64,000 nucleotides of DNA, taken from positions 24,345,001 through 24,409,000 of the forward strand of contig JASXTE010000005.1 in the NCBI GenBank assembly GCA_030280995.1, given 5' to 3'. How positions within the stretch are numbered: position 1 is the stretch's first letter; each line of letters opens with the position of its first letter. Below the pieces are notes generated by a model, which was not told where the DNA came from, searched no databases, and saw nothing but the letters and a program-made list of their open reading frames with translations. The DNA comes from Hemileia vastatrix. Its lineage: Eukaryota > Basidiomycota > Pucciniomycetes > Pucciniales > Zaghouaniaceae. This document shows positions 1 to 64,000 of the stretch, piece by piece. The position numbers were made by a program, and so were the translations under genes.

Positions 1-264
1 TTTCCTTTTTCCTCAGTAATCATTTCTAAATCCTAAATCTTTGATTTTTGAGTTCTAACCCTTTGTGAGATCTTACAAATTTTAATATTACCTTTAAATT
101 ATATTAGAATTCTTCTTGAACATATCTCAAAGCAGTAGCTCTTCCTTCGAGTCATCTTTGAATCACTTCCTCAAACATTTCCTCTGTGCATCGAAGAAGT
201 TACTAAACCCCTCATCTCACTTTCAGGAACATCCTTGACCTTGTGCGTAGGTTGTCCGGTGACA
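1..264 (+). repeat. CHV-1 5' LTR, 3' portion only
   Basis: This is the end of the left LTR, ending GTGACA at 259-264. It is nearly identical to the last ~270 bases of the 3' LTR. The start of this LTR lies outside the window. I see no classical TGG-starting primer site right after it. Confidence 0.85.
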
Positions 265-339
265 GTATAATTTAATTCTCCATAGTTCTCATTCTTTGCA
301 CTACTACGTCCTTTTTCAGGTGTTTTCTAAATTCTTAAA

Positions 340-1534
340 ATGGCACCTGTTCATAGCACTCCTCCTACAGGTGCTACTACTAGAGATCACGCAGGAGGCA
401 GGCAAACAGCCACACGGCCTGTTTCCTACACTCACTCCCTGGAACCTCTTGACCTTAGGGAATGGCAACATTCAGTCCAATCTGTAGAACACATCCCACA
501 GGATTTCAATGATTCTAGTGATGATGAAGAAGGAGAGGATTCAATGCATGAGGCACCATCTGCCTCTGCTACACACCCTTCTGGTCAACCTTTGGAACAT
601 GGACCATCTAATTCACTGGAAGATTTCATGAGGCTTTTCATGAAGACCCTTTCAAATCCAATGTCTTCAGAGGGATCAAAACTCAAAACTCCTTTCATGA
701 AATCTCCTGACAAATTCAATGGAGAACATCCAGACAGATTGCGACCTTTCTTGCAAACATGCAAATTTCTGTTCCATAATGACCCTTGAACCTTTAATAA
801 TGACCGATCAAAGGTAGTTTACGCTTCTTCGTTCCTAGCCGGAAAGGCAGCAAGGTTTTTTCAAACCTTATCTTCTCATGCTCTCTTCGACAGAGACCCA
901 CTTACTCATCAATAATTGGGAAAAATTCAAAGAACAACTTTTTACGTTGTTCGGTGACCCTAATGAAACTGACAACGCGAAAATTGAACTGGAATTCCTT
1001 TGCATGAGTGATAATGGTAAAGCTTCTGAATACATCTCAAATTTCAGAGCACTGCAAACTCAAGTAGGTTGGAATGATGCTGCCCTCAAGTATCATTTCA
1101 AAAAGGGACTTCCTTCAAGAATCCTGGATCAATTAAATCTTCACGGTCAGAATATGACTACTTTAACTGATTTAATGGATCGAACCCTCAAACTCAACAG
1201 CGCTTACCAAGGATTTCAACAACATTTTCAATACGCCAACAAATCTCAAGGCCTAAATTTTAAATTGGGACCTTCTTCACACCCACGGCCAAATCAATCC
1301 TCCTCGACTCAATCCAAACCAAATAAGGGAAAGGACAAACCTTGACCAAAAATCTCGACCCCAGGTGATATCAGTAAAGTACTGGATCCTAAAGGGGAAC
1401 TTAAAGAAGCTGAGATGAAGAGACAAGCAGATAATTGGTTATGTATGTATTGTGGGGGTAAGCACAAGCTAGAAGATTGTGTAAAGTTGAAGGAAAGAGA
1501 AGGTACTAGTTCAAAGTCAAAAACTAGTAGATAG
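340..1534 (+). pseudogene. CHV-1 gag (capsid/nucleocapsid) pseudogene
   Basis: This is the structural gag gene of CHV-1, which would form the cytoplasmic particle and bind its RNA. It starts at ATG 340 with an acidic N-terminal part. A capsid-like segment follows (WEKF..LF.DPNE, about 910-1230) and then a nucleocapsid knuckle at 1442-1480 reading C-X2-C-X3-H-X4-C. That knuckle is one residue shorter than the usual CX2CX4HX4C. The frame is broken three ways: TGA at 787-789, a frameshift near 880-910, and TGA at 1343-1345. The last in-frame stop is TAG at 1532-1534. The TGA codons sit where Trp or Arg would be expected, which fits transition decay. Confidence 0.8.
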
Positions 1535-1939
1535 TTTACTTGTGTGAAAAGCAAACTATCTTGTTTCTCCCAGTGCACAGAACCTCCATGTTTTAAGGAC
1601 TGGAGTTGCCTTAAACCGCTTGAGATTCATTCTTTTTAAGGAAGATATCCCCTTCAGTTGTCTTATAGACTCTGGAGCTTCAATTTCTTTTGTCAGTTTA
1701 TCTTTTTCCAAGAAGTTATAACTGAAATTTACAGATATTGATAGAACTCCAATTTATTTGGTTGAATCAGAGGAACCCAAGTATTGGGTAAGTAAGAAAG
1801 TTTTATGGGTTTTCAACTTTCCAAACTTTCCCTCCTTTGAGTGGGAATTATCAGTTTTGACGCCCCAAGGATGGACGATACCATTCTTGGCCATGACATT
1901 TTAACGCATTTGAATCCTGAAATTGATTGGATATGGTGA
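1535..1939 (+). pseudogene. CHV-1 aspartic protease remnant
   Basis: This would cut the Gag-Pol polyprotein. The catalytic motif D-S-G-A is visible at 1668-1679, in the context LIDSGASISFVSL. The second conserved stretch, ILGHDIL, lies at 1883-1903 in another frame, so at least one frameshift separates them. The segment ends in TGA at 1937. The assignment rests on these two motifs and on its place between the gag knuckle and RT. Confidence 0.65.
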
Positions 1940-3658
1940 TTGATTACCTCATGCACTAAGTATATTTTTGATTCTTCAATGCAGGTCAATAAGGAGTTAA
2001 ACAACCCGCCTAACAATGTCCTTCTAGAGGACAAATATCTGCCAGATGACTTGCAAGCATCTGATCTTTCCCTAAATGAGCAATTGGCTAACCCTTCTAG
2101 CTTGATGACTTCACTCGAAAAGGATTTAAATTGCCTCGAAGTAATTGAATTATGCTCTCTCAATTCTGGTTTTCTCTTGACAGATTCTCTCAAAGATGAT
2201 GAGGACAACCAAATCAACTCTACCGAAAATATATCATGATTTCCTTGATGTTTTCTCGATCCGCAAGGCCGATAAGTTACCACCTCATCGACCCTACGAC
2301 CATCAAATAGAGTTTATAGGTCCAGTACCTCCGGCAGGTCCTGTCTATTCTTTGTTGAAGGAAAAATCTCAAGTTCTTTGAGACTACATTGCAGAGAATG
2401 TAGCCAAAGGTTTCATCAGAGCCAGCAAATCTCCAACCGGCTCCCCTGTTTTTTTTGTTAAGAAAAAGGATGGCAGCCTTAGGTTGTGTGTTGACTATAC
2501 AAAGCTCAACACAGTCACTAAGAAGAATGCATATCCTGTTCCTCCTATTTCATTTCTTCTTACCCTTTTCAATGGTGCTAATTTCTTTTCTAAAATTGAT
2601 CTTAGAGGTGCTTACAATCTTATTCTCATTGCAGAAGGTCATGAACCACTGACTTCAATGCGCAATAGATTTGGTAGTTTTGAATATTTAGTTATGCCTT
2701 TTGGATTGTGTAATGCACCATCAACTTTTCAAAATTTGGTTAATGAAATCTTTCAAAATGTTGTAAAACAATTTGTTGTTGTCTATTTAGATGATATTTT
2801 AATTTTCTCAAAGACATTAGATGAACATATTCATCATGTTTGACAGGTTCTAAATCAACTTCGAGATCACGGTCTCTACACCAAGCACAATAAATGTGAA
2901 TTCCATCTTAAATCAATTGACTTTTGGGTTTTACGTTATCCACTTATGGTTTAGTCATGGACAACAAAAAGGTCCAAAAAGTCCTGGAATGGCCTGAGCC
3001 CAAAACTTTTGAAACCCTACAAGGATTTTTGGGTTTTGCAAATTTCTATAGAAGATTTATTAAAGATTACTCTAAAATTATTTCCAATCTTGCTTCTCTT
3101 CTTAGAAAAGATATTCCTTTTGTTTTTACTTCTACAGCACAAAAGGAATTCGAAGCATTGAAGACTGCGTTCACCACAGCTCCAATTCTTCGACACTTTG
3201 ATCCTTCTGCTTCGAAAATAGTCGAGACAGATGTGAGCGATTATGCTATCGCAGGGGTCATTTCTCAATTAAATCCTGAAACAAAATTCTTTCATCCTGT
3301 TGCTTTTGAGTCATGCAAACTCATTGCAGCAGAATTAAATTATGAAATTCATGACAAAGAGCTATTAGATATTATTCATTGTCTTAAAAAATGGTGCTCT
3401 TTTTTTCTCAGCCTAGATAGTCCTTTTCAAATTATAACAGACCATAATGCTTTGAAATACTTTATGTCTTCCAAAGTGTTAACCAGGCGTCAAGCCAGGT
3501 GGGCTGAATTTCTTTTTTCTATTTCCTATTGCCCAGGTAAGAGCTGCATTGTTCTAGATATCTTGTCACATCCGGATGACGTTTACCCACTGCGGGGGGA
3601 TGCATTAGCTGACAAGAAACCAGCAAATATGAAATCAATTTTCAAAAATCAAGGTTAA
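1940..3658 (+). pseudogene. CHV-1 reverse transcriptase and RNase H pseudogene
   Basis: A linker (about 1940-2240) ends in DNQINSTENIS and leads into RT. RT motifs visible are [13 protein letters not shown] (about 2460), [10 protein letters not shown] with the first catalytic Asp (about 2595), and YLDD at 2784-2795. RNase H follows from about 3180, with TDVSDYA, the Glu in HDKELLDII, and ITDHNAL. TGA or TAG stops and a frameshift near 2380, 2840 and 2910-2955 break the frame. The catalytic residues themselves survive, so inactivation comes from the breaks. The linker is useful because the homologous linker of CHV-2 is where CAC-2, GYP-C and GYP-F inserted. Confidence 0.85.
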
Positions 3659-3699
3659 CAACTCATCAACTTTATTCGATGACGATTTAATCTTTTCAA

Positions 3700-4580
3700 A
3701 ATCCACTATCCAACATCCTCAAAGCTCAGTCAAAGGACAATTATTGTTTAGGGTTAAAAGACAAAATACTCTTGAAGCAAGGGGCCAAAAGATTTAGTAT
3801 TGAATCAGGTCTATTAGTTTTTGAATGTAGAGTAGTCATACCCAACAACAATGAAACAAAATTATGGATTTTCAACAGTCCAAATGATTCTCCATTAGAT
3901 GGTCACTTTGGGGTTGATAAAACCTACCAGTTAATAGCAAGGGATTTCTTCTGGCCAGGAATGACCAGAGAAATCAAGGCCTATATAAGAGCTTCTTACA
4001 AATGTAATAGGAATAAGGCTCCATGTCACTGGAAGCATGGGTTGCTTCAACCTCTTCCTATTCCCTCTAAACCTTGAGAATCTTTATCAATGGATTTTAT
4101 TTCTCAACTTCCTCTTTCTAATAATTTTGATGCTATATTAGTAATATTAGATAGATTTTTAAAAATGTCTATTTTCATTAAAAACACTACTACTGCTACA
4201 GCAGAAGATTTGTCAAAATTGTTACTAGAATATGTATTTTCCAAACATGGCTTACCTAATTATATTATTTCAGATAGAGGCTTGTTTTTTGTATCAACAT
4301 TCTGGACTCAACTGTGTCAACAACTCAATATTACGAGGAATCTCTCCACAGCCTATCATCCTGAAACCGATGGGAAAAGGGAAAGGGTCAATCAAATCCT
4401 CGAACAATACCTTCAAATGTATGTCAGTTACCAACAAGAAGATTGGACCACATGGTTACCATTGGCCGAATTTGCTTATAATAACTCGACTCATTCTTGG
4501 ACATGACAATCTACTTTTGAAACTGTTTATGAAAGGCATCCTCAATTCAACTCAATCCATGTAGGAACTAATCATCCTGC
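3700..4580 (+). pseudogene. CHV-1 integrase catalytic core pseudogene
   Basis: This is the integrase that would insert the cDNA. The zinc-binding part is at about 3900-4040 (GHFGVDKTYQ..FFWPGM). The first Cys of its CX2C pair appears changed to Ser, since ASYKCNRNK replaces the ACYECNRSK seen in CHV-2. Core residues visible are Asp in SMDFISQL (about 4090), Asp in SDRG (about 4273), and Glu in the YHPETDG..ERVNQ context (about 4360-4395). Breaks are TGA at 4076-4078 (CHV-2 has Trp there) and TGA at about 4504. Confidence 0.8.
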
Positions 4581-5139
4581 AGAACATTATCTTCGAACCA
4601 TATCAGGACTCCAAGAAGAACTTAAATCAAATTTGGAATTAGCGACTTGAAGGTACAAGGAAAAGGCCGATAAACATAGACAATCTGCTCCTCTCTTTAA
4701 ACCAGGAGACAAAGTATGGCTCAATGCACAAAACATTTGAACAACTCAACCATCAAAGAAACTAGCTGAAAGGCGCTTGTGACCATTTGAAATCGACTCT
4801 GAAGTTTCTAAAACTGCATTTTGACTCAAGCTACCTCCTAAATGGCAGGCTATTCACCCTGTTTTTCACGTATCTCTCCTGGAACTGGATTGAGAAATAT
4901 ACCCAGGCAGGAACCAACCTCCTCCGGAACCGGTCAAAGTAGAATACCATCTAGAGTGGGAAGTAAGTCGGATCCTTGATTCAAGAATGTGCAAGGGGAA
5001 ACTTCAATTCCCCGTGGAATGGGAAGGCTTCCTCCATTATTCAGACAAAACATCCTGGGAACCAGCCATCAATGTTTCTAACGCCCCTGAACTCCTAAAA
5101 TCTTTTCATCTTAAATATCCTTTAAAACCAAAACCTTAA
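4581..5139 (+). pseudogene. CHV-1 integrase C-terminus and chromodomain pseudogene
   Basis: The tail of Pol. It contains the KPGDKVWL and PPKWQAIHPVFHVSLLE stretches typical of integrase C-termini. A chromodomain follows at about 4945-5110, with EYHLEWEVSRILDSR, FPVEWEGF and TSWEP, the expected aromatic residues and strand pattern. The in-frame stop after it is TAA 5137-5139. Five or more TGA codons interrupt this stretch (near 4650, 4738, 4780, 4823 and 4890), and several sit where Arg would be expected. Confidence 0.8.
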
Positions 5140-5983
5140 AACTCTCTTTTATTTTTTTCTCCTCTCTTTTCTTTTTCTTTTCTTACTCTTTTCCTTCTTC
5201 TCTTTAAAATCTAAAACATCTTTACCTCTAAAAATTTCCTTATTCTTTGTTTTCTTTTCTTCTTTCTTCTTTTTTCTTTCAAAAGTTTTCAACCTTCTTT
5301 AAAATAAATAAAATTTAAATAAAATAAAATTAAATTAAATTGAAGTAAAATAAAATTAAATTTAAATTTAAATTAAATTTAATTAAAAATTAAAATAAAA
5401 ACAAATAAAAAAATTCATAAATACCTTTTAAAATTTCTTTTCTTTTCTTTTCAATTTTCTATATACATTCTTTCCTTAAAAATTCCTCTCTTCAAACTTT
5501 CGAAATTTTTCACAAACGCAACACAACAATCTTTCTAGAACTTCACTTCAACCTCTAAATCTCTCTTTTAAAAATTTCTTCAAAAAAATTACTTCTTTCT
5601 TTCAAATACTTTTTTAAAAATTATTTCTTCTCTTCTTCTCTTTCTTTCTTTTCAAATAACCAAAAAACTTCAATAAATAAAAAAATTTTTCTCATTAAAT
5701 TGTTTCAATCAACTATATTTTTTTCTTTTCTTCTTCTTATTTAAAATTTTTTCTTTCTTTTCAAAAACTCAAAACAAAATTTTTTTCTCGATTAAATATA
5801 TTTTCTCCTTTCAAAATTTCAAAACAAAATTTAAATATTCTTTCTTTCTTTTTCATTTTTTTTCTCAAAAACTTATAAAATTAATATTAAAATTTTAATT
5901 AAAACAACAAAATAAAATAAATAAATATACAAATTGTTTCTACTTTTCTTTTCCTCTTTCTTTCTTTTCTCCTTTATTTTCTC
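5140..5983 (+). other. Pyrimidine-rich, low-complexity 3' region of CHV-1
   Basis: About 840 bases of C/T-rich sequence alternating with AAATT runs, with no credible gene on the plus strand. It separates the pol end from the end of the antisense gene. Confidence 0.7.
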
Positions 5984-6913
5984 TCAAAGCAATCTCTTCA
6001 TTTTTTCCAAAACCACTCTAATTTCCTTCCTGCATTTCTTAAAAACCTCCTCCTCTCCTACGGGTACCTCTTCCCCAATTTCCAGTAACTCTTCGGCCAC
6101 TTCGAAGGAGGCAGCATCAACAATCTTATTGACTTCACCACTTAAATCTTTGATGAATCCAGTTTGTCAACCTAGGTGAGGTTTCTTTGACCATACCTGG
6201 TTGAGAGTCTCTTCTTTGTCCTCCCTCAAATCAACCACTGTTTGATCTGCCTCAACTGGCAGCAATGGCGCAGCTTCCACAATCGGAACTTCCGCGATGA
6301 CATCTGAATTCTAAAGCAAGATCATCAGTAACAAAGTTTCAAAAATAACATAAGAATGGACTTACTTTGAATAATGGGTCAGCTTCTAAAAATAACTTCA
6401 ATTTGACTTCCACTGCCACTTCATCTTCTTGTTTGTCATCTTCGATGACCATCCACCGCTTCTTTGGCGTCTGCCATAAGATGGGGACTTCCTCCTCATC
6501 TTCCTCCACCAATTAATCCACCTCCTCTTCTACCCTTTTTTTTTACCCGTGGCTTGGGTTACCCAGGTCGCCATGTTGTCCTCAACTTCCTCCTCAACTG
6601 CTTCTGATTGATCATCCCCGATCGACACATCCCATATGTCTTCAACCACTTCTTTGGTATTTGGTATTACCCAATATTTGGTTTTTGTAAATTGATGCTT
6701 GATGTCCGCATTTTTAGACAAGGCATCACAAGCCACCCATCTCCTGCGGCAAAACTTGCATTTCTGGAAAGAACCTTGTGTTGCCGTGCTTTCAACGCAG
6801 TAGTATTCCATTGACTCGCAGGCCGTGAAGGCTTGGGAATACTGCCGGGTAATGATTCCACCATCTGCTTTAGGGTGTGGAGGCGTGGGAGTTGGGGTAG
6901 GACAATTCAACAT
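5984..6913 (-). pseudogene. CHV-1 antisense gene, zinc-cluster protein with intron (decayed)
   Basis: A minus-strand gene inside CHV-1, starting 98 bases from the 3' LTR and reading back toward pol. Near the N-terminus it has ACESMEYYC and then CKFCRRRWVACD. That is five of the six Cys of the cluster seen in the GYP-E and GYP-C antisense genes; Phe sits where the first Cys would be. An acidic stretch follows, then a likely intron at 6311-6365 (AAG|GTAAG ... TTTAG, 55 nt, phase 0). The second exon is also acidic and helix-prone, ending at TGA 5984-5986. Breaks are a nine-A run at 6536-6544 that shifts frame, a TAA near 6516, and TGA at 6167-6169. I cannot name a function; a DNA-binding regulator is inference. 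Confidence 0.6.
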
Positions 6914-6937
6914 AATAAATTATAAAGTAATTAAATT

Positions 6938-6967
6938 AAGAAGGGTGGGAAAGTAGGGTGGGAAGTA
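6938..6967 (+). other. Candidate polypurine tract of CHV-1
   Basis: A G/A-rich run (AGAAGGGTGGGAAAGTAGGG and following bases) just before TGTCTCACG at 6968. If this primes plus-strand synthesis, the 3' LTR would start at 6968 rather than 7011. The case for 7011 is the exact TGTCAC/GTGACA inverted ends. Confidence 0.4.
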
Positions 6968-7010
6968 TGTCTCACGCTCAACGGAGCTTGCGTTTTTATA
7001 CCCGGGCATC

Positions 7011-7813
7011 TGTCACATGCCATGTGACACTCGAGGTAAAAGCAGCTCATTAAATCAATAAAATAGAGGTCTAAATCCATACTCAGGGCACAGAAAGCGA
7101 TTCTACTTTGCCACGGCGACTTTCCTTTGTGTACTCACTATTCAACTGCACTAGTCTAAACTCTAAATCTTAATTAGTAAGTCTCTCAATAGTGTGTCTT
7201 AGTCTTTTCCTCAATAAGCGACACACATCACAATAGTCAATGTAAAAGTACGCTAAAAGGTTTATTAAGTGTCTGTGAATTATTAAAAGGGGTAGTGAGC
7301 ATGGACGGAGTGGTTAGTGGAGGATTAAAGGGTTGACGGATGTTAGTGAGGAGGGTCCAGGTGTAACGGGTGTATTTTTTAATGGTCTGTGGTGTGCGGA
7401 ATAGTGGATGGGTATGAGGTCAATGCGAGGAGGAGTAAAGGATATAAAAGGGGTTGGTTTTTGGTTCGATATTCTTTAGAATTAAATTATAAAACGTATA
7501 TATAGTTAATAGTGGTAAAGCTTTAGGTTAAATCATTATTATTGTATCTTTCCTTATTTCCTCAGTAATCATTTCTAAATCCTCAATCTTTGATTATTGA
7601 GTTCCAACCCTTTGTGAGATCTTACGAATTTTAATATTACCTTTAAATTATATTAGAATTCTTCTCGAACATATCTCAAAGCAGTAGCTCTTCCTTCGAG
7701 TTATCTTCAAATCACTTCCTCAAACATTTCCTCTGTGCATCAAAGAAGTTTCTAAACCCCTCATCTCACATTCAGGAACATCCTTGACCTTGTGTGTAGG
7801 TCGTCCGGTGACA
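7011..7813 (+). repeat. CHV-1 3' LTR
   Basis: This ends GGTGACA at 7813 and probably starts TGTCAC at 7011, giving six-base perfect inverted ends. Its last ~270 bases match window bases 1-264 with few differences. The start is less sure than the end. Confidence 0.75.
7443..7450 (+). promoter_or_regulatory. TATA box of CHV-1 LTR promoter
   Basis: TATAAAAG in the context GGATATAAAAGGGGTTGG, inside the 3' LTR. It has the position and strand expected for the promoter that starts the genomic RNA at the U3/R border. The matching part of the 5' LTR is outside the window. Confidence 0.55.
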
Positions 7814-7956
7814 GAAGGGATATAGTAACAGTCTCTGATTTGCTGTAGTAAGTAAATCTCACATGGTGTTTCTCAAAGGGACAGGGGGTTTTCTCTCCAT
7901 TTTTACTCCAAATCCCTTGGTCAAGGCCTATAGCTAGTACTATAGGATTGTCTACA
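7814..7956 (+). mobile_element. Truncated LTR of family C, plus orientation
   Basis: Read on the minus strand from 7956, this starts TGTAGACAATCCTATAGTAC and matches the end block of the GYP-C LTRs (10855.. and 44336..). It therefore lies in the opposite orientation to GYP-C. It interrupts CHV-2 pol right after the IHPVFL codons and is itself cut at 7814 by CHV-1. It is more diverged from the GYP-C LTRs than they are from each other. Confidence 0.75.
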
Positions 7957-10854
7957 ATGAGAAAAACAGGATGAATTGATTTCCACTTTGGAGGTAGCTT
8001 GAGCTGAAATGCATTTTTTGAGATTTCAGCATCAATTTCAAATGGACCCAAGAGTTTCTCAGATAGTTTCCAAGAGGGTCGAGTTGTTTGAATATTTCTT
8101 GCATCAAGCCATACTTTTTTGCCTGGCACTACGCAATATAGGGGGTGGACTTGCTAGCAAGTCCTCAACCTGAACTCAGATGGAACTCAGACTGAACTCA
8201 TACTGAACTCATGCTGAACTCTACTTGGACACCCACCTAAAACTGTTCTGCTGAGTGGTGTTCATCCCTGATTGTATGGTTCCTTTATCAATATCTCAAT
8301 GTGTGCTCAATCTGTGGTGAGTTTGGGTCCAAGGTTGCGGACTCGCTAGCAAGTCCGCCCCCCATATTGCGTGGTGTGGTTTAAAGAGTGGAGCAAATTG
8401 TTGATGTTTGTTGGCCTTTTCCTTATACCTTTGATTTGCCACTTCCATGTTAGATGGAAGTGTGCCTTGAAGTTGTGAAATTGTTTGAAGATAATGTTCA
8501 GCAGGATGATTTATTCCTACATGAATAAGATTGAATTTTGGATGTTGTCCATAGATATTTTCAAAGGGAGATTTTTTTGTCAAAGAATTTGTCATGTTGT
8601 TATATGCAAATTTGGCCAATTGTAAACATTTGGTCCAATTGTGATGTTGATAATTAACATAGATTCAAAGGTATTTTTTGAGGATTTGATTGACTCTTTT
8701 CATTTGCCCATTGGTTTCGGGATGATAAAAAGTAGAAAGATTCCTTTTAATATATAATTGTCAACATAATTGAGTCCAGAAAGTAGAAAAAAAAAGAACC
8801 TCTATCTGAAATAAAATCATTGGGTGATCCATGTTTAGAAAATACGTGTTCTAGAAATAATTTTGCTAAGTCCTCTGCTGTTGCAGTATTAACAGTTTTG
8901 ATAAAAATAGACATTTTAGAAAATCTATCAACTATAACTAGTATACTATCAAAATTATCCAATGGAGGTAATTGAGAGATGAAATCCATTGAAATTAACT
9001 CCCAAGGTTTAGAGGGAGCTGGAAGTGGTTGAAGCAACCCATACTTCCTATTTCAAGGTACCTTGCTTCTATTACATTCATAACAGGCTTTAATATAGGC
9101 TTTGATTTCTCCAGTCATTCATTATCAGAAGAAATCCCTTACTATTAACTGGTAGGTTTTATCAACACCAAAGTGACCAGCTAATGGAGAATCTTTTCTA
9201 CTATTGAAAATCCATAATTTTATATCCTTATCATTGCGGATGACTACTCTACCTTCAAAGACTAAAAGACCTGATTTGATACTGAATCTTTTGGCCCCTT
9301 TCCTTGAGAGTATTTTATCTTTAATCACCACACGATACTTATTTTTAGCTTGAGCATCTTGAATGTTGGATAGTGGATTTTGAATTGTTTGGGTTGTCAT
9401 TGTATTGAGTTGATGAGTTGTAAGAATTGATTTGACATTTGCTGGGTTCTTGTTAGTGAATTCCTTCCCTCACTCTGGTTAAATGTTGTCCTGACGTGAC
9501 AGTATGTCTGGAACAATGCAATTTTTCCCGGGAAAATAGTTAATAGTGAGAGGAAATTCAGACAAGAACTCAGCCCATCTGGCTTGACATTGGGTCAAGA
9601 CTTTGGAAGACATAAATTATTTTGAAGTATTATGATCCATTAAAATTTTAAAAGGGCTATTAAGACTGAGAAGAAAAGAATTCCATTTTTCAAGACAATG
9701 AATAATAGCAATAACTCTTTAACATGAATTTTTTAATTTAACTCTTCTGGGGGTAATTTGCATGATTTGAACATAACAGGATGAAACAATTTTTTTTCAG
9801 GATTTAGTTAAGATATAACCCCTACAATAGCATAATCACTTGCATCTGTCTTGAAAATTTTTGAAGCAGAAGGGTCGAAATTTCAAAGAATTGGAGCTGT
9901 GGTGAACGCAGACTTCAATTCTTCAAATTCCTTTTGCGCTGTATCAGTGAAAACAAAGGAAAGATCTTTTCTAAGAAGAGAAGTTAGATTTTTAATAGTT
10001 TTAGAGTAATCTATAATAAATCTTCTATAGATATTTGCAAAACCCAAAAACCCTTTTAAGGATTTTACAGATTTTGGCTCCATCCATTCCAATTTTTTTT
10101 TAGCTTTCTTATCATCCATGACAAGGCTTTCATTGGATAATGTAAAACCAAAAAAATCAATAGACTTTAGGTGAAATTCACACTTATTGTGCTTGGAGTA
10201 GAGAACATGCTCTCAAAGACAATTGAGAACCTGTTGGACATGCTCAATACATTCCTTGAGGGTCTTCAAAAAAATTAAAATATCATCTAAATAGACAAAA
10301 ACAATCTGTTCTACAAAATCATGAAAGATATCATTGACAAAAGTTTGAAAATATGAGGGTGCATTAAATAACCTAAAAGGCATAACCAAATATTCAAAAC
10401 AACCAAACCTAGTGCGCATTCCTGTTAAAAGTTCATGGCCTTCAGAAATATGTATAAGGTTGTAAGTGCTTCTTAAATAAATTTTAGAGAAGAAGTTAGA
10501 ACCACTAAACAAAGTAGGAAGTAAAGACATAGGAGGAACTGGGTATGCATTCTTCTAAGTCACTGCATTGAGTTTTCTATAATCAACGCACAACCTAAGA
10601 CTTCCATCTTTTTTCTTAATGAAAAGAGCTGTAGAGCTGGCTGGGGATCTACTGGCTCAAATGAAACCTTTTGCCACATTCTCTGCAATGTAGTCCCAAA
10701 GAACTTGAGATTCATCCTTTTATAGGGAGTAGACAGGACTTGTCAAAGGTACTGGACTTACTAACTCTATTTGATGATTGTTGGGTTGATGAGGTGGTAG
10801 CTTGTTGGCCTTATGGACTGAAAATAAATTGTGGAATTCATTATAAACTTCCGG
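7957..10854 (-). pseudogene. CHV-2 pol pseudogene: RT, RNase H, integrase
   Basis: Reads leftward from FHNLFSVHKANKLPP (about 10840). RT has YLDD (about 10281-10296), but the first catalytic Asp (motif A, about 10480) is Tyr: KIYLRSTYNL against [10 protein letters not shown] in CHV-1. RNase H (10119 to about 9600) is broken. In integrase, the zinc site ACYECNRSK is intact (about 9070), the Asp in SMDFISQL is present, and the third acidic residue is Lys (codon 8698-8700, GQMKRVNQ). The rest of the integrase tail (8619-8380, 8126-7957) is split by CAC-3. Stops and frameshifts occur throughout. Two catalytic substitutions plus the breaks make it dead. Confidence 0.85.
8127..8376. mobile_element. 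CAC-3: CACTA-type MITE, 250 bp
   Basis: Ends are CACTACGCAATATAGGGGG and, reading inward from the right, CACCACGCAATATGGGGGG. The terminal inverted repeats are about 38 bp with four mismatches. The 3-bp duplication TGG flanks it (8124-8126, 8377-8379). Removing it restores KPGKKVWLD in CHV-2 integrase. An 18-bp palindrome GGACTTGCTAGCAAGTCC lies inside the left repeat. The middle has repeats of CTGAACTCA (about 8170-8225). There is no coding capacity. Confidence 0.9.
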
Positions 10855-11944
10855 TGTAGACAATCCTATAGTACTAGCTATAGGCCTTGACCAAGGGAGT
10901 TGGATGAAAACCAGAGAGAAAATCCCCTGTCCCTTTAGAAAAATAAGTGAGATGTACCTGCTACAGTAAATTGGTTCCTGTTTTGCTAAAACCCCTTTTA
11001 AACACACTTGACTGCTTGATGAGCCAAGAAAGTAGTCCCCAGATAGACTGCCAGACCAAAGAACTGAAATGTAGACCAATGTCCACACCAGAGACAGAAA
11101 AGATACTTGATGTAGGCTGCAAATCCACACCAGAGACAGCAATAACACTTGCTATAGCTTGCAAGACTATAACAGAGAAAACAGTTGCCAAAGTTAAGTT
11201 AAATAAAGAACTCACTTGCAACAAACACAGCCAATTGTGGCCAGAAAACAGTGAAAACTGAGTGAGGAACAATGATATCACCTTGGGAAGGTTGTATGAT
11301 GATTAAGGTTGCCCAAACTGTCTTATTCACTATATACACACAGACCACTATCAAAGAGCCCATGCGCACTCACCAATCTGGCGCCTGTAACCGCCAAATT
11401 GCATAAAAAACCCTCCAGAAGAGCTCCCCAACATTCTAAAACAGAGGCAGGTGGGCTGCCCAAAGTCAGAGGTGCCGCCTGAAGCGGCACAGCCTCCCTG
11501 AAGCCTGAGAACCACTAAAAACACCCAATCTACTTACAAAAACTAACTACAACTACTAAAACCTTTAAAACACAGAATTTCACTATAACAACATTGGGAC
11601 ATGAAATATATAGAAAAATTAGCTCTATCCAATGGTACTAAGCACTTAACCCTAAGACTTAAGGTCAGCCCGTAAAACACAAAAAAATAAATTAAACAGC
11701 TATCTTTTTAAATGAAAAATGAGGAAATGACCCCTTAAAACCTAGAATATGAAAAATGTCTTCAAGACATAAAATATAGAGAAAACCCGGGGCTAATCAA
11801 TTATAGTACCCACATACCCGCAGACCCAATATCCATGGAATAAAACCAGAAAAATACCTAATTCCTTAACAGATGTCAATTAAGACATGCATAAACAATG
11901 CCAAATCACGCATCAAAGGCCCCTGCCAATGTTGGAAGACCACA
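10855..11944 (-). repeat. GYP-C 3' LTR
   Basis: 1090 bp. On the plus strand it starts TGTAGACAATCC and ends GGAAGACCACA, so both strands show TG..CA ends. It matches 44336-45424 along its length with scattered substitutions. CCGG sits just outside it. Confidence 0.9.
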
Positions 11945-11974
11945 TCCTCCCTCCAATTAAGAATGTTCACATTC
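11945..11974 (-). promoter_or_regulatory. Purine tract and inverted CATTCY pair of GYP-C
   Basis: On the minus strand AATTGGAGGGAGGA (11957 to 11945) runs into the LTR and is the likely plus-strand primer. Next to it, GAATG-TTCA-CATTC (11961-11974) is a perfect 5-bp inverted repeat. The same arrangement is present in GYP-E and GYP-F. Antisense gene B starts 19 bases further on. Confidence 0.6.
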
Positions 11975-11992
11975 TTTCTTCCTCAAACCACC

Positions 11993-12633
11993 ATGTTCAA
12001 CCTTCTTCCTAAACATGCCTCTGAAATTGGTCCTTGCCAATACTGCATTGACAATAATCTAATCTGCGTCATGACACCACCTGTCTATCCATACAGAATG
12101 TCCTGCAATGTCTGCCAATCTAGAAAGTAGCCCTGCTACAGACCTGGTCCATTATTTTACGCAACAGATTCACCTCCACCTCAACCTGGTCCATCTTCTA
12201 CCAGCACCAAAAGATCTAGGCCATCCATCCTGATACCCAGATTAATCAAAAAGCTTCACCCTTCCCAGAAGAGTGCCACAACCCATAAAACAACAAGTTC
12301 CACCATCCCTGGTCCATCTGATGGTAAAGAACTTTCATTTCTTCCTTCAACTTTAAAACTGATGACTTCTCAGTTCCTCCATCTTCTGATAGTGATGATG
12401 ACAATGTAGGATCCATTGCACCACCAACACCAAACCACTTTCCCATTATCAAGACCAAGCTCCAACAACACACATCTCAACAAAAACACCTTCTGCTAAA
12501 CTACTTCCAATCCACTCCTGCTAGAGATCCACAGGACATCGAGAACAGAAGACACCTCATTCACCAGTTCAAGGCTAATTCTGAACACTTCATTTCATCT
12601 CTTTATTCCCTCTGTAACTCCACTAGTACTTGA
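11993..12633 (+). pseudogene. GYP-C antisense gene B (zinc-cluster protein, one stop)
   Basis: Two exons on the strand opposite to GYP-C: 11993-12323 and 12374-12633, with a 50-nt intron GGTAAAG..TTCTCAG in phase 1. Joined length is 197 codons. Six Cys in the order CQYC-X6-C then CNVC-X6-C form the cluster. A TAG at 12128-12130 lies inside the second half, just before its last Cys, and is the only break I see. The middle is Pro/Ser/Thr-rich. The end carries LLLNYFQSTPA followed by a basic helical stretch that aligns with the end of GYP-E gene B (YFQ.TPA....D...RR.L...F). ATG 11993 was chosen because upstream codons lie in the LTR. Function unknown; a DNA-binding regulator is inference. Confidence 0.65.
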
Positions 12634-12659
12634 GTTTGATTCAGAAAAGAAAAATTGAC

Positions 12660-13110
12660 CACACCCTCTATAGGATGTAGCCACAAACAACCCTCAGTTT
12701 TAAGTCTTGGGGGACCATCCTCATTTTATAGTCTTGGGGGACTCAAAAACCCTCAGTTTAAAGTCTTGGGGGGCTCAAAAACCTAAATCATGAACCCAGA
12801 ACCAGAGATCAACCACATTAAGACACAGAGAAAAAACTAACATTCTGGGGTAATTGTGAATAGAGCTGCCAGCCCATAAATTACCCCCAAACTTGACTTT
12901 GCTAAATTTGGAGGCTCCCCCTGTGGATACCCTCCACCAATCTTTCAAACCAACTCCATCAACAACAAAACATATTCCTCAGTTTATAGTCTTGGGGGAC
13001 TAACACAGTGTTCAGTTTAAAGTCTTGATGGACTAATAAAATTTCCAGTTTAGAGTCATAGAGGACTTACAGAATCTTCCATAAACCTGACCAGCCAATT
13101 TCATGCAATA
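12660..13110 (-). repeat. Mini-hairpin repeats in GYP-C 3' region
   Basis: At least six copies of a unit that reads, on the element strand, GTCC-N6-GAC..TAAACTG, at about 12692, 12729, 12760, 12981, 13013 and 13049. A short stem (GTC/GAC) closes a loop of about six bases before a TAAACTG tail. The same unit recurs in GYP-E and GYP-F. Between copies, 12840-12930 matches the GYP-E 3' region. Confidence 0.6.
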
Positions 13111-13213
13111 CACCCACAGCTAGACCCGCGGAGCATCCACCTTCACTTCATCTTCTACTCATCACTGACAAAATTCTTCTCTTATCATTCTCATCATCTT
13201 TACACCACAGATC

Positions 13214-14755
13214 ATGTCTGGATCCCTTGCTGTTGACTCCTCTACTCTTCCTTGCTTCACTTCTCCCAGGGACTATGCCTGCAAACAGTGCATCCACATG
13301 TGCAGACCTTGCACCTTCACTCTTCCAACTCCTGAAGCCAAATTCTACAACCGGGCTTGTGACTCTTGCTATTCCAAAAAGAAGAAATGTGACAGAGATG
13401 CCCACTATCCTATTCCTCCTCCTTCTCCTTCTCACAAGTACATCTCCAGAATGTGGTCCATCCTCTTCCTCTCTCTCTTCAGCTCTTTCTAGAAGATCCA
13501 GAAGCTCAACTTCCTGCACTCTTCCCAAAAGACCAGCCTTAGCTTCTCAAGAAACTGCTTTTATCACTGCTAAATTAGCTCCAAAAGCTTTGAAATCAAC
13601 CCCTAGGCTTCTAGACCGCGTCCAGGCGGCCCGCCCGCCTCACCAAACAGTGAAAATCAGGGCCAAAACCTCCAAAAATGGCCAGAAAACAGCCAAATTC
13701 AATCAATCAACTAAATCAACTCTACACAATCACCTCCTACTGCTCCCAGAGCAATGCAATCAACCCTTTAAAAGTCCAAAAGCGCCAAAATTTCCCAAAT
13801 TTCTAAGAGACCTGCCAAAGGACCCCAGGAAGAAAACAGAACACCCAGCACTGCACCAAGACCACAACTTCGTCCCCAATCAAGGCAAAGCAACTACACC
13901 TCTACTCTGTCAGCCAACTATTCTTCTGACAGTTCCATTCCTTCAAAACCTCCATCCAGAAGAGATCAATCTGCTTCCAAATCACCCTCTCCTGCTCCAT
14001 CTTTCAACCATCCTGGTACTCCATCACCAGTACCTCCTCCAACTGAACCAAGCAGAAATATTAACAACAACAACAACAGCAACAGCAACAATCCTGCTGC
14101 TATAACTAGGACTCAGGAACATCAGAATCTCAGTTCACCTTCTCAGGATCCTTCAGAAGAAGACCAAGAGAATCCGTATCTTTCTTTGATTGATCCTCCT
14201 ACTATGACCAAGCCAAATTCTTCAGAAGTCCTAATTCCTGCTGCTTACATATTTGATGAGCTTCCAATCTGTAAGTACCATATTAATTCATCTAATTTCT
14301 TCAACAAAAATAATTACTGATCTGATTCTTCTTGTCTAGTTGGCACCCCTACTCCTGAAACTACTATTGGAGTTGGCCAACCTCTAGAAACTTCTTTGAC
14401 CCTGGATTATGGAGACATGAAACAACACCTAAGCACCATGTGTTCAAACATGCTGAAAGCCTTCGCTCTCCATAGACCTTTGAATGATTTTAAAAATTCC
14501 CTGAGAAAGCACCTACTGGACGACCACTGGAAGATGTCTAGGATCATTAAGCACAACTTCCAGCACTCCATTCCTGCCTCTTCTTCTTCCTCCTCTGAAC
14601 TTCGATCCAAACACATTCCTGACCATTATAACCCATATAATCTCTCCAGTAGGATGCACTTCAAACAACACAGTGCTTCCCACAACCCCAACAAAAAACA
14701 AAAACAACATCATAATACAGACCAGCCTCCAGAAGCTTCATCATCCAGACAATGA
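13214..14755 (+). pseudogene. GYP-C antisense gene A (zinc-cluster protein, decayed)
   Basis: Exon 1 13214-14270 and exon 2 14340-14755. The 69-nt intron is GTAAGTACC..TTGTCTAG, phase 1. The N-terminus has CKQC-X6-C, then after 15 residues CDSCYSKKKKC, the same cluster as GYP-E gene A. Exon 1 then loses frame: TAG at 13490-13492, with more stops between 13570 and 13780 in that frame. Sense-like Ser/Pro/Asn-rich coding resumes before the donor. Exon 2 is open (139 codons) and holds a helical stretch LSTMCSNMLKAFALHRP..SLRKHLLDD that resembles exon 2 of GYP-E gene A. The C-terminus is His/Ser/Gln-rich. Function unknown. Confidence 0.6.
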
Positions 14756-15567
14756 GCTCCTGCAAAATGATTAGAAAAATAATAATATAAAACAACAAAA
14801 TAATTTCGTTTTTTTTTTTTTTAACAGCTTATTCTACTAAACTACTAATCATAAGAAAATTTGAAAATAAAATGTAAATGAACTAAATAAAATAATATAA
14901 AATAAATAATTATATAAAACAAATTGGTATCCCCCAGCCAATCGATGAGCTGATCCCCTGATACCTTACCCACATCCAAGTGCACCTTGATGTGGATACA
15001 CAATAAAATATTTTAAATGATTAACAATAATAAAAAAAATCCAGAAATTAAATAAGATAATAAAAATAATGAAACACAGAATTAAATGAAATATAATAAA
15101 AAAGAAAATAGCATTGCCCGGCCAATTGATGAGCCTTTCCCCACCAATGCTTGCCCACATCCAGGTGACCCTGATGTGGTAACACCCTATATTTTTGATT
15201 TTATAATTTTAAACAACCCCCATAAAAAAATTTAAAGAAAAAAAAGAGAAAAAAGAAAATAATCTAAAACCACAATCTAGCAAAAACATAACTAAAAAAT
15301 CAAAGACAGTCCAGCTCCATAGATGGTCCAGTAAGAGAAAGTCCAGTCCATAGAAATGATCACTAGGTGGGCTCCCTCCAATAAGTAAAAATGATGGGAG
15401 ACCACCAATGATCCACCCCCAATCCGAAAGAACTAAAGATAAAGAAGCCAGTCCCAAACCAGTTTAAAGTCATAGTGGACTTAAACCTGAATAATAAACA
15501 ACAGAACTAGAATTCAACTAGGAAAAACAAAAGACCTGAGACAGACATTCTGGGGTAACTGTTCTCA
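14756..15567 (-). other. GYP-C 3' noncoding hairpin block
   Basis: An A/T-rich tract (14765-14930) is followed by two copies of a conserved hairpin, CCACATCCAAGTG...TTGATGTGG at 14969-14994 and a variant at 15154-15179. A third paired structure lies at about 15355-15420 (GATCACTAGGTGG .. CCACCAATGATC). A mini-hairpin unit is at about 15459-15480. The same order is found downstream of pol in GYP-E and GYP-F. No gene is seen. The block ends at the CAC-1 insertion. Confidence 0.6.
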
Positions 15568-15608
15568 CCAGGTCAAAAGTTAGACAACTTGCAGTCAAGT
15601 GGTTGTTT
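15568..15608 (+). repeat. CAC-1 left terminal inverted repeat
   Basis: Pairs with 37171-37211. It includes an inner inverted motif ACTTG-CAGT-CAAGT. Confidence 0.85.
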
Positions 15609-15839
15609 AGTACCTGTGGTCTAACCTGAGTCAAACCTGTGTTGGAACTTTGGTGGGACAATTTTTCATCATGACACATAGCTCATAGCTGAATCATTGG
15701 GACCAATTTGAATTCTTTATATAGTGCTTTTTGCATAATTTCCAACAGGCAATAGATCATACTTTGGTGTCTAAAAGGCATATATTGAATTCATAATGGA
15801 TATTACAAAGGTGATTAATAGGCACCAGCTATACTACTT

Positions 15840-17995
15840 AATGACATTTTACAGACAGTATCAGATAAAACACCACCAAAGCCATTTAGATTGAGAGCTC
15901 TTGAAGCATGTCCAATAATATCTTTATGAGTAATAATAACATTTTTAGACCATCTATTGTAGCACCAAAATACTTTGATCCTGATTTTGAAAAAGGATTT
16001 TCAGTTTGAGTTTCAACAGCATCACACAATCGAGCTATAATAATGATTATATCTGGGGAATTTAGTGAATTCCCCATTTACATAAAACTCTGTTCTTATT
16101 TCAATTTTATAATATAATCTTATTATTCCCATTACCTTGATGTTTTGATTATGGTGAGAAGCCTTACCACCAAGTTTTTAGTATTGGAGATGATTAATTT
16201 TAGATTGAAGAAATTGTAAAGCACCACTGTATTTATCTTTTTTGAAGATATTGAAAAATGACTTTTTCCATCAATCTTGTTTAAATATCTCAGCCATACA
16301 TCATGTTATTCACAGAATAAATTAAAAATTAATTATGAAGTCTTTTTTTTTCTTTATTTAAAATATCATTCATTTTTTTTACAAATAAATTGTCATTCCA
16401 CTCAAGAAAAGATTAAAGCTTCCCTTTTCAGATAAACATTTTCATAAAAATTTTTAAAATTTCATCTAAAGTCCAAAAAAAAATGTAAAGTAAAATGGGT
16501 TATATAAAGAACTTTAGAAAACATACTTTTTTTCTTATCGTGTGAAATAGATAATCACCTTCAATTGGTATGCTCATGAGCCTAAGCTACTGATTATGGT
16601 TCTGGTCCAAATTTTTACAGAACTTTAGGAAAATTTTGGGATAAGTTAACATTAGGCTTGATATCAACTTTTTGTCAAAATTGTTTAAGACATTTCATAT
16701 AATCCTTCATATAATTATGAAGAGATATAATTTTATCTTCATTGAATTCAAAGGAAGTAAAAAGATTGATTATTGATACCAAAAGTGAAAGAAAATTTAT
16801 CGACTTCTTCTCTTGACTTTCAAAGCTCTATTTATTCCAAACTGTGAAAAAAGCAACCCTATAATAAATTTTGTTTAATAACAGCCATTCTACTGCCTTG
16901 AGACTTTTTCCAGTCTCCCCTACATGGTGTGGAGTGTAAATTAGCCATGAGGGAATAAGTGTTTGACAAATAAGATTTTGATAAATCCTTAATTCAGCAG
17001 GCCTTAGACTTAAATCAGATTTAAATAATTTGGGTTCTCAGATGATCCCAATTTGATTTTAGCTCTAAAATGGGCAGAAGTTTTCTGAAGTATGGACTCT
17101 AAAGAAGATATCTATTAGATAAAAATGTATCTAATTATGAGTAAGCTTATTTAATTGGACTATCCACATCAGAAATTGATTTTTATTTATCTGATCTTGC
17201 TCTAAAACCCAGTGGATTAGCACTGCTTGATATCCCAACCAATTTTTGAGCTTCTTTTGCCTTCTCTCAAGCACTTTTTTCAAAAGATAGTTTTTGTTTG
17301 AGTTTTTTTCTCAGTGGTGGTATCACTTTAAAAATTGTAGTTACTGTTTTTCTAATTTTACTTGAGTCATGAGACAAAGAATTTGTGGTGAAAGATGGTA
17401 TTTTTAAATTTTTATTTTTAGCCTTTCCTTGCATTTGAATTCTGCATTTGATTGTGAACCTTTCTATTTCTCTGTATTTTTGTTTAGTAGCTTTTGTTGA
17501 TGTAATTTTGTTTTCTATTGTTCTGAATGGTATATTTTGACATATAATTAAGCCTCTTCTTGTTGCTTTCATTTTACCTATCCAAATATTTTTCTCTCTA
17601 TTATCTTTATCCCTTCCATTGCTCCACCCTATCCACTGCTTCCCCCTTGGCTGCATCAAACAGTTTTTTTCACTGTGTGGGGAGAATTGAGTTTTTCTCC
17701 ATACTCTTTCCATTTATTTTATGTTTATTCTCTACTTATTCTTTTAAATCTAATCACAGAAACTCATAACTGTGCTCCTTATATTTTTAGAACATGCTTT
17801 GTTGTAGTTACTTGTTGTTGCAAGGCTCACAGTTGCTGATTTACCTGTGTTTAGGTATGTTTTTTTCAATGATATCCAAATATTTTTATCTCTATTCTCT
17901 TTAGAGGTTCCATTACTCCCTGTTGTCCACTGCTTCTCCCTTAGCTTCATATGAAAGTTGTGGGTAGAATATAATCTTTTTTCCAGTTTTATCAC
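15840..17995 (-). pseudogene. CAC-1 decayed coding region, possible transposase remnant
   Basis: Fragments of minus-strand coding sequence. At about 17040-16845 a 66-codon stretch reads like real protein, including LRPAELRIYQNL and GETGKSLKAVEWLLLNK. At 16077-15886 another begins MGNSLNSPDIIIIIARLCDA and seems to continue after a frameshift as ITHKDIIGHASRALNLNGF. At 17713-17267 and 17995-17750 two basic ORFs share the motif KQW...SNG..K.NR.KNIWI. The LKAVEW motif reminds me of LKA.EW in large fungal CACTA-type transposases, but this is a weak memory-based link. I cannot assign catalytic residues. Confidence 0.35.
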
Positions 17996-20596
17996 ATGAT
18001 TTTCTGTAGTTAATTTTTTTTGTAAGATGCAAAGTTGCTGATTGACCTGTTTTTTGCCTTCCTTTGTGCTAAAACCTCATCATTGATAATTTTTATAGGA
18101 TAATAAGCTCTGATTAGAAATAAGGAATCAGGGGAGAGAGAAGATAGTTAATTATTTTAATTGAATATATCTTTTACAGCACAGCACAAATGAATTTATA
18201 GTTTATAGTCAGGCAGAAGAATAGCTATGCTGAAGAGTGATTCAAGTACTTGGGAGAAATTGACTAGGAAATGAGAAAGATAGGAAATCGATTTTTTTTA
18301 TTTTTTGGGGATAATTGTTATCCTTTTGGGGTAATAATGTATCATCGACCCATATAGACGGTGAATTTTACCCAGGAAGAAGACCCCCAGAAGGATTAAC
18401 TAATAATTATTAGACTGGTGGGCCATTTAGGTCATAAAAGATGTTAAAATAAGATGGAAAAGTCTACCAATGCTAATATGAGGTGAATGTGCCCTAGCCC
18501 TGATAGTGTGTTTTTTGTGAGAGAGATAAAGTAAAACAGGTTTCTCCATCAAAACTGGGGTGCTTATGATTTCACATATGTGAGATTGAAGAAATCCAAT
18601 GCAAATGAGAAAGGAATTATAAGATTATTCCATCTTCGAAAGAAATAAAGTTCAACAGTAAAGAGGATAATTTATGAAGAAAAAAGTATTTATACAAGAA
18701 TAGAACCATTTCATTTCCAAGTAAGTCACATAATCTAAATTATCACTGTATTTCTCATAGTTAGTAAAGCTTTGTTGAACACTGTTGGTCAAGATAAACT
18801 ATCAGAACATATTTCAGCAAGATATATTAACTGAAATAAGTTTTTCAAATATATTAAAGTTACAAGATATCCAAATTAACAACTTAAATTTTTAAATATT
18901 GATGAATGGTTTATTCATGTAAAATTTGAGCTCCACTAGTCAACAATATTAGTAAAATATTTCTGCAAAATTTGAACCATAGATTTTGAGAAATTATAAT
19001 TCAAGAAAATACTTAATCTTCCACTGTTACAAGAGAAAAACCAGCCTTTGGAATGAGGAAATCTGCTTATGGACACAGAAATATAAGAAATCCTAGTTCC
19101 ATGCTGCTGATAGGTAGTATGACCATAAATATGCAGGAAAAAAGGAGCCTGAATTATGCCCTTAATTTTTAATTCATGTTTTGAAACATTTCACAAAAAT
19201 AAGTTAAAATTATGGTGGATCACAGCTAACTTATATATAAAATCCAATATCACGCATGCTTTGTATTTTTAGATGTTTGGTTTTGAAAAGCCACAGCACA
19301 GCTTCAACAGCTTATGGTCAAAATAATATTAATCAATTGAATAGCACAAGTATATCTAATAAAATAATCTATCTTTAATACAAAATACAAAATTATAATT
19401 ATTCCCTGTATTTTTCTCAAAAACATTCCAAAATGTAAAACCAGATTTCAACTCATTAAATTTGATTTCCTGTACAAATAACACAATACAAAAAAATATT
19501 CAACTGTATATACTTAAAAACCACTTCAGCAACTAAAAGGGATGTAGAGTTGTTTGCTGGGGTGCACCACCCAGCCCCTATGCAGACAGCCACTGTGACT
19601 TACAAAAGCATTTCCAAGTGACACCTAGTTCATTCAAATTTTCTACTCTTACTTAGCTTATTTTTATCATTTACTATGAAGTTTTCCATAAACTTATGTA
19701 CTTAAATAAATCATCTGAAATTTTCAACAAAAGTTTAGCTCTAATTCACCACATCTCACAAACAAGACAAAATTTATTCAATATAAATCTAGAAAGTGCT
19801 AGTATATGGAAAATAAACTGAAATATATCTAAATAAAAGTTACAAAATATGATCCCAATTTTATTGGCAAATAAATTATTCTAATAGTATATCACAACAT
19901 GAGAAAACATGTCACCTCATATTTGGATATTTGCACATCCACTCTACTTACTCTACTAAGTGAAATGACAAGCAAACATTTTACTTCTTACTATTTAAAG
20001 AAAAGTGAAAATTTAATGCCTTTTAAATAGGTAAAATGAGGCAACATGGTGTTTTATGACATGCAGACATAACTATATAACTCAACTGATGTATAATCTC
20101 AATTTAAAATAAGTATCTGTCAATTACAATGATGAGACAAAATTTTGGGAACTGTAAATTTAAATGAGATGCAATATTTGTAGAAAGAAAGTGTAGATAT
20201 TTATCAACTGAAATAGAACTGAATTTGGAAATATATTTCTCTATGCACTGCCTTTGAAGAAAATTAAACGTTTTAGCTACATTAGTAAATACGTTACCCA
20301 GTTCAGTGCATTACTTAAACTTACTGACACAAGGTTCTTATGATACAAGAGGCAATATTTTACCTCAAATATTGGATATAATTTTACTTCATACTAAATC
20401 TGAAAGGCAGGAAAAATTGTGGTGACATATGGCCCCATTTTTCCCCACATGTGCTCAGCAAAAAGCTCAAATCCAAAATAAAATCATTTTTCTATGTTGG
20501 CACACAGAACTACATACAAAGTATACACCATATCCCAATTAAATGAGGCAATGAATTTCCTCATGTCATCAGAAAATGTTGCAGCTGCATAAGGGT
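17996..20596. other. CAC-1 interior, no recognisable gene
   Basis: AT-rich sequence with no ORF of note. Single half-units related to the palindrome array (ACATGTCACCTCAT and similar, for example near 19907 and 20540) appear toward the right, suggesting a decayed edge of the array. Confidence 0.5.
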
Positions 20597-21305
20597 GAGG
20601 CAACAATTTGCCTCATCTTATGCTTTGTGGAAAGTCATATGAGAAAGGGGTAGAGAAGTTTCCTACATGCATACATGAGGCGACATGTCACCTCATGTAT
20701 GCATCTTAGATACTTGCTTCCTTTTTGACTTCTGTATTGTTTTAACCTTGGGGATATATTGCATACATGAGGCGACATGTCGCCTCATATATGCATGCAA
20801 GCCACTTGCTTTCTGTTTCACTTCTGCATGTTTTTGAGATCAAGGGGATATTGCATACATGAGGAGACATGTCGTCTCATGCATGCATGCAAGCAACTTG
20901 CTTGCTTTTTTACTTCTGCATGGTTTTAAACTTAAAGATATATTGCATACATGAGGCAACATATTGCCTCATGTATGCAATACAAGAGCACTGATAAAAA
21001 ATAGTGCAATAGATGTTTTTTATCAGCACTCTTGTTATTGCATACATGAGGTGACATGTCACCTCATATATGCAATAAAATTCTTTGAACTTCCTCATTA
21101 AGGTGAGAAATGAATTGGTGAATGCCTACCATACCAAAGAAAATCCACATCATGCAACTTGTTTACATGCATACATGAGGCAACATGTCGCCTCATGTAT
21201 GCATGTAAACAAGTCAAATTCTGGGGAACTCACTTGGTATGGTGGCATGCACAAGTGCATTTCTTACCTATATAAGTTAAACTTCAAAAAAAAAATTGCA
21301 TACAT
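20597..21305. repeat. CAC-1 palindrome array, left part
   Basis: A 36-bp palindrome with half-site TGCATACATGAGGCGACA. Copies are at 20668, 20760, 20852, 20944, 21039 and 21168 (start positions), a seventh begins at 21297, and a degenerate one lies at 20597-20634. Spacing is 92, 92, 92, 95, 129, 129. The spacer at 20980-21038 is itself an inverted repeat (AGAGCACTGATAAAAAA .. TTTTTTATCAGCACTCT). Spacers left of 21168 are in one orientation and the one right of it is in the other. The 4-bp ACAT at 21302-21305 is the GYP-E target duplication. Confidence 0.9.
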
Positions 21306-22500
21306 TGTGGTAGCCTAAAGTTTAGTACGGCACCTAAATATGTAAATGGAGTTATCACGGCATGCAAGATTGGTGTTATTATTTTTTTTTAAAAAGGGGT
21401 TTTATTTAATTTATTGGAGTTTTAAATATGAAGAAATTGGTCACGAGCAAATGCCTACACGAAAACAATTTATTTTGCGGAGAAAACTTATTTTTACGGT
21501 CTGAAAAATTTATAAGTATTAAGTCGAGTCACTCAAGAACCTTGGGAAATTTTCCCAGAATTTTTACTATTTTTCTTATATTTTTAAATGAATTTTAAAG
21601 TTTTATAGAAATAGTTACGTTTTTCAAAAATTACTTAACTTTGATGAATTTTCACGGGATAATTAGAGCTGCGCAGACTACGAAAATTAGTTTGGTAGGT
21701 AAAGGGGAAGTAGCTCTATTATGTGTAATTTTTCTAGATTTTTTATTATGGTTTTAAGGTTCTAAATTGAGTCCGGAAGTCCGGACAGACTCCGTTTCGA
21801 CTCCGTACGGACTCCGTACGGACTCCGCTTTGACTCCGCTTTGACTCCGTACGGACTCCGTACGGACTCCGTTCCGGCTCCGTACGGACTCCGTACGGGC
21901 TCCGGATTGACTCTGGAAGAGCTCTGGAGGGGAAAACTTAGGCACGTGACTAGGAATACTTAAGCGACTCTCAAACTCGAAATTGAGGGGGGGGACACAT
22001 CATACAGCTTAATCATTAACCACCACAGTCTCATTTTTTATTACTCAACAAATTAAAATAACTTGTAATACCCTTATAACATTATTATATTTTATATATA
22101 ACATTTTAGAAATACTACTCAACAATTTAAATCACACTTCATACAGGGTATCTTTAGAAAGGTCTTCATCGCTGGGACTTGATTATTGCTGTCTCATATA
22201 AATTTAAAATATTATAAAAAACATAAAAGTCAATCTTTACAGATCTTTCACTGGTACACCTTAATTGTTGTTATCAGTATTTCTTTCTCAACAGCCACTT
22301 TCTTTTAATCTCAATAAGCGTTAAATATTTTAGAGTTTCATTATTTTTTATCAATCAGATCCAAGTAGATTGGTTAGCTTAGTGATTTAGAATTCCCATT
22401 TTGTTATTTTTATTGGAAGGACGGGGTTTTCAGCTAAATCCACATATCTCCTCCGGATTCTGCTTACAGCAAGGCAACTGTAAGAGTTTACCTTACCATA
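21306..22500 (+). repeat. GYP-E 5' LTR
   Basis: 1195 bp, TGTGGTAGCC to TTACCATA. The ends are an imperfect inverted repeat and the last base pair departs from the usual CA. It contains a 12-bp tandem repeat (21782-21905) and ends with a GGACGGGGTTTTC block also seen in the other giant-element LTRs. Confidence 0.92.
21782..21905. repeat. 12-bp tandem repeat in GYP-E 5' LTR
   Basis: About ten copies of a unit GACTCCGTACGG with variants GACTCCGCTTT and GGCTCCGTACGG. It is CpG-rich within AT-rich DNA, and CCGTACGG is palindromic. The 3' LTR copy (34322-34441) is shorter by about one unit. Confidence 0.85.
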
Positions 22501-22502
22501 GT

Positions 22503-22519
22503 TGGCGCCCAACGTTGGG
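22503..22519 (+). other. Primer binding site of GYP-E, tRNA-Lys-like
   Basis: TGGCGCCCAACGTTGGG starts two bases after the LTR. It resembles the TGGCGCCCAACGTGGGG site complementary to the tRNA-Lys 3' end used by several retroelements. GYP-C has TGGCGCCCAATGTGGGG at the same place. The match to this organism's own tRNA is not checked. Confidence 0.7.
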
Positions 22520-22677
22520 TTCGATTTCTCTAGCTTTCTTTAAAAGACTTACTTGGATCAAGAACGTTATTAGCCTGCAAGAGGCTTATTTTCTGGAACT
22601 CTAATTGGATTTTTGTTATTGGCCTGCAAGAGGCTTGTTATTTTATTGATTGTTAACGCTTCTCATTACTTATTGGG
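22520..22677 (+). other. GYP-E leader with duplicated hairpin
   Basis: Untranslated leader before gag. GCCTGCAAGAGGCTT occurs twice (about 22574 and 22621), forming a GCCT/AGGC stem with a short loop. It is similar in form to the hairpins within and after pol. Confidence 0.5.
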
Positions 22678-25287
22678 ATGTCTTCTTCTGCTGTTGCTTC
22701 TGGATCTTCTAACCCTCTTACTCCCTCAGTTAGAATTGTTTCTTGGGATGGCCCAAAGTTTGATGGGGAGGAGGTTAAATGGTTCATTAGCAGGTATGAA
22801 GCTGCTGCTGCTGTTGATGGTGCTTCCCATGTGGATATGGTGAAGCAAGTTAGATTTTTTATTGCCGATAGGGAGGTGGAAAAAGAGGTTATTGCTATGC
22901 AGGCATTTAAGGACAAGGATTGGGTTAAGCTTTCTAAAGCTATGGTTGATAGATGGGGTGTTAGGTTTACTATGATGGACCTCAACAAAATTGTAGGTGA
23001 CTGGCAAGCTAAAGGTGGTGTTTCTTCAATGGTGGACTTCAAAAAACTTTGTGTTCAGTTTGATGAAGTGGTAGAATATCTTATATTGGTGGATGAATTA
23101 GTGCATGAAAATCAAGCAAAAGATTTGTTTTGGTCAGCATGCAGTAGGGATATTCGAATGGACGTCTTGAAGGATCTCTCAAGAAAGAATTTAATGAAGG
23201 AACTGCCAAACGGTGAGCAGAAGTTACCGGCTCTGGAGGTTATTAAAGAGAACATCCAAGCCCATCTAAAGTTATTAGCGTTGGACAAGTATCAAGAGTC
23301 TTGCACTCAATATGTCAGTAAGGTTAGCGAAGTTTTGGCCGAGAACAACGATATTATGGTCAAAGCCCAGGAGGCCAAGAAGGCACAAATGGGTGTTCCT
23401 GCTGCAAAAGTTGAGGGCAATGTAGACAATAAGATGGTCGATCACTTGGCCGATTTAACGAAACAATTAAAAATATTTGTTCAAGAGACTCAGAAGGCCA
23501 ATAAGGCCCCAATCGCTTCTTCGTCGACGTCGACTTCTTATCAGTCCAGAGGTTATGAACGTCGAAATTATAATGGCAATAACAACGGTAACCGCTTCCC
23601 AGGCAATGGGAGAAATGGTGGGAATGGTGGTAATGGATATAGAGGTGGCTATGATGAGCCAAAGGTGTGCTCCTATTGTAATAGGAGGGGTCATAGAGCA
23701 ACAGTTTGTTTTGCTCTTGATAAGGATATGGATGCTGGGCGAGTTTTATTTGATGGTAAAGTTTATAAATTTCCCGATGGTTCGTTCATCAAGCCCAGTG
23801 ATGGACAGTCTCCTTCTGATTTGGTCAGAAGAAGTTTAACGGCTGAAAGGAGAGCCAGATTTGAAGAGGTGACGGATGAAGATGTTAATGCCAAGAGTGG
23901 CAAAAATGGTAATGGTAATGGTGGTAAAGCTGACAAGGGCAAGGAGAAAGAGGTCAGTAAAGCCACATTTTCTACTTCTTTTGGTGGTTTAGAGCTGGCG
24001 ACGGTTGCCCAGGTGGAGGGTAGCTGTATGGCTGGCGAATATGATGTTAATGCTGCTAGAAGAGCAGCTGCTACTAAGGCGAAAAGTAGCATTCAGAGCC
24101 AATTGAGGGCTAATCCTGGCAAGGCCAATAACAAAGTGAACCCTTACTCTAAGGACAAGAATTCTAGTGCTCAAACTGCCGCCAACAAATTGAACCCTTA
24201 CTCTAAGGACAAATTATATAAAATGCAGAAGGGGATTGCTGATATGGGGCCCCCTAGTTATGGCAAGTTTGATTTAAATGGTGAGCCTATGCCAGAGGAT
24301 GATTCGGATTCTGAGGAGGACGTACCGTTGGCGTCTCTACCCAGACCAAGTTTTAGCGGTCCCATCCCAATGGAGGGTGTAAGAAGGACTAGCGATGGAT
24401 CAGGATTAGTGCAAGAAGCTGGTGACGGAGTTAGGGTTATAGAAAGAGAAGATGTTATAATGGGGGGTGAAGATGGCTCGGTTGGACCTCAAGAGGTACC
24501 CAGGGCCAAGGTTGTTAAATCAAAGGTCCAGTATGAGCGGCCAGTAGTCTCTGGTCAAGCTAATGCGATGGACGCAGTTTTGAATAGGGTGAATCAACTT
24601 CAGATTCCCTTATCTTTGGGGGAGTTATTTACGATTAGTCCGGCGCTTGCTGAAAAGCAAAAGAAGCATTTGACGAGGCGTCGGGTTTCCACTGGAGAGG
24701 TGGAATATATTTGTGAAAATGCTGAAAAGTTTGGGGAAGATGTAGATACGCATTTTTCCGCTCCCCTGGGTTACCTGGTGGTAACTCTTAATGGTAAAGA
24801 AGTAAAGGCCTTGGTCGATTCAGGGTCTCAAATTAATTTAATTTCATTGGAGCAAGCGACGAGTATAGGCTTGCCAATTAAAAGTGGAACTGGGGGAAAC
24901 CTCAGAGGTATTGGAGGGCATGCAACAGAGCTAATGGGTACAGCTGAGCATGTCAGGTTAGGCATTGGTGGATCTGTTGGTAAGGTTCACTTTTATGTGG
25001 CCAGAGGAGCAGTCAAAACTGTTCTTGGTGGTCCTTTTTTGATGGATTTTGAGGCCAGGATAGGGTATCAAGCTGGCATGGGGATTAGTTTGGAGATCAC
25101 TGGTGAAGATATGCGGAGGTTACATATGCGGTTAGCGCCTCCTGGAGATGAAGGTTGGGAAACACGGCCAGGGATTACTACTCTGTGCCAGTGTTGTGTT
25201 TGCACCAAGAAGCGGCATATAAAACGGACGGCTTCTGGTGAATTATGTTTGTCGGAAAGGGATGAATGCCCTCATTTTTTGGGGTAG
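22678..25287 (+). CDS. gag: GYP-E Gag with C-terminal aspartic protease (869 aa)
   Basis: Gag forms the particle and binds genomic RNA; the fused protease processes Gag and Pol. Residues 1-300 are a capsid-like helical region beginning after a short Ser-rich leader (WDGPKFDGEEVKWFI). A Gly/Asn-rich stretch precedes the zinc knuckle at residues 331-344 (CSYCNRRGHRATVC, a classical CX2CX4HX4C). The middle is charged and has NPYSKDK twice. The protease active site D-S-G-S is at residues 714-717, with a VLGGPFLMDF strand about 70 residues later. It is fused to Gag rather than to Pol. ATG 22678 is the first in-frame start after the leader. It overlaps pol by 22 bases, and pol is in the -1 frame. 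Confidence 0.92.
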   Translation: MSSSAVASGSSNPLTPSVRIVSWDGPKFDGEEVKWFISRYEAAAAVDGASHVDMVKQVRFFIADREVEKEVIAMQAFKDKDWVKLSKAMVDRWGVRFTMMDLNKIVGDWQAKGGVSSMVDFKKLCVQFDEVVEYLILVDELVHENQAKDLFWSACSRDIRMDVLKDLSRKNLMKELPNGEQKLPALEVIKENIQAHLKLLALDKYQESCTQYVSKVSEVLAENNDIMVKAQEAKKAQMGVPAAKVEGNVDNKMVDHLADLTKQLKIFVQETQKANKAPIASSSTSTSYQSRGYERRNYNGNNNGNRFPGNGRNGGNGGNGYRGGYDEPKVCSYCNRRGHRATVCFALDKDMDAGRVLFDGKVYKFPDGSFIKPSDGQSPSDLVRRSLTAERRARFEEVTDEDVNAKSGKNGNGNGGKADKGKEKEVSKATFSTSFGGLELATVAQVEGSCMAGEYDVNAARRAAATKAKSSIQSQLRANPGKANNKVNPYSKDKNSSAQTAANKLNPYSKDKLYKMQKGIADMGPPSYGKFDLNGEPMPEDDSDSEEDVPLASLPRPSFSGPIPMEGVRRTSDGSGLVQEAGDGVRVIEREDVIMGGEDGSVGPQEVPRAKVVKSKVQYERPVVSGQANAMDAVLNRVNQLQIPLSLGELFTISPALAEKQKKHLTRRRVSTGEVEYICENAEKFGEDVDTHFSAPLGYLVVTLNGKEVKALVDSGSQINLISLEQATSIGLPIKSGTGGNLRGIGGHATELMGTAEHVRLGIGGSVGKVHFYVARGAVKTVLGGPFLMDFEARIGYQAGMGISLEITGEDMRRLHMRLAPPGDEGWETRPGITTLCQCCVCTKKRHIKRTASGELCLSERDECPHFLG

Positions 25288-28200
25288 CAGGGGCTGATCG
25301 CTCAAATGTTGTAATCTCTCCTCAGGATGAGATCCCGGATTGCAATAGGTCAGCTCACTTGGAGATAATTCAAGTGGATTCTCAATTATTTTCTGTTAAT
25401 ATTACTTTGGAGTGCAAATACGTTTTGGACTTTTCTATATGTTTATTGGATTTACCTGGTTTTTCTATTAAATTTAAAAACGGTGAAAAAGGCAAAATGG
25501 GCCAAATTAGGTTGGATAAAAATTGGAAGGGTATGTTTATGGACCTCCAGCAAGAGGTTAAACTGCAAATATCACATCAAAATCCGATAAAAAATCTCAG
25601 TATAATTAAAACCCAAAATAATAATTTTTGTGAAAATTCAATTCCGGTCCTCCAGCAAGAGGTTAAACTGCCAACTTTCTTTACGGGTGATTTACTGTTG
25701 GATAAGGGAAGCAAAGGTGTTGGAAAATCTGTTTATAAATTAGACGAGGGAAAGGAGAAAAGGGTAAAATTTAAAAATGAAATAAAATATTTTTCTAATT
25801 TTTCTTATTCTGATTCTGGCGATGAAGAAGATTCATTTGATGAAAGTTTTAATGGCGATACAAAAGTAAATGATTTAACTCAAGTTAATTTAGATGTGGA
25901 CGCAGCCAAATATAAGAAAGTAGCAAATAAAGTTAGACCTATTAATGAGCCGCTACCTGCTGAATTAAATCCACCTTTGAGAAGACCAAGGTTATCAAGA
26001 GATCCTTATGAAAGTCCCTTGGTAAAGAATCCGCCTGAATTTTCTGAGACGTCAAGAATCACTTTTGAGAGACTGGGTGTTGTTAATTTTGGACCTGATG
26101 GTTGGTTGTCTGGAGAAGAGAAGAAGTTGTTGTTGGATGTGATGGTCAAGCGAGAGAAGGCCATTGCTTTTGTAGAAGAGGAGAGGGGTGTGTTGAAGCA
26201 TTCCTATGGGGAGCCTTACAAGATTCCTGTGGTATGTCATGAACCGTGGCAGCAGAAACCGATTCCTATTCCGGCTGCATTGAAAGAAGCTTATATCGAA
26301 GTTGTCAGAGAACGGATACGCACTGGACTGTATGAGCAATCAACGTCAAGTTATTCTAGTCCGGTATTTTGTATCAAGAAACCGAATGGCAAGCTTAGAG
26401 TTGTTCATGATCTTAGGGAATTAAATAGGGTTACAATAAAGGATGCTGGGATACCACCTAGTGCTGAGGAGTTTGTTGAAGCGTTTGCAGGGAGAGTGTG
26501 CTATGGATTGGGAGATATTATGGGTGGATATGATGAGAGAGAGTTACATCCGGACTCAAGGCCTCTCACTACATTCGATACGCCACTTGGACGTTTACAG
26601 TTAACAAGATTACCTCAAGGAGCAACAAATTCGGTTGCAGTTTATCAAGCTCAGATGGCTTGGATCCTTCAAGATGAAATTCCACAACATGCTGGAATCT
26701 TTATAGATGATGGAGGAATTAAGGGACCAACAACCGACTATGATAACCAGGTGTTGGAAGAGAATCCCGGGATACGCAAATTCATTTGGGAGTTTGCAAT
26801 TACTTTAGAAAGAATCTTGTTTCGAATTGAAGAGGCTGGTTTAACTATTTCAGGTTCAAAATTTTCATGTTGTGTGCCAGCCTTAGAAATATTAGGCCAT
26901 GTGGTATGTAGAGAGGGTAGGATTATGTCCAAGAAGAAGGTTAACAAAATTCAGTCCTGGCCAAGACCCAAGAATACGACCGAAGTTAGAGGGTTTTTAG
27001 GCGTTTGCGTATATGTTAGAATGTTTATCAAGGACTTTTCTTCATTGGCAGCTCCATTGAGACGGTTAACGAGAAAGGATGCAGACTGGGAATGGGATGA
27101 AGAGTGTGAGAAGGCGTTTGTGAAGTTGAAGGAGGTTGTAGGGAAGGATTTAGTCCTGCACAAGTTGGATTATGGAAAAGGAGCTGGCAGAATTTATTTA
27201 GCAGTTGATTCAAGTCAGGTTGCAGCTGGGGCGGTTTTGTCTCAGATGGATAAAGCTGGTTACATCAGGCCAGTTAGGTATGAATCTGTAGTATTTACTG
27301 AGGTCGAATCAAGATATTCTCAACCAAAATTGGAATTATGTGGTGTGGCGAAAATACTGAAGAAACTTCAGCATATTTTGTGGGGGCAACATTTTGAGTT
27401 GCAAGTGGATGCGAAATCGTTAATCCAGATGATTAATTCCCCAAGTTTACCGAACGCACCCATGACGAGATGGGTAGCTTTTATTCAACATTTTTCATTT
27501 GATTTAGTTCATAAGCCTGGCAAAACTTTTACTATGCCAGATGGTTTATCAAGGAGACCACCCACTGAAGAAGATTCAGACTCAGAAGAGTTCGATGAAG
27601 ATATACCTATTATCAAAGCCAGCACTAAAGGAGCTGAAGACTTTCCATACCTCCCCCATGAGGTTAAACTGGCAGGATTATTGTGTTTAGATTATGATGA
27701 TGACCTCCACCAAGAGGATAAACTGGAAAATAGTTTTTATGTTAAAAAAGGTGTTGAAAAAGGTGTAGATAAATTCGGCAGAGAGGAGGTAGAAGAAGAT
27801 GTGGTGTATGTAGAGGAAAATGGATTGGTAGTGTGGGATAGTAGTAAATTAAGGAATGGTGTATATGTTGGAGAATTAGAGAACTTAAATAAAAAGGTGG
27901 ATAAAGAGAAAGAGGTATTTTCAAATACGGTTTTCGAAGGATCCAAAGGTTCAGAAGAAAAACGTCGACATAGCTCGATTAAAGATTTATTTAGGGGTCA
28001 ACGATTATTGGCTCATTCATGTGCAGGTGATATTGGTGATAGAGAAGTCCCTATTGATGTTATATTAATCGATTTTCAAGATGAAGTCTGGGGTCAGACT
28101 GGTTTTTATTTTTTGTTAGTCAAATATTTGTTGACTTTAGAGAGGCCAGAAGATTGTGAAGACGATGAATGGGTGGCTATCAAGAGGAAGTCATCTACGT

Positions 28201-29360
28201 TTTACCTATCTGGTCGACGTTTAATGAGGAGGAGGTATCCAAATCCTCAAGTAGTTATAACTCAAGAGAAGGGGCAAGAATTAGTTTTGAAATCACTGCA
28301 TGAAGATCTCGGGCATAGAGGCGTGGGAGAAACGTTTAGAAGAATTTCTGATCGATTTTGGTGGCCTGGCATGAAGATGGCTGTTAAACAGTGGGTTCAG
28401 TCATGCGAAGAATGTCAAAGACGAAGTTATTTAAGGCCAAAAGAACCTGGACGCGCGACCGGTGAAAATACACTCTTTGGGAGAGTTAGTTTAGATGCCG
28501 TTCATATAAAAGAGGGACGGTATAAATATTTAATTGTGGCCAGAGATGATTTATCTGGTTGGGTAGAGGCAGCGCCTCTTATTAATTTAACTGCCAAAAA
28601 TGTGGCAGAATTTTTTTTGAATAATTGGGTATATAGGTATGGGGTGATGAAGTTGGTAACGGTAGATGGAGGTCCTGAATTTGGGACAGAGTTTAAAGAG
28701 GCCGTATTGAAAGTTGGATCAAAGGTTAGGGTAGCAACCCCATATTATCCTGAAGCTGAAGGCATGGTTGAAAGAGGGCATCAAGTTATTAAGGATGCTT
28801 TAGTTAAAATGTGTGGGACAAGTGCTGAAAAGTGGAGGCACTATTTACCTTTAGTTTTATTTGCTGATCGAATCACTGCCAAAAGGACGACCGGATTTTC
28901 ACCTTATGAACTTGTTTTTGGACAGAAAGCAGTTTTACCGGTTGATTTAGAAGCTGAATCATATCTTGGAGTTGACTGGGACACGGTCAAAACTACTGAA
29001 GAATTATTGTGTGCAAGAATGATGCAGCTAGAAAAGAAAGAAGAATATTTAGAAAAGGCATATTCACGGATGATGAAGATCCGAAATCAATCAGTTAGAT
29101 ATTGGGATGAGCGGTTGGCACATCGATTAAGGAAACCTTTGAACCCAGGAGATATGGTCCTGGTGTATAATAGGAGTTTGGAAAGTCAGTGGGGAAAAAT
29201 GTTTGCAGATAGGTGGAATGGACCGTATAAAATCAAGGAGCAAGTTTCCGGCGGTTCATATGTGCTAGAAGAGTTGGATGGAGTAGTATTGAAGAAGAGG
29301 GTAGCGGCCGATCAAGTGAAACGGTTCTATCCTAGAGGCACCAGGAGTGCCGAAGTCTAA
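25266..29360 (+). CDS. pol: GYP-E Pol: reverse transcriptase, RNase H, integrase (1364 aa)
   Basis: Copies the RNA to DNA and inserts it. The first ~250 residues are family-specific. RT lies at about 330-560: first Asp D417 (GLGDIMGGYD), catalytic pair D481-D482 in FIDD. RNase H: D648 (AVDSSQ), E690 (KLEL), D715 (QVDAKS). Integrase zinc site H1012, H1017, C1047, C1050; catalytic D1077, D1134, E1169 (D,D34E); GPY motif at 1319-1321. No chromodomain follows. It is probably made only as a Gag-Pol fusion by -1 frameshift; the ATG at 25266 is nominal. The peptide L-x-x-E-x-K-L occurs four times (residues 94, 129, 796, 814), encoded by the nucleotide repeat described under findings. All catalytic residues are present, so it looks functional. 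Confidence 0.93.
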   Translation: MPSFFGVAGADRSNVVISPQDEIPDCNRSAHLEIIQVDSQLFSVNITLECKYVLDFSICLLDLPGFSIKFKNGEKGKMGQIRLDKNWKGMFMDLQQEVKLQISHQNPIKNLSIIKTQNNNFCENSIPVLQQEVKLPTFFTGDLLLDKGSKGVGKSVYKLDEGKEKRVKFKNEIKYFSNFSYSDSGDEEDSFDESFNGDTKVNDLTQVNLDVDAAKYKKVANKVRPINEPLPAELNPPLRRPRLSRDPYESPLVKNPPEFSETSRITFERLGVVNFGPDGWLSGEEKKLLLDVMVKREKAIAFVEEERGVLKHSYGEPYKIPVVCHEPWQQKPIPIPAALKEAYIEVVRERIRTGLYEQSTSSYSSPVFCIKKPNGKLRVVHDLRELNRVTIKDAGIPPSAEEFVEAFAGRVCYGLGDIMGGYDERELHPDSRPLTTFDTPLGRLQLTRLPQGATNSVAVYQAQMAWILQDEIPQHAGIFIDDGGIKGPTTDYDNQVLEENPGIRKFIWEFAITLERILFRIEEAGLTISGSKFSCCVPALEILGHVVCREGRIMSKKKVNKIQSWPRPKNTTEVRGFLGVCVYVRMFIKDFSSLAAPLRRLTRKDADWEWDEECEKAFVKLKEVVGKDLVLHKLDYGKGAGRIYLAVDSSQVAAGAVLSQMDKAGYIRPVRYESVVFTEVESRYSQPKLELCGVAKILKKLQHILWGQHFELQVDAKSLIQMINSPSLPNAPMTRWVAFIQHFSFDLVHKPGKTFTMPDGLSRRPPTEEDSDSEEFDEDIPIIKASTKGAEDFPYLPHEVKLAGLLCLDYDDDLHQEDKLENSFYVKKGVEKGVDKFGREEVEEDVVYVEENGLVVWDSSKLRNGVYVGELENLNKKVDKEKEVFSNTVFEGSKGSEEKRRHSSIKDLFRGQRLLAHSCAGDIGDREVPIDVILIDFQDEVWGQTGFYFLLVKYLLTLERPEDCEDDEWVAIKRKSSTFYLSGRRLMRRRYPNPQVVITQEKGQELVLKSLHEDLGHRGVGETFRRISDRFWWPGMKMAVKQWVQSCEECQRRSYLRPKEPGRATGENTLFGRVSLDAVHIKEGRYKYLIVARDDLSGWVEAAPLINLTAKNVAEFFLNNWVYRYGVMKLVTVDGGPEFGTEFKEAVLKVGSKVRVATPYYPEAEGMVERGHQVIKDALVKMCGTSAEKWRHYLPLVLFADRITAKRTTGFSPYELVFGQKAVLPVDLEAESYLGVDWDTVKTTEELLCARMMQLEKKEEYLEKAYSRMMKIRNQSVRYWDERLAHRLRKPLNPGDMVLVYNRSLESQWGKMFADRWNGPYKIKEQVSGGSYVLEELDGVVLKKRVAADQVKRFYPRGTRSAEV
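25275..25281 (+). promoter_or_regulatory. Slippery heptamer for -1 frameshift between gag and pol
   Basis: T TTT TTG in gag phase, two codons before the gag TAG (25285-25287). A -1 slip gives FFGVAGAD, which is the pol frame. Pol has an in-frame TGA just upstream (25263-25265), so it cannot be read from far upstream. The same heptamer sits at the gag end in GYP-C and GYP-F. It has the X XXY YYZ form and differs from the HIV-type heptamer only in the last base. Confidence 0.75.
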
Positions 29361-29930
29361 CTCCGAAATGAGGATAAACTACAATTTTAAATGACTTTTA
29401 TTAAATTTATACCTCCGCAACGAGGATAAACTATGATATCAATGAAACTTTATGGATTCCTCCGCAATGAGGATAAACTATGATATCAATGAAAATTTTA
29501 TGGATACCTCCGCGACGAGGATAAACTATGATATCAACGAAATTTTATGGATTCCTCTGCAACGAGGATAAACTATCTTCTTATTTTTATCAAAAATACT
29601 TTACTATCGTTACACTTCCTATGGGCGACAAAACTATGATGAAACTTAACGAAATTCAAGAAGACCATCTTTGAAATTTTCAAAAACTTAAAATTCTTTA
29701 AATATGGGTGAAGATAGTGTTGGAAAATTTTTTAAAATTTATTGGAAGAAGTGTTCACAGGGGAACCTTCTTAATTTAATATTGGCAAGTGTGGGGGTAA
29801 TTGATGGGCTGGCTGCTCTATACACAATTACCCCATAATGTTCGTTTCCAAAATTTTCCCTGTTTCTAGTTGAATCCTGGCTTTGTCTTTTAATTTTAGG
29901 AAGTCCACTAAGACTATAAACTGGAACGAA
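29359..29930 (+). repeat. Mini-hairpin repeats after GYP-E pol
   Basis: Five units CTCCGCAACGAGGATAAACT-like at about 29359, 29411, 29458, 29506 and 29553, and one related unit AGTCCACTAAGACTATAAAC at 29902. Four-base stems (CCTC/GAGG or AGTC/GACT) close six-base loops before TAAACT. Spacing of the first units is about 48 bases. They match units inside the pol coding sequence. Confidence 0.75.
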
Positions 29931-30260
29931 TCAAGAGACACCGCTCTCAACGCCGGATTCAAGATTTTTTTATTTTGTTTTTTGATTTTTTTATGTTAGA
30001 TTGTGATTTCTTTTCTTTAATATATATTATGAATTAATGTAAAGGTGATGCTCACTGGTGGTCTCTAATCATTTTTATAAATTGGAGGGAGCCCACCCAG
30101 TGATCATCATTATAAAAATTATCTTCTAAAAACTTTCATTTATTTTCTTTTCTTTTCAATTTCTCAAAATTGTGTAACCACATCAAGTTGCACTTGGATG
30201 TGGGTATGATGTCGAGGGTACGGCTCATCAAATGGCCGGGGGGCATCTTTTAAAATTTTT
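29931..30260 (+). other. GYP-E 3' structured region
   Basis: Two larger inverted repeats: CTCACTGGTGG .. CCCACCCAGTGA at about 30050-30105, and CCACATCAAGT-TG-CACTTGGATGTGG at 30178-30203. Both are conserved in GYP-F (about 58950-59010, 58856-58881) and GYP-C. No ORF is seen. Confidence 0.6.
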
Positions 30261-30421
30261 TTTTAAATTTTTTTTTATTTATTACTTTTTTTTAACTTTC
30301 TTTTCACACTCATTTATCTTTCTTTAAAAATTAAATTTTAACTTTTATTTCAAAACTATCTTTTCTAAAATCTTTTATTTTAAATAAATAAAAATAAAAA
30401 AAAAATAAAATAAAAAATAAA

Positions 30422-30472
<51 letters not shown>

Positions 30473-30660
30473 AAAAAATTAAAAAATTAAAATTAAAATA
30501 AAAAAATAAAATAAAAATTAAAAAAAAAAAATAAAATAAAAAAAAAAAAATAAAATAAAATAAACTAAAAAATAAATAAAATAAAAAATAAAAAAAAAGA
30601 TAATAAATCATAAAAAAAAAAAAATAATAATAATAAAAGGTATTTTAGTTTTAGGTAGTT
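30260..30660 (+). repeat. A-rich low-complexity tract of GYP-E
   Basis: T runs followed by about 250 bases of A and AAAATAAAAT repeats, including a ~50-base uninterrupted A run at about 30422-30470. Its exact length may be unreliable in assembly. Confidence 0.85.
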
Positions 30661-30723
30661 TAGATGTTTATATTTTATTTTTCAAACATTATTCAAGAAA
30701 GCTACATACCAGGAAGAGCACCA

Positions 30724-31738
30724 TCAAGGGTTGTTATCTTTTGAAGAATCGAAATTAGAAAATTTAGAAGGACCTTGATCGATTTCCTGGGATTCGAATC
30801 TTATTTCACGGTCACGATAGTGTTGAAGCCAGTTGGCTATTTTGAAAAGGTCTCTTAACAGTTGCTCTCTCATCCAAGATTCTGATCTATCAGAGGGCGG
30901 GTATCGTTGGAAATAAGCGATAAGGTTATTAAAATTGGCAAAAAGCTTTTCAGACACTAGGTGAATTGGAACTCTAGGAAAGCTTGGATTAGGTTCTGGT
31001 AGTTCATAAGCAGAATATGAAATTGGAGAACCGGTGGACGCTTATCAAATTAAAATATCAGCAAATTAAAACCTGAAGATTAAGAAAATAAAAAAGAGAC
31101 AACTAACCTGTGTCAACACTATCATGATCATAGATAAATGGCTTACTTGGTAATGGAGTGGGATTTTTTATGTTTAGAAAAGGATTTTTTATTTTTGATA
31201 GATGAGGAGGACTGGTGTTGGATTTGGTGTTTGAAGTAGATGTTCTGGGCCTTTTGGATGATACAAGAGAAGATGAAGACTGCTGGCTATTATAGGACCT
31301 TTTGTGCTTCAAGATGTTGGAAGAAGGAGAAGAATTGTTAGAAGGTTGAAGCATGGCCCTGGGAGCAGCAATAGTTCTTGGGGGAGTAGCAGCAAGTCTA
31401 GATTGGAGAGAAGGACCCAGAGGATTAGGTGATGGAGAAAGGTTTAAATAGGCTGATGGAGAAAAAGGTATGGGATCTTTAGAGGTTGATGGAATAGGTG
31501 GTGGAGTAGAAGGTGAAGAAGAAGGAGGAGGATTGCAGAAGGCGGCGAAGCTAGTAGCAGTGATGGGGAAAGAACCACAGTTCAAGCCAGAACATTTTCT
31601 TTTCTTCTCATAGCAGGATAAACAGGCCCTGTTATAAGTGTGCTTTTGCCAGTTAAAAGAGAAGATACATTCCCTATGGGTGAAGGCACAATATTTGCAA
31701 GATTGATCAGCTGAAGCAATGAAGTCAGAAGGTTTCAT
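30724..31738 (-). CDS. GYP-E antisense gene A: permuted zinc-cluster protein (315 aa)
   Basis: Two exons, 31738-31108 and 31040-30724. The 67-nt intron (GTTAGTTG .. TTGATAAG) is in phase 1, and joining keeps one open frame of 316 codons. The N-terminus has six Cys at residues 14, 17, 24, 39, 42, 49 (CX2CX6CX14CX2CX6C); the second trio, CLSCYEKKRKC, is the basic one. In Gal4-type proteins the basic trio comes first. A long Ser/Pro-rich linker follows. Exon 2 carries a helical segment (VSEKLFANFNNLIAYFQRYP .. REQLLRDLFKIANWL) that may mediate dimerisation. It lies antisense within the retrotransposon between pol and the 3' LTR. It could be a nuclear DNA-binding regulator; that is inference. GYP-C has a homolog at 13214-14755. 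Confidence 0.7.
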
Positions 31739-32460
31739 CTTGTTAGGAGATATTTTTTTTTGAAGAAGAAAATTTGAAACTAGGATGAAGAAAGCTGGTG
31801 GCAGAATCTGGGTTCAAGGATAGAGAAGTTGTTAGGTCCACCAAAACCTTAAACTGGACTGTTATCAAGCTGTTGGGTCCACCATGACCTTAAACTGGAT
31901 TTCTTATCGATTAAATGTTTGGTCCACCATGACTTTAAACTGGTAGTTCATTCATTGTTTAGTCCACTATGACTTTAAACTGGAAAATTAATATCTGCAG
32001 GATAATTCAACATTCATGGGTCCACCATGACCTTAAACTGGATTTCTTATCGATTAAATGTTTGGTCCACCATGACTTTAAACTGGTAGTTCATTCATTG
32101 TTTAGTCCACTATGACTTTAAACTGGAAAATTAATATCTGCAGGATAATTCAACATTCATTGGACCACTATGGCCTTATACTGGATTACTTGTCGATCAA
32201 ATGTTTGGTCCACTATGACATTAAACTGGATTAACAAATTTATTCAATCTTTGGTCAAGCCTAGGCCTTACTTAGGAATATATCAAGTTATTTATGCACC
32301 TAAACGATCTTTGGTCCACCAAGACCATAAACTGGCAATCGATTAAATGTTTGGTCTACCAAGACTTTAAATTGGAATGTCAATCTTGTTTGGATAACTC
32401 AATTCAATCTTTTAATTTATCACTGTCCACTAAGACTCTAAACTGGTTATTCAATTATTT
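31739..32460 (+). repeat. Mini-hairpin array of GYP-E 3' region
   Basis: About twelve units GGTCCACCATGACCTTAAAC-like, for example at 31835, 31875, 31919, 31961, 32018, 32062, 32101, 32161, 32204, 32311, 32351 and 32422. Stems vary as GGTC/GACC, GGTC/GACT and AGTC/GACT. About 143 bases (31874-32016) are repeated almost exactly at 32017-32159. No coding sequence. Confidence 0.75.
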
Positions 32461-33029
32461 CTGGAATTGGGTGCTGATAGCTTTAGGAGGTTAAAATTTT
32501 AGGTGGTAATGATGCTAATGAAAGCATAATGGTGAATTAGGTGAAATTTGTGGCGCTTTAACATGGTCTAAAGTTGAAATTATTATTGGAAGCCTGGCAA
32601 AAGTATTTTATGGGTTTGCTGTATAGCAAAGTTTGAAAATTGTGATGAAGGAATCAGAAGTTAGGATGGTAGTTGGATTTTAGGGAATGATTTTTTTTAG
32701 TGCCTCATAGTTAGGCCATTTTTTTTGGTGTGAAGCTTGGAGGACCTTATGGCGAGATTGGAATCATAGAATTCGGCTCAGTGGGGGGCCCTATGAGGTT
32801 GGAATCAGGAGTATTCGGCTCATAGGAAGATCCACTCTCTCAATGCTGTGACAAGAAGGAAGACTGGTATATGGGAGTCTGAAGGGATTCAAACCTTGCT
32901 CTCAGTAGTGGAATCATCACAAGATTTATTTTATTTTATGTTATATCAAGCCAGAGAAGAAAGAAAACATCATTTATGTTGAAAGTTTAAGAAGACCAAG
33001 CAAAAACAAAATTTTATCAAGTTATACTG
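32461..33029 (+). other. Conserved noncoding stretch of GYP-E
   Basis: No gene is seen. Sequence at 32480-32930 is conserved, reversed, in GYP-F at about 57670-58060, including CTTGGAGGACCTTATGGCGA and GGGAGTCTGAAGGGATTCAA. That marks it as an old part of the element, not random filler. Confidence 0.5.
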
Positions 33030-33725
33030 TTAGAAAAGATAATTTCTTTGAAATTGTTCAACATCATTATCAAAGCTTTGCATTAAAATTCTTCTTTTCA
33101 TGAGGTCTTCATGGTTATTAGCTGGAGTTTCTTGAAAATAGGCCAGCATTTTTCGTTTCAACTCATTAGTAAAGTCAAGAAAAAGATAGCGATGAAAATT
33201 TGGGTAATGATTGATATAGTCCGTCTTCACTCTACCAACATCATCAGTGTTGGTTATTTCGACAGCTAGAAGTTCAAATATGTTATTAAGTCATAGGTTT
33301 AGTCAATTTTGATTAAAAGTTTTTTTTTTTAGTAAGATAAATAGGGTCTTACATTTAGAGCCAGGAAACATAGTCTCAGCAAAGTTAGTTGGGGGTACTG
33401 GCGTTATAGGATTAGGATCTTGTGAAGGCAAAATTAGGCCGGGATCCGTTGATGAAGATTGAACTTTTGAAGCTGTTTTTGATCTTATTCGTTTTAAGAA
33501 GACAGGAATTTTGGATCGCTTTTTAGAAGTTGAGGGATCAGGGAGAGCTGCTGGTCCTAAATATACGTTTGTTTTAGAAGGAACTATTGGCCGGTTGCAT
33601 TTGACTTTTTTCACACGGCATAAGTCGCAAGCTGTTCTGCCAGGAAGATTAGGGTTGGACATTAAACAAGGTACCTGGTATCGAGCGCAGAGTTCACATG
33701 GAGCGACAAGTTCTTTGGAAGACAT
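33030..33725 (-). CDS. GYP-E antisense gene B: permuted zinc-cluster protein (202 aa)
   Basis: Exons 33725-33353 and 33265-33030. The 87-nt intron (GTAAGACC .. AACTTCTAG) is in phase 1 and the joined frame is open. Six Cys at residues 10, 13, 20, 33, 36, 43 (CX2CX6CX12CX2CX6C); the second half ACDLCRVKKVKC looks like the first half of a Gal4 cluster. A Pro/Ser/Lys-rich middle follows. Exon 2 has ELKRKMLAYFQETPA and a basic-acidic helix that aligns with GYP-C gene B. Its start codon is 126 bases from the 3' LTR, with the CATTCY pair in between, so it may be transcribed from the LTR-proximal region away from the LTR. The role is unknown; a regulator of element or host transcription is a guess. 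Confidence 0.7.
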
Positions 33726-33820
33726 ATTGATGAAGATGAATTTTTTTTAGTTGATTAAAGAAGATGGTGGTTGAAGGTTAAAGATGAATATTGTGTTCAA
33801 CCACTTATGCAAAGTTTTAA

Positions 33821-33850
33821 GAATGGGGACATTCTCGATTGGAGGGAGGA
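33821..33850 (+). promoter_or_regulatory. CATTCY inverted pair and polypurine tract of GYP-E
   Basis: GAATG-GGGA-CATTC at 33821-33834, then GATTGGAGGGAGGA directly against the LTR (33837-33850). Both parts recur in GYP-C and GYP-F. The purine tract is the expected plus-strand primer. CATTCY is the core recognised by TEA/ATTS factors such as yeast Tec1; its use here is inference. Confidence 0.6.
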
Positions 33851-35034
33851 TGTGGTAGCCTAAAGTTTAGTACGGCACCTAAATATGTAAATGGAGTTAT
33901 CACGGCATGCAAGATTGGTGTTATTATTTTTTTTTAAAAAGGGGTTTTATTTAATTTATTGGAGTTTTAAATATGAAGAAATTGGTCACGAGCAAATGCC
34001 TACACGAAAACAATTTATTTTGCGGAGAAAACTTATTTTTACGGTCTGAAAAATTTATAAGTATTAAGTCGAGTCACTCAAGAACCTTGGGAAATTTTCC
34101 CAGAATTTTTACTATTTTTCTTATATTTTTAAATGAATTTTAAAGTTTTATAGAAATATTTACGTTTTTCAAAAATTACTTAACTTTGATGAATTTTCAC
34201 GGGATAATTAGAGCTGCGCAGACTACGAAAATTAGTTTGGTAGGTAAAGGGGAAGTAGCTCTATTATGTGTAATTTTTCTAGATTTTTTATTATGGTTTT
34301 AAGGTTCTAAATTGAGTCCGGAAGTCCGGACGGACTCCGTTTCGACTCCGTACGGACTCCGCTTTGACTCCGCTTTGACTCCGTACGGACTCCGTACGAA
34401 CTCCGTTCCGGCTCCGTACGGACTCCGTACGGGCTCCGGATTGACTCTGGAAGAGCTCTGGAGGGGAAAACTTAGGCACGTGACTAGGAATACTTAAGCG
34501 ACTCTCAAACTCGAAATTGAGGGGGGGGACACATCATACAGCTTAATCATTAACCACCACAGTCTCATTTTTTATTACTCAACAAATTAAAATAACTTGT
34601 AATACCCTTATAACATTATTATATTTTATATATAACATTTTAGAAATACTACTCAACAATTTAAATCACACTTCATACAGGGTATCTTTAGAAAGGTCTT
34701 CATCGCTGGGACTTGATTATTGCTGTCTCATATAAATTTAAAATATTATAAAAAACATAAAAGTCAATCTTTACAGATCTTTCACTGGTACACCTTAATT
34801 GTTGTTATCAGTATTTCTTTCTCAACAGCCACTTTCTTTTAATCTCAATAAGCGTTAAATATTTTAGAGTTTCATTATTTTTTATCAATCAGATCCAAGT
34901 AGATTGGTTAGCTTAGTGATTTAGAATTCCCATTTTGTTATTTTTATTGGAAGGACGGGGTTTTCAGCTAAATCCACATATCTCCTCCGGATTCTGCTTA
35001 CAGCAAGGCGACTGTAAGAGTTTACCTTACCATA
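33851..35034 (+). repeat. GYP-E 3' LTR
   Basis: 1184 bp, TGTGGTAGCC to TTACCATA, nearly identical to 21306-22500 except for one fewer unit in the 12-bp repeat and a few substitutions. ACAT follows. Confidence 0.92.
34322..34441. repeat. 12-bp tandem repeat in GYP-E 3' LTR
   Basis: Same GACTCCGTACGG-type units as in the 5' LTR, with one unit fewer and two unit-level differences. Confidence 0.8.
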
Positions 35035-35520
35035 ACATGAGGCGACATGTCGCCACATGTATGCATGTAAAAAGGTTCCATGATGTGTATTTTCTTTGGT
35101 ATGGTAGGTATGCACCAATGCATTGCTCACCTAAATGAAGGATTTCAAAGAATGTTATTGCATACATGAGGCGACATGTCACCTCATGTATGCAATATAT
35201 CCTTAAGTTTAAAACCATGCAGAAGTAAAACAAAAAGAAAGTTTCTTGCATGCATACATGAGGTGACATGTCGCCTCATGTATGCAATATATCCTGAAGT
35301 TCAAAAACATACAAAGGTAAAAAAGCAAGCAAGTTGCTTGCATGCATACATGAGGCGAAATGTCTCCTCATGTATGCAATATACCCTTGATCTCAAAAAC
35401 ATGCAGAAGTGAAACAGAAAGCAAGTGGCTTGCATGCATACATGAGGTGACATGTCGCCTCATGTATGCAATATATCCTCAAGATTAAAACCATACAGAG
35501 GTAAAAAATCAAGCAAGTTT
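35035..35520. repeat. CAC-1 palindrome array, right part
   Basis: Continues the array cut by GYP-E. The rest of the seventh palindrome is at 35035-35065, and full copies start at 35159, 35251, 35343 and 35435. Spacers here (ATATATCCTTAAGTTTAAAA ..) are the reverse complement of those in the left part, so the whole array is a large inverted repeat. Variants affect mainly the two GCG/CGC CpG steps. Confidence 0.9.
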
Positions 35521-35645
35521 CTAACAAGCATAGTGAAGGTTCAAATTTATAAAAGAAGTCAGGTAAGAATCTTGATTTTATTACTTTAAATAAGTTATTA
35601 TAAATTAAAATCACATCTTTATACTTTCCTGATTGAAAAATTAAC

Positions 35646-36978
35646 ATGGCTTCATCAATTTTTGTCCCTGAAATGGCTGAATAATTTGAATATATCTTTA
35701 TTCACTCTGATACTGAGGAAATACAAGATGAGAGTAGATTCTAGCTTTCAATATCATAGCTAATTGATTTTATGGTTTGATTTTCAAATGGACTTGACAG
35801 AGTGTTTATTTCTAAATCCTGTTCAAACTATAAATCTCAAACCTCTGGGGAATCTATCAGGAAATGTTTTTTTTTGAAATTTCAAGTTAAGTCAACTTCT
35901 AGTAATAGGTGTTCAGCCTGTTTCAGGCCCCAGATGACTTCCTATATATGATATTTTTGAAGAAGTGTTTCTTGGGGAGCTTCCAATAGCCTTTTTATAC
36001 TAAGAAAACTATAATGATTTGTCTGTGGTGGATAAGTCCCTTTTTGATACTGAGACAAAGGTCAAGTTGGAAGATTTAGCAACTGTTATTAAATTTTACT
36101 GTTGTAAAAGTCAAGCCAGTTTGAAATAAGAAAAGATTAAAATGTTACAGAAAATAAATTTTCTGATTTATTTATACTAACTGAAGCAATACTGTGTCTG
36201 GAAAAAAAAGATTCTAATATATATCCTTATTTTTCATCATAGCATAGAGGATGCATGTAATCCCTTTTATATACTCTATATTTATTTTTCTTAAGTTTCT
36301 AAAATTACCTCTAAGCTAAAAAAACTTATTATATAGTAGAAATAAAATCAAATTTAGTACTATAAGGGGTTTGATTCACTATTAATTTTTGGTTAAAGTA
36401 TTATATTTTCTCAACTAATTATACCTTTATCTGCTCTGTTATAGTTTTTACAACCTCTTATTTTATCAACATAGGGAAAAACCTCACCTGATAAAATCAT
36501 CTAAATTATTTTTTAATATGGTGCAGTAGATTCCAGAAGCTATTATGAAACTTTATAAATTACAGGTTTGAGTGTAATCTAAGTAAGTGCATTATTTTGT
36601 TTATATTTTTTAAAAAAAACTTGAAAGTATAAGTCAATTTTTAATTTGTGATTTCAACTCTTCTAGAATCACAAATTCACCAAGTCATTTTAAAAATTTC
36701 ACATTGTCTGTGAGATTTCACTTTTCAAATATGGTAAAATTAAGGATATTATATGAGTTCATGTAAAAAATTTTCAATGAGTGAAATTAAACCACATTTA
36801 CCTAACAAAAAAAGGGTATGAGACTTTGAAATGTGCTTTCATTGATGCTTGTTCTGGTAAAGTATACAATGCTAACCTACAGAAAGAAAATTATGACAAG
36901 TTATTTCATGGGCCTGGAATAAATGGTGCAAGATTAGTTATCATGGATGACTTATTTCCAGGAAAAATGGTAATGTAA
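35646..36978 (+). pseudogene. CAC-1 right-side coding remnants
   Basis: Short plus-strand coding-like pieces separated by stops: MASSIFVPEMAE at 35646; FEEVFLGELPIAFLY then NYNDLSVVDKSLFDTETKVK at about 35960-36130; and a 65-codon ORF at 36781-36978 (MKLNHIYLTKKGYETLK). I recognise none of them. They could be remains of a transposon-borne gene. Confidence 0.3.
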
Positions 36979-37170
36979 CACTGAGACACAATTTTTGGAA
37001 GCCACTCAAGATCAAATAAGATAGAACGTTTTAACAATAAGCAGTGCAATAAACTTTCTCTAATTTTCTATTTGGTACAGAGACACTCAGAGTTTTGGTC
37101 TGTCTTGTAAGTAATTTAAGCACTGAAATTCATTCAAAGGTTACTTCTGATGTTACTTTAAGATACCTGA

Positions 37171-37211
37171 AAAACCACTTGACTGCAAGTCGTCTAAATT
37201 TTGACCTGGTG
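37171..37211 (-). repeat. CAC-1 right terminal inverted repeat
   Basis: Reverse complement of 15568-15608 with three or four differences. It is followed by the TCT duplication. Confidence 0.85.
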
Positions 37212-37642
37212 TCTACAGAGCAGCCAGTTCATCAGTTACACCCACACTTGCCAAAATAAAATCTAGAAGCCCCCCCTTGGGTACCTTCTAACCAAAAAAA
37301 CACCACATACAACACCATAATCCAAAACCAATAAAAGTGAAGAGTCCGGAACATGAAAACCAAAGGAATTTCCAGTTTAAAGTCATAGAGGACTTAAACC
37401 TGTGAAAAGAAACCAATACTAGGGTTCAACCAAATTAAGAGAAAGGGTTGGAGACAGACAATCTGGGAGAACTGTTGATAGAGCAACCAGCCCATCAGTC
37501 ACCCCCACACTTGCCAAGGCAAAATCTAGAGGCCCCTCTTATGGGTACCCTCTAAAAAAAGTTTCCAACAAACAAATTCATAGCATCACCACAAAAAAAA
37601 CCAAAATTAAAGAATGGTCCGTAGTTTATCCTCATTGCGGAG
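37212..37642 (-). other. GYP-C 3' region next to pol
   Basis: Two ~280-bp tandem copies of a segment containing a mini-hairpin unit and a block around AGAGCARCCAG, near 37213-37292 and 37480-37555. The second copy is the uninterrupted paralog that proves the CAC-1 target site. No gene. Confidence 0.6.
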
Positions 37643-40600
37643 TCAATCTTCTTCATGCCTAATGCCTCTGGGACAAAATCTCTTCACCTGGTCTGCAGCC
37701 TCTCTCTTTTTCAAGAATGCACCATCCAACTCTTCCAAAACATAAGAACCTCCAGACACCTGAGATATGACTCTGTAAGGTCCGTTCCATCTTTCAGCAA
37801 ACATTTTTCCCCACTGACTCTCCAAACTTCTATTATACACCAAAACTAAATAACCAGGTTTCAAAGGATTCCTGAGTCTATGAGCCAACTTCTTGTCTCA
37901 GTACCTGACTTATTGATTCCTAATTTTCATCATTATAGAGTATGCCCTCTCTTGACATTCCTCTTTACATTCCAACTGTTGCATCTTGGTGCAGAGCAAA
38001 TCTTCTGTTGAGTGCAAGTCATCCCAATCAATTCCAAGATAAGAGAAATCTTCCAAGTCCACTGGTAGGACAGCTTTCTGACCAAAAATTAACTTGTAAG
38101 GAGAATAGCCAGTTGTCTTTTTCACAGTGACCCTATCAGAAAATAACACCAAGGGTAAATCATGCCTCCACTTTTCAGCACTATCCCCACACATCTTTAC
38201 CAAAGCATTCTTGATAACTTGATGGCCTCTTTCAACCATGCCTTCAGATTCAGGATAATAAGGTGTATCCACTCTAACTATTGAACCAACACTAGCCACA
38301 GCTTCTTTAAATTCAGCACCAAACTCTGGCCCGCCATCAACAGTCACCAACTTCATCAACCCATACCTATAAATCCACTCCTTCTTCAAAAACTCTGCCA
38401 CATTCTTGGCAGTCAAATTAACCAGAGGCACTGCCTCAACCCAACCAGAAAAATCATCCCTGGCCACAATTAAGTATTTATACCTACCCTCTTTAATATG
38501 GACAGTATCCAGACTGACTCTTCCAAAAACAGTTGCTTCACCAGTAGCACGGCCAACCTCTTTAGGTTTCAAATGACTTCTTCTTTGACATTCTTCACAA
38601 GATTGAACCCAACTCTGCACTTCCAACTTTATACCTGGCCACCAAAATCTGTCAGCTACTTTTCTAAAAGTCTCCCCAAAGCCTCTATGACCAAGGTCTT
38701 CATGCAAAGACTTCAACACAACTTCTTGACCCTTCTTCTGAGTTACCACAACTTGAGGATTAGGATGTCTCCTCCTCATCAGCCTTCTTCCTGACACATA
38801 GAAGCCAGGACTCTTCTTCTTGATTGCCAACCAAGTATCATCATCACAACTATCTGGTGTCTCCAAGGTCAACAGATATTCTACCATAATAAAATAAAAC
38901 CCAGACTGACCCCAAGTCTCATCTTAAAAATCCAACAAAACAACATCCAAGGGTACAACTCTGTCATAAAAATCACTAGGGTGAACATGAGCCAATTGAC
39001 CAGCCCAACCAGGGCACCAATCCTTAAATTTTGGCATGTCCTTCTCTTTCCACTGAATCTTATGAGAATCCAGTTCACTAACAAAAACATCCTTCTCCAA
39101 TTTTGAACTGTCCCAAACAACAACTCCATCTTCATCAACAAAAACATCCTGATCACTGAAATCAGGATCAGCTCCAGCCAGTTTAACCTCTTGGGGAAGG
39201 TCAGAACAATCATCCAGTTTAGCCTCATGGGGGAGGAGAGAAAAATCCTCATCACCCTTTGTTCTGGCCCTAACTACTGGAACATCTTCATCAAACTCTT
39301 CCGAATCAGAATCCTCATCTGTAGATGGCCTCCTTGATAATCCATCAGGCATCATTAAAGTTTTTCCTGCTTTGTGTACCAGGTCAAAAGAAAAATGTTG
39401 AATAAATGCCACCTACCTAGTCATTTGAGCATTTGGAAGACTAGGTGTATTGATCATCTGGACTAAAGATTTTGCATCCACCTGCAGCTCAAAATGCTGC
39501 CCCCACAAAACCGTCTGTAGCTTCTTCAAAATATTTGCTACACCACACAATTCCAACTTAGGTTGGGAATACCTAGATTCCACCTCATTAAACACTACAG
39601 ACTCATACCTTACTGGTCTGACCCTCCCAGTCTTATCTTCCTGAGACAAAACAGCACCAGCAGCAATATAGCTTGAGTCCACTGCCAGATAAAATTTTCC
39701 AGCATCAACGCCATAATCCAACTTGTGAAGAATAATATCTTCACCAACCACCTTCTTCAACTTCTGAAAAGCCTCTTCACACTCTTCAGTCTATTCCCAG
39801 TCTGCATCTTTCCTGGTCAGCCTCCTTAAAGGTGAAGCCAACAAAGAAAAATCCTTAATAAGAATTCTGACATAAACACACACACCCAAAAATCCCCTGA
39901 CTTCCGTGGTATTCTTAGGCCTCAGCCATGACTGAATTTTATTAACTTTTTTCTTCGCCATAATCCTTCCCTCTTTACATACCACATGACCCAGAATTTC
40001 CAAATCAGGAACACAACAACAGAATTTTGACCCTGATATGGTCAAACCAGCCTCTTCAATCCTAAACAACACTCTCTCTAGAGTTATTGCATATTCCCAG
40101 ACAAATCTTCTTATACCTGGGTTCTCCGCTAACATTTCATTATTATAATCAGTGTATGGTCCTTTAATTCCACCATCATCAATGAAAATACCAGCATGAG
40201 TAGGGGCCTCATCCTGCAAAATCCAAGCCATTTGTGCTTGATAAACTGCTACTGAATTAGTTGCTCCTTGAGGCAACCTAGTGAGCTGAAATCTTTCCAA
40301 AGGAGTCTCAAAAGTTGTGAGAGGCCTTGAATCTGTGTAAAGTTCCCTCTCATTATAACCACCCATAATATCACCTAAACAATAACACACCTTTCCAGCA
40401 AAAGCTTCAACAAAGTCCTCTGCACTTGGGGGCATACCAGTGTCCTTAATAGTGACTCTATTCAAGGCTCTAAGATCATGGACCACCCGCAATTTTCCAT
40501 TCTGCTTCTTTACACAGAACACCAGACTTGAGTAACTAGAAGTCGATTGTTCATATAACCCAGTCCTGACTCTTTCCCTAACAATCTCTACAAAATCCTC

Positions 40601-41908
40601 TCTGATATCAACTGGAATCGAAATAGGTTTGATTTGCCAAGGTTCATGACAGACCACAGGAATCAAGTAAGGTTCCCCATAAGAGTGTTTCAATACACCC
40701 CTTTCCTCTTCAACAAATGCCACAGATTTCTACCTCAGCACAATAACGTGCAACAACAACTTCTTTTCTTCTTCTGACAACCACCCATCAGGACCAAAAT
40801 TAACAACCTTCAACCTCTCCGCAGTCACTCTAGCCGTCTCTACAAATTTGGGAGGATTCTTCACCAAAGGAGTACAGTAGGGATCTCTTGACAAAGGCCG
40901 TCTCTTCAAAGGCGGGTTCAAACCCACAGGCATAGGCTGATAGACAGGCCTAATCTTCTGAGCCACCTTCTTATATTTTGCTGCTCCACCTTCAACTCAA
41001 GGGATCTTCAGGACATTTTCACCACCAGACCTGGAACAAAAACCAAGGGTTTCCCCATTGCTCACATGTGTGGCCAAGGTAATGTTTTTGAAAGGTGTAG
41101 AAGAAACCCTAGCGGTTCACAATTGGGAGGACTTACTTTTAGACCTCAATCTCACCACTCCACAGCTTTTCCACAATCCCAAAACTTCATCTCCACTTCC
41201 ATCTTCTAAATCTTCAAATCTTGATTTATCATCAGAATCAACCCTTCTTAAATATTGCAGTTTATCCTCTTGCTGGAGGCCCAAAAATAGATCTTGATGA
41301 TCTTCCTTCTTCAATATTTTCTGCAGTTTAACCTCATGCTGGAGGCCCAAAAATAGATCTTGTCGATCTTCACAAAAATATTTTGAATCTTCTTTCTTCA
41401 TTATCTTCAGATTTTTTTTTTTGATTTTCTTGAATTATTTTGAAATTTTTATCTTCTTTTCTTGAGTTTTCTTCTGGCCTACAAAAATAACCAGGGGTTT
41501 CCCCAAGGCTCACAGGTGTGGCCCAGGTAATGTTTTTGAAAGGTGTAGAAGAAACCCTAGCGGTGCACAATCGGGAGGACTTACTTTTAGACCCCAATCT
41601 CACCGCCCCAAAACTTTCCCGCATATCTTTCAATAAAGATATATAACCAATCTTCTTTTTTGAGCTTGAATTAAAAATAATTAAAAATCATGAGAGAGAA
41701 CAGAGACTTGGTAAAAAATTTGATGAATACTTGCAGAGAAGAGAAACATTAAAAAGAGAAAGTTGAAAATCCACTTGGTATATCTCCAAGGGAGCTGACC
41801 TACTACAACCTGGGATTTCCTCACCTTGGGGAGAGGTTGTAGCACTTGGGTGATCAGCCCTCATAACTCTAAAAAAGACAGACTCTCAATAGAGCCTTAG
41901 CCACACTC
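37643..41908 (-). pseudogene. pol: GYP-C Pol pseudogene
   Basis: Homolog of GYP-E Pol, reading leftward. The N-terminal part (41633-41000) is frame-broken. RT is at 40723-39791 with GIFIDDGG, so the catalytic pair is intact. RNase H is at 39760-39413. Integrase at 38887-37910 has H-H-C-C (LHEDLGH, CEEC), VSLDTVH, VDGGPEF and ESEGMVERG, all present. The tail at 37888-37643 includes the GPY motif. Stops relative to GYP-E: a TAG near 40728, TGG to TAG near 39788 and 39411, CAA to TAA near 38922, and TAA and TGA near 37890-37909. Most are single transitions, so the gene died recently in evolutionary terms. Confidence 0.88.
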
Positions 41909-44265
41909 CAAAAAACCGGAGTCAGCACCAACTTCTCTCCGTCTCCTGCAAAAATCCATACACTGGCACATTGAAGATAAGCCAGGCCTGGTCTCCCAAC
42001 CATCCTCTCCAGGGGATGATAACCTCATGTGAAGTCCTCTTTCATCTTCACCAGTCAACTCCAAACTGACTCCCAGTTCATATTGATAGCCAATTCTTGC
42101 CTGGAAATCCATCAAGAATGTCCCACCCAAAACTGCTTTTACATTACCTTTAGCAATGTAAAAATGAACCTTCCCTGAGGCTACACATACATCTAATTCA
42201 CAAATTCGGAAGTTCCAACCAATTCAATGACATGGCCACCAATCCCTCTCAAGTTTCCACCAATACCAGTTTTGATGGGGAGGCCCATATGAGTTGCCTC
42301 AAACAAAGAAATCAGGTTTATCTGTGAGCCTGAATCCACCAATTCCCTTGCCTCCCTGCCATTCAGAGTGACATTGACATATCCCAGAGGATCAGAAAAA
42401 TGAGTTTCCAACCCCTCACCAAACTTTTCAGCAGAATCACAGGTGTATTCCACCTCCCCAGAAGACACCCTTCTCCTGATCAACAACTTCTTTAGCCTAT
42501 CAGCCAACCCCAGGCTGATAGCATACAATTCCCCATACGATAGGGAAACCTGACCCTGATTCATCCTTTCCAGAACAGAGTCCATAACATTGGATTGACC
42601 AGAAACTACTGGCCTCTCAAAGTGAGCCCTTGGCTTCACTACCTTGGTCCTAGAATTTTCCTGAGGACCAGCACCACCAACAGATTTACCATCCACAGGA
42701 ACCAAACCTGATCCCTCACCAGACCCTCTAACTCCATCAGGCTTTGGCAATGAGGCCAAAGGGACATCCTTCTCAGAGTCAGAATCAACATCCATAGGCA
42801 TTGGCTCACCATTCATGTCCAATGCGCCAAAACTAGGGGGGCCCATATTAGAAATTTCCTTCTGCATCTTGTACAGCTCCTCTTTGCTGTACTTCCTCCT
42901 AGCTGCACCCAGCTTAGGATCCCCTTTAGAAGCCTTAGGCTTTGGTTGGGCCTGAGAACTGCTCTTTGGCCTTCCCACCTTACCTGCCTCTACATCATAA
43001 ACACTAGCCAAGAATTCATCACTTGACTGTCCACCACAAGAATACAATTCCAAACCACCAAAAGAAGTAGAAAGAGAGACCTTATTGACCTCCTTCCCCT
43101 TTCCCTTGACATCCTCATTCTCCTTAGCAGAAGACTTCCCCTGATAAGGAATCTCCTCAAACCTCGGCCTCCTTTGGTTGAGACCACCCCTCCTCCTGAC
43201 CAAATCCACAGGAGCCTGCCCCTCACTGGGCTTAACAAAAGAACCGTCAGGGAACTTGAAAACCCTGCCATCAAACTCCACTTTTCCTTCAGACACATCT
43301 CTGTTCAACGCCCAACAATCATTGGACCTGTGCCCCCTCCTACTGCAATAAGATCAAACCCAAGGATCACTCCTTCCAGCCCTCCTTTCAAACTCTCTAG
43401 GCTGTGAAGGTGCTTTGTTGACCTTCTTAGCCTCCTGCACAAAAATGTGAAGCTGTTTTTTCAGGTCAGCTAACTGTTCCACCATTGGGTCCCTCTCCTG
43501 TTTTGGAACCTTCACCAAATTATTCTCCTCCTTCTTCTCCCTAACTTCCTCATCAGCCAAAGCCTCACTGACTTTGATGACATACTTGGCACACCCCTCC
43601 TGATAGGTGTCCACAGCCAATAACTTCAAATGGGCCTCAACAGCCTCCTTCACCTTATGCAAGGCAGGCAACTTCTGATCCCCATTAGAAAGAGTTTTCA
43701 TCAATTCCTTTCTTGACAACTCCTTCAACACATCCATCCTGACATCTCTAGCCAGGACAGACCAAAAAACATCTTTGGCAGCATTTTCATGTGCCAGCTC
43801 CTCCACTTCCACCAAATATTCCACCACAGGATCAAATTGCAGCAGAAATTTTCTGTAACTGTGTAAGTTACCAACACCACCATAAGATTGCCATTCACTC
43901 ACAACCTTGTTCAGATCCACCATAGTGAACCTGACACCCCATCTAGCAATCATCTCCCTACACAGCAACTTCCAATCCCTCTTCTTGTAGCCAGACATGG
44001 CCACAATCTCCTTCTCCACTGACCTATCACCAATGAAGAAGATAATCTGCTTCACCATGTCCAGGTAGGAAGCACCATCCACTCCAGCAGCAGTTTCATA
44101 CTTCTCTAGAAACCACTTGACATCCTCCCCATTAAACTTGGTACCATCCCAAGTTTTAATCCTAACACACTCCCTAACCATCACAGCAGGAGGACCTTCC
44201 CCCCCACTGACAGTCACCACAGGAATAGCAGAACCAGAAGCCATTCTTCCAGTCGAAAACACCAA
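41897..44265 (-). pseudogene. gag: GYP-C Gag-protease pseudogene
   Basis: Capsid-like part 44265-43354 closely parallels GYP-E (WDGTKFNGEDVKWFL). A TGA at 43351-43353 replaces the first Cys of the zinc knuckle (SYCSRRGHRSNDC follows). The frame then stays open to 42193 and includes protease motif DSGSQINLISL. A one-base indel near 42195-42200 shifts it, and the end (42130-41897) is in another frame with VLGG-type TFLMDF nearby. Two lesions therefore inactivate it. The start may be the second Met (44244, MASGS), which lines up better with GYP-E. Confidence 0.85.
41909..41915 (-). promoter_or_regulatory. Slippery heptamer of GYP-C
   Basis: T TTT TTG in gag phase near the gag end (reads GF-L-ECG-stop), the counterpart of 25275-25281. 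Confidence 0.65.
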
Positions 44266-44314
44266 AAAGAGCCAACCAAAGAGAACAAAGATTCCAAAGA
44301 ACTAGCAGGTTATA

Positions 44315-44331
44315 CCCCACATTGGGCGCCA
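44315..44331 (-). other. Primer binding site of GYP-C, tRNA-Lys-like
   Basis: On the minus strand TGGCGCCCAATGTGGGG, four bases from the LTR. Compare the GYP-E site. Confidence 0.7.
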
Positions 44332-44335
44332 GAAA

Positions 44336-45424
44336 TGTAGACAATCCTATAGTACTAGCTATAGGCCTTGACCAAGGGAGTTGGAGAAAAACCCGAGAGA
44401 AAATCCCCTGTCCCTTTAGAAAAATAAGTGAGATTTACCTGCTACAGTAAATTGGTTCCTGTTTTTCTAAAGACCCTTTTCCAATACACTTGACTGCTTG
44501 ATGAGCCAAGAAAGTAGTCACCAGAGAGACTACCAGACCAAAGAACTGAAATGTAGACCAATGTCCACACCAGAGACAGCAAAGATACTTGATGTAGGCT
44601 GCAAATCCACACCAGAGACAGAAATAATACTTGCTATAGCTTGCAAGACTATAACAGAGAAAACAGTTTCCAAAGTTAAGTTAAATGAAGAACTCACTTG
44701 CAACAAACACAGCCAATTGTGGCCAGAAAACAGTGAAAACTGAGTGAGGAACAATGATATCACCTCCAGATGGTTGTATGATGATTAAGGTTGCCCAAAC
44801 TGTCTTATTCACTATATACACACAGACCACTATCAAAGAGCCCATGCGCACCCACCAATCTGGCGCCTGTACCTGCCAAATTGCATAAAAAACCCTCCAG
44901 AAGAGCTCCCCAACCTTCTAAAACAGAGGCGGGTGGGCCGCCTGACGTCGGAGGTGCCGCCTGAAACGGCACGGCCTCCCTGAAGCCAGAGAACCACTAA
45001 AAACACCCAATCTACTTAGAAAAACTAACTACAACTACTAAAACCTTTAAAACACGGAATTTCACTATAACAACATTGGGACATGAAATATAGAGAAAAA
45101 TTAGCTCTATCCAACGGTACTAAGCACTTAACCCTAAGACTTAAGGTTAGCCCGTAAAACAAAAAACAAAATTAAACAGCTATCTTTTTAAATGAAAAAT
45201 GAGGAAATGACCCCTTAAAACCTAGAATATGAAAAATGTCTTCAAGACATTATATATAGAGAAAAACTGGGGCTATCCAATGATAGTACCCACATACCCA
45301 CAGACCCAATATCCACAGATTAAAACCAGAAAAATACATAATTCATTAACAAATGTCAATTAAGACATGCATAAACAACGCCAAATCACGCAACAAAGGC
45401 CCCTGCCAATGTTGGAAGACCACA
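44336..45424 (-). repeat. GYP-C 5' LTR
   Basis: 1089 bp partner of 10855-11944, with TGTAGACAATCC and GACCACA ends on the plus strand. A TATATATA-like box reads on the minus strand near 45248-45259. CCGG follows at 45425-45428. Confidence 0.9.
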
Positions 45425-45566
45425 CCGGTAGAGTTGATTTAATAGTTTCAATATTGATTTGGTTGTCCTCTTCATCATCAAAGAATTCTGTCAAGGTTAG
45501 ACCTGAATTTAGAGAGAAATAATCGTTTAACTCAAGGCTTTTGATAACCTCTTTGAGTGAGGTAAC
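45425..45566 (-). pseudogene. CHV-2 pol linker fragment between CAC-2 and GYP-C
   Basis: Encodes TSLKEVIKSLELNDYFSLNS .. DNQINIETIKSTLP, aligning with the CHV-1 linker SLEKDLNCLEVIELCSLNSG .. DNQINSTENIS. Its left end continues in frame at 10854 (EVYNEF) and its right end at 56090 (ISSSV). Confidence 0.85.
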
Positions 45567-45619
45567 CACCACAGGAAATCTAGGGGTGAATTGCTATCAA
45601 CCCCCTCTCTTGAAATTTA

Positions 45620-46140
45620 GAGTGTCCCTTAATTATGCCAGGTTTATGAATACTTTATAAACATAAGTAAATTAGAGTTAGATTTACATTTATTCTCAGA
45701 TTGATTATAGACAGAATATCAACTGATTCCAAATTATGCACAAGTTGATCCTCCAGAACTTGATTTTGGTCCTCTGTTGAGCACAAATTGAGCACAAATT
45801 GATCTAACCTAAGCTTATGCATATATAATAATTCAGGATACTTGCTCTATTAAATTTGATAATAAAATAAAATATTGATGAATTTATATAAAAAAAAATT
45901 AGTATGTAAGATATTAAATTATAAATTTAGGCATCATAGGAGGGCACTTAATAGAACTTAATTATACTATGTGACACCTTAATACTGTATCACGCAGTTT
46001 GAAACATTTAAAACAAAATGTTTCATGATGGGCAATGAAATTGCTTGGACAGACACTTTCAAAATTAATACTGACCATAATACACAAGTATGAAACCTTG
46101 GAATCTATCCAATAAAAGATTTTCCTTCTGATAAATGGAT
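45620..46140. other. CAC-2 left interior, no gene seen
   Basis: AT-rich sequence between the left inverted repeat and the first decayed palindrome. Nothing recognised. Confidence 0.5.
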
Positions 46141-46149
46141 TTTTCTCAG

Positions 46150-47150
46150 TTACTCCCTGCTAAAAAGTGTCCTTGTGAGGTTTGTCTGACCTTCAGGGGG
46201 GTAATTTGGCCACATCAAACTACTTATATTTCCATGATTGACCAAAACATTATCCTCATTTCCATCTAAAGAGTTGATCTCATCTGACTGTGGCTGATCA
46301 AAGGGGTCCACCACAAGTTTAGCCAAAATTTTGGTGAACACTTTTTTGATAGATATTGACTAACTGGTGCTTTCTGAAATTGTCCACCTGAAGTTAGGCT
46401 AAACTTCAGGAGGATAAATTTATTATGAATACCAAACTAACTGAAGAATACTTTTGCCCTAGCTACTCTGCATCATAAAAGTGTCCAACTGAGATTTAGC
46501 CATAATTCAGGTAGACACTTTTGGAAAGGCACAGTCTGATGGTTTTAATATCTATATATGGCAATAAGTATCAGTTTTTTATCAACATGGAACTAGAATT
46601 AATTTAATATGGCCAAAGTGTCCACCTGAAGTTTGGCCAAAATACAGGTGGAAATTTTTATGAGGATTACTTGATGAAATGAAGACAACTTGCAATTACT
46701 TTCCATCATAAAATTTTAAAACTTAAGTTTATCAAAAATTGTGGTGACACTTTTGCCAGATCCAGTCATATGGGATCAACTCTCTATATGGCAATGAGAA
46801 TCAATTTTTAGTCATTCATGGCATTAGAAGTAATTTGATATGGACAAACTTTACACCTAATTTTTGGCCAAAAATAAGTTGGAGAAGTTTATGAGGAATA
46901 CCAGATTAACTAAAGAAGACTTGCACCCTACTACTTTCCATCATAAAAGTCTCCACCAGAAGAATTCTCAAACTTGTGTTTGACACCATTGGCCTGGTCC
47001 AGCCATATGGGATCGATTCTGCATATGGAAATGAGGATTTAATTTGGTCAATCATGGTACTAGAAGTAATTTGATATAGACAAAGTGTCCAACTAAATAT
47101 TGGAAAAAAATCAGTTGAAAACTTCATTTAGATTTTCAAAAAATCAAATT
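46150..47150. repeat. Diverged satellite units at the left of CAC-2
   Basis: Decayed inverted motifs AAAGTGTCCACCTGAAGTTT .. and relatives near 46165, 46485, 46613, 46720, 46845, 46944 and 47084, spaced about 100-130 bases or multiples. They match the secondary, weaker palindrome present in each 608-bp unit. Confidence 0.6.
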
Positions 47151-47554
47151 AATTACAATTTTATTCCTGATGATGCCCATTTTATCCAACACCTCTTCTG
47201 AGCCTTGAAACTAGGCATTTAGCTTGAATTTTTAATTTCATATAAAATCCCTTTTATTCAACCTATTTCTTTTTATCCCTTTTTTTTCTTTTAGATATCA
47301 ATTAATTTTATGTAAAACAAATCATTTTCATAATTTTTTACCTGTATTTAATAAAATTATTAAAGGTTTAAAATCACCCTGTAAGCATTTGGCACATGTT
47401 TTTTTGCTATACTAATAAAAATAATAATATACTGGTGACAAAAAATTGATCAAATGATAGAATATTAATAAAACAGAAAGATCAAATACCAGTGGATATG
47501 TTTTAAAAAAATACCAGTTGCACTGAAGAAGAGCTGAACCCTAGATACTCACCA

Positions 47555-50500
47555 TCAAAAAAGTGTCCAGCACAAGTTTGGCCGAACTTGTGCTGGACAC
47601 ATTTGGTCAGGTGCAGTCATATGAGATCAATTCTTGCTATGGCAATGAAAAAAATTATTTGATAAAAAACTTCACTAGAAGTAGTTTTACATAGCCAAAT
47701 TTTCTACCTAGAGTTCATCCAAACCACAGGTGCACAATTTTTTATCTTTAAAAAAAAGTCAATTTAGTACAATTTATCCCTGATGGCTCTTATTTGCTTC
47801 AACACCTCTACTGGCCTTTGATAGTAGGAATATTACTTGGATTTATTTTTTCATATTTGATCCCTTTAATTTAATTTTTTATTCCTAATATTGCTTTTGG
47901 ATATCAATTAATAATTTTTAAAATAAAATATTTTCATATTTTTATACATTTATTTAATAATATTATAAATGGCATAACATCACCTGGTATGCATTTGGCA
48001 CATGAGTTTTTTCTATACTTATAAAATTAATAATATAATGGCAACCAAAAATTAATCAAATGATATTAATGAGTGAGGAAAAAAGATAAAATACCAGTAG
48101 ACATGTTTGTAAGAAATACTAGATGAACTGAAGAAAAATTCTACCCTAGCTACTCTCCATCATAAAAATGTCCAGCACAAGCTCGGCCGAACTTGTAGCT
48201 GGACACTTATGGTCAGGTGCAGTCAGATGGGAGAAATTCTCTCTATGGAAATGAAGATAAATTTTTGATAAAAAGTTACACTAGAAGTAGTTTGATATGG
48301 CAAACTTTTCATGCTGAAGTTTTGGTAAAGCTCAAGTGGATTTTTTTTTTATTTTTACAAAAAAGAAAATTTAGTGCAAGTTTAGCCCTGATTTTGCTAA
48401 TTTGATTCAACATCTCTTTTTTTTGTTTATGGCAGGAATTTAACTTGGATTTTAATTTTAATCTTTGATTTCTTTTATTTTACTTTATTCCTCTCATATT
48501 TCTTTTGGATAGAAGTTTATTTTTTGTAAAATATATCATTTTCATATTTTTTTACCTTTATTTAATAATATTATAAAAGGTGTAACATCACCCAGTATTC
48601 ATTTGACACACAAGTTTTTGCTATACTGATAATATTAATAATATAATGGTGACAAAAAATTAATCAATTGATAAATATGAGTGAGGTACAAAGATTTAAT
48701 AATAGTGGACATGTTTATAATAAATTCCAGATGATTTAAAATGACTTGCACCCTGGCTACTCTCCATGATAAAAGTGTCCAGCACAAGTTTGGCCAAACT
48801 TGTGCTGGACAGTTTTGGTTGCATGCCGTCAGATGAAATAAATTCTTTTTATGGAAATGAGACTGAATGATCACTCCATCATTGCAATGAAAGTAGTTTT
48901 ATATGGACAAATCGTCCCCCGGAAGTTTGTCCAAACCTATGGTAGACAACTTTTTACTTTGGTAAAAAGTAAATTTTGATCCATGTTAATCTATGATGGT
49001 GCCCATTTTTTCTGAAGCATCTACTGGCTCATGATAGCAGAAATCATACTTAATATCTTTATTTCATGTTTGATCTCTTTAATTTTAATTTTACCCTTTT
49101 ATTTATCCTTTAGCTTTTAAATATCAATTTTATTTTGGTAAAACTGATAACTTTCAAATTTTTTTACATTTATCATATAATATTATTAAAGTTGTAAAAT
49201 CACACAGTGTACATTCAGTACACATGTTTTTTCTATACTAAAAACATTAATAATATAATGGTGACTAAAAAATAATCAAATAATAAATATGGATGACACA
49301 GAAAGATCAAATACCCATAGACATTTTTAAAATGAATATAAGATTAACTGAAGAAGACTTGCACCCTAGCTACTCTCCATCATAAAAGTGTCCAGCACAA
49401 GTTCAGCTGAGCTTGTGCTGGACACTTTTGGTTGCATGCAGTCAGATGGGATAAATTTACTCAATGGAAGTGAAAATGAATTTTTTCTCAATCATCACAC
49501 AAGAAGTAGTTTTATACTGCTATACTATCCTCCTGATTATTTTGAAAACCTCAGGTGGACACTTTTATTAATTTAAAAAAAATGAAAATATATTCCAAAT
49601 CTAGAACTGGTGGTGCAATTTGGGTCTGAAAACTCAAATTTCTTTGATGGCAGAAATTTTATTTGAATGTTTAATTTCATATTTAATCACTTTTATTTTA
49701 CTTTTTTATTCCTCTTTTTTCTGACAAATATCGATTTATTTATTGTAAAACTAATACTTTTCATATTTTTTTTACTTTTATTTAATAAGATTATTAAAGA
49801 TGTAGCATCTCCCAGTATGCATTTGGCTTATAATTTTTTCTAATACTAGTAACATTAATAGTATAATGGTGAAAAACAATGAATCAAATGATAAATATTA
49901 ATGACACAGAAAGATCATATACAAGTGGATTTGTTTATAAGGAATACCTGATGAACTGAAGAAGACCTGCACCCTAGATACTCACCATCATAAAAGTGTC
50001 CAGCATAAGTTTGGCCGAACTTGTGCTGGACACTTATGGTTGCATGCAGTCAGATGTGATAAATTTACTCTATGGAAATGAAAATGACATTTTGCTCAAT
50101 CATTGCACAATAAGTAGTTTGATATTGCCAAAATGTCCTCCTGATGAATTTTCAAAACTCATCAGGACACTTTCTTTGGTTTAACAAAAAAGAAAATATA
50201 GTCCAAGTTTAGCCCTGGTGGTGCACATTTGATCTAACACCTCTACTTGTTATTGATAGTGGGAATTTCCCTTATATTTTTTTTTCTTATTTTATCCCTT
50301 TTATTTTACTTTTTTATTGCTCATATTGCTTTGGATATCAATTTTTAATTTTTAAAATAAATAATTTTCATACTCTTATACCTTTATTTAATAATATATG
50401 ATTAAAGGTGGAACACCACCTGGTATGCATTTTTCACACACGTTATTACTATAGTAATAACGTTAATAATATAATGATGACAAAAAATTAATCAAATGGT

Positions 50501-53500
50501 AAATTTTAACGACACAGAAAGATCAAATACAAGTGGAAATGTTTATAAGAAATCCCTTTTGAGTTTAAGAAGATTTGCTGTATGCCTACTCTCAATTATA
50601 AAAGTGTCCAGCACAAGTTCGGCTGAACTTGTGCTGGACACTTTTGGTTGCATGAAGTCATATGAGATAATTTCTCTCTATGGCAATGAAAATGATATTT
50701 CACTCAATTATTGAAGTAAAGAATGTTTAATATTGTAAAATTTTCCCCTGGAAGTCTGTCCAAACCTCAGCTCAAAATTTGTTAGCTATACATAAAAGTA
50801 AGTTTAGACCAATCTTGACCTAGTGGTCCCCAACTGTCCCAACACCACTTCTGGCTCTTGATAGTAAAATTTTACTTGTATTTTTTATTTCTTTTTTGAT
50901 CCCATTTATTTTCATTTTACTTTTCTATTACTCTTTTTAATTTTAAATATCAATTTATTTTTTTAAAACTAAACATATTTATATTTTTTTAACTTTATAT
51001 AATAATATTATTAAAGGTGTAACATCACCAATTTTGCATTTGGAATGCAGGTTTTTGCTATACTAGAAACATTAATAATATATATGGTGACAAAAAATTA
51101 ATTATAAGATAAATATTAATGATAAAAAAAAGTTAAAAAACCAATAGAAATGTGAAAAACAAAAAACTGATGTACTGAGAAACACTTCCACCCTAGCTAC
51201 TCTCCATCATAAAAGTGTCCAGCACAAGTTCGGCCGAACTTGTGCTGGACACTTTTGTTCAGGTGCAGTCAGATGGGATCAATTCTCTCTGTGGAAATTA
51301 AAGTAAAAAATGCTAAATAATAACATTAGAAGTAGTTTGGTATGGCTGAGTTATCCACCTTGAGTTTTTCCAAACCTCAGGTGAAAAATTTTTTATCTTT
51401 AAAAAAAAATAAATTTTATCAAATTTAGCCCTGATGGCACCCATTTGTTTCAACACCTCTACTGGCTCTTGAAGGCAGGAATTTTCCTTGAATTTTTCTT
51501 TTTCATATTTAATCTCCTTTACTTTACTTTTTTATCACTCATGTTACATTTGGATATTAATTTATAATTTTGGAAAAAAAATAATTTTCATATTTTTGTA
51601 ACATTTTTTAATAATATTATAAAAGGTGTAATATAACATGGCATGCATTTGATGCACAAGTTTTTTCTATACTAATAAAATTAATAATATTCTAATGACA
51701 AAAAATTAATCAGATAATAAAATATGAATAACACAGAAAGATCAAATACCAGTTGACATGTTTTAAAAAAATAACAGTTTCACTGAAGAAGACCTGCAAC
51801 CTAGCTACTCTCCATCATAATAGTGTCCAGCACAAGTTTGGCCAAACTTGTTCTGGACACTTTTGGTCAGGTACAGTCAGATGGGATCAATTCTCTCTAT
51901 GGCAATGAAAAAAATTATTTGATAAGAAAATTTACTAGATGTAGTTTGATATAGCTGAATTATCCACCTAGAGTTCATCCAAACCACAGGTGCACAATTT
52001 TTTATCTTTAAAAACAGTCAACTTAGTACAATTTATCCCTGATGGCTCTCATTTGCTTTAACATATCTACTGGCCTTTGATATTAGGAATAATACTTGGA
52101 TTTCTTTTTTCATATTTGATCCCTTTAACTTAATTTTTTATTCCTCATATTGCTTTTGGATATCAATTAATAATTTTGAAAATAAATTATTTTAATATTT
52201 TTATACATTTATTTAATAATATTATAAAAGGTTTAAAATCACTCAGTATTCATTTGGCACACAATTTTTTGCTATACTTATATAATTAATAATATAATTA
52301 AGACAAAAAATTAATCAAACAATATTTATGAGTGAGGCACAAAGATAAAATACCAGTAGACATGTTTGTAATAAATACCAGATGAACTGAAGAAAAATTC
52401 TAACCCATCCACTCTCTATCATAGAAGTGTCCAGCACAAGTTCGGCCAAACTTGTGCAGGACACTTTTGGTCATGTGCAGTCAGATGGGATCAATTCTCT
52501 GTATGGCAACAAAAAAATTTTTTTATCAAATTTCACTAGAAGTAGTTTGGTTTAGATGAATCATCCACCTGCTGTTTTTCCCAATATCAGGTGTATAATT
52601 TTTTATCTTTAAAGAAAAGGTCACTTATTAAAATTAAGCCCTGATGGCTCCCATTTGCTTTAACACCTCTACTGGCTCTTGATAGCAGGAATTTTACTAG
52701 TATTTTTTTCATATTTGAACTCTTTGACTTTTATTTTACTCTTTTATTCCTCTTTTTACTTTTAAATTTCGATTTAATTTTTGTAAAACTAATCCTTTCC
52801 ATATTTATTTATGTCTATTTTAAAAAATTATTGAAGGTATAACTTCACATGGTATGCATTTGGCACACAAGTTTTTGCTATACTAATAACATTAATAATA
52901 TAATGGTGATAAAATATTAATCGGATGATAAATATGAAAGATACAGACTGATCAAATACCAGTAGACATGTTTATGAGAAATACAAGATGAAGGAACTGA
53001 AGAAAATTTCCACCCAAGCTACTCTCCATCATAAAAGTGTCCAGCACAAGTTCGGCTGAACTTGTGCTGGACACTTTTGGTCACATGCAGTCAGATGGGA
53101 TCAATTCTCTCTATGGCAACAAAAAAACATTTTTTTATTAAACTTCACTACAAGTAGTTTTGTTTAGCTGAATCATCCACCTGTCATTCTTCCCAACCTC
53201 AGGTGTATAATTTTTTATCTTTATAAAAAAAGGTCACTTACTTAAATTTAGCCCTGATGGCTCCCACTTGTTTCAACACTTCTACTGGCTCTTTAGAGCA
53301 AGAATTTTACTAGTATTTTGTTTTTCATAATTGATCTCTTTGAGATTAATTTTACTTTTTTATTTCTCTTTTTTTTAATATCTATTTAAATTATTGTAAA
53401 GCTAATCATTTTCATATTTTTTTACTTTTTTTTCATAATATTATAAAAGGTGTAACATCACCTGGTATGAATTTGGCACATGAGTTTTTTCTATACTTAT

Positions 53501-54770
53501 AATATTAATAATATAATGGTGACAATAAATTAATCAAATGGTATATATGAGTGAGGCACAAAGATCAAGTACCAATGGACATGTTTATAAGAAATACCAG
53601 ATTAACTGAAGAAAAATTCTACCCTAGCTACTCTCTGTCATAAATGTGTCCAGCACAAGTTTGGCCAAACTTGTGCTGGAGACTTTTGGTCACATGCAGT
53701 CTGGTGTGATTGATTCTCTCTCAATCATTGCACTAGAAGTTGTTTGATATTGCTAAATGGTTCTGCTGAAGTTTTGTTAAACCTCAGATTGGCACTTTTT
53801 TATTTTTCAAAAAAGCAATTATAGTCCAAGTTTAGTGCCACTGGTGAGCATTCATCCCAACATGTCTACTTGCTCTTGATGGCATTAATTTTATTTTAAT
53901 TTTTTATTTCATATTTGTTTCCTTTAATTTTACCTTTTTATCCCTCATATTGCTTTTGTATATCAATTTATTTTTCGTAAAACAAATCATTTTCATATTT
54001 TTTTACCTTTATTTAATAATATTATAAAAGGTGTAACATCACCCGGTATGTGTTGGGCACACAAGTTTTTGCTATACTTATAATATTAATAACATAATGG
54101 TGACAAAAAATCAATCAAATGATAAATATGAGTGAGGCACAAAGATCAAATACCAGTGGACATGTTTATAAGAAATACCAGATGAACTGAAGAAAAATTC
54201 CACCCTAGCTACTCTCCATCATAAAAGTGTCCAGCACAAGTTCGGCCAAACTTGTGATGGACACTTTTTGTCATATGCAGTCTGATGTGATCAATTCTCT
54301 CTATTGCAATGAAAATGAATTTTTCTTCAATAATTGCACTAGATGTTGTTTGATATGGCAAAATTGTCATCCTGAAGTTTTGGTAAGGCTCAAGTGGATT
54401 TTTTTTTATTTTTACAAAAAAGAAATTAGAGTCCAAGTTTAGTGCCATTGGTGGGCATTCACCCCATCATGTCTACTTGCTCTTGATGGCAGGAATTTTA
54501 CTTTAATTTTTTATTTCATATTTGATCCGTTAAATTTTACCTTTTTATCCCTCATATTGCTTTTGGATATCAATTTATTTTTTGTAAAACAAATCATTTT
54601 CATATTTTTTTACCTTTATTTAATAATATTATAAAAGGTGTAACATCACCTGGTATGCGTTGGGCACACGAGGTTTTGCTATACTTATAATATTAATAAC
54701 ATAATGGTGACAAAAAATCAATCAAATGATAAATATGAGTGAGGCACAAAGGTCAAATACCAATTAATCA
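47555..54770. repeat. 608-bp satellite with a 46-bp palindrome, 12 copies
   Basis: Palindrome starts near 47560, 48165, 48771, 49384, 49992, 50599, 51211, 51820, 52424, 53032, 53642 and 54222; spacing is about 604-613 for most. The copy at 51211-51256 is perfect over 46 bp: half-site AAAAGTGTCCAGCACAAG then TTCGG at the centre. It is followed by CAGTCAGATGGGATCAATTC in most copies. A weaker palindrome lies about 130 bases after each. The rest of each unit is AT-rich and noncoding; short repeated ORFs over the palindrome are by-products. Confidence 0.92.
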
Positions 54771-56040
54771 ATAATTCTTTTTAATATTATAAATTTTTTG
54801 ATTAAATAAAATGGTAATAATGAATTATATTTTTCATTCACAATTCCACTCTAATGATTCCCACTGCACAAAAGGGGTTCACTCAGTCCTTTCTTTACTG
54901 CTTGTGCATATATTTTATTGCCCACAGTACTACAATTTTTTGTAGTGATTATCCCACATCTGATTCAGGAATATTTTTGAACAATATAAGTTTTTTTTAC
55001 AAAAGACCTTATCATATCCAATATCCCACAAAAAATACAACCTGTTTTTGTATTAAAGCCTGTTAATTATTAAGAAATTGTTAAAATAATTAGATTAGAC
55101 CCTGGTACAGCCAGATCCATACCAAACGACCTAAAGTCTTTTCAATATTGAAAACAATTAAATAAAATTATGATATCATACTAAATTATGGGCACCAACC
55201 ATAATTCAGCACTTCTCATTTGCTCTGCTACAAAATGAGTGCATGTAGCATTTTTCTAACGTCAGACTGTTTTTCTTCCTTCCCTCACACCTTTAGTCCA
55301 GAATGAAAATTTAGTATGAGTTTTGGTCAAGTTGGTTTGCCAGTGTTATCTGTATGCAATATGAATTCATATTGCATATTTCTATTTATGCATAAAATAT
55401 ACTTGTTAAGCATCATTTTTTTTGCATTTTTCAATCATTATGCATATTTATGCATATTCATTATACAGATTTATATGCATACTAATATATTTTATTCATA
55501 TACATATATGCACCTTTTTTTGTATATTCAATATGCATATTTTTTCTGCATATTCAATATGCATATTTTTATGCATATTCAATATGCATATTTTTATGCA
55601 TATTCAATATGCATATTTTTTATGCATAATCACTATGCATATTTTTTATGCATATTTTTATTCATATTTTTTATGCATATTTATTCTTTATAGTCATTAT
55701 GCATACACTTTAGATAGGCATTTCACATCAATTTTTAACATGCAATAAGTATCCACCATGCAAATTCAAATGCATATGCATCTATATCATACACGCAACA
55801 TATATTCAAGTTTAATATTTGAATATTAAGGTATGCTAAGTGATGTTGTTCAACCTTTTGCCAAACCTGAGATTAACTGATGTTCAATGTGGTTCCTAAG
55901 CTCTGCTCAAGGAGGGATTGTCCTGGATTCAATCTGTGACAGTTTATTTTTTCAATGTTTTTTCATCAGATTTAAAAACATATTTCTGACAGTTTCAGGA
56001 TGGTTTCCCAACAGTTTCCTGACAAATTCCAGATAGTTTC
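54771..56040. repeat. CAC-2 right interior with TATGCATA-rich tract
   Basis: AT-rich, no gene seen. About 55370-55700 is a tandem tract of TATGCATATTCAATATGCAT-type units (about 25 bp, each near-palindromic). The rest has no recognisable feature. Confidence 0.6.
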
Positions 56041-56086
56041 AAATAGAGGGAACTGCTAGCAGTTCACCCCCAGATTTCACGTGGTG

Positions 56087-56173
56087 AACCGAGCTAGAAA
56101 TGTTAGCCAAATGCTCATTTAGAGAAAAATCAGATGGTTTCAAATAATCTGGAAGAGAGATGTCCTCTAGCAG
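56087..56173 (-). pseudogene. CHV-2 pol linker fragment between GYP-F and CAC-2
   Basis: Encodes LLEDISLPDYLKPSDFSLNE and HLANISSSV, matching the CHV-1 linker (LLEDKYLPDDLQASDLSLNE). Bounded by the GYP-F LTR on the right and CAC-2 on the left. Confidence 0.8.
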
Positions 56174-57515
56174 TGTAGGTAAACTCTTACAGTTGCCTTG
56201 CTGTAAGCAGAATCCAAAGGAGTTGGATAATAAGAGAAAACCCTGTCCCTCTAAATGAATTTGTGAGTTTTTTAGATCAATAAGCTTAAAAGTATATTTG
56301 ATAATATTAAAGAATGAAACCCTGTCTAATAAATGCTTGTTAGGATGATTGAGCGGTTCTTCTGTGAAAAACAACTGAAATGAAACAATAAAGTTACACC
56401 AGAAACAATATTTTAAATGAAAGAAGTTTTTATGCTTTTAGATTTAAATAATTTTTGAAAACAGATACAATAAATGAGTCCCTGGAGTTGAGACCTTTCT
56501 AATGATACCCTATATGTTAATGTTTAAGAGTTTTTGAGTAAAATATTTAAAGTTTTATGTAAAATTGTTATTTTATAAGGGTATTATAATTGATTAATTA
56601 TTTTGTTGACAAAAGAAAAATATGAATAATGGTTGTTAATCATTCAAAAAGACTCTCAATATCAAAACTAAAAAAGACAAAAACATGTAGCAGACTAAGA
56701 TTCCCCCTTCTATCTGATTCTCCTACTCCAGACCTTTCCAACAATACCCTACATGCATAGGATCTACAATAAACTATTGATCTAACAAGCATAATAAATT
56801 CTAACCAAATTTTGCCACAATAGCCAAACTTTTCTGCAGTGACCAAACTTTGAACTGGTGATCAGACTTTTCTACAGTGACCAAACTTTGCACTGGTGAT
56901 CAGACTTTTCTACAGTGACCAGACTTTGCACTGGTGATCAGACTTTTCTACAGTGACCAAACTTTGCACTGGTGATCAGACTTTTATACAGTGACTACAC
57001 TTTGCACTAGTGATCAGACTTTTCTACAGTGACCAAACTTTGCAGTGGTGATCAGACTTTCCCATTGTGAGAAAATTTTGCCACAATGAGCTCTTTTTGC
57101 CATAATGAGCTAATTTTGCCATAATGAGCTAATTTGGCCAGAGTGAGCTAAATTTGCCGCAGTGAGTTAATCTTGTCACCATGACCAAGCTTGGCCACAA
57201 TGACAGAATTTTTCCAGTACACTTCACTTTTGCACTGGAAAATCAACGGAGCAAACCGGAGCACACCAGAGCGCACCAGAAAAAAGTGGCCATTCCAAGA
57301 GCACACTTCATTCACCAAAAATACAAATCCATAAAACCATCAAATCACAAAAGAAATACCACATATAACCATTCCAAAACACCAAAAATCAACCCAAAAA
57401 AAATCCAGTTAACTCCCTTCAACCAAATTAACACCTGGTAACACCATGATTTTCTTCCAACCAAGTTCCAATCAAATTTTCTTCTAAGTGGCCTACCCAG
57501 ATTTGGAATGCCACA
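56174..57515 (-). repeat. GYP-F 3' LTR
   Basis: 1342 bp. On the plus strand TGTAGGTAAACTC to GGAATGCCACA. Its end block (GCAAGGCAACTGTAAGAG) matches the GYP-E LTR end, but the rest differs and includes a 19-bp minisatellite. Only one LTR is in view; boundaries rest on the purine tract, the TG..CA ends and the CHV-2 junction. Confidence 0.78.
56800..57200. repeat. 19/38-bp minisatellite in GYP-F LTR
   Basis: Six copies of a 38-bp unit (GATCAGAC at about 56860, 56898, 56936, 56974, 57012, 57050), each made of two 19-bp halves such as GACCAAACTTTGCACTGGT. Looser 19-bp copies (TTTTGCCATAATGAGCTAA) continue to about 57200. Confidence 0.9.
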
Positions 57516-57546
57516 TCCTCCCTCCAATTAGGAATGTCCCCATTCC
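57516..57546 (-). promoter_or_regulatory. Purine tract and CATTCY pair of GYP-F
   Basis: TCCTCCCTCCAATTA (purine-rich on the element strand) abuts the LTR. Then GGAATG-TCCC-CATTCC (57531-57546), a perfect 6-bp inverted repeat, is kept although antisense gene B is gone. Confidence 0.6.
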
Positions 57547-59628
57547 AACCAATTATGCATTCTAATTAGTTTATTTTGATGGACATTTTTTTAGCTTATC
57601 TTCTACAAATTAAAACTGTTTGTCTTCTTCTCCAGCTCTTCATATAAATCATAATAATAATAAAAATAAATTTTTGTGATGATTCCACTGCTGAGATAAA
57701 TGTTTGAATCCCTTCAGACTCCCATATACCTGTCTTCCCACTATGTCACAGCATGAGAGAGTGGATCTCCCTAATGAGTCAAATACTCTTGATTCCATTC
57801 TCATAGGTCCCCCATTGAGCCAAATTCTATGATTCCAATCTCGCCATAAGGTCCTCCAAGCTTCACACCAAATATCCTAACACTGAGGCTTTAAAATAAA
57901 ACAATAATAAATCCAACTACCACCCTGACTTCTGATTCCTTCATCACTATTTTCATCCATTTGCTATTCAGCAACCTTTACAAAATACTTTTAGCCAGGC
58001 TTTTAATGTTTAATTTTAGACTTTTAGACCATGTTAAAGCGCCACAAATTTCACCAAATAGATTGACATTCCAGTTTAAAGTCTTGGTGGACCAAACATT
58101 TAATTGATTTCCAGTTCCAACTACTATCCGAAACCTTTCTCCAAGAATATCCATAAAATTTTGAACGTCCTTGAAAATTAGCCAGTTTAAAGTCTTGGAG
58201 GACTAACAGCATATCTTGATATAAAATCATAAACAGCAGTTTAAAGTCTTAGAGGACTAAAGATCCAATGAGGAACCAAATTCTTGAAATAAAATCGTAA
58301 AAACTATCCAGTTTAAAGTCTTAGTGAACTAACAGATCTTGAATACAAATAAGACCTTAAAGAAATTCTTGAAAAGAAGCCGGTTTTAAAGTCTTGGAGG
58401 ACTAACAAATCCCAAAATAACAAATATAACCCTTTAAAGAAAGTCTTAAATAATAGCCAGTTTAAAGTCTTGGAGGACTAACAGATCTTGAAGTAGGATC
58501 CAATTTTGCTCGAGCTCCACTTGACCCTTTTTCATATATAAAATATACTATAAAAGAAATAATCCAAAAGAAAAATTGAAAATTAAATTTAACAAAATTT
58601 AAAAAAAAAATTGTATGTTTATATATTTATTTTATTTTTATTTTATTTATTTTTTTATTTTTTTATTTTTCTTTATTAGTTTTTTTTAATGATGAAAATA
58701 ATAAAAGTTTATAAAATATTGTTATGTAATAAAATTTAATTTTTAATTTTTAAAAAAAATTATAAACAAATTTGAAATATAAAATTTATGAAATGTAAAA
58801 TAAAATTTAAAAGATGCCCCCGGCCAATTGATGAGCCATACCCTCAACATCATACCCACATCCAAGTGAAACTTGATGTGGTTACACAATATTGAGAAAT
58901 TTAAAATACAAAATTAATAAATGAAAGTTTAGGAAAATAAAATTTTATGATAATGATCACTGGGTGGGCTCCCTCCAATTTGTAAAAATGATTAGAGACC
59001 ACCAGTGAGCATCACCCTTAACAATATTTATAGTATTATAAAAATTAAAATGAAAGAAAAACATATTTCATTTTATAAAAAATCTAACATATAATAAATA
59101 ACAAAATCAAAAATCAAAAAGAATCTTGAATCGGGAAGTGGGAGCATTGTCTCTTTGTACGTTCCAGTTTATAGTCTTAGCAGACTTCCTATAGATCAAA
59201 AACAAAGCCAGGATTCAACTAGAAACAGGGAAAAATTGGTAACAAACATTTTGGGGTAATTGTGTATAGAGCAGCCAGCCCATCAAATACCCCTAAACTT
59301 GCCAATATTTAATTCAGAAGGCTCCCCTGTGAACACTTCTACCAATAAAAAAATTATCAATCCAACATATATCTTCCCCATAATTTTTGTCACTTTTAAA
59401 AGTTTCAAGAATTTTCAAACAAAAGTCTTCATAAATGTCGTAAATTTTGTTAACGGTTTTGTCTCGCACACCATAGTAAAATGACAGTAATATTTTTAAT
59501 AAGAAAGTAGTTTATCCTCATTCTGGAGTTAAACTTTGACAATATTTTATTTAATTGATTATGTAGTTTATCCTTAATTCGGAGTCCCTTTAAAAGGATT
59601 GTAGAAATAGTTTACCCTCATTTCAGAG
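57547..59628 (-). other. GYP-F 3' noncoding region
   Basis: Holds the block shared with GYP-E 32480-32930 (57670-58060), about seven mini-hairpin units (58070-58490), an A/T-rich tract (58560-58810), the CCACATC hairpin (58856-58881), the CACTGGGTGG structure (about 58950-59010), and GAGG-type mini-hairpins (59510, 59565, 59609) near the pol end. No gene is seen. Confidence 0.65.
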
Positions 59629-62600
59629 TTAATTTTCAGCTCTCCTGGTGCCCCTAGGATAGAACCATTCGACTTCATCAGTCGCTACCCTCTTCTTTAA
59701 AACTACTCCATCTAATTCTTCCAAAACATATGAGCCACCAGATACTTGTTCCTTGACTTTATACGGTCCATTCCACCTATCTGAAAACATCTTGCCCCAT
59801 TGGCTCTCCAAAATCCTATTATACACCAAAACCATATCTCCAGTTTTCAAAGGTTTTCTAAGTCAATGTGCCAACTGCTCATCCCAATATCTTACTGACT
59901 GATTTTGGATCTTCATCATCCACGAATATGCCTTTTCTAAGTACTCTTCTTTCTTTTCTAGCTGCATCATTCTTGCACATAATAGCTCTTCAGTAGTCTT
60001 GACCATGTCCCAATCAACTCCAAGATATGATTCAGCTTCCAAATCAACCGGTAAAACTGCTTTCTGTCCAAAAACAAGTTCATAAGGTGAAAATCCGGTT
60101 GTCCTTTTGGCGGTAATTTGATCAGCAAATAAAACCAAAGGTAAATAATGCCTCCACTTTCTGCACTCAACCCACACATTTTGACTAAAGCATCCTTAAT
60201 AACTTGATGCCCTCTTTCAACCATACCTTCAGCTTCAGGATAATAAGGGGTTGCTACCCTAACCTTTGACCCAACTTTTGATATAGCTTCTCTAAACTCT
60301 GTCCCAAACTCAGGACCTCCATCTACTGTTACCAATTTCATAACGCCATATCAATACACCCAATTTTTCAAAATAAATTCTGCCACATTTTTGGCAGTCA
60401 AATTAATAAGAGACGCTGCCTCTACCCAACCAGATAAATAATCTCTGGCTACAACTAAATATTTATACTGTCCCTCCTTAATATGAACGGCATCCGAGCT
60501 AACCCTTCCAAGGAGAGTATTTTTTCCAGTAGTGTTTCCAGGTTCTTTCGGCCTTAAATAACTTCTTTGACATTATTTGCATGACTGAACCCACTGTTTA
60601 ACAGCCATCTTCATGCCTGGCCACCAAAATCAATCAGCAATTCTTCTGAAAGTTTCTCCAACACCTCTATGCCCAAGATCTTCATGCAATGACTTTAAAA
60701 CTAATTCTTGCCCTTTCTTTTGAGTAAAAACTACTTGAGGATTTGGATACCTCCTTTTCATTAATTGTCGACCAGATAAGTAAAACGTAGATGACTTCCT
60801 TTTTATAGCCACCCATTCATCATCTTCACAATCTTCTGGCCTTTCTAAAGTCAATAAATATTTGACCAACAACAAATAAAAACCAGTCTGACCCCAGACT
60901 TCATCTTTAAATCAATTAATATAATATCAATGGGCACTTCTCTATCACCAATATCACCTGCACATGAATGAGCCAATAGACGCTGACCACAAATTTGATT
61001 CTTGATCAAGCTATGTCTATTTTCTTCATCTGAACCTTTTGACCTTTTAGAAACTAAATTTGAAAATACCTCTTTCTCTTCTTCACCCTTTTTAACCAAA
61101 TTTTCTAATTCTTCAACATATACACCCTTCCTTAACCTACTACTATCCCAAACTACCACTCCCTCTTCATCTATATACACAAAATCTTCTTCTACCTCTT
61201 TTTTACCCAATTTATTCACACCAATTTCATCAATTTGATCAACATAAAAATAGTTTTCTAGTTTATCCTCTTGGTGGAGGTCATCATCACAGTCATCTAA
61301 ATACAATAGTCCTGCCAGTTTAACATCATGGGGGAGGTATGGAAAGTCTTCAGCTCCTTTAGTGCTGGCTTCAATCATAGGTATACCTTCATTGAACTCT
61401 TCTGAGTCTGAATCATCTTCAGTGGGTGGTCTTCTTGACAAACCATCTGGCATATTAAAAGTTTTTCCAGGCTTATGAACTAAGTCAAAAGAGAAATGTT
61501 GAATGAATGCTACCCATCTAGTCATAGGTGCATTTGATAAACTTGGGGAATTAATCATTTGAATTAAAGATTTTGCATCCACTTGCAATTCAAATTGTTG
61601 GCCCAACAAAAAATTTTGAAGTTTCTTTAAAATATTTGCCACTCCACACAGTTCCAATTTTGGCTGAGAATATCTTGATTTGACTTCAGTGAATACCACA
61701 GACTCATACCTAACTGGCCTAATGTAACCAGCTTTATCCATCTGAGACAAAACTGCCCCAGCAGCAACCTGACTTGAGTCAACTGCTGAATAAATCCTAC
61801 CGGCATCTTTTCCATAATCTAACTTGTGCAGGACTAAATCCTTCCCTACAACCTTCTTCAATCTCTCAAATGCCCTTTCACACTCTTCATCCCACTCCCA
61901 GTCTACATCCTTTCTCGTCAACCTTCTCAATGGAGCTGCAAATAAAGAAAAGTCCTTGATAGACATTCGAACATAAACACATATGCCTAAAAACCCCCTA
62001 ACTTTGGTTGTATTCTTGGGTCTTGGCCAGGACTGAATGTTATTCACTTTCTTCTTGGACATAATCCTACCCTCTCTACATACCACATGACCAAAAATCT
62101 CTAAATCTGGCACACAACATGAAAATTTTGAACCCAAAATAGTTAAACCAGCTTCTTCAACTCTAAACAAGATCCTCTCTAAAGTGATTGCATACTCCCA
62201 GATGAATTTTTGTATCCCTGGGTTCTCCTCCAACACTTCATTATCATAATCTGTTGAAGGTCCTTTAATTTTTCTAATGTCAATAAAGATTCCAGCATAT
62301 TGAGGAATTTTATCTTGAAGAATCCAAGACATATGAGCTTGATAAACAGAAACTGAATTTGTTTCTCCTTGAGGTAATCTTGTCAATTGTAATTGTCCTA
62401 GCGGTGTATCAAAAGTAGTGAGAGGCCTAGAGTCTGGATGCAACTCTCTCTCATCATATCCCCCCATAATATCTCCTAAACCATAACAAACTCCCCCAGA
62501 AATTGCTTCCACAAACTCCTCAGCACTAGGTGGTATACCAGCATCCTCTATTGTAACCCTATTTGACTCCCTGAGATCATGAACTACTCTAAGTTTGCCA

Positions 62601-63707
62601 TTCGGTTTCTTGATACAAAATACCAGACTAGAATAACTTGATGATGATTGCTCATACAGTCCAGTGTGAATCAGTTCTCTGACAACTTCAATATAAGCTT
62701 CTTTTGATGCAGCCGTAATTGGGATTGGTTTTTTCTGCCACGTTTCATGACATACTACAGGAATATTGTAAGGCTCCCCATAGGAATGCTTCAACACACC
62801 CCTCTCCTCTTCTACAAAAGCAATGGCCTTTTCTTGCTTGACCATCACATCCAACAACAACTTCTTCTCTTCTCCAGACAACCAACCATCAGGTCCAAAA
62901 TTAACAACACCCAGTCTCTCAAAAGTGATTCTTGACATCTCAAAAAATTCAGATGGATTCTTTACCAAGGGACTTTCATAAGGATCTCTTGATAACCTTG
63001 GTCTTCTCAAGGGTGGATTTAATGCGGCAGGTAGCGGTTCATTAATTGGTTGGATTTTATTTGCTACCTTCTTATATTTTGCTTCCTCCACATCTAAATA
63101 AACTTGAGGTAAAATATTTATTTTTGTATCACCATTGGAAATTTCATCAAAGGAATTCACTTCTTCATTGCCAGAATCGGAATAAGAAAAATTAGAAAAA
63201 TATTTTATTTCATTTTTAAATTTAAACCTTTTCTCTTTTCCCTTGTCTAGTTTATCAACAATTTTTCAAACACCTTTAGTTCCCTTATCCATCATAAAAT
63301 AACCCGTAAAAAAAGTTGGCAGTTTATCCTCTTGCTGGAGGACCGGAATCAAATTATCAAAAAAAAAAATTTTTGTGTTTTAATTATACTAAGATTTTTT
63401 ATAGAATTTTGATGAAATAATTACAGTTTACCCTCTTGCTGGAGGTCAGAAAATAAATCATTCCAATTTTTATTCAACATAATACTTCCCATCTTCCCTC
63501 TTGATCCATTCTTGAATGCGATAAAAAATCTTGAAAGAGAAGTGAGACAAGCCGAAAATTTGAAAACATAATAACAATTTAACGTATTATTAACAGAAAA
63601 TAATTGAGAATCCACTAGAATTATCTCCAAGAGAGCTGACCTATTGCAATCCAGGATCTCATCCTGGGGAGAGATTGCAACATTAGAGTGATCAGCCCCA
63701 ACTACCC
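59629..63707 (-). pseudogene. pol: GYP-F Pol pseudogene
   Basis: Very similar to GYP-E Pol. The longest open stretch is 63160-60851 (RT, RNase H and linker). The RT catalytic FIDD-GG is FIDI-RK near 62275-62290, so the second Asp is lost. RNase H residues remain. Integrase is broken by TGA at 60627 (RIAD-stop-FWWPG, Arg in GYP-E), a TAA in its CX2C pair, TGA near 60343, a frameshift near 60170, and TGA near 59862. The early part has TAA at about 63418. At 60627 and 59862 CGA became TGA relative to GYP-E. The tail 59850-59629 includes the GPY motif. Confidence 0.88.
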
Positions 63708-64000
63708 CAAAAAATGAGGGTCACCAAAATTCCCCTCTAAACATAATTCACCAGAAGCTTTTTGTTTAATACGCTGATTCTTGGTGCATACACAACATTG
63801 ACACATAGTGGTGATCCCTGGCCGTGTCTCCCAACCTTTGTCTCCAGGAGGTGCCAACCACATATGAAGCCTTCTCATGTTGTCCCCTGTAATCTCCAAA
63901 CTAATGCCCATACCAGCTTGATAACCAATCTGGGACTCAAAATCCATTAAAAAAGGACCACCAAGAACAGTTTTAACCGCCCCTCTGGCCACATAGAAAT
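63702..64000 (-). CDS. gag: GYP-F Gag-protease C-terminal part (cut by window edge)
   Basis: The last 96 or so codons of gag: VLGGPFLMDFESQIGYQAGM and a Cys-rich tail MCQCCVC, as in GYP-E. It ends with TAG 63702-63704. The active-site part is outside the window. Confidence 0.8.
   Translation of the reverse strand, partial: FYVARGAVKTVLGGPFLMDFESQIGYQAGMGISLEITGDNMRRLHMWLAPPGDKGWETRPGITTMCQCCVCTKNQRIKQKASGELCLEGNFGDPHFLG
63708..63714 (-). promoter_or_regulatory. Slippery heptamer of GYP-F
   Basis: T TTT TTG then GGG TAG, the same arrangement as in GYP-E (25275-25287). Confidence 0.7.

What the first reader, a model, noticed from the sequence alone, without database searches (positions are those of the whole stretch)
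30724..33725. Giant Gypsy element carries two spliced antisense zinc-cluster genes between pol and the 3' LTR
Seen: two minus-strand genes in GYP-E, each with two exons, in-frame GT..AG introns (67 and 87 nt, both phase 1) and six ordered Cys near the N-terminus. GYP-C has counterparts in the same order and orientation (13214-14755, 11993-12633) despite different LTRs, with homologous C-terminal blocks in gene B. Extra antisense ORFs are known in some plant Gypsy elements; I know of no described fungal system of paired, spliced, DNA-binding-type antisense genes. Inference: the element encodes its own regulators.
Basis: partly seen in the sequence, partly recalled or inferred. Interest (0 to 1): 0.9.

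Follow-up and report, generated by a model that had tools for sequence, protein, structure and literature searches.

The report
Antisense zinc-cluster genes inside fungal retrotransposons
A very abundant jumping gene in a large fungal-type genome carries, written backwards behind its replication genes, two real spliced genes for zinc-cluster proteins kept by natural selection, probably tools with which the element controls itself, although what they do has not been shown.

Summary
GYP-E (21306-35034) carries two antisense genes between pol and the 3' LTR: A (31738-30724) and B (33725-33030), each with one GT-AG phase-1 intron and six ordered Cys. GYP-C has both at the same places, broken in this copy. 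They are genes under selection: in E copies exons are almost free of indels and introns are not; between C-type copies the annotated antisense frame gives dN/dS 0.22-0.34, unrelated frames about 1 or more. The cluster resembles Zn2Cys6 with its halves in swapped order. Two things go beyond the finding. A second Gypsy clade, a chromovirus, carries its own antisense double-CX2CX6C gene at the same place in 5 of 5 members examined. The A/B elements also carry 10-19 copies each of a strictly sense-oriented hairpin-like motif (126,221 exact genomic matches) whose arms covary about 200-fold over mismatched forms and which is held at synonymous sites in pol. Best reading: a retrotransposon-encoded accessory regulator system. 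Regulation is inferred; there is no RNA or binding evidence, and B is weakly constrained and often lost in young copies. Retand antisense ORFs in plants and brtn in Botrytis make this a new variant of a known kind.

The parts
21306..22500 (+). GYP-E 5' LTR
   Evidence: Pairs with 33851-35034, 4 mismatches in 1184 aligned
22678..25287 (+). GYP-E gag with aspartic protease
   Evidence: 869-aa ORF; Asp_protease_2, RVP
25266..29360 (+). GYP-E pol (RT, RNase H, integrase)
   Evidence: 1364-aa ORF; RVT_1, RT_RNaseH, Integrase_H2C2 above cut-off, rve 29.3 below its cut-off 32.6
30724..31738 (-). Antisense gene A: exon 1 31738-31108, intron 31107-31041, exon 2 31040-30724; 315 aa
33030..33725 (-). Antisense gene B: exon 1 33725-33353, intron 33352-33266, exon 2 33265-33030; 202 aa; partial PF00172 match; exon 2 predicted as three helices
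31836..32446 (+). Array of 12 motif copies (up to 6 mismatches; 9 by the stricter pattern) between A and B, AGTC-N6-GACT-N-TAAACTG class
29361..29574 (+). Five motif copies of the CCTC-N6-GAGG class, starting right after the pol stop codon
25545..27724 (+). Four motif copies inside pol (25545, 25650, 27651, 27705), reading L-x-x-E-x-K-L
33815..33850 (+). Palindrome AGAATG-N4-CATTCT and adjacent purine-rich tract just before the 3' LTR, upstream of B; shared by E and C types
33851..35034 (+). GYP-E 3' LTR
13214..14755 (+). GYP-C gene A, antisense to the minus-strand element, broken here; intron 14271-14339, phase 1
11993..12633 (+). GYP-C gene B, antisense, broken here; intron 12324-12373, phase 1
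10855..11944 (-). GYP-C 3' LTR, pairs with 44336-45424 (94.5%); GYP-E lies nested between them
5987..6913 (-). Antisense double-CX2CX6C gene (two pieces, 6913-6581 and 6298-5987) of the chromovirus at 628-5136(+), before the repeat 7549-7814 taken as its LTR

Best explanation
GYP-E and GYP-C belong to a Gypsy clade that carries two accessory genes, A and B, antisense between pol and the 3' LTR. Each makes, from a spliced antisense mRNA, a protein with an N-terminal Zn2Cys6-like cluster whose halves are in swapped order and a short C-terminal exon (three predicted helices in B). Antisense placement lets the genes keep introns, because the element's sense genomic RNA is not spliced at these sites. 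Most likely the proteins act in the nucleus as element-specific regulators (activation, fine control or anti-silencing). B starts 126 bp from the 3' LTR. Shown: anatomy, conserved splice sites, purifying selection, recurrence of the arrangement in a second Gypsy clade. Inferred: transcription, nuclear action, nucleic-acid binding, regulation.
For: 20 E-type copies (L009-L028, picked by me from the 150 rows, mostly its lower-identity rows): indels in A exon 2 in 0 of 20, A exon 1 0 of 20 (biased, because copies were found by exon 1), A intron 19 of 20; in the 15 with B: exon 1 1 of 15, exon 2 1 of 15, intron 15 of 15. GT..AG in 21 of 21 A introns and 15 of 16 B introns, window included. dN/dS between C-type copies: A 0.25/0.22, B 0.34/0.29 (exons 1/2); the annotated frame is the lowest of six in all 6 pieces tested (4 of A/B, 2 of the chromovirus gene); the mirror frame sharing third positions is 0.25-0.46, the others 0.88-3.76. 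B exons against the diverged L037: 0.19-0.30. A exon 2 in E copies: 0.25. Intron phase 1 in E-A, E-B, C-A, C-B. Six Cys and one Lys invariant in the 6 sequences of A2. The chromovirus has an antisense double-CX2CX6C gene in 5 of 5 members.
Against: No RNA, splice or protein data. B is dispensable in cis: 5 of 20 E copies lack it through one shared deletion; 6 of 14 B sequences without gaps (window included; L025 and L027 dropped for gaps) have in-frame stops; in E copies B exon 2 in its own frame gives 0.57 while other frames give 0.50-1.01, and for A exon 2 the mirror frame (0.22) is slightly below the coding one (0.25). Between close C-type copies single ratios are higher, up to 1.78 for B exon 2 of window against L029 (1 synonymous, 6 other changes). 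Some C-type copies have lost a cluster Cys or have a stop there (L029 A, L040 A, L037 B, L039 B), and three of these were not in A2. No relatives in three protein searches, which reach only proteins sharing exact 5-residue words. A/B kinship is weak: E exon 2 z 5.0, but C exon 2 z -0.4.
Confidence: 0.62

Rival explanations
1. A and B are accessory proteins for another step (genomic RNA handling or packaging, nuclear entry, target choice), not transcription regulators. The repeated motif would be an RNA hairpin bound by one of them or by Gag.
For: The motif is on the element's sense strand in 100 of 100 hits. Its arms covary while part of the loop and the 3' TAAACT are constant: AGTC/GACT 42, CCTC/GAGG 32, GGTC/GACC 6, GGTC/GACT 5 of 92 paired sites. 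These are signs of an RNA stem-loop.
Against: The clusters resemble DNA-binding Zn2Cys6 clusters. The outer pair is not always paired: 4 of 59 and 7 of 40 are not. Nothing links the motif to A/B except co-occurrence.
Confidence: 0.25
2. Only the antisense transcription matters (double-stranded RNA, interference); the proteins are incidental.
For: Antisense promoters in LTR elements can make non-coding RNA (passages of PMC7264820).
Against: Codon-level selection in the antisense frame, kept splice sites and nearly indel-free exons.
Confidence: 0.06
3. Captured host transcription-factor genes carried as passengers.
For: The cluster resembles host Zn2Cys6 factors (PF00172 25.8 bits for B).
Against: Same place, order, orientation and intron phase in diverged families E and C, selection between copies, at least 150 close copies each for E-A and C-A exon 1.
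Confidence: 0.05
4. Chance antisense ORFs.
For: Long accidental frames occur in skewed, low-complexity sequence; the middle of A is of that kind.
Against: No sense ORF of 150 aa or more lies in 30724-33725; the frame control speaks against it.
Confidence: 0.02

Closest known systems
Retand lineage of plant Gypsy elements (PMC11963269; passages read)
   Same: Long pol-3'LTR region; antisense ORFs there; predicted DNA-binding domain (TRP28); tandem repeats there in about half of the elements studied; suggested regulatory role
   Different: Plants; TRP28 instead of a Zn cluster; the word 'intron' has 0 occurrences in its main text; repeats said to be family-specific, whereas here one motif core is shared across families and inside pol
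brtn of Botrytis Boty / BcGypsy1 elements (Zhao et al. 2011, not read; seen as a citation in PMC7264820 and PMC8365987 and a methods passage of the latter)
   Same: Antisense extra gene in a fungal LTR element
   Different: A single named gene in an ascomycete; whether it has a Zn cluster or intron was not checked
VANC anti-silencing proteins of VANDAL transposons (PMC5735166, abstract and outline)
   Same: Transposon-encoded protein whose targets often form tandem repeats in its own kind of element
   Different: Arabidopsis transposons of another class (class recalled); binding was tested there, not here
HBZ of HTLV-1 (recalled; the HTLV antisense promoter in the 3' LTR is in a passage of PMC7264820)
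   Same: Spliced antisense gene starting near the 3' LTR for a nuclear regulator (recalled)
   Different: bZIP protein of an animal retrovirus (recalled); no relationship implied
GAL4/PPR1-type Zn2Cys6 factors (PDB 1pyi E 0.0079, 1aw6 E 0.36)
   Same: ACDxCRxxKxKC-like half, six Cys
   Different: Basic half second instead of first; no other Pfam domain found in A or B at E <= 1 apart from a chance-level DUF3489 match for the E-A cluster piece

Membership tests
Ty3/Gypsy LTR retrotransposon (GYP-E) | LTR pair, gag, protease, RT-RNase H, integrase | tested here: met
   the rve core profile alone is below its cut-off
Zn2Cys6 (PF00172) cluster family | Six Cys in two CX2CX6C triads | tested here: met
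   Invariant in the 6 sequences of A2, spacer 12-15 residues; some decayed copies outside A2 have lost a Cys
Zn2Cys6 (PF00172) cluster family | Curated profile score over the whole domain | tested here: not met
   Only E-B passes the cut-off (25.8 vs 21) and only over profile 1-15; pieces of E-A 13.6, C-A 16.5, L030 B 19.8 do not, and full-length E-A has no match at E <= 1
Zn2Cys6 (PF00172) cluster family | Basic DNA-contacting half first, the other half second (order recalled, borne out by the GAL4/PPR1 alignments) | tested here: not met
   First triad of L030 B matches profile 16-35; second triads of E-A, C-A, E-B match profile 1-16. No single protein shows both halves
[quoted passage not shown]
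   Met in GYP-E and GYP-C; of 20 E copies fetched because they have A, 15 have B; overall prevalence not measured
Retand-type antisense aORF | TRP28 domain (PF04195) | tested here: not met
   Pfam scans at E <= 1 list no such match
VANC-like anti-silencing system | Protein binds its element's repeated motif and lowers DNA methylation | not testable with these tools
   Co-occurrence only
brtn | Sequence homology to brtn | not tested
   The brtn sequence was not held

The most novel reading that the evidence does not exclude
A/B and the repeated hairpin motif are two halves of one system: a retrotransposon writes 10-19 copies of an address tag along its own genome (in pol codons and in the 3' non-coding region) and encodes, antisense and spliced, swapped-order Zn-cluster proteins that read the tag in RNA or DNA to recognise their own kind. 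Two tag classes (AGTC/GACT and CCTC/GAGG) would answer to two proteins. A second Gypsy clade in the same genome acquired or kept a similar antisense Zn-cluster gene.
Probability: 0.25. Interest if true: 0.92.

Novelty: new variant of a known kind. Interest (0 to 1): 0.74.

Why it matters
It would extend retrotransposon-encoded antisense regulators, discussed in the papers seen here for plants and retroviruses, to a TE-rich fungal-type genome in which two Gypsy clades carry such genes at the same position. High copy number and many near-intact copies make the old question of what antisense extra genes do for LTR elements testable from existing RNA data. The sense-only covarying motif, 126,221 exact matches genome-wide, is a concrete candidate target.

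Tried and rejected
Chance antisense ORFs: disfavoured by the six-frame control. Peptide-level explanation of the motif in pol (LPHEVKL): disfavoured, because codon identity at conserved residues is above background (L 37/44 vs 362/672, E 20/20 vs 440/595, K 18/19 vs 391/523; Fisher p 4e-5, 0.003, 0.03; the sites are not independent, and the motif positions were chosen because they match) while residue 5 varies V/G/D/A. Protein relatives in the 5.8-billion set: none at E <= 1, 1 and 0.1, so no distribution outside this genome could be shown. A/B cluster against chromovirus cluster: hhalign probability 6%, E 0.006, so their homology is open. AlphaFold of B's cluster: poor (pLDDT 61); no fold search was run. 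No motif of the TAAACT type in four chromovirus 3' regions. Copy numbers of B and of the chromovirus gene: searches did not complete.

Full report
WHAT IS THERE. GYP-E lies at 21306-35034 on the plus strand with LTRs differing by 4 of 1184 aligned bases and one 11-nt gap, an intact gag-protease ORF and an intact pol ORF. It is nested in GYP-C, a minus-strand element with LTRs 44336-45424 and 10855-11944, 94.5% identical. Between pol and the 3' LTR of GYP-E two genes run antisense: A (31738-30724, 315 aa, intron 67 nt) and B (33725-33030, 202 aa, intron 87 nt), both introns phase 1. GYP-C has both in the same order and orientation with introns of 69 and 50 nt, again phase 1, but this copy is broken by stops.

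ARE THEY GENES. Gene A exon 1 gave 150 scored matches in the 747.6-Mb genome, at 97-100% identity, 2 of 150 with an internal stop; the tool scores only the best of 7462 loose candidates, so this sample is biased to good copies. I picked 20 of the 150, mostly lower-identity rows, and fetched them; they are ascertained on A exon 1 only. Indels: A exon 2 0 of 20, A exon 1 0 of 20, A intron 19 of 20; of the 15 copies with B: exon 1 1 of 15, exon 2 1 of 15, intron 15 of 15. Many intron indels are shared runs, so they are not independent events. GT..AG is kept in 21 of 21 (A) and 15 of 16 (B) introns, window included.

SELECTION. In 29 sequences of A (28 loci and the window) pooled dN/dS is 0.18, biased for exon 1; exon 2 alone, not ascertained, gives 0.25 in 21 sequences, with its mirror frame at 0.22 and the other four frames at 1.13-1.64. 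B is weaker in E copies: 0.47 over 14 gap-free sequences; exon 1 0.46, the lowest of its frames; exon 2 0.57, not the lowest of its frames; 6 of 14 have in-frame stops. Between more diverged C-type copies from the 200 kb around the window the picture is clearer: A 0.25 and 0.22, B 0.34 and 0.29; the annotated frame is the lowest of six in each piece, the mirror frame sharing third positions is higher, and the other frames are 0.88-3.76. B of the C type against the diverged copy in L037 gives 0.19-0.30; single close pairs scatter more widely, from 0.11 to 1.78. The C-type samples are small (3 or 4 copies per exon) and hold broken copies, which pushes the ratio up; codons with a stop were skipped.

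THE PROTEINS. A2 (6 sequences) has all six Cys and one Lys invariant. A2 leaves out decayed C-type copies: L039 B and L029 A have lost a cluster Cys, L029 A and L040 A have a stop at one; L037 B, which is in A2, has a stop inside the cluster. Pfam's Zn2Cys6 profile matches the second triad with its first half (profile 1-16, in E-A, C-A and E-B) and the first triad of L030 B with its second half (profile 16-35): read together, the halves are in swapped order, though no single protein shows both. Only E-B passes the curated cut-off. PPR1 and GAL4 are the nearest solved structures, at weak E-values of 0.0079 and 0.36. B exon 2, folded alone, gives three helices with mean pLDDT 82. A and B resemble each other in the cluster (E z 3.7, C z 5.1) and in exon 2 for E (z 5.0) but not for C (z -0.4), so a common origin is suggested, not shown.

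B CAN BE LOST. 5 of the 20 E copies lack B with the same breakpoints within about 20 bp (about 33062-33081 to 33794-33798), so a B-less line has multiplied. Either B is dispensable or it is supplied by other copies.

A SECOND CLADE. The double-triad regex also hit four places outside the A/B elements. They go with a chromovirus: in 5 of 5 members whose chromodomain matches the query (itself from L042) at 75% or more (window, L033, L036/L037, and two in L042/L043) an antisense gene lies 0.8-0.95 kb beyond the chromodomain. Not counted: one window copy cut off within the chromodomain (8051-7872, 47%), two distant chromodomains at 31-35% identity (L036, L038), and an orphan copy of the gene in L048/L047. 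dN/dS is 0.12 and 0.24 for its two coding pieces; a GT-AG phase-0 intron between them appears by eye in the two copies shown; a TATA-like box stands upstream in the three copies shown. Homology of its cluster with A/B is not established.

THE MOTIF. [CG][TC]C[CT]-N5-GA-N3-TAAACT occurs 100 times in the window and the 20 flanking stretches (264 kb) against 0, 0, 0, 0, 1 in Markov shuffles; 19 lie in GYP-E, 10 in the window's GYP-C, 17 in the E-type element of L031. 100 of 100 hits are on the sense strand of the nearest clade marker; the motif is in 11 of 12 sequences with such markers and 0 of 9 without. Genome-wide: GTCC-N5-GAC-NN-TAAACTG 71,856 and CTCC-N5-GAG-NN-TAAACT 54,365 matches, against 259 and 365 for the two mismatched arm combinations; reversed controls 0, 11, 39 and 28. 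The first pattern asked for one more base, so its count is low if anything. These are copies of few ancestors, so the covariation rests on few independent changes, plus variation at the outer pair: in the GTC class A-T 44, G-C 6, G-T 5, unpaired 4 of 59; in the CTC class C-G 33, unpaired 7 of 40. Sliding one arm by 1-3 bases drops paired sites from 92 to 2-15 of 302 TAAACT sites. Inside pol the motif holds codons beyond background. The strict orientation and covarying arms favour an RNA hairpin in the genomic RNA; a directional DNA site is not excluded. No test links it to A/B.

HOW IT MOST LIKELY WORKS. Antisense, spliced accessory genes for nuclear zinc-cluster proteins that act on their own element; the antisense orientation spares their introns from being lost when the sense RNA is copied (inference from the retrotransposition cycle). 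Regulation, anti-silencing and RNA handling cannot be told apart here.

KNOWN OR NEW. Retand and brtn are precedents, so this is a new variant of a known kind. My searches for a fungal Gypsy element with antisense zinc-cluster genes showed none in the titles and abstract starts listed; the library holds open-licence papers only. PMC12210899, on TE bursts in rust fungi, has 0 occurrences of antisense, zinc and additional ORF in its main text (passages seen).

Noticed in passing
window 46400-54830: Tandem satellite with a period of about 608 bp, many diverged copies.
   Followed up: no
window 20668-21198 and 35035-35532: Inverted repeats with 92-bp tandem units bracket GYP-E: it seems to have inserted near the centre of a palindromic repeat.
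   Followed up: partly
window 56749-57166: Tandem array with 19/38-bp period.
   Followed up: no
window 33815-33850 and equivalents in GYP-C, L030, L037, L039: Palindrome AGAATG-N4-CATTCT (one arm base changed in L030) beside the purine-rich tract before the 3' LTR, shared by families with different LTRs; perhaps a B operator or an RNA hairpin near the plus-strand primer.
   Followed up: partly
window 57532-63998 (GYP-F): A related minus-strand element with 77-83% matching 3' pieces in which the regex found no A or B cluster.
   Followed up: partly
L031 2102-2403, window 25545-25650: In-frame repetition of the motif peptide (LQQEVKL and variants) in the N-terminal part of pol, 2 copies in the window and 4 in L031.
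   Followed up: partly
window 6914-7033 and the stretches upstream of the chromovirus antisense gene in L042 and L043: Shared upstream region with a TATA-like box and a GTGAC-containing palindrome-like stretch, a candidate antisense promoter.
   Followed up: no
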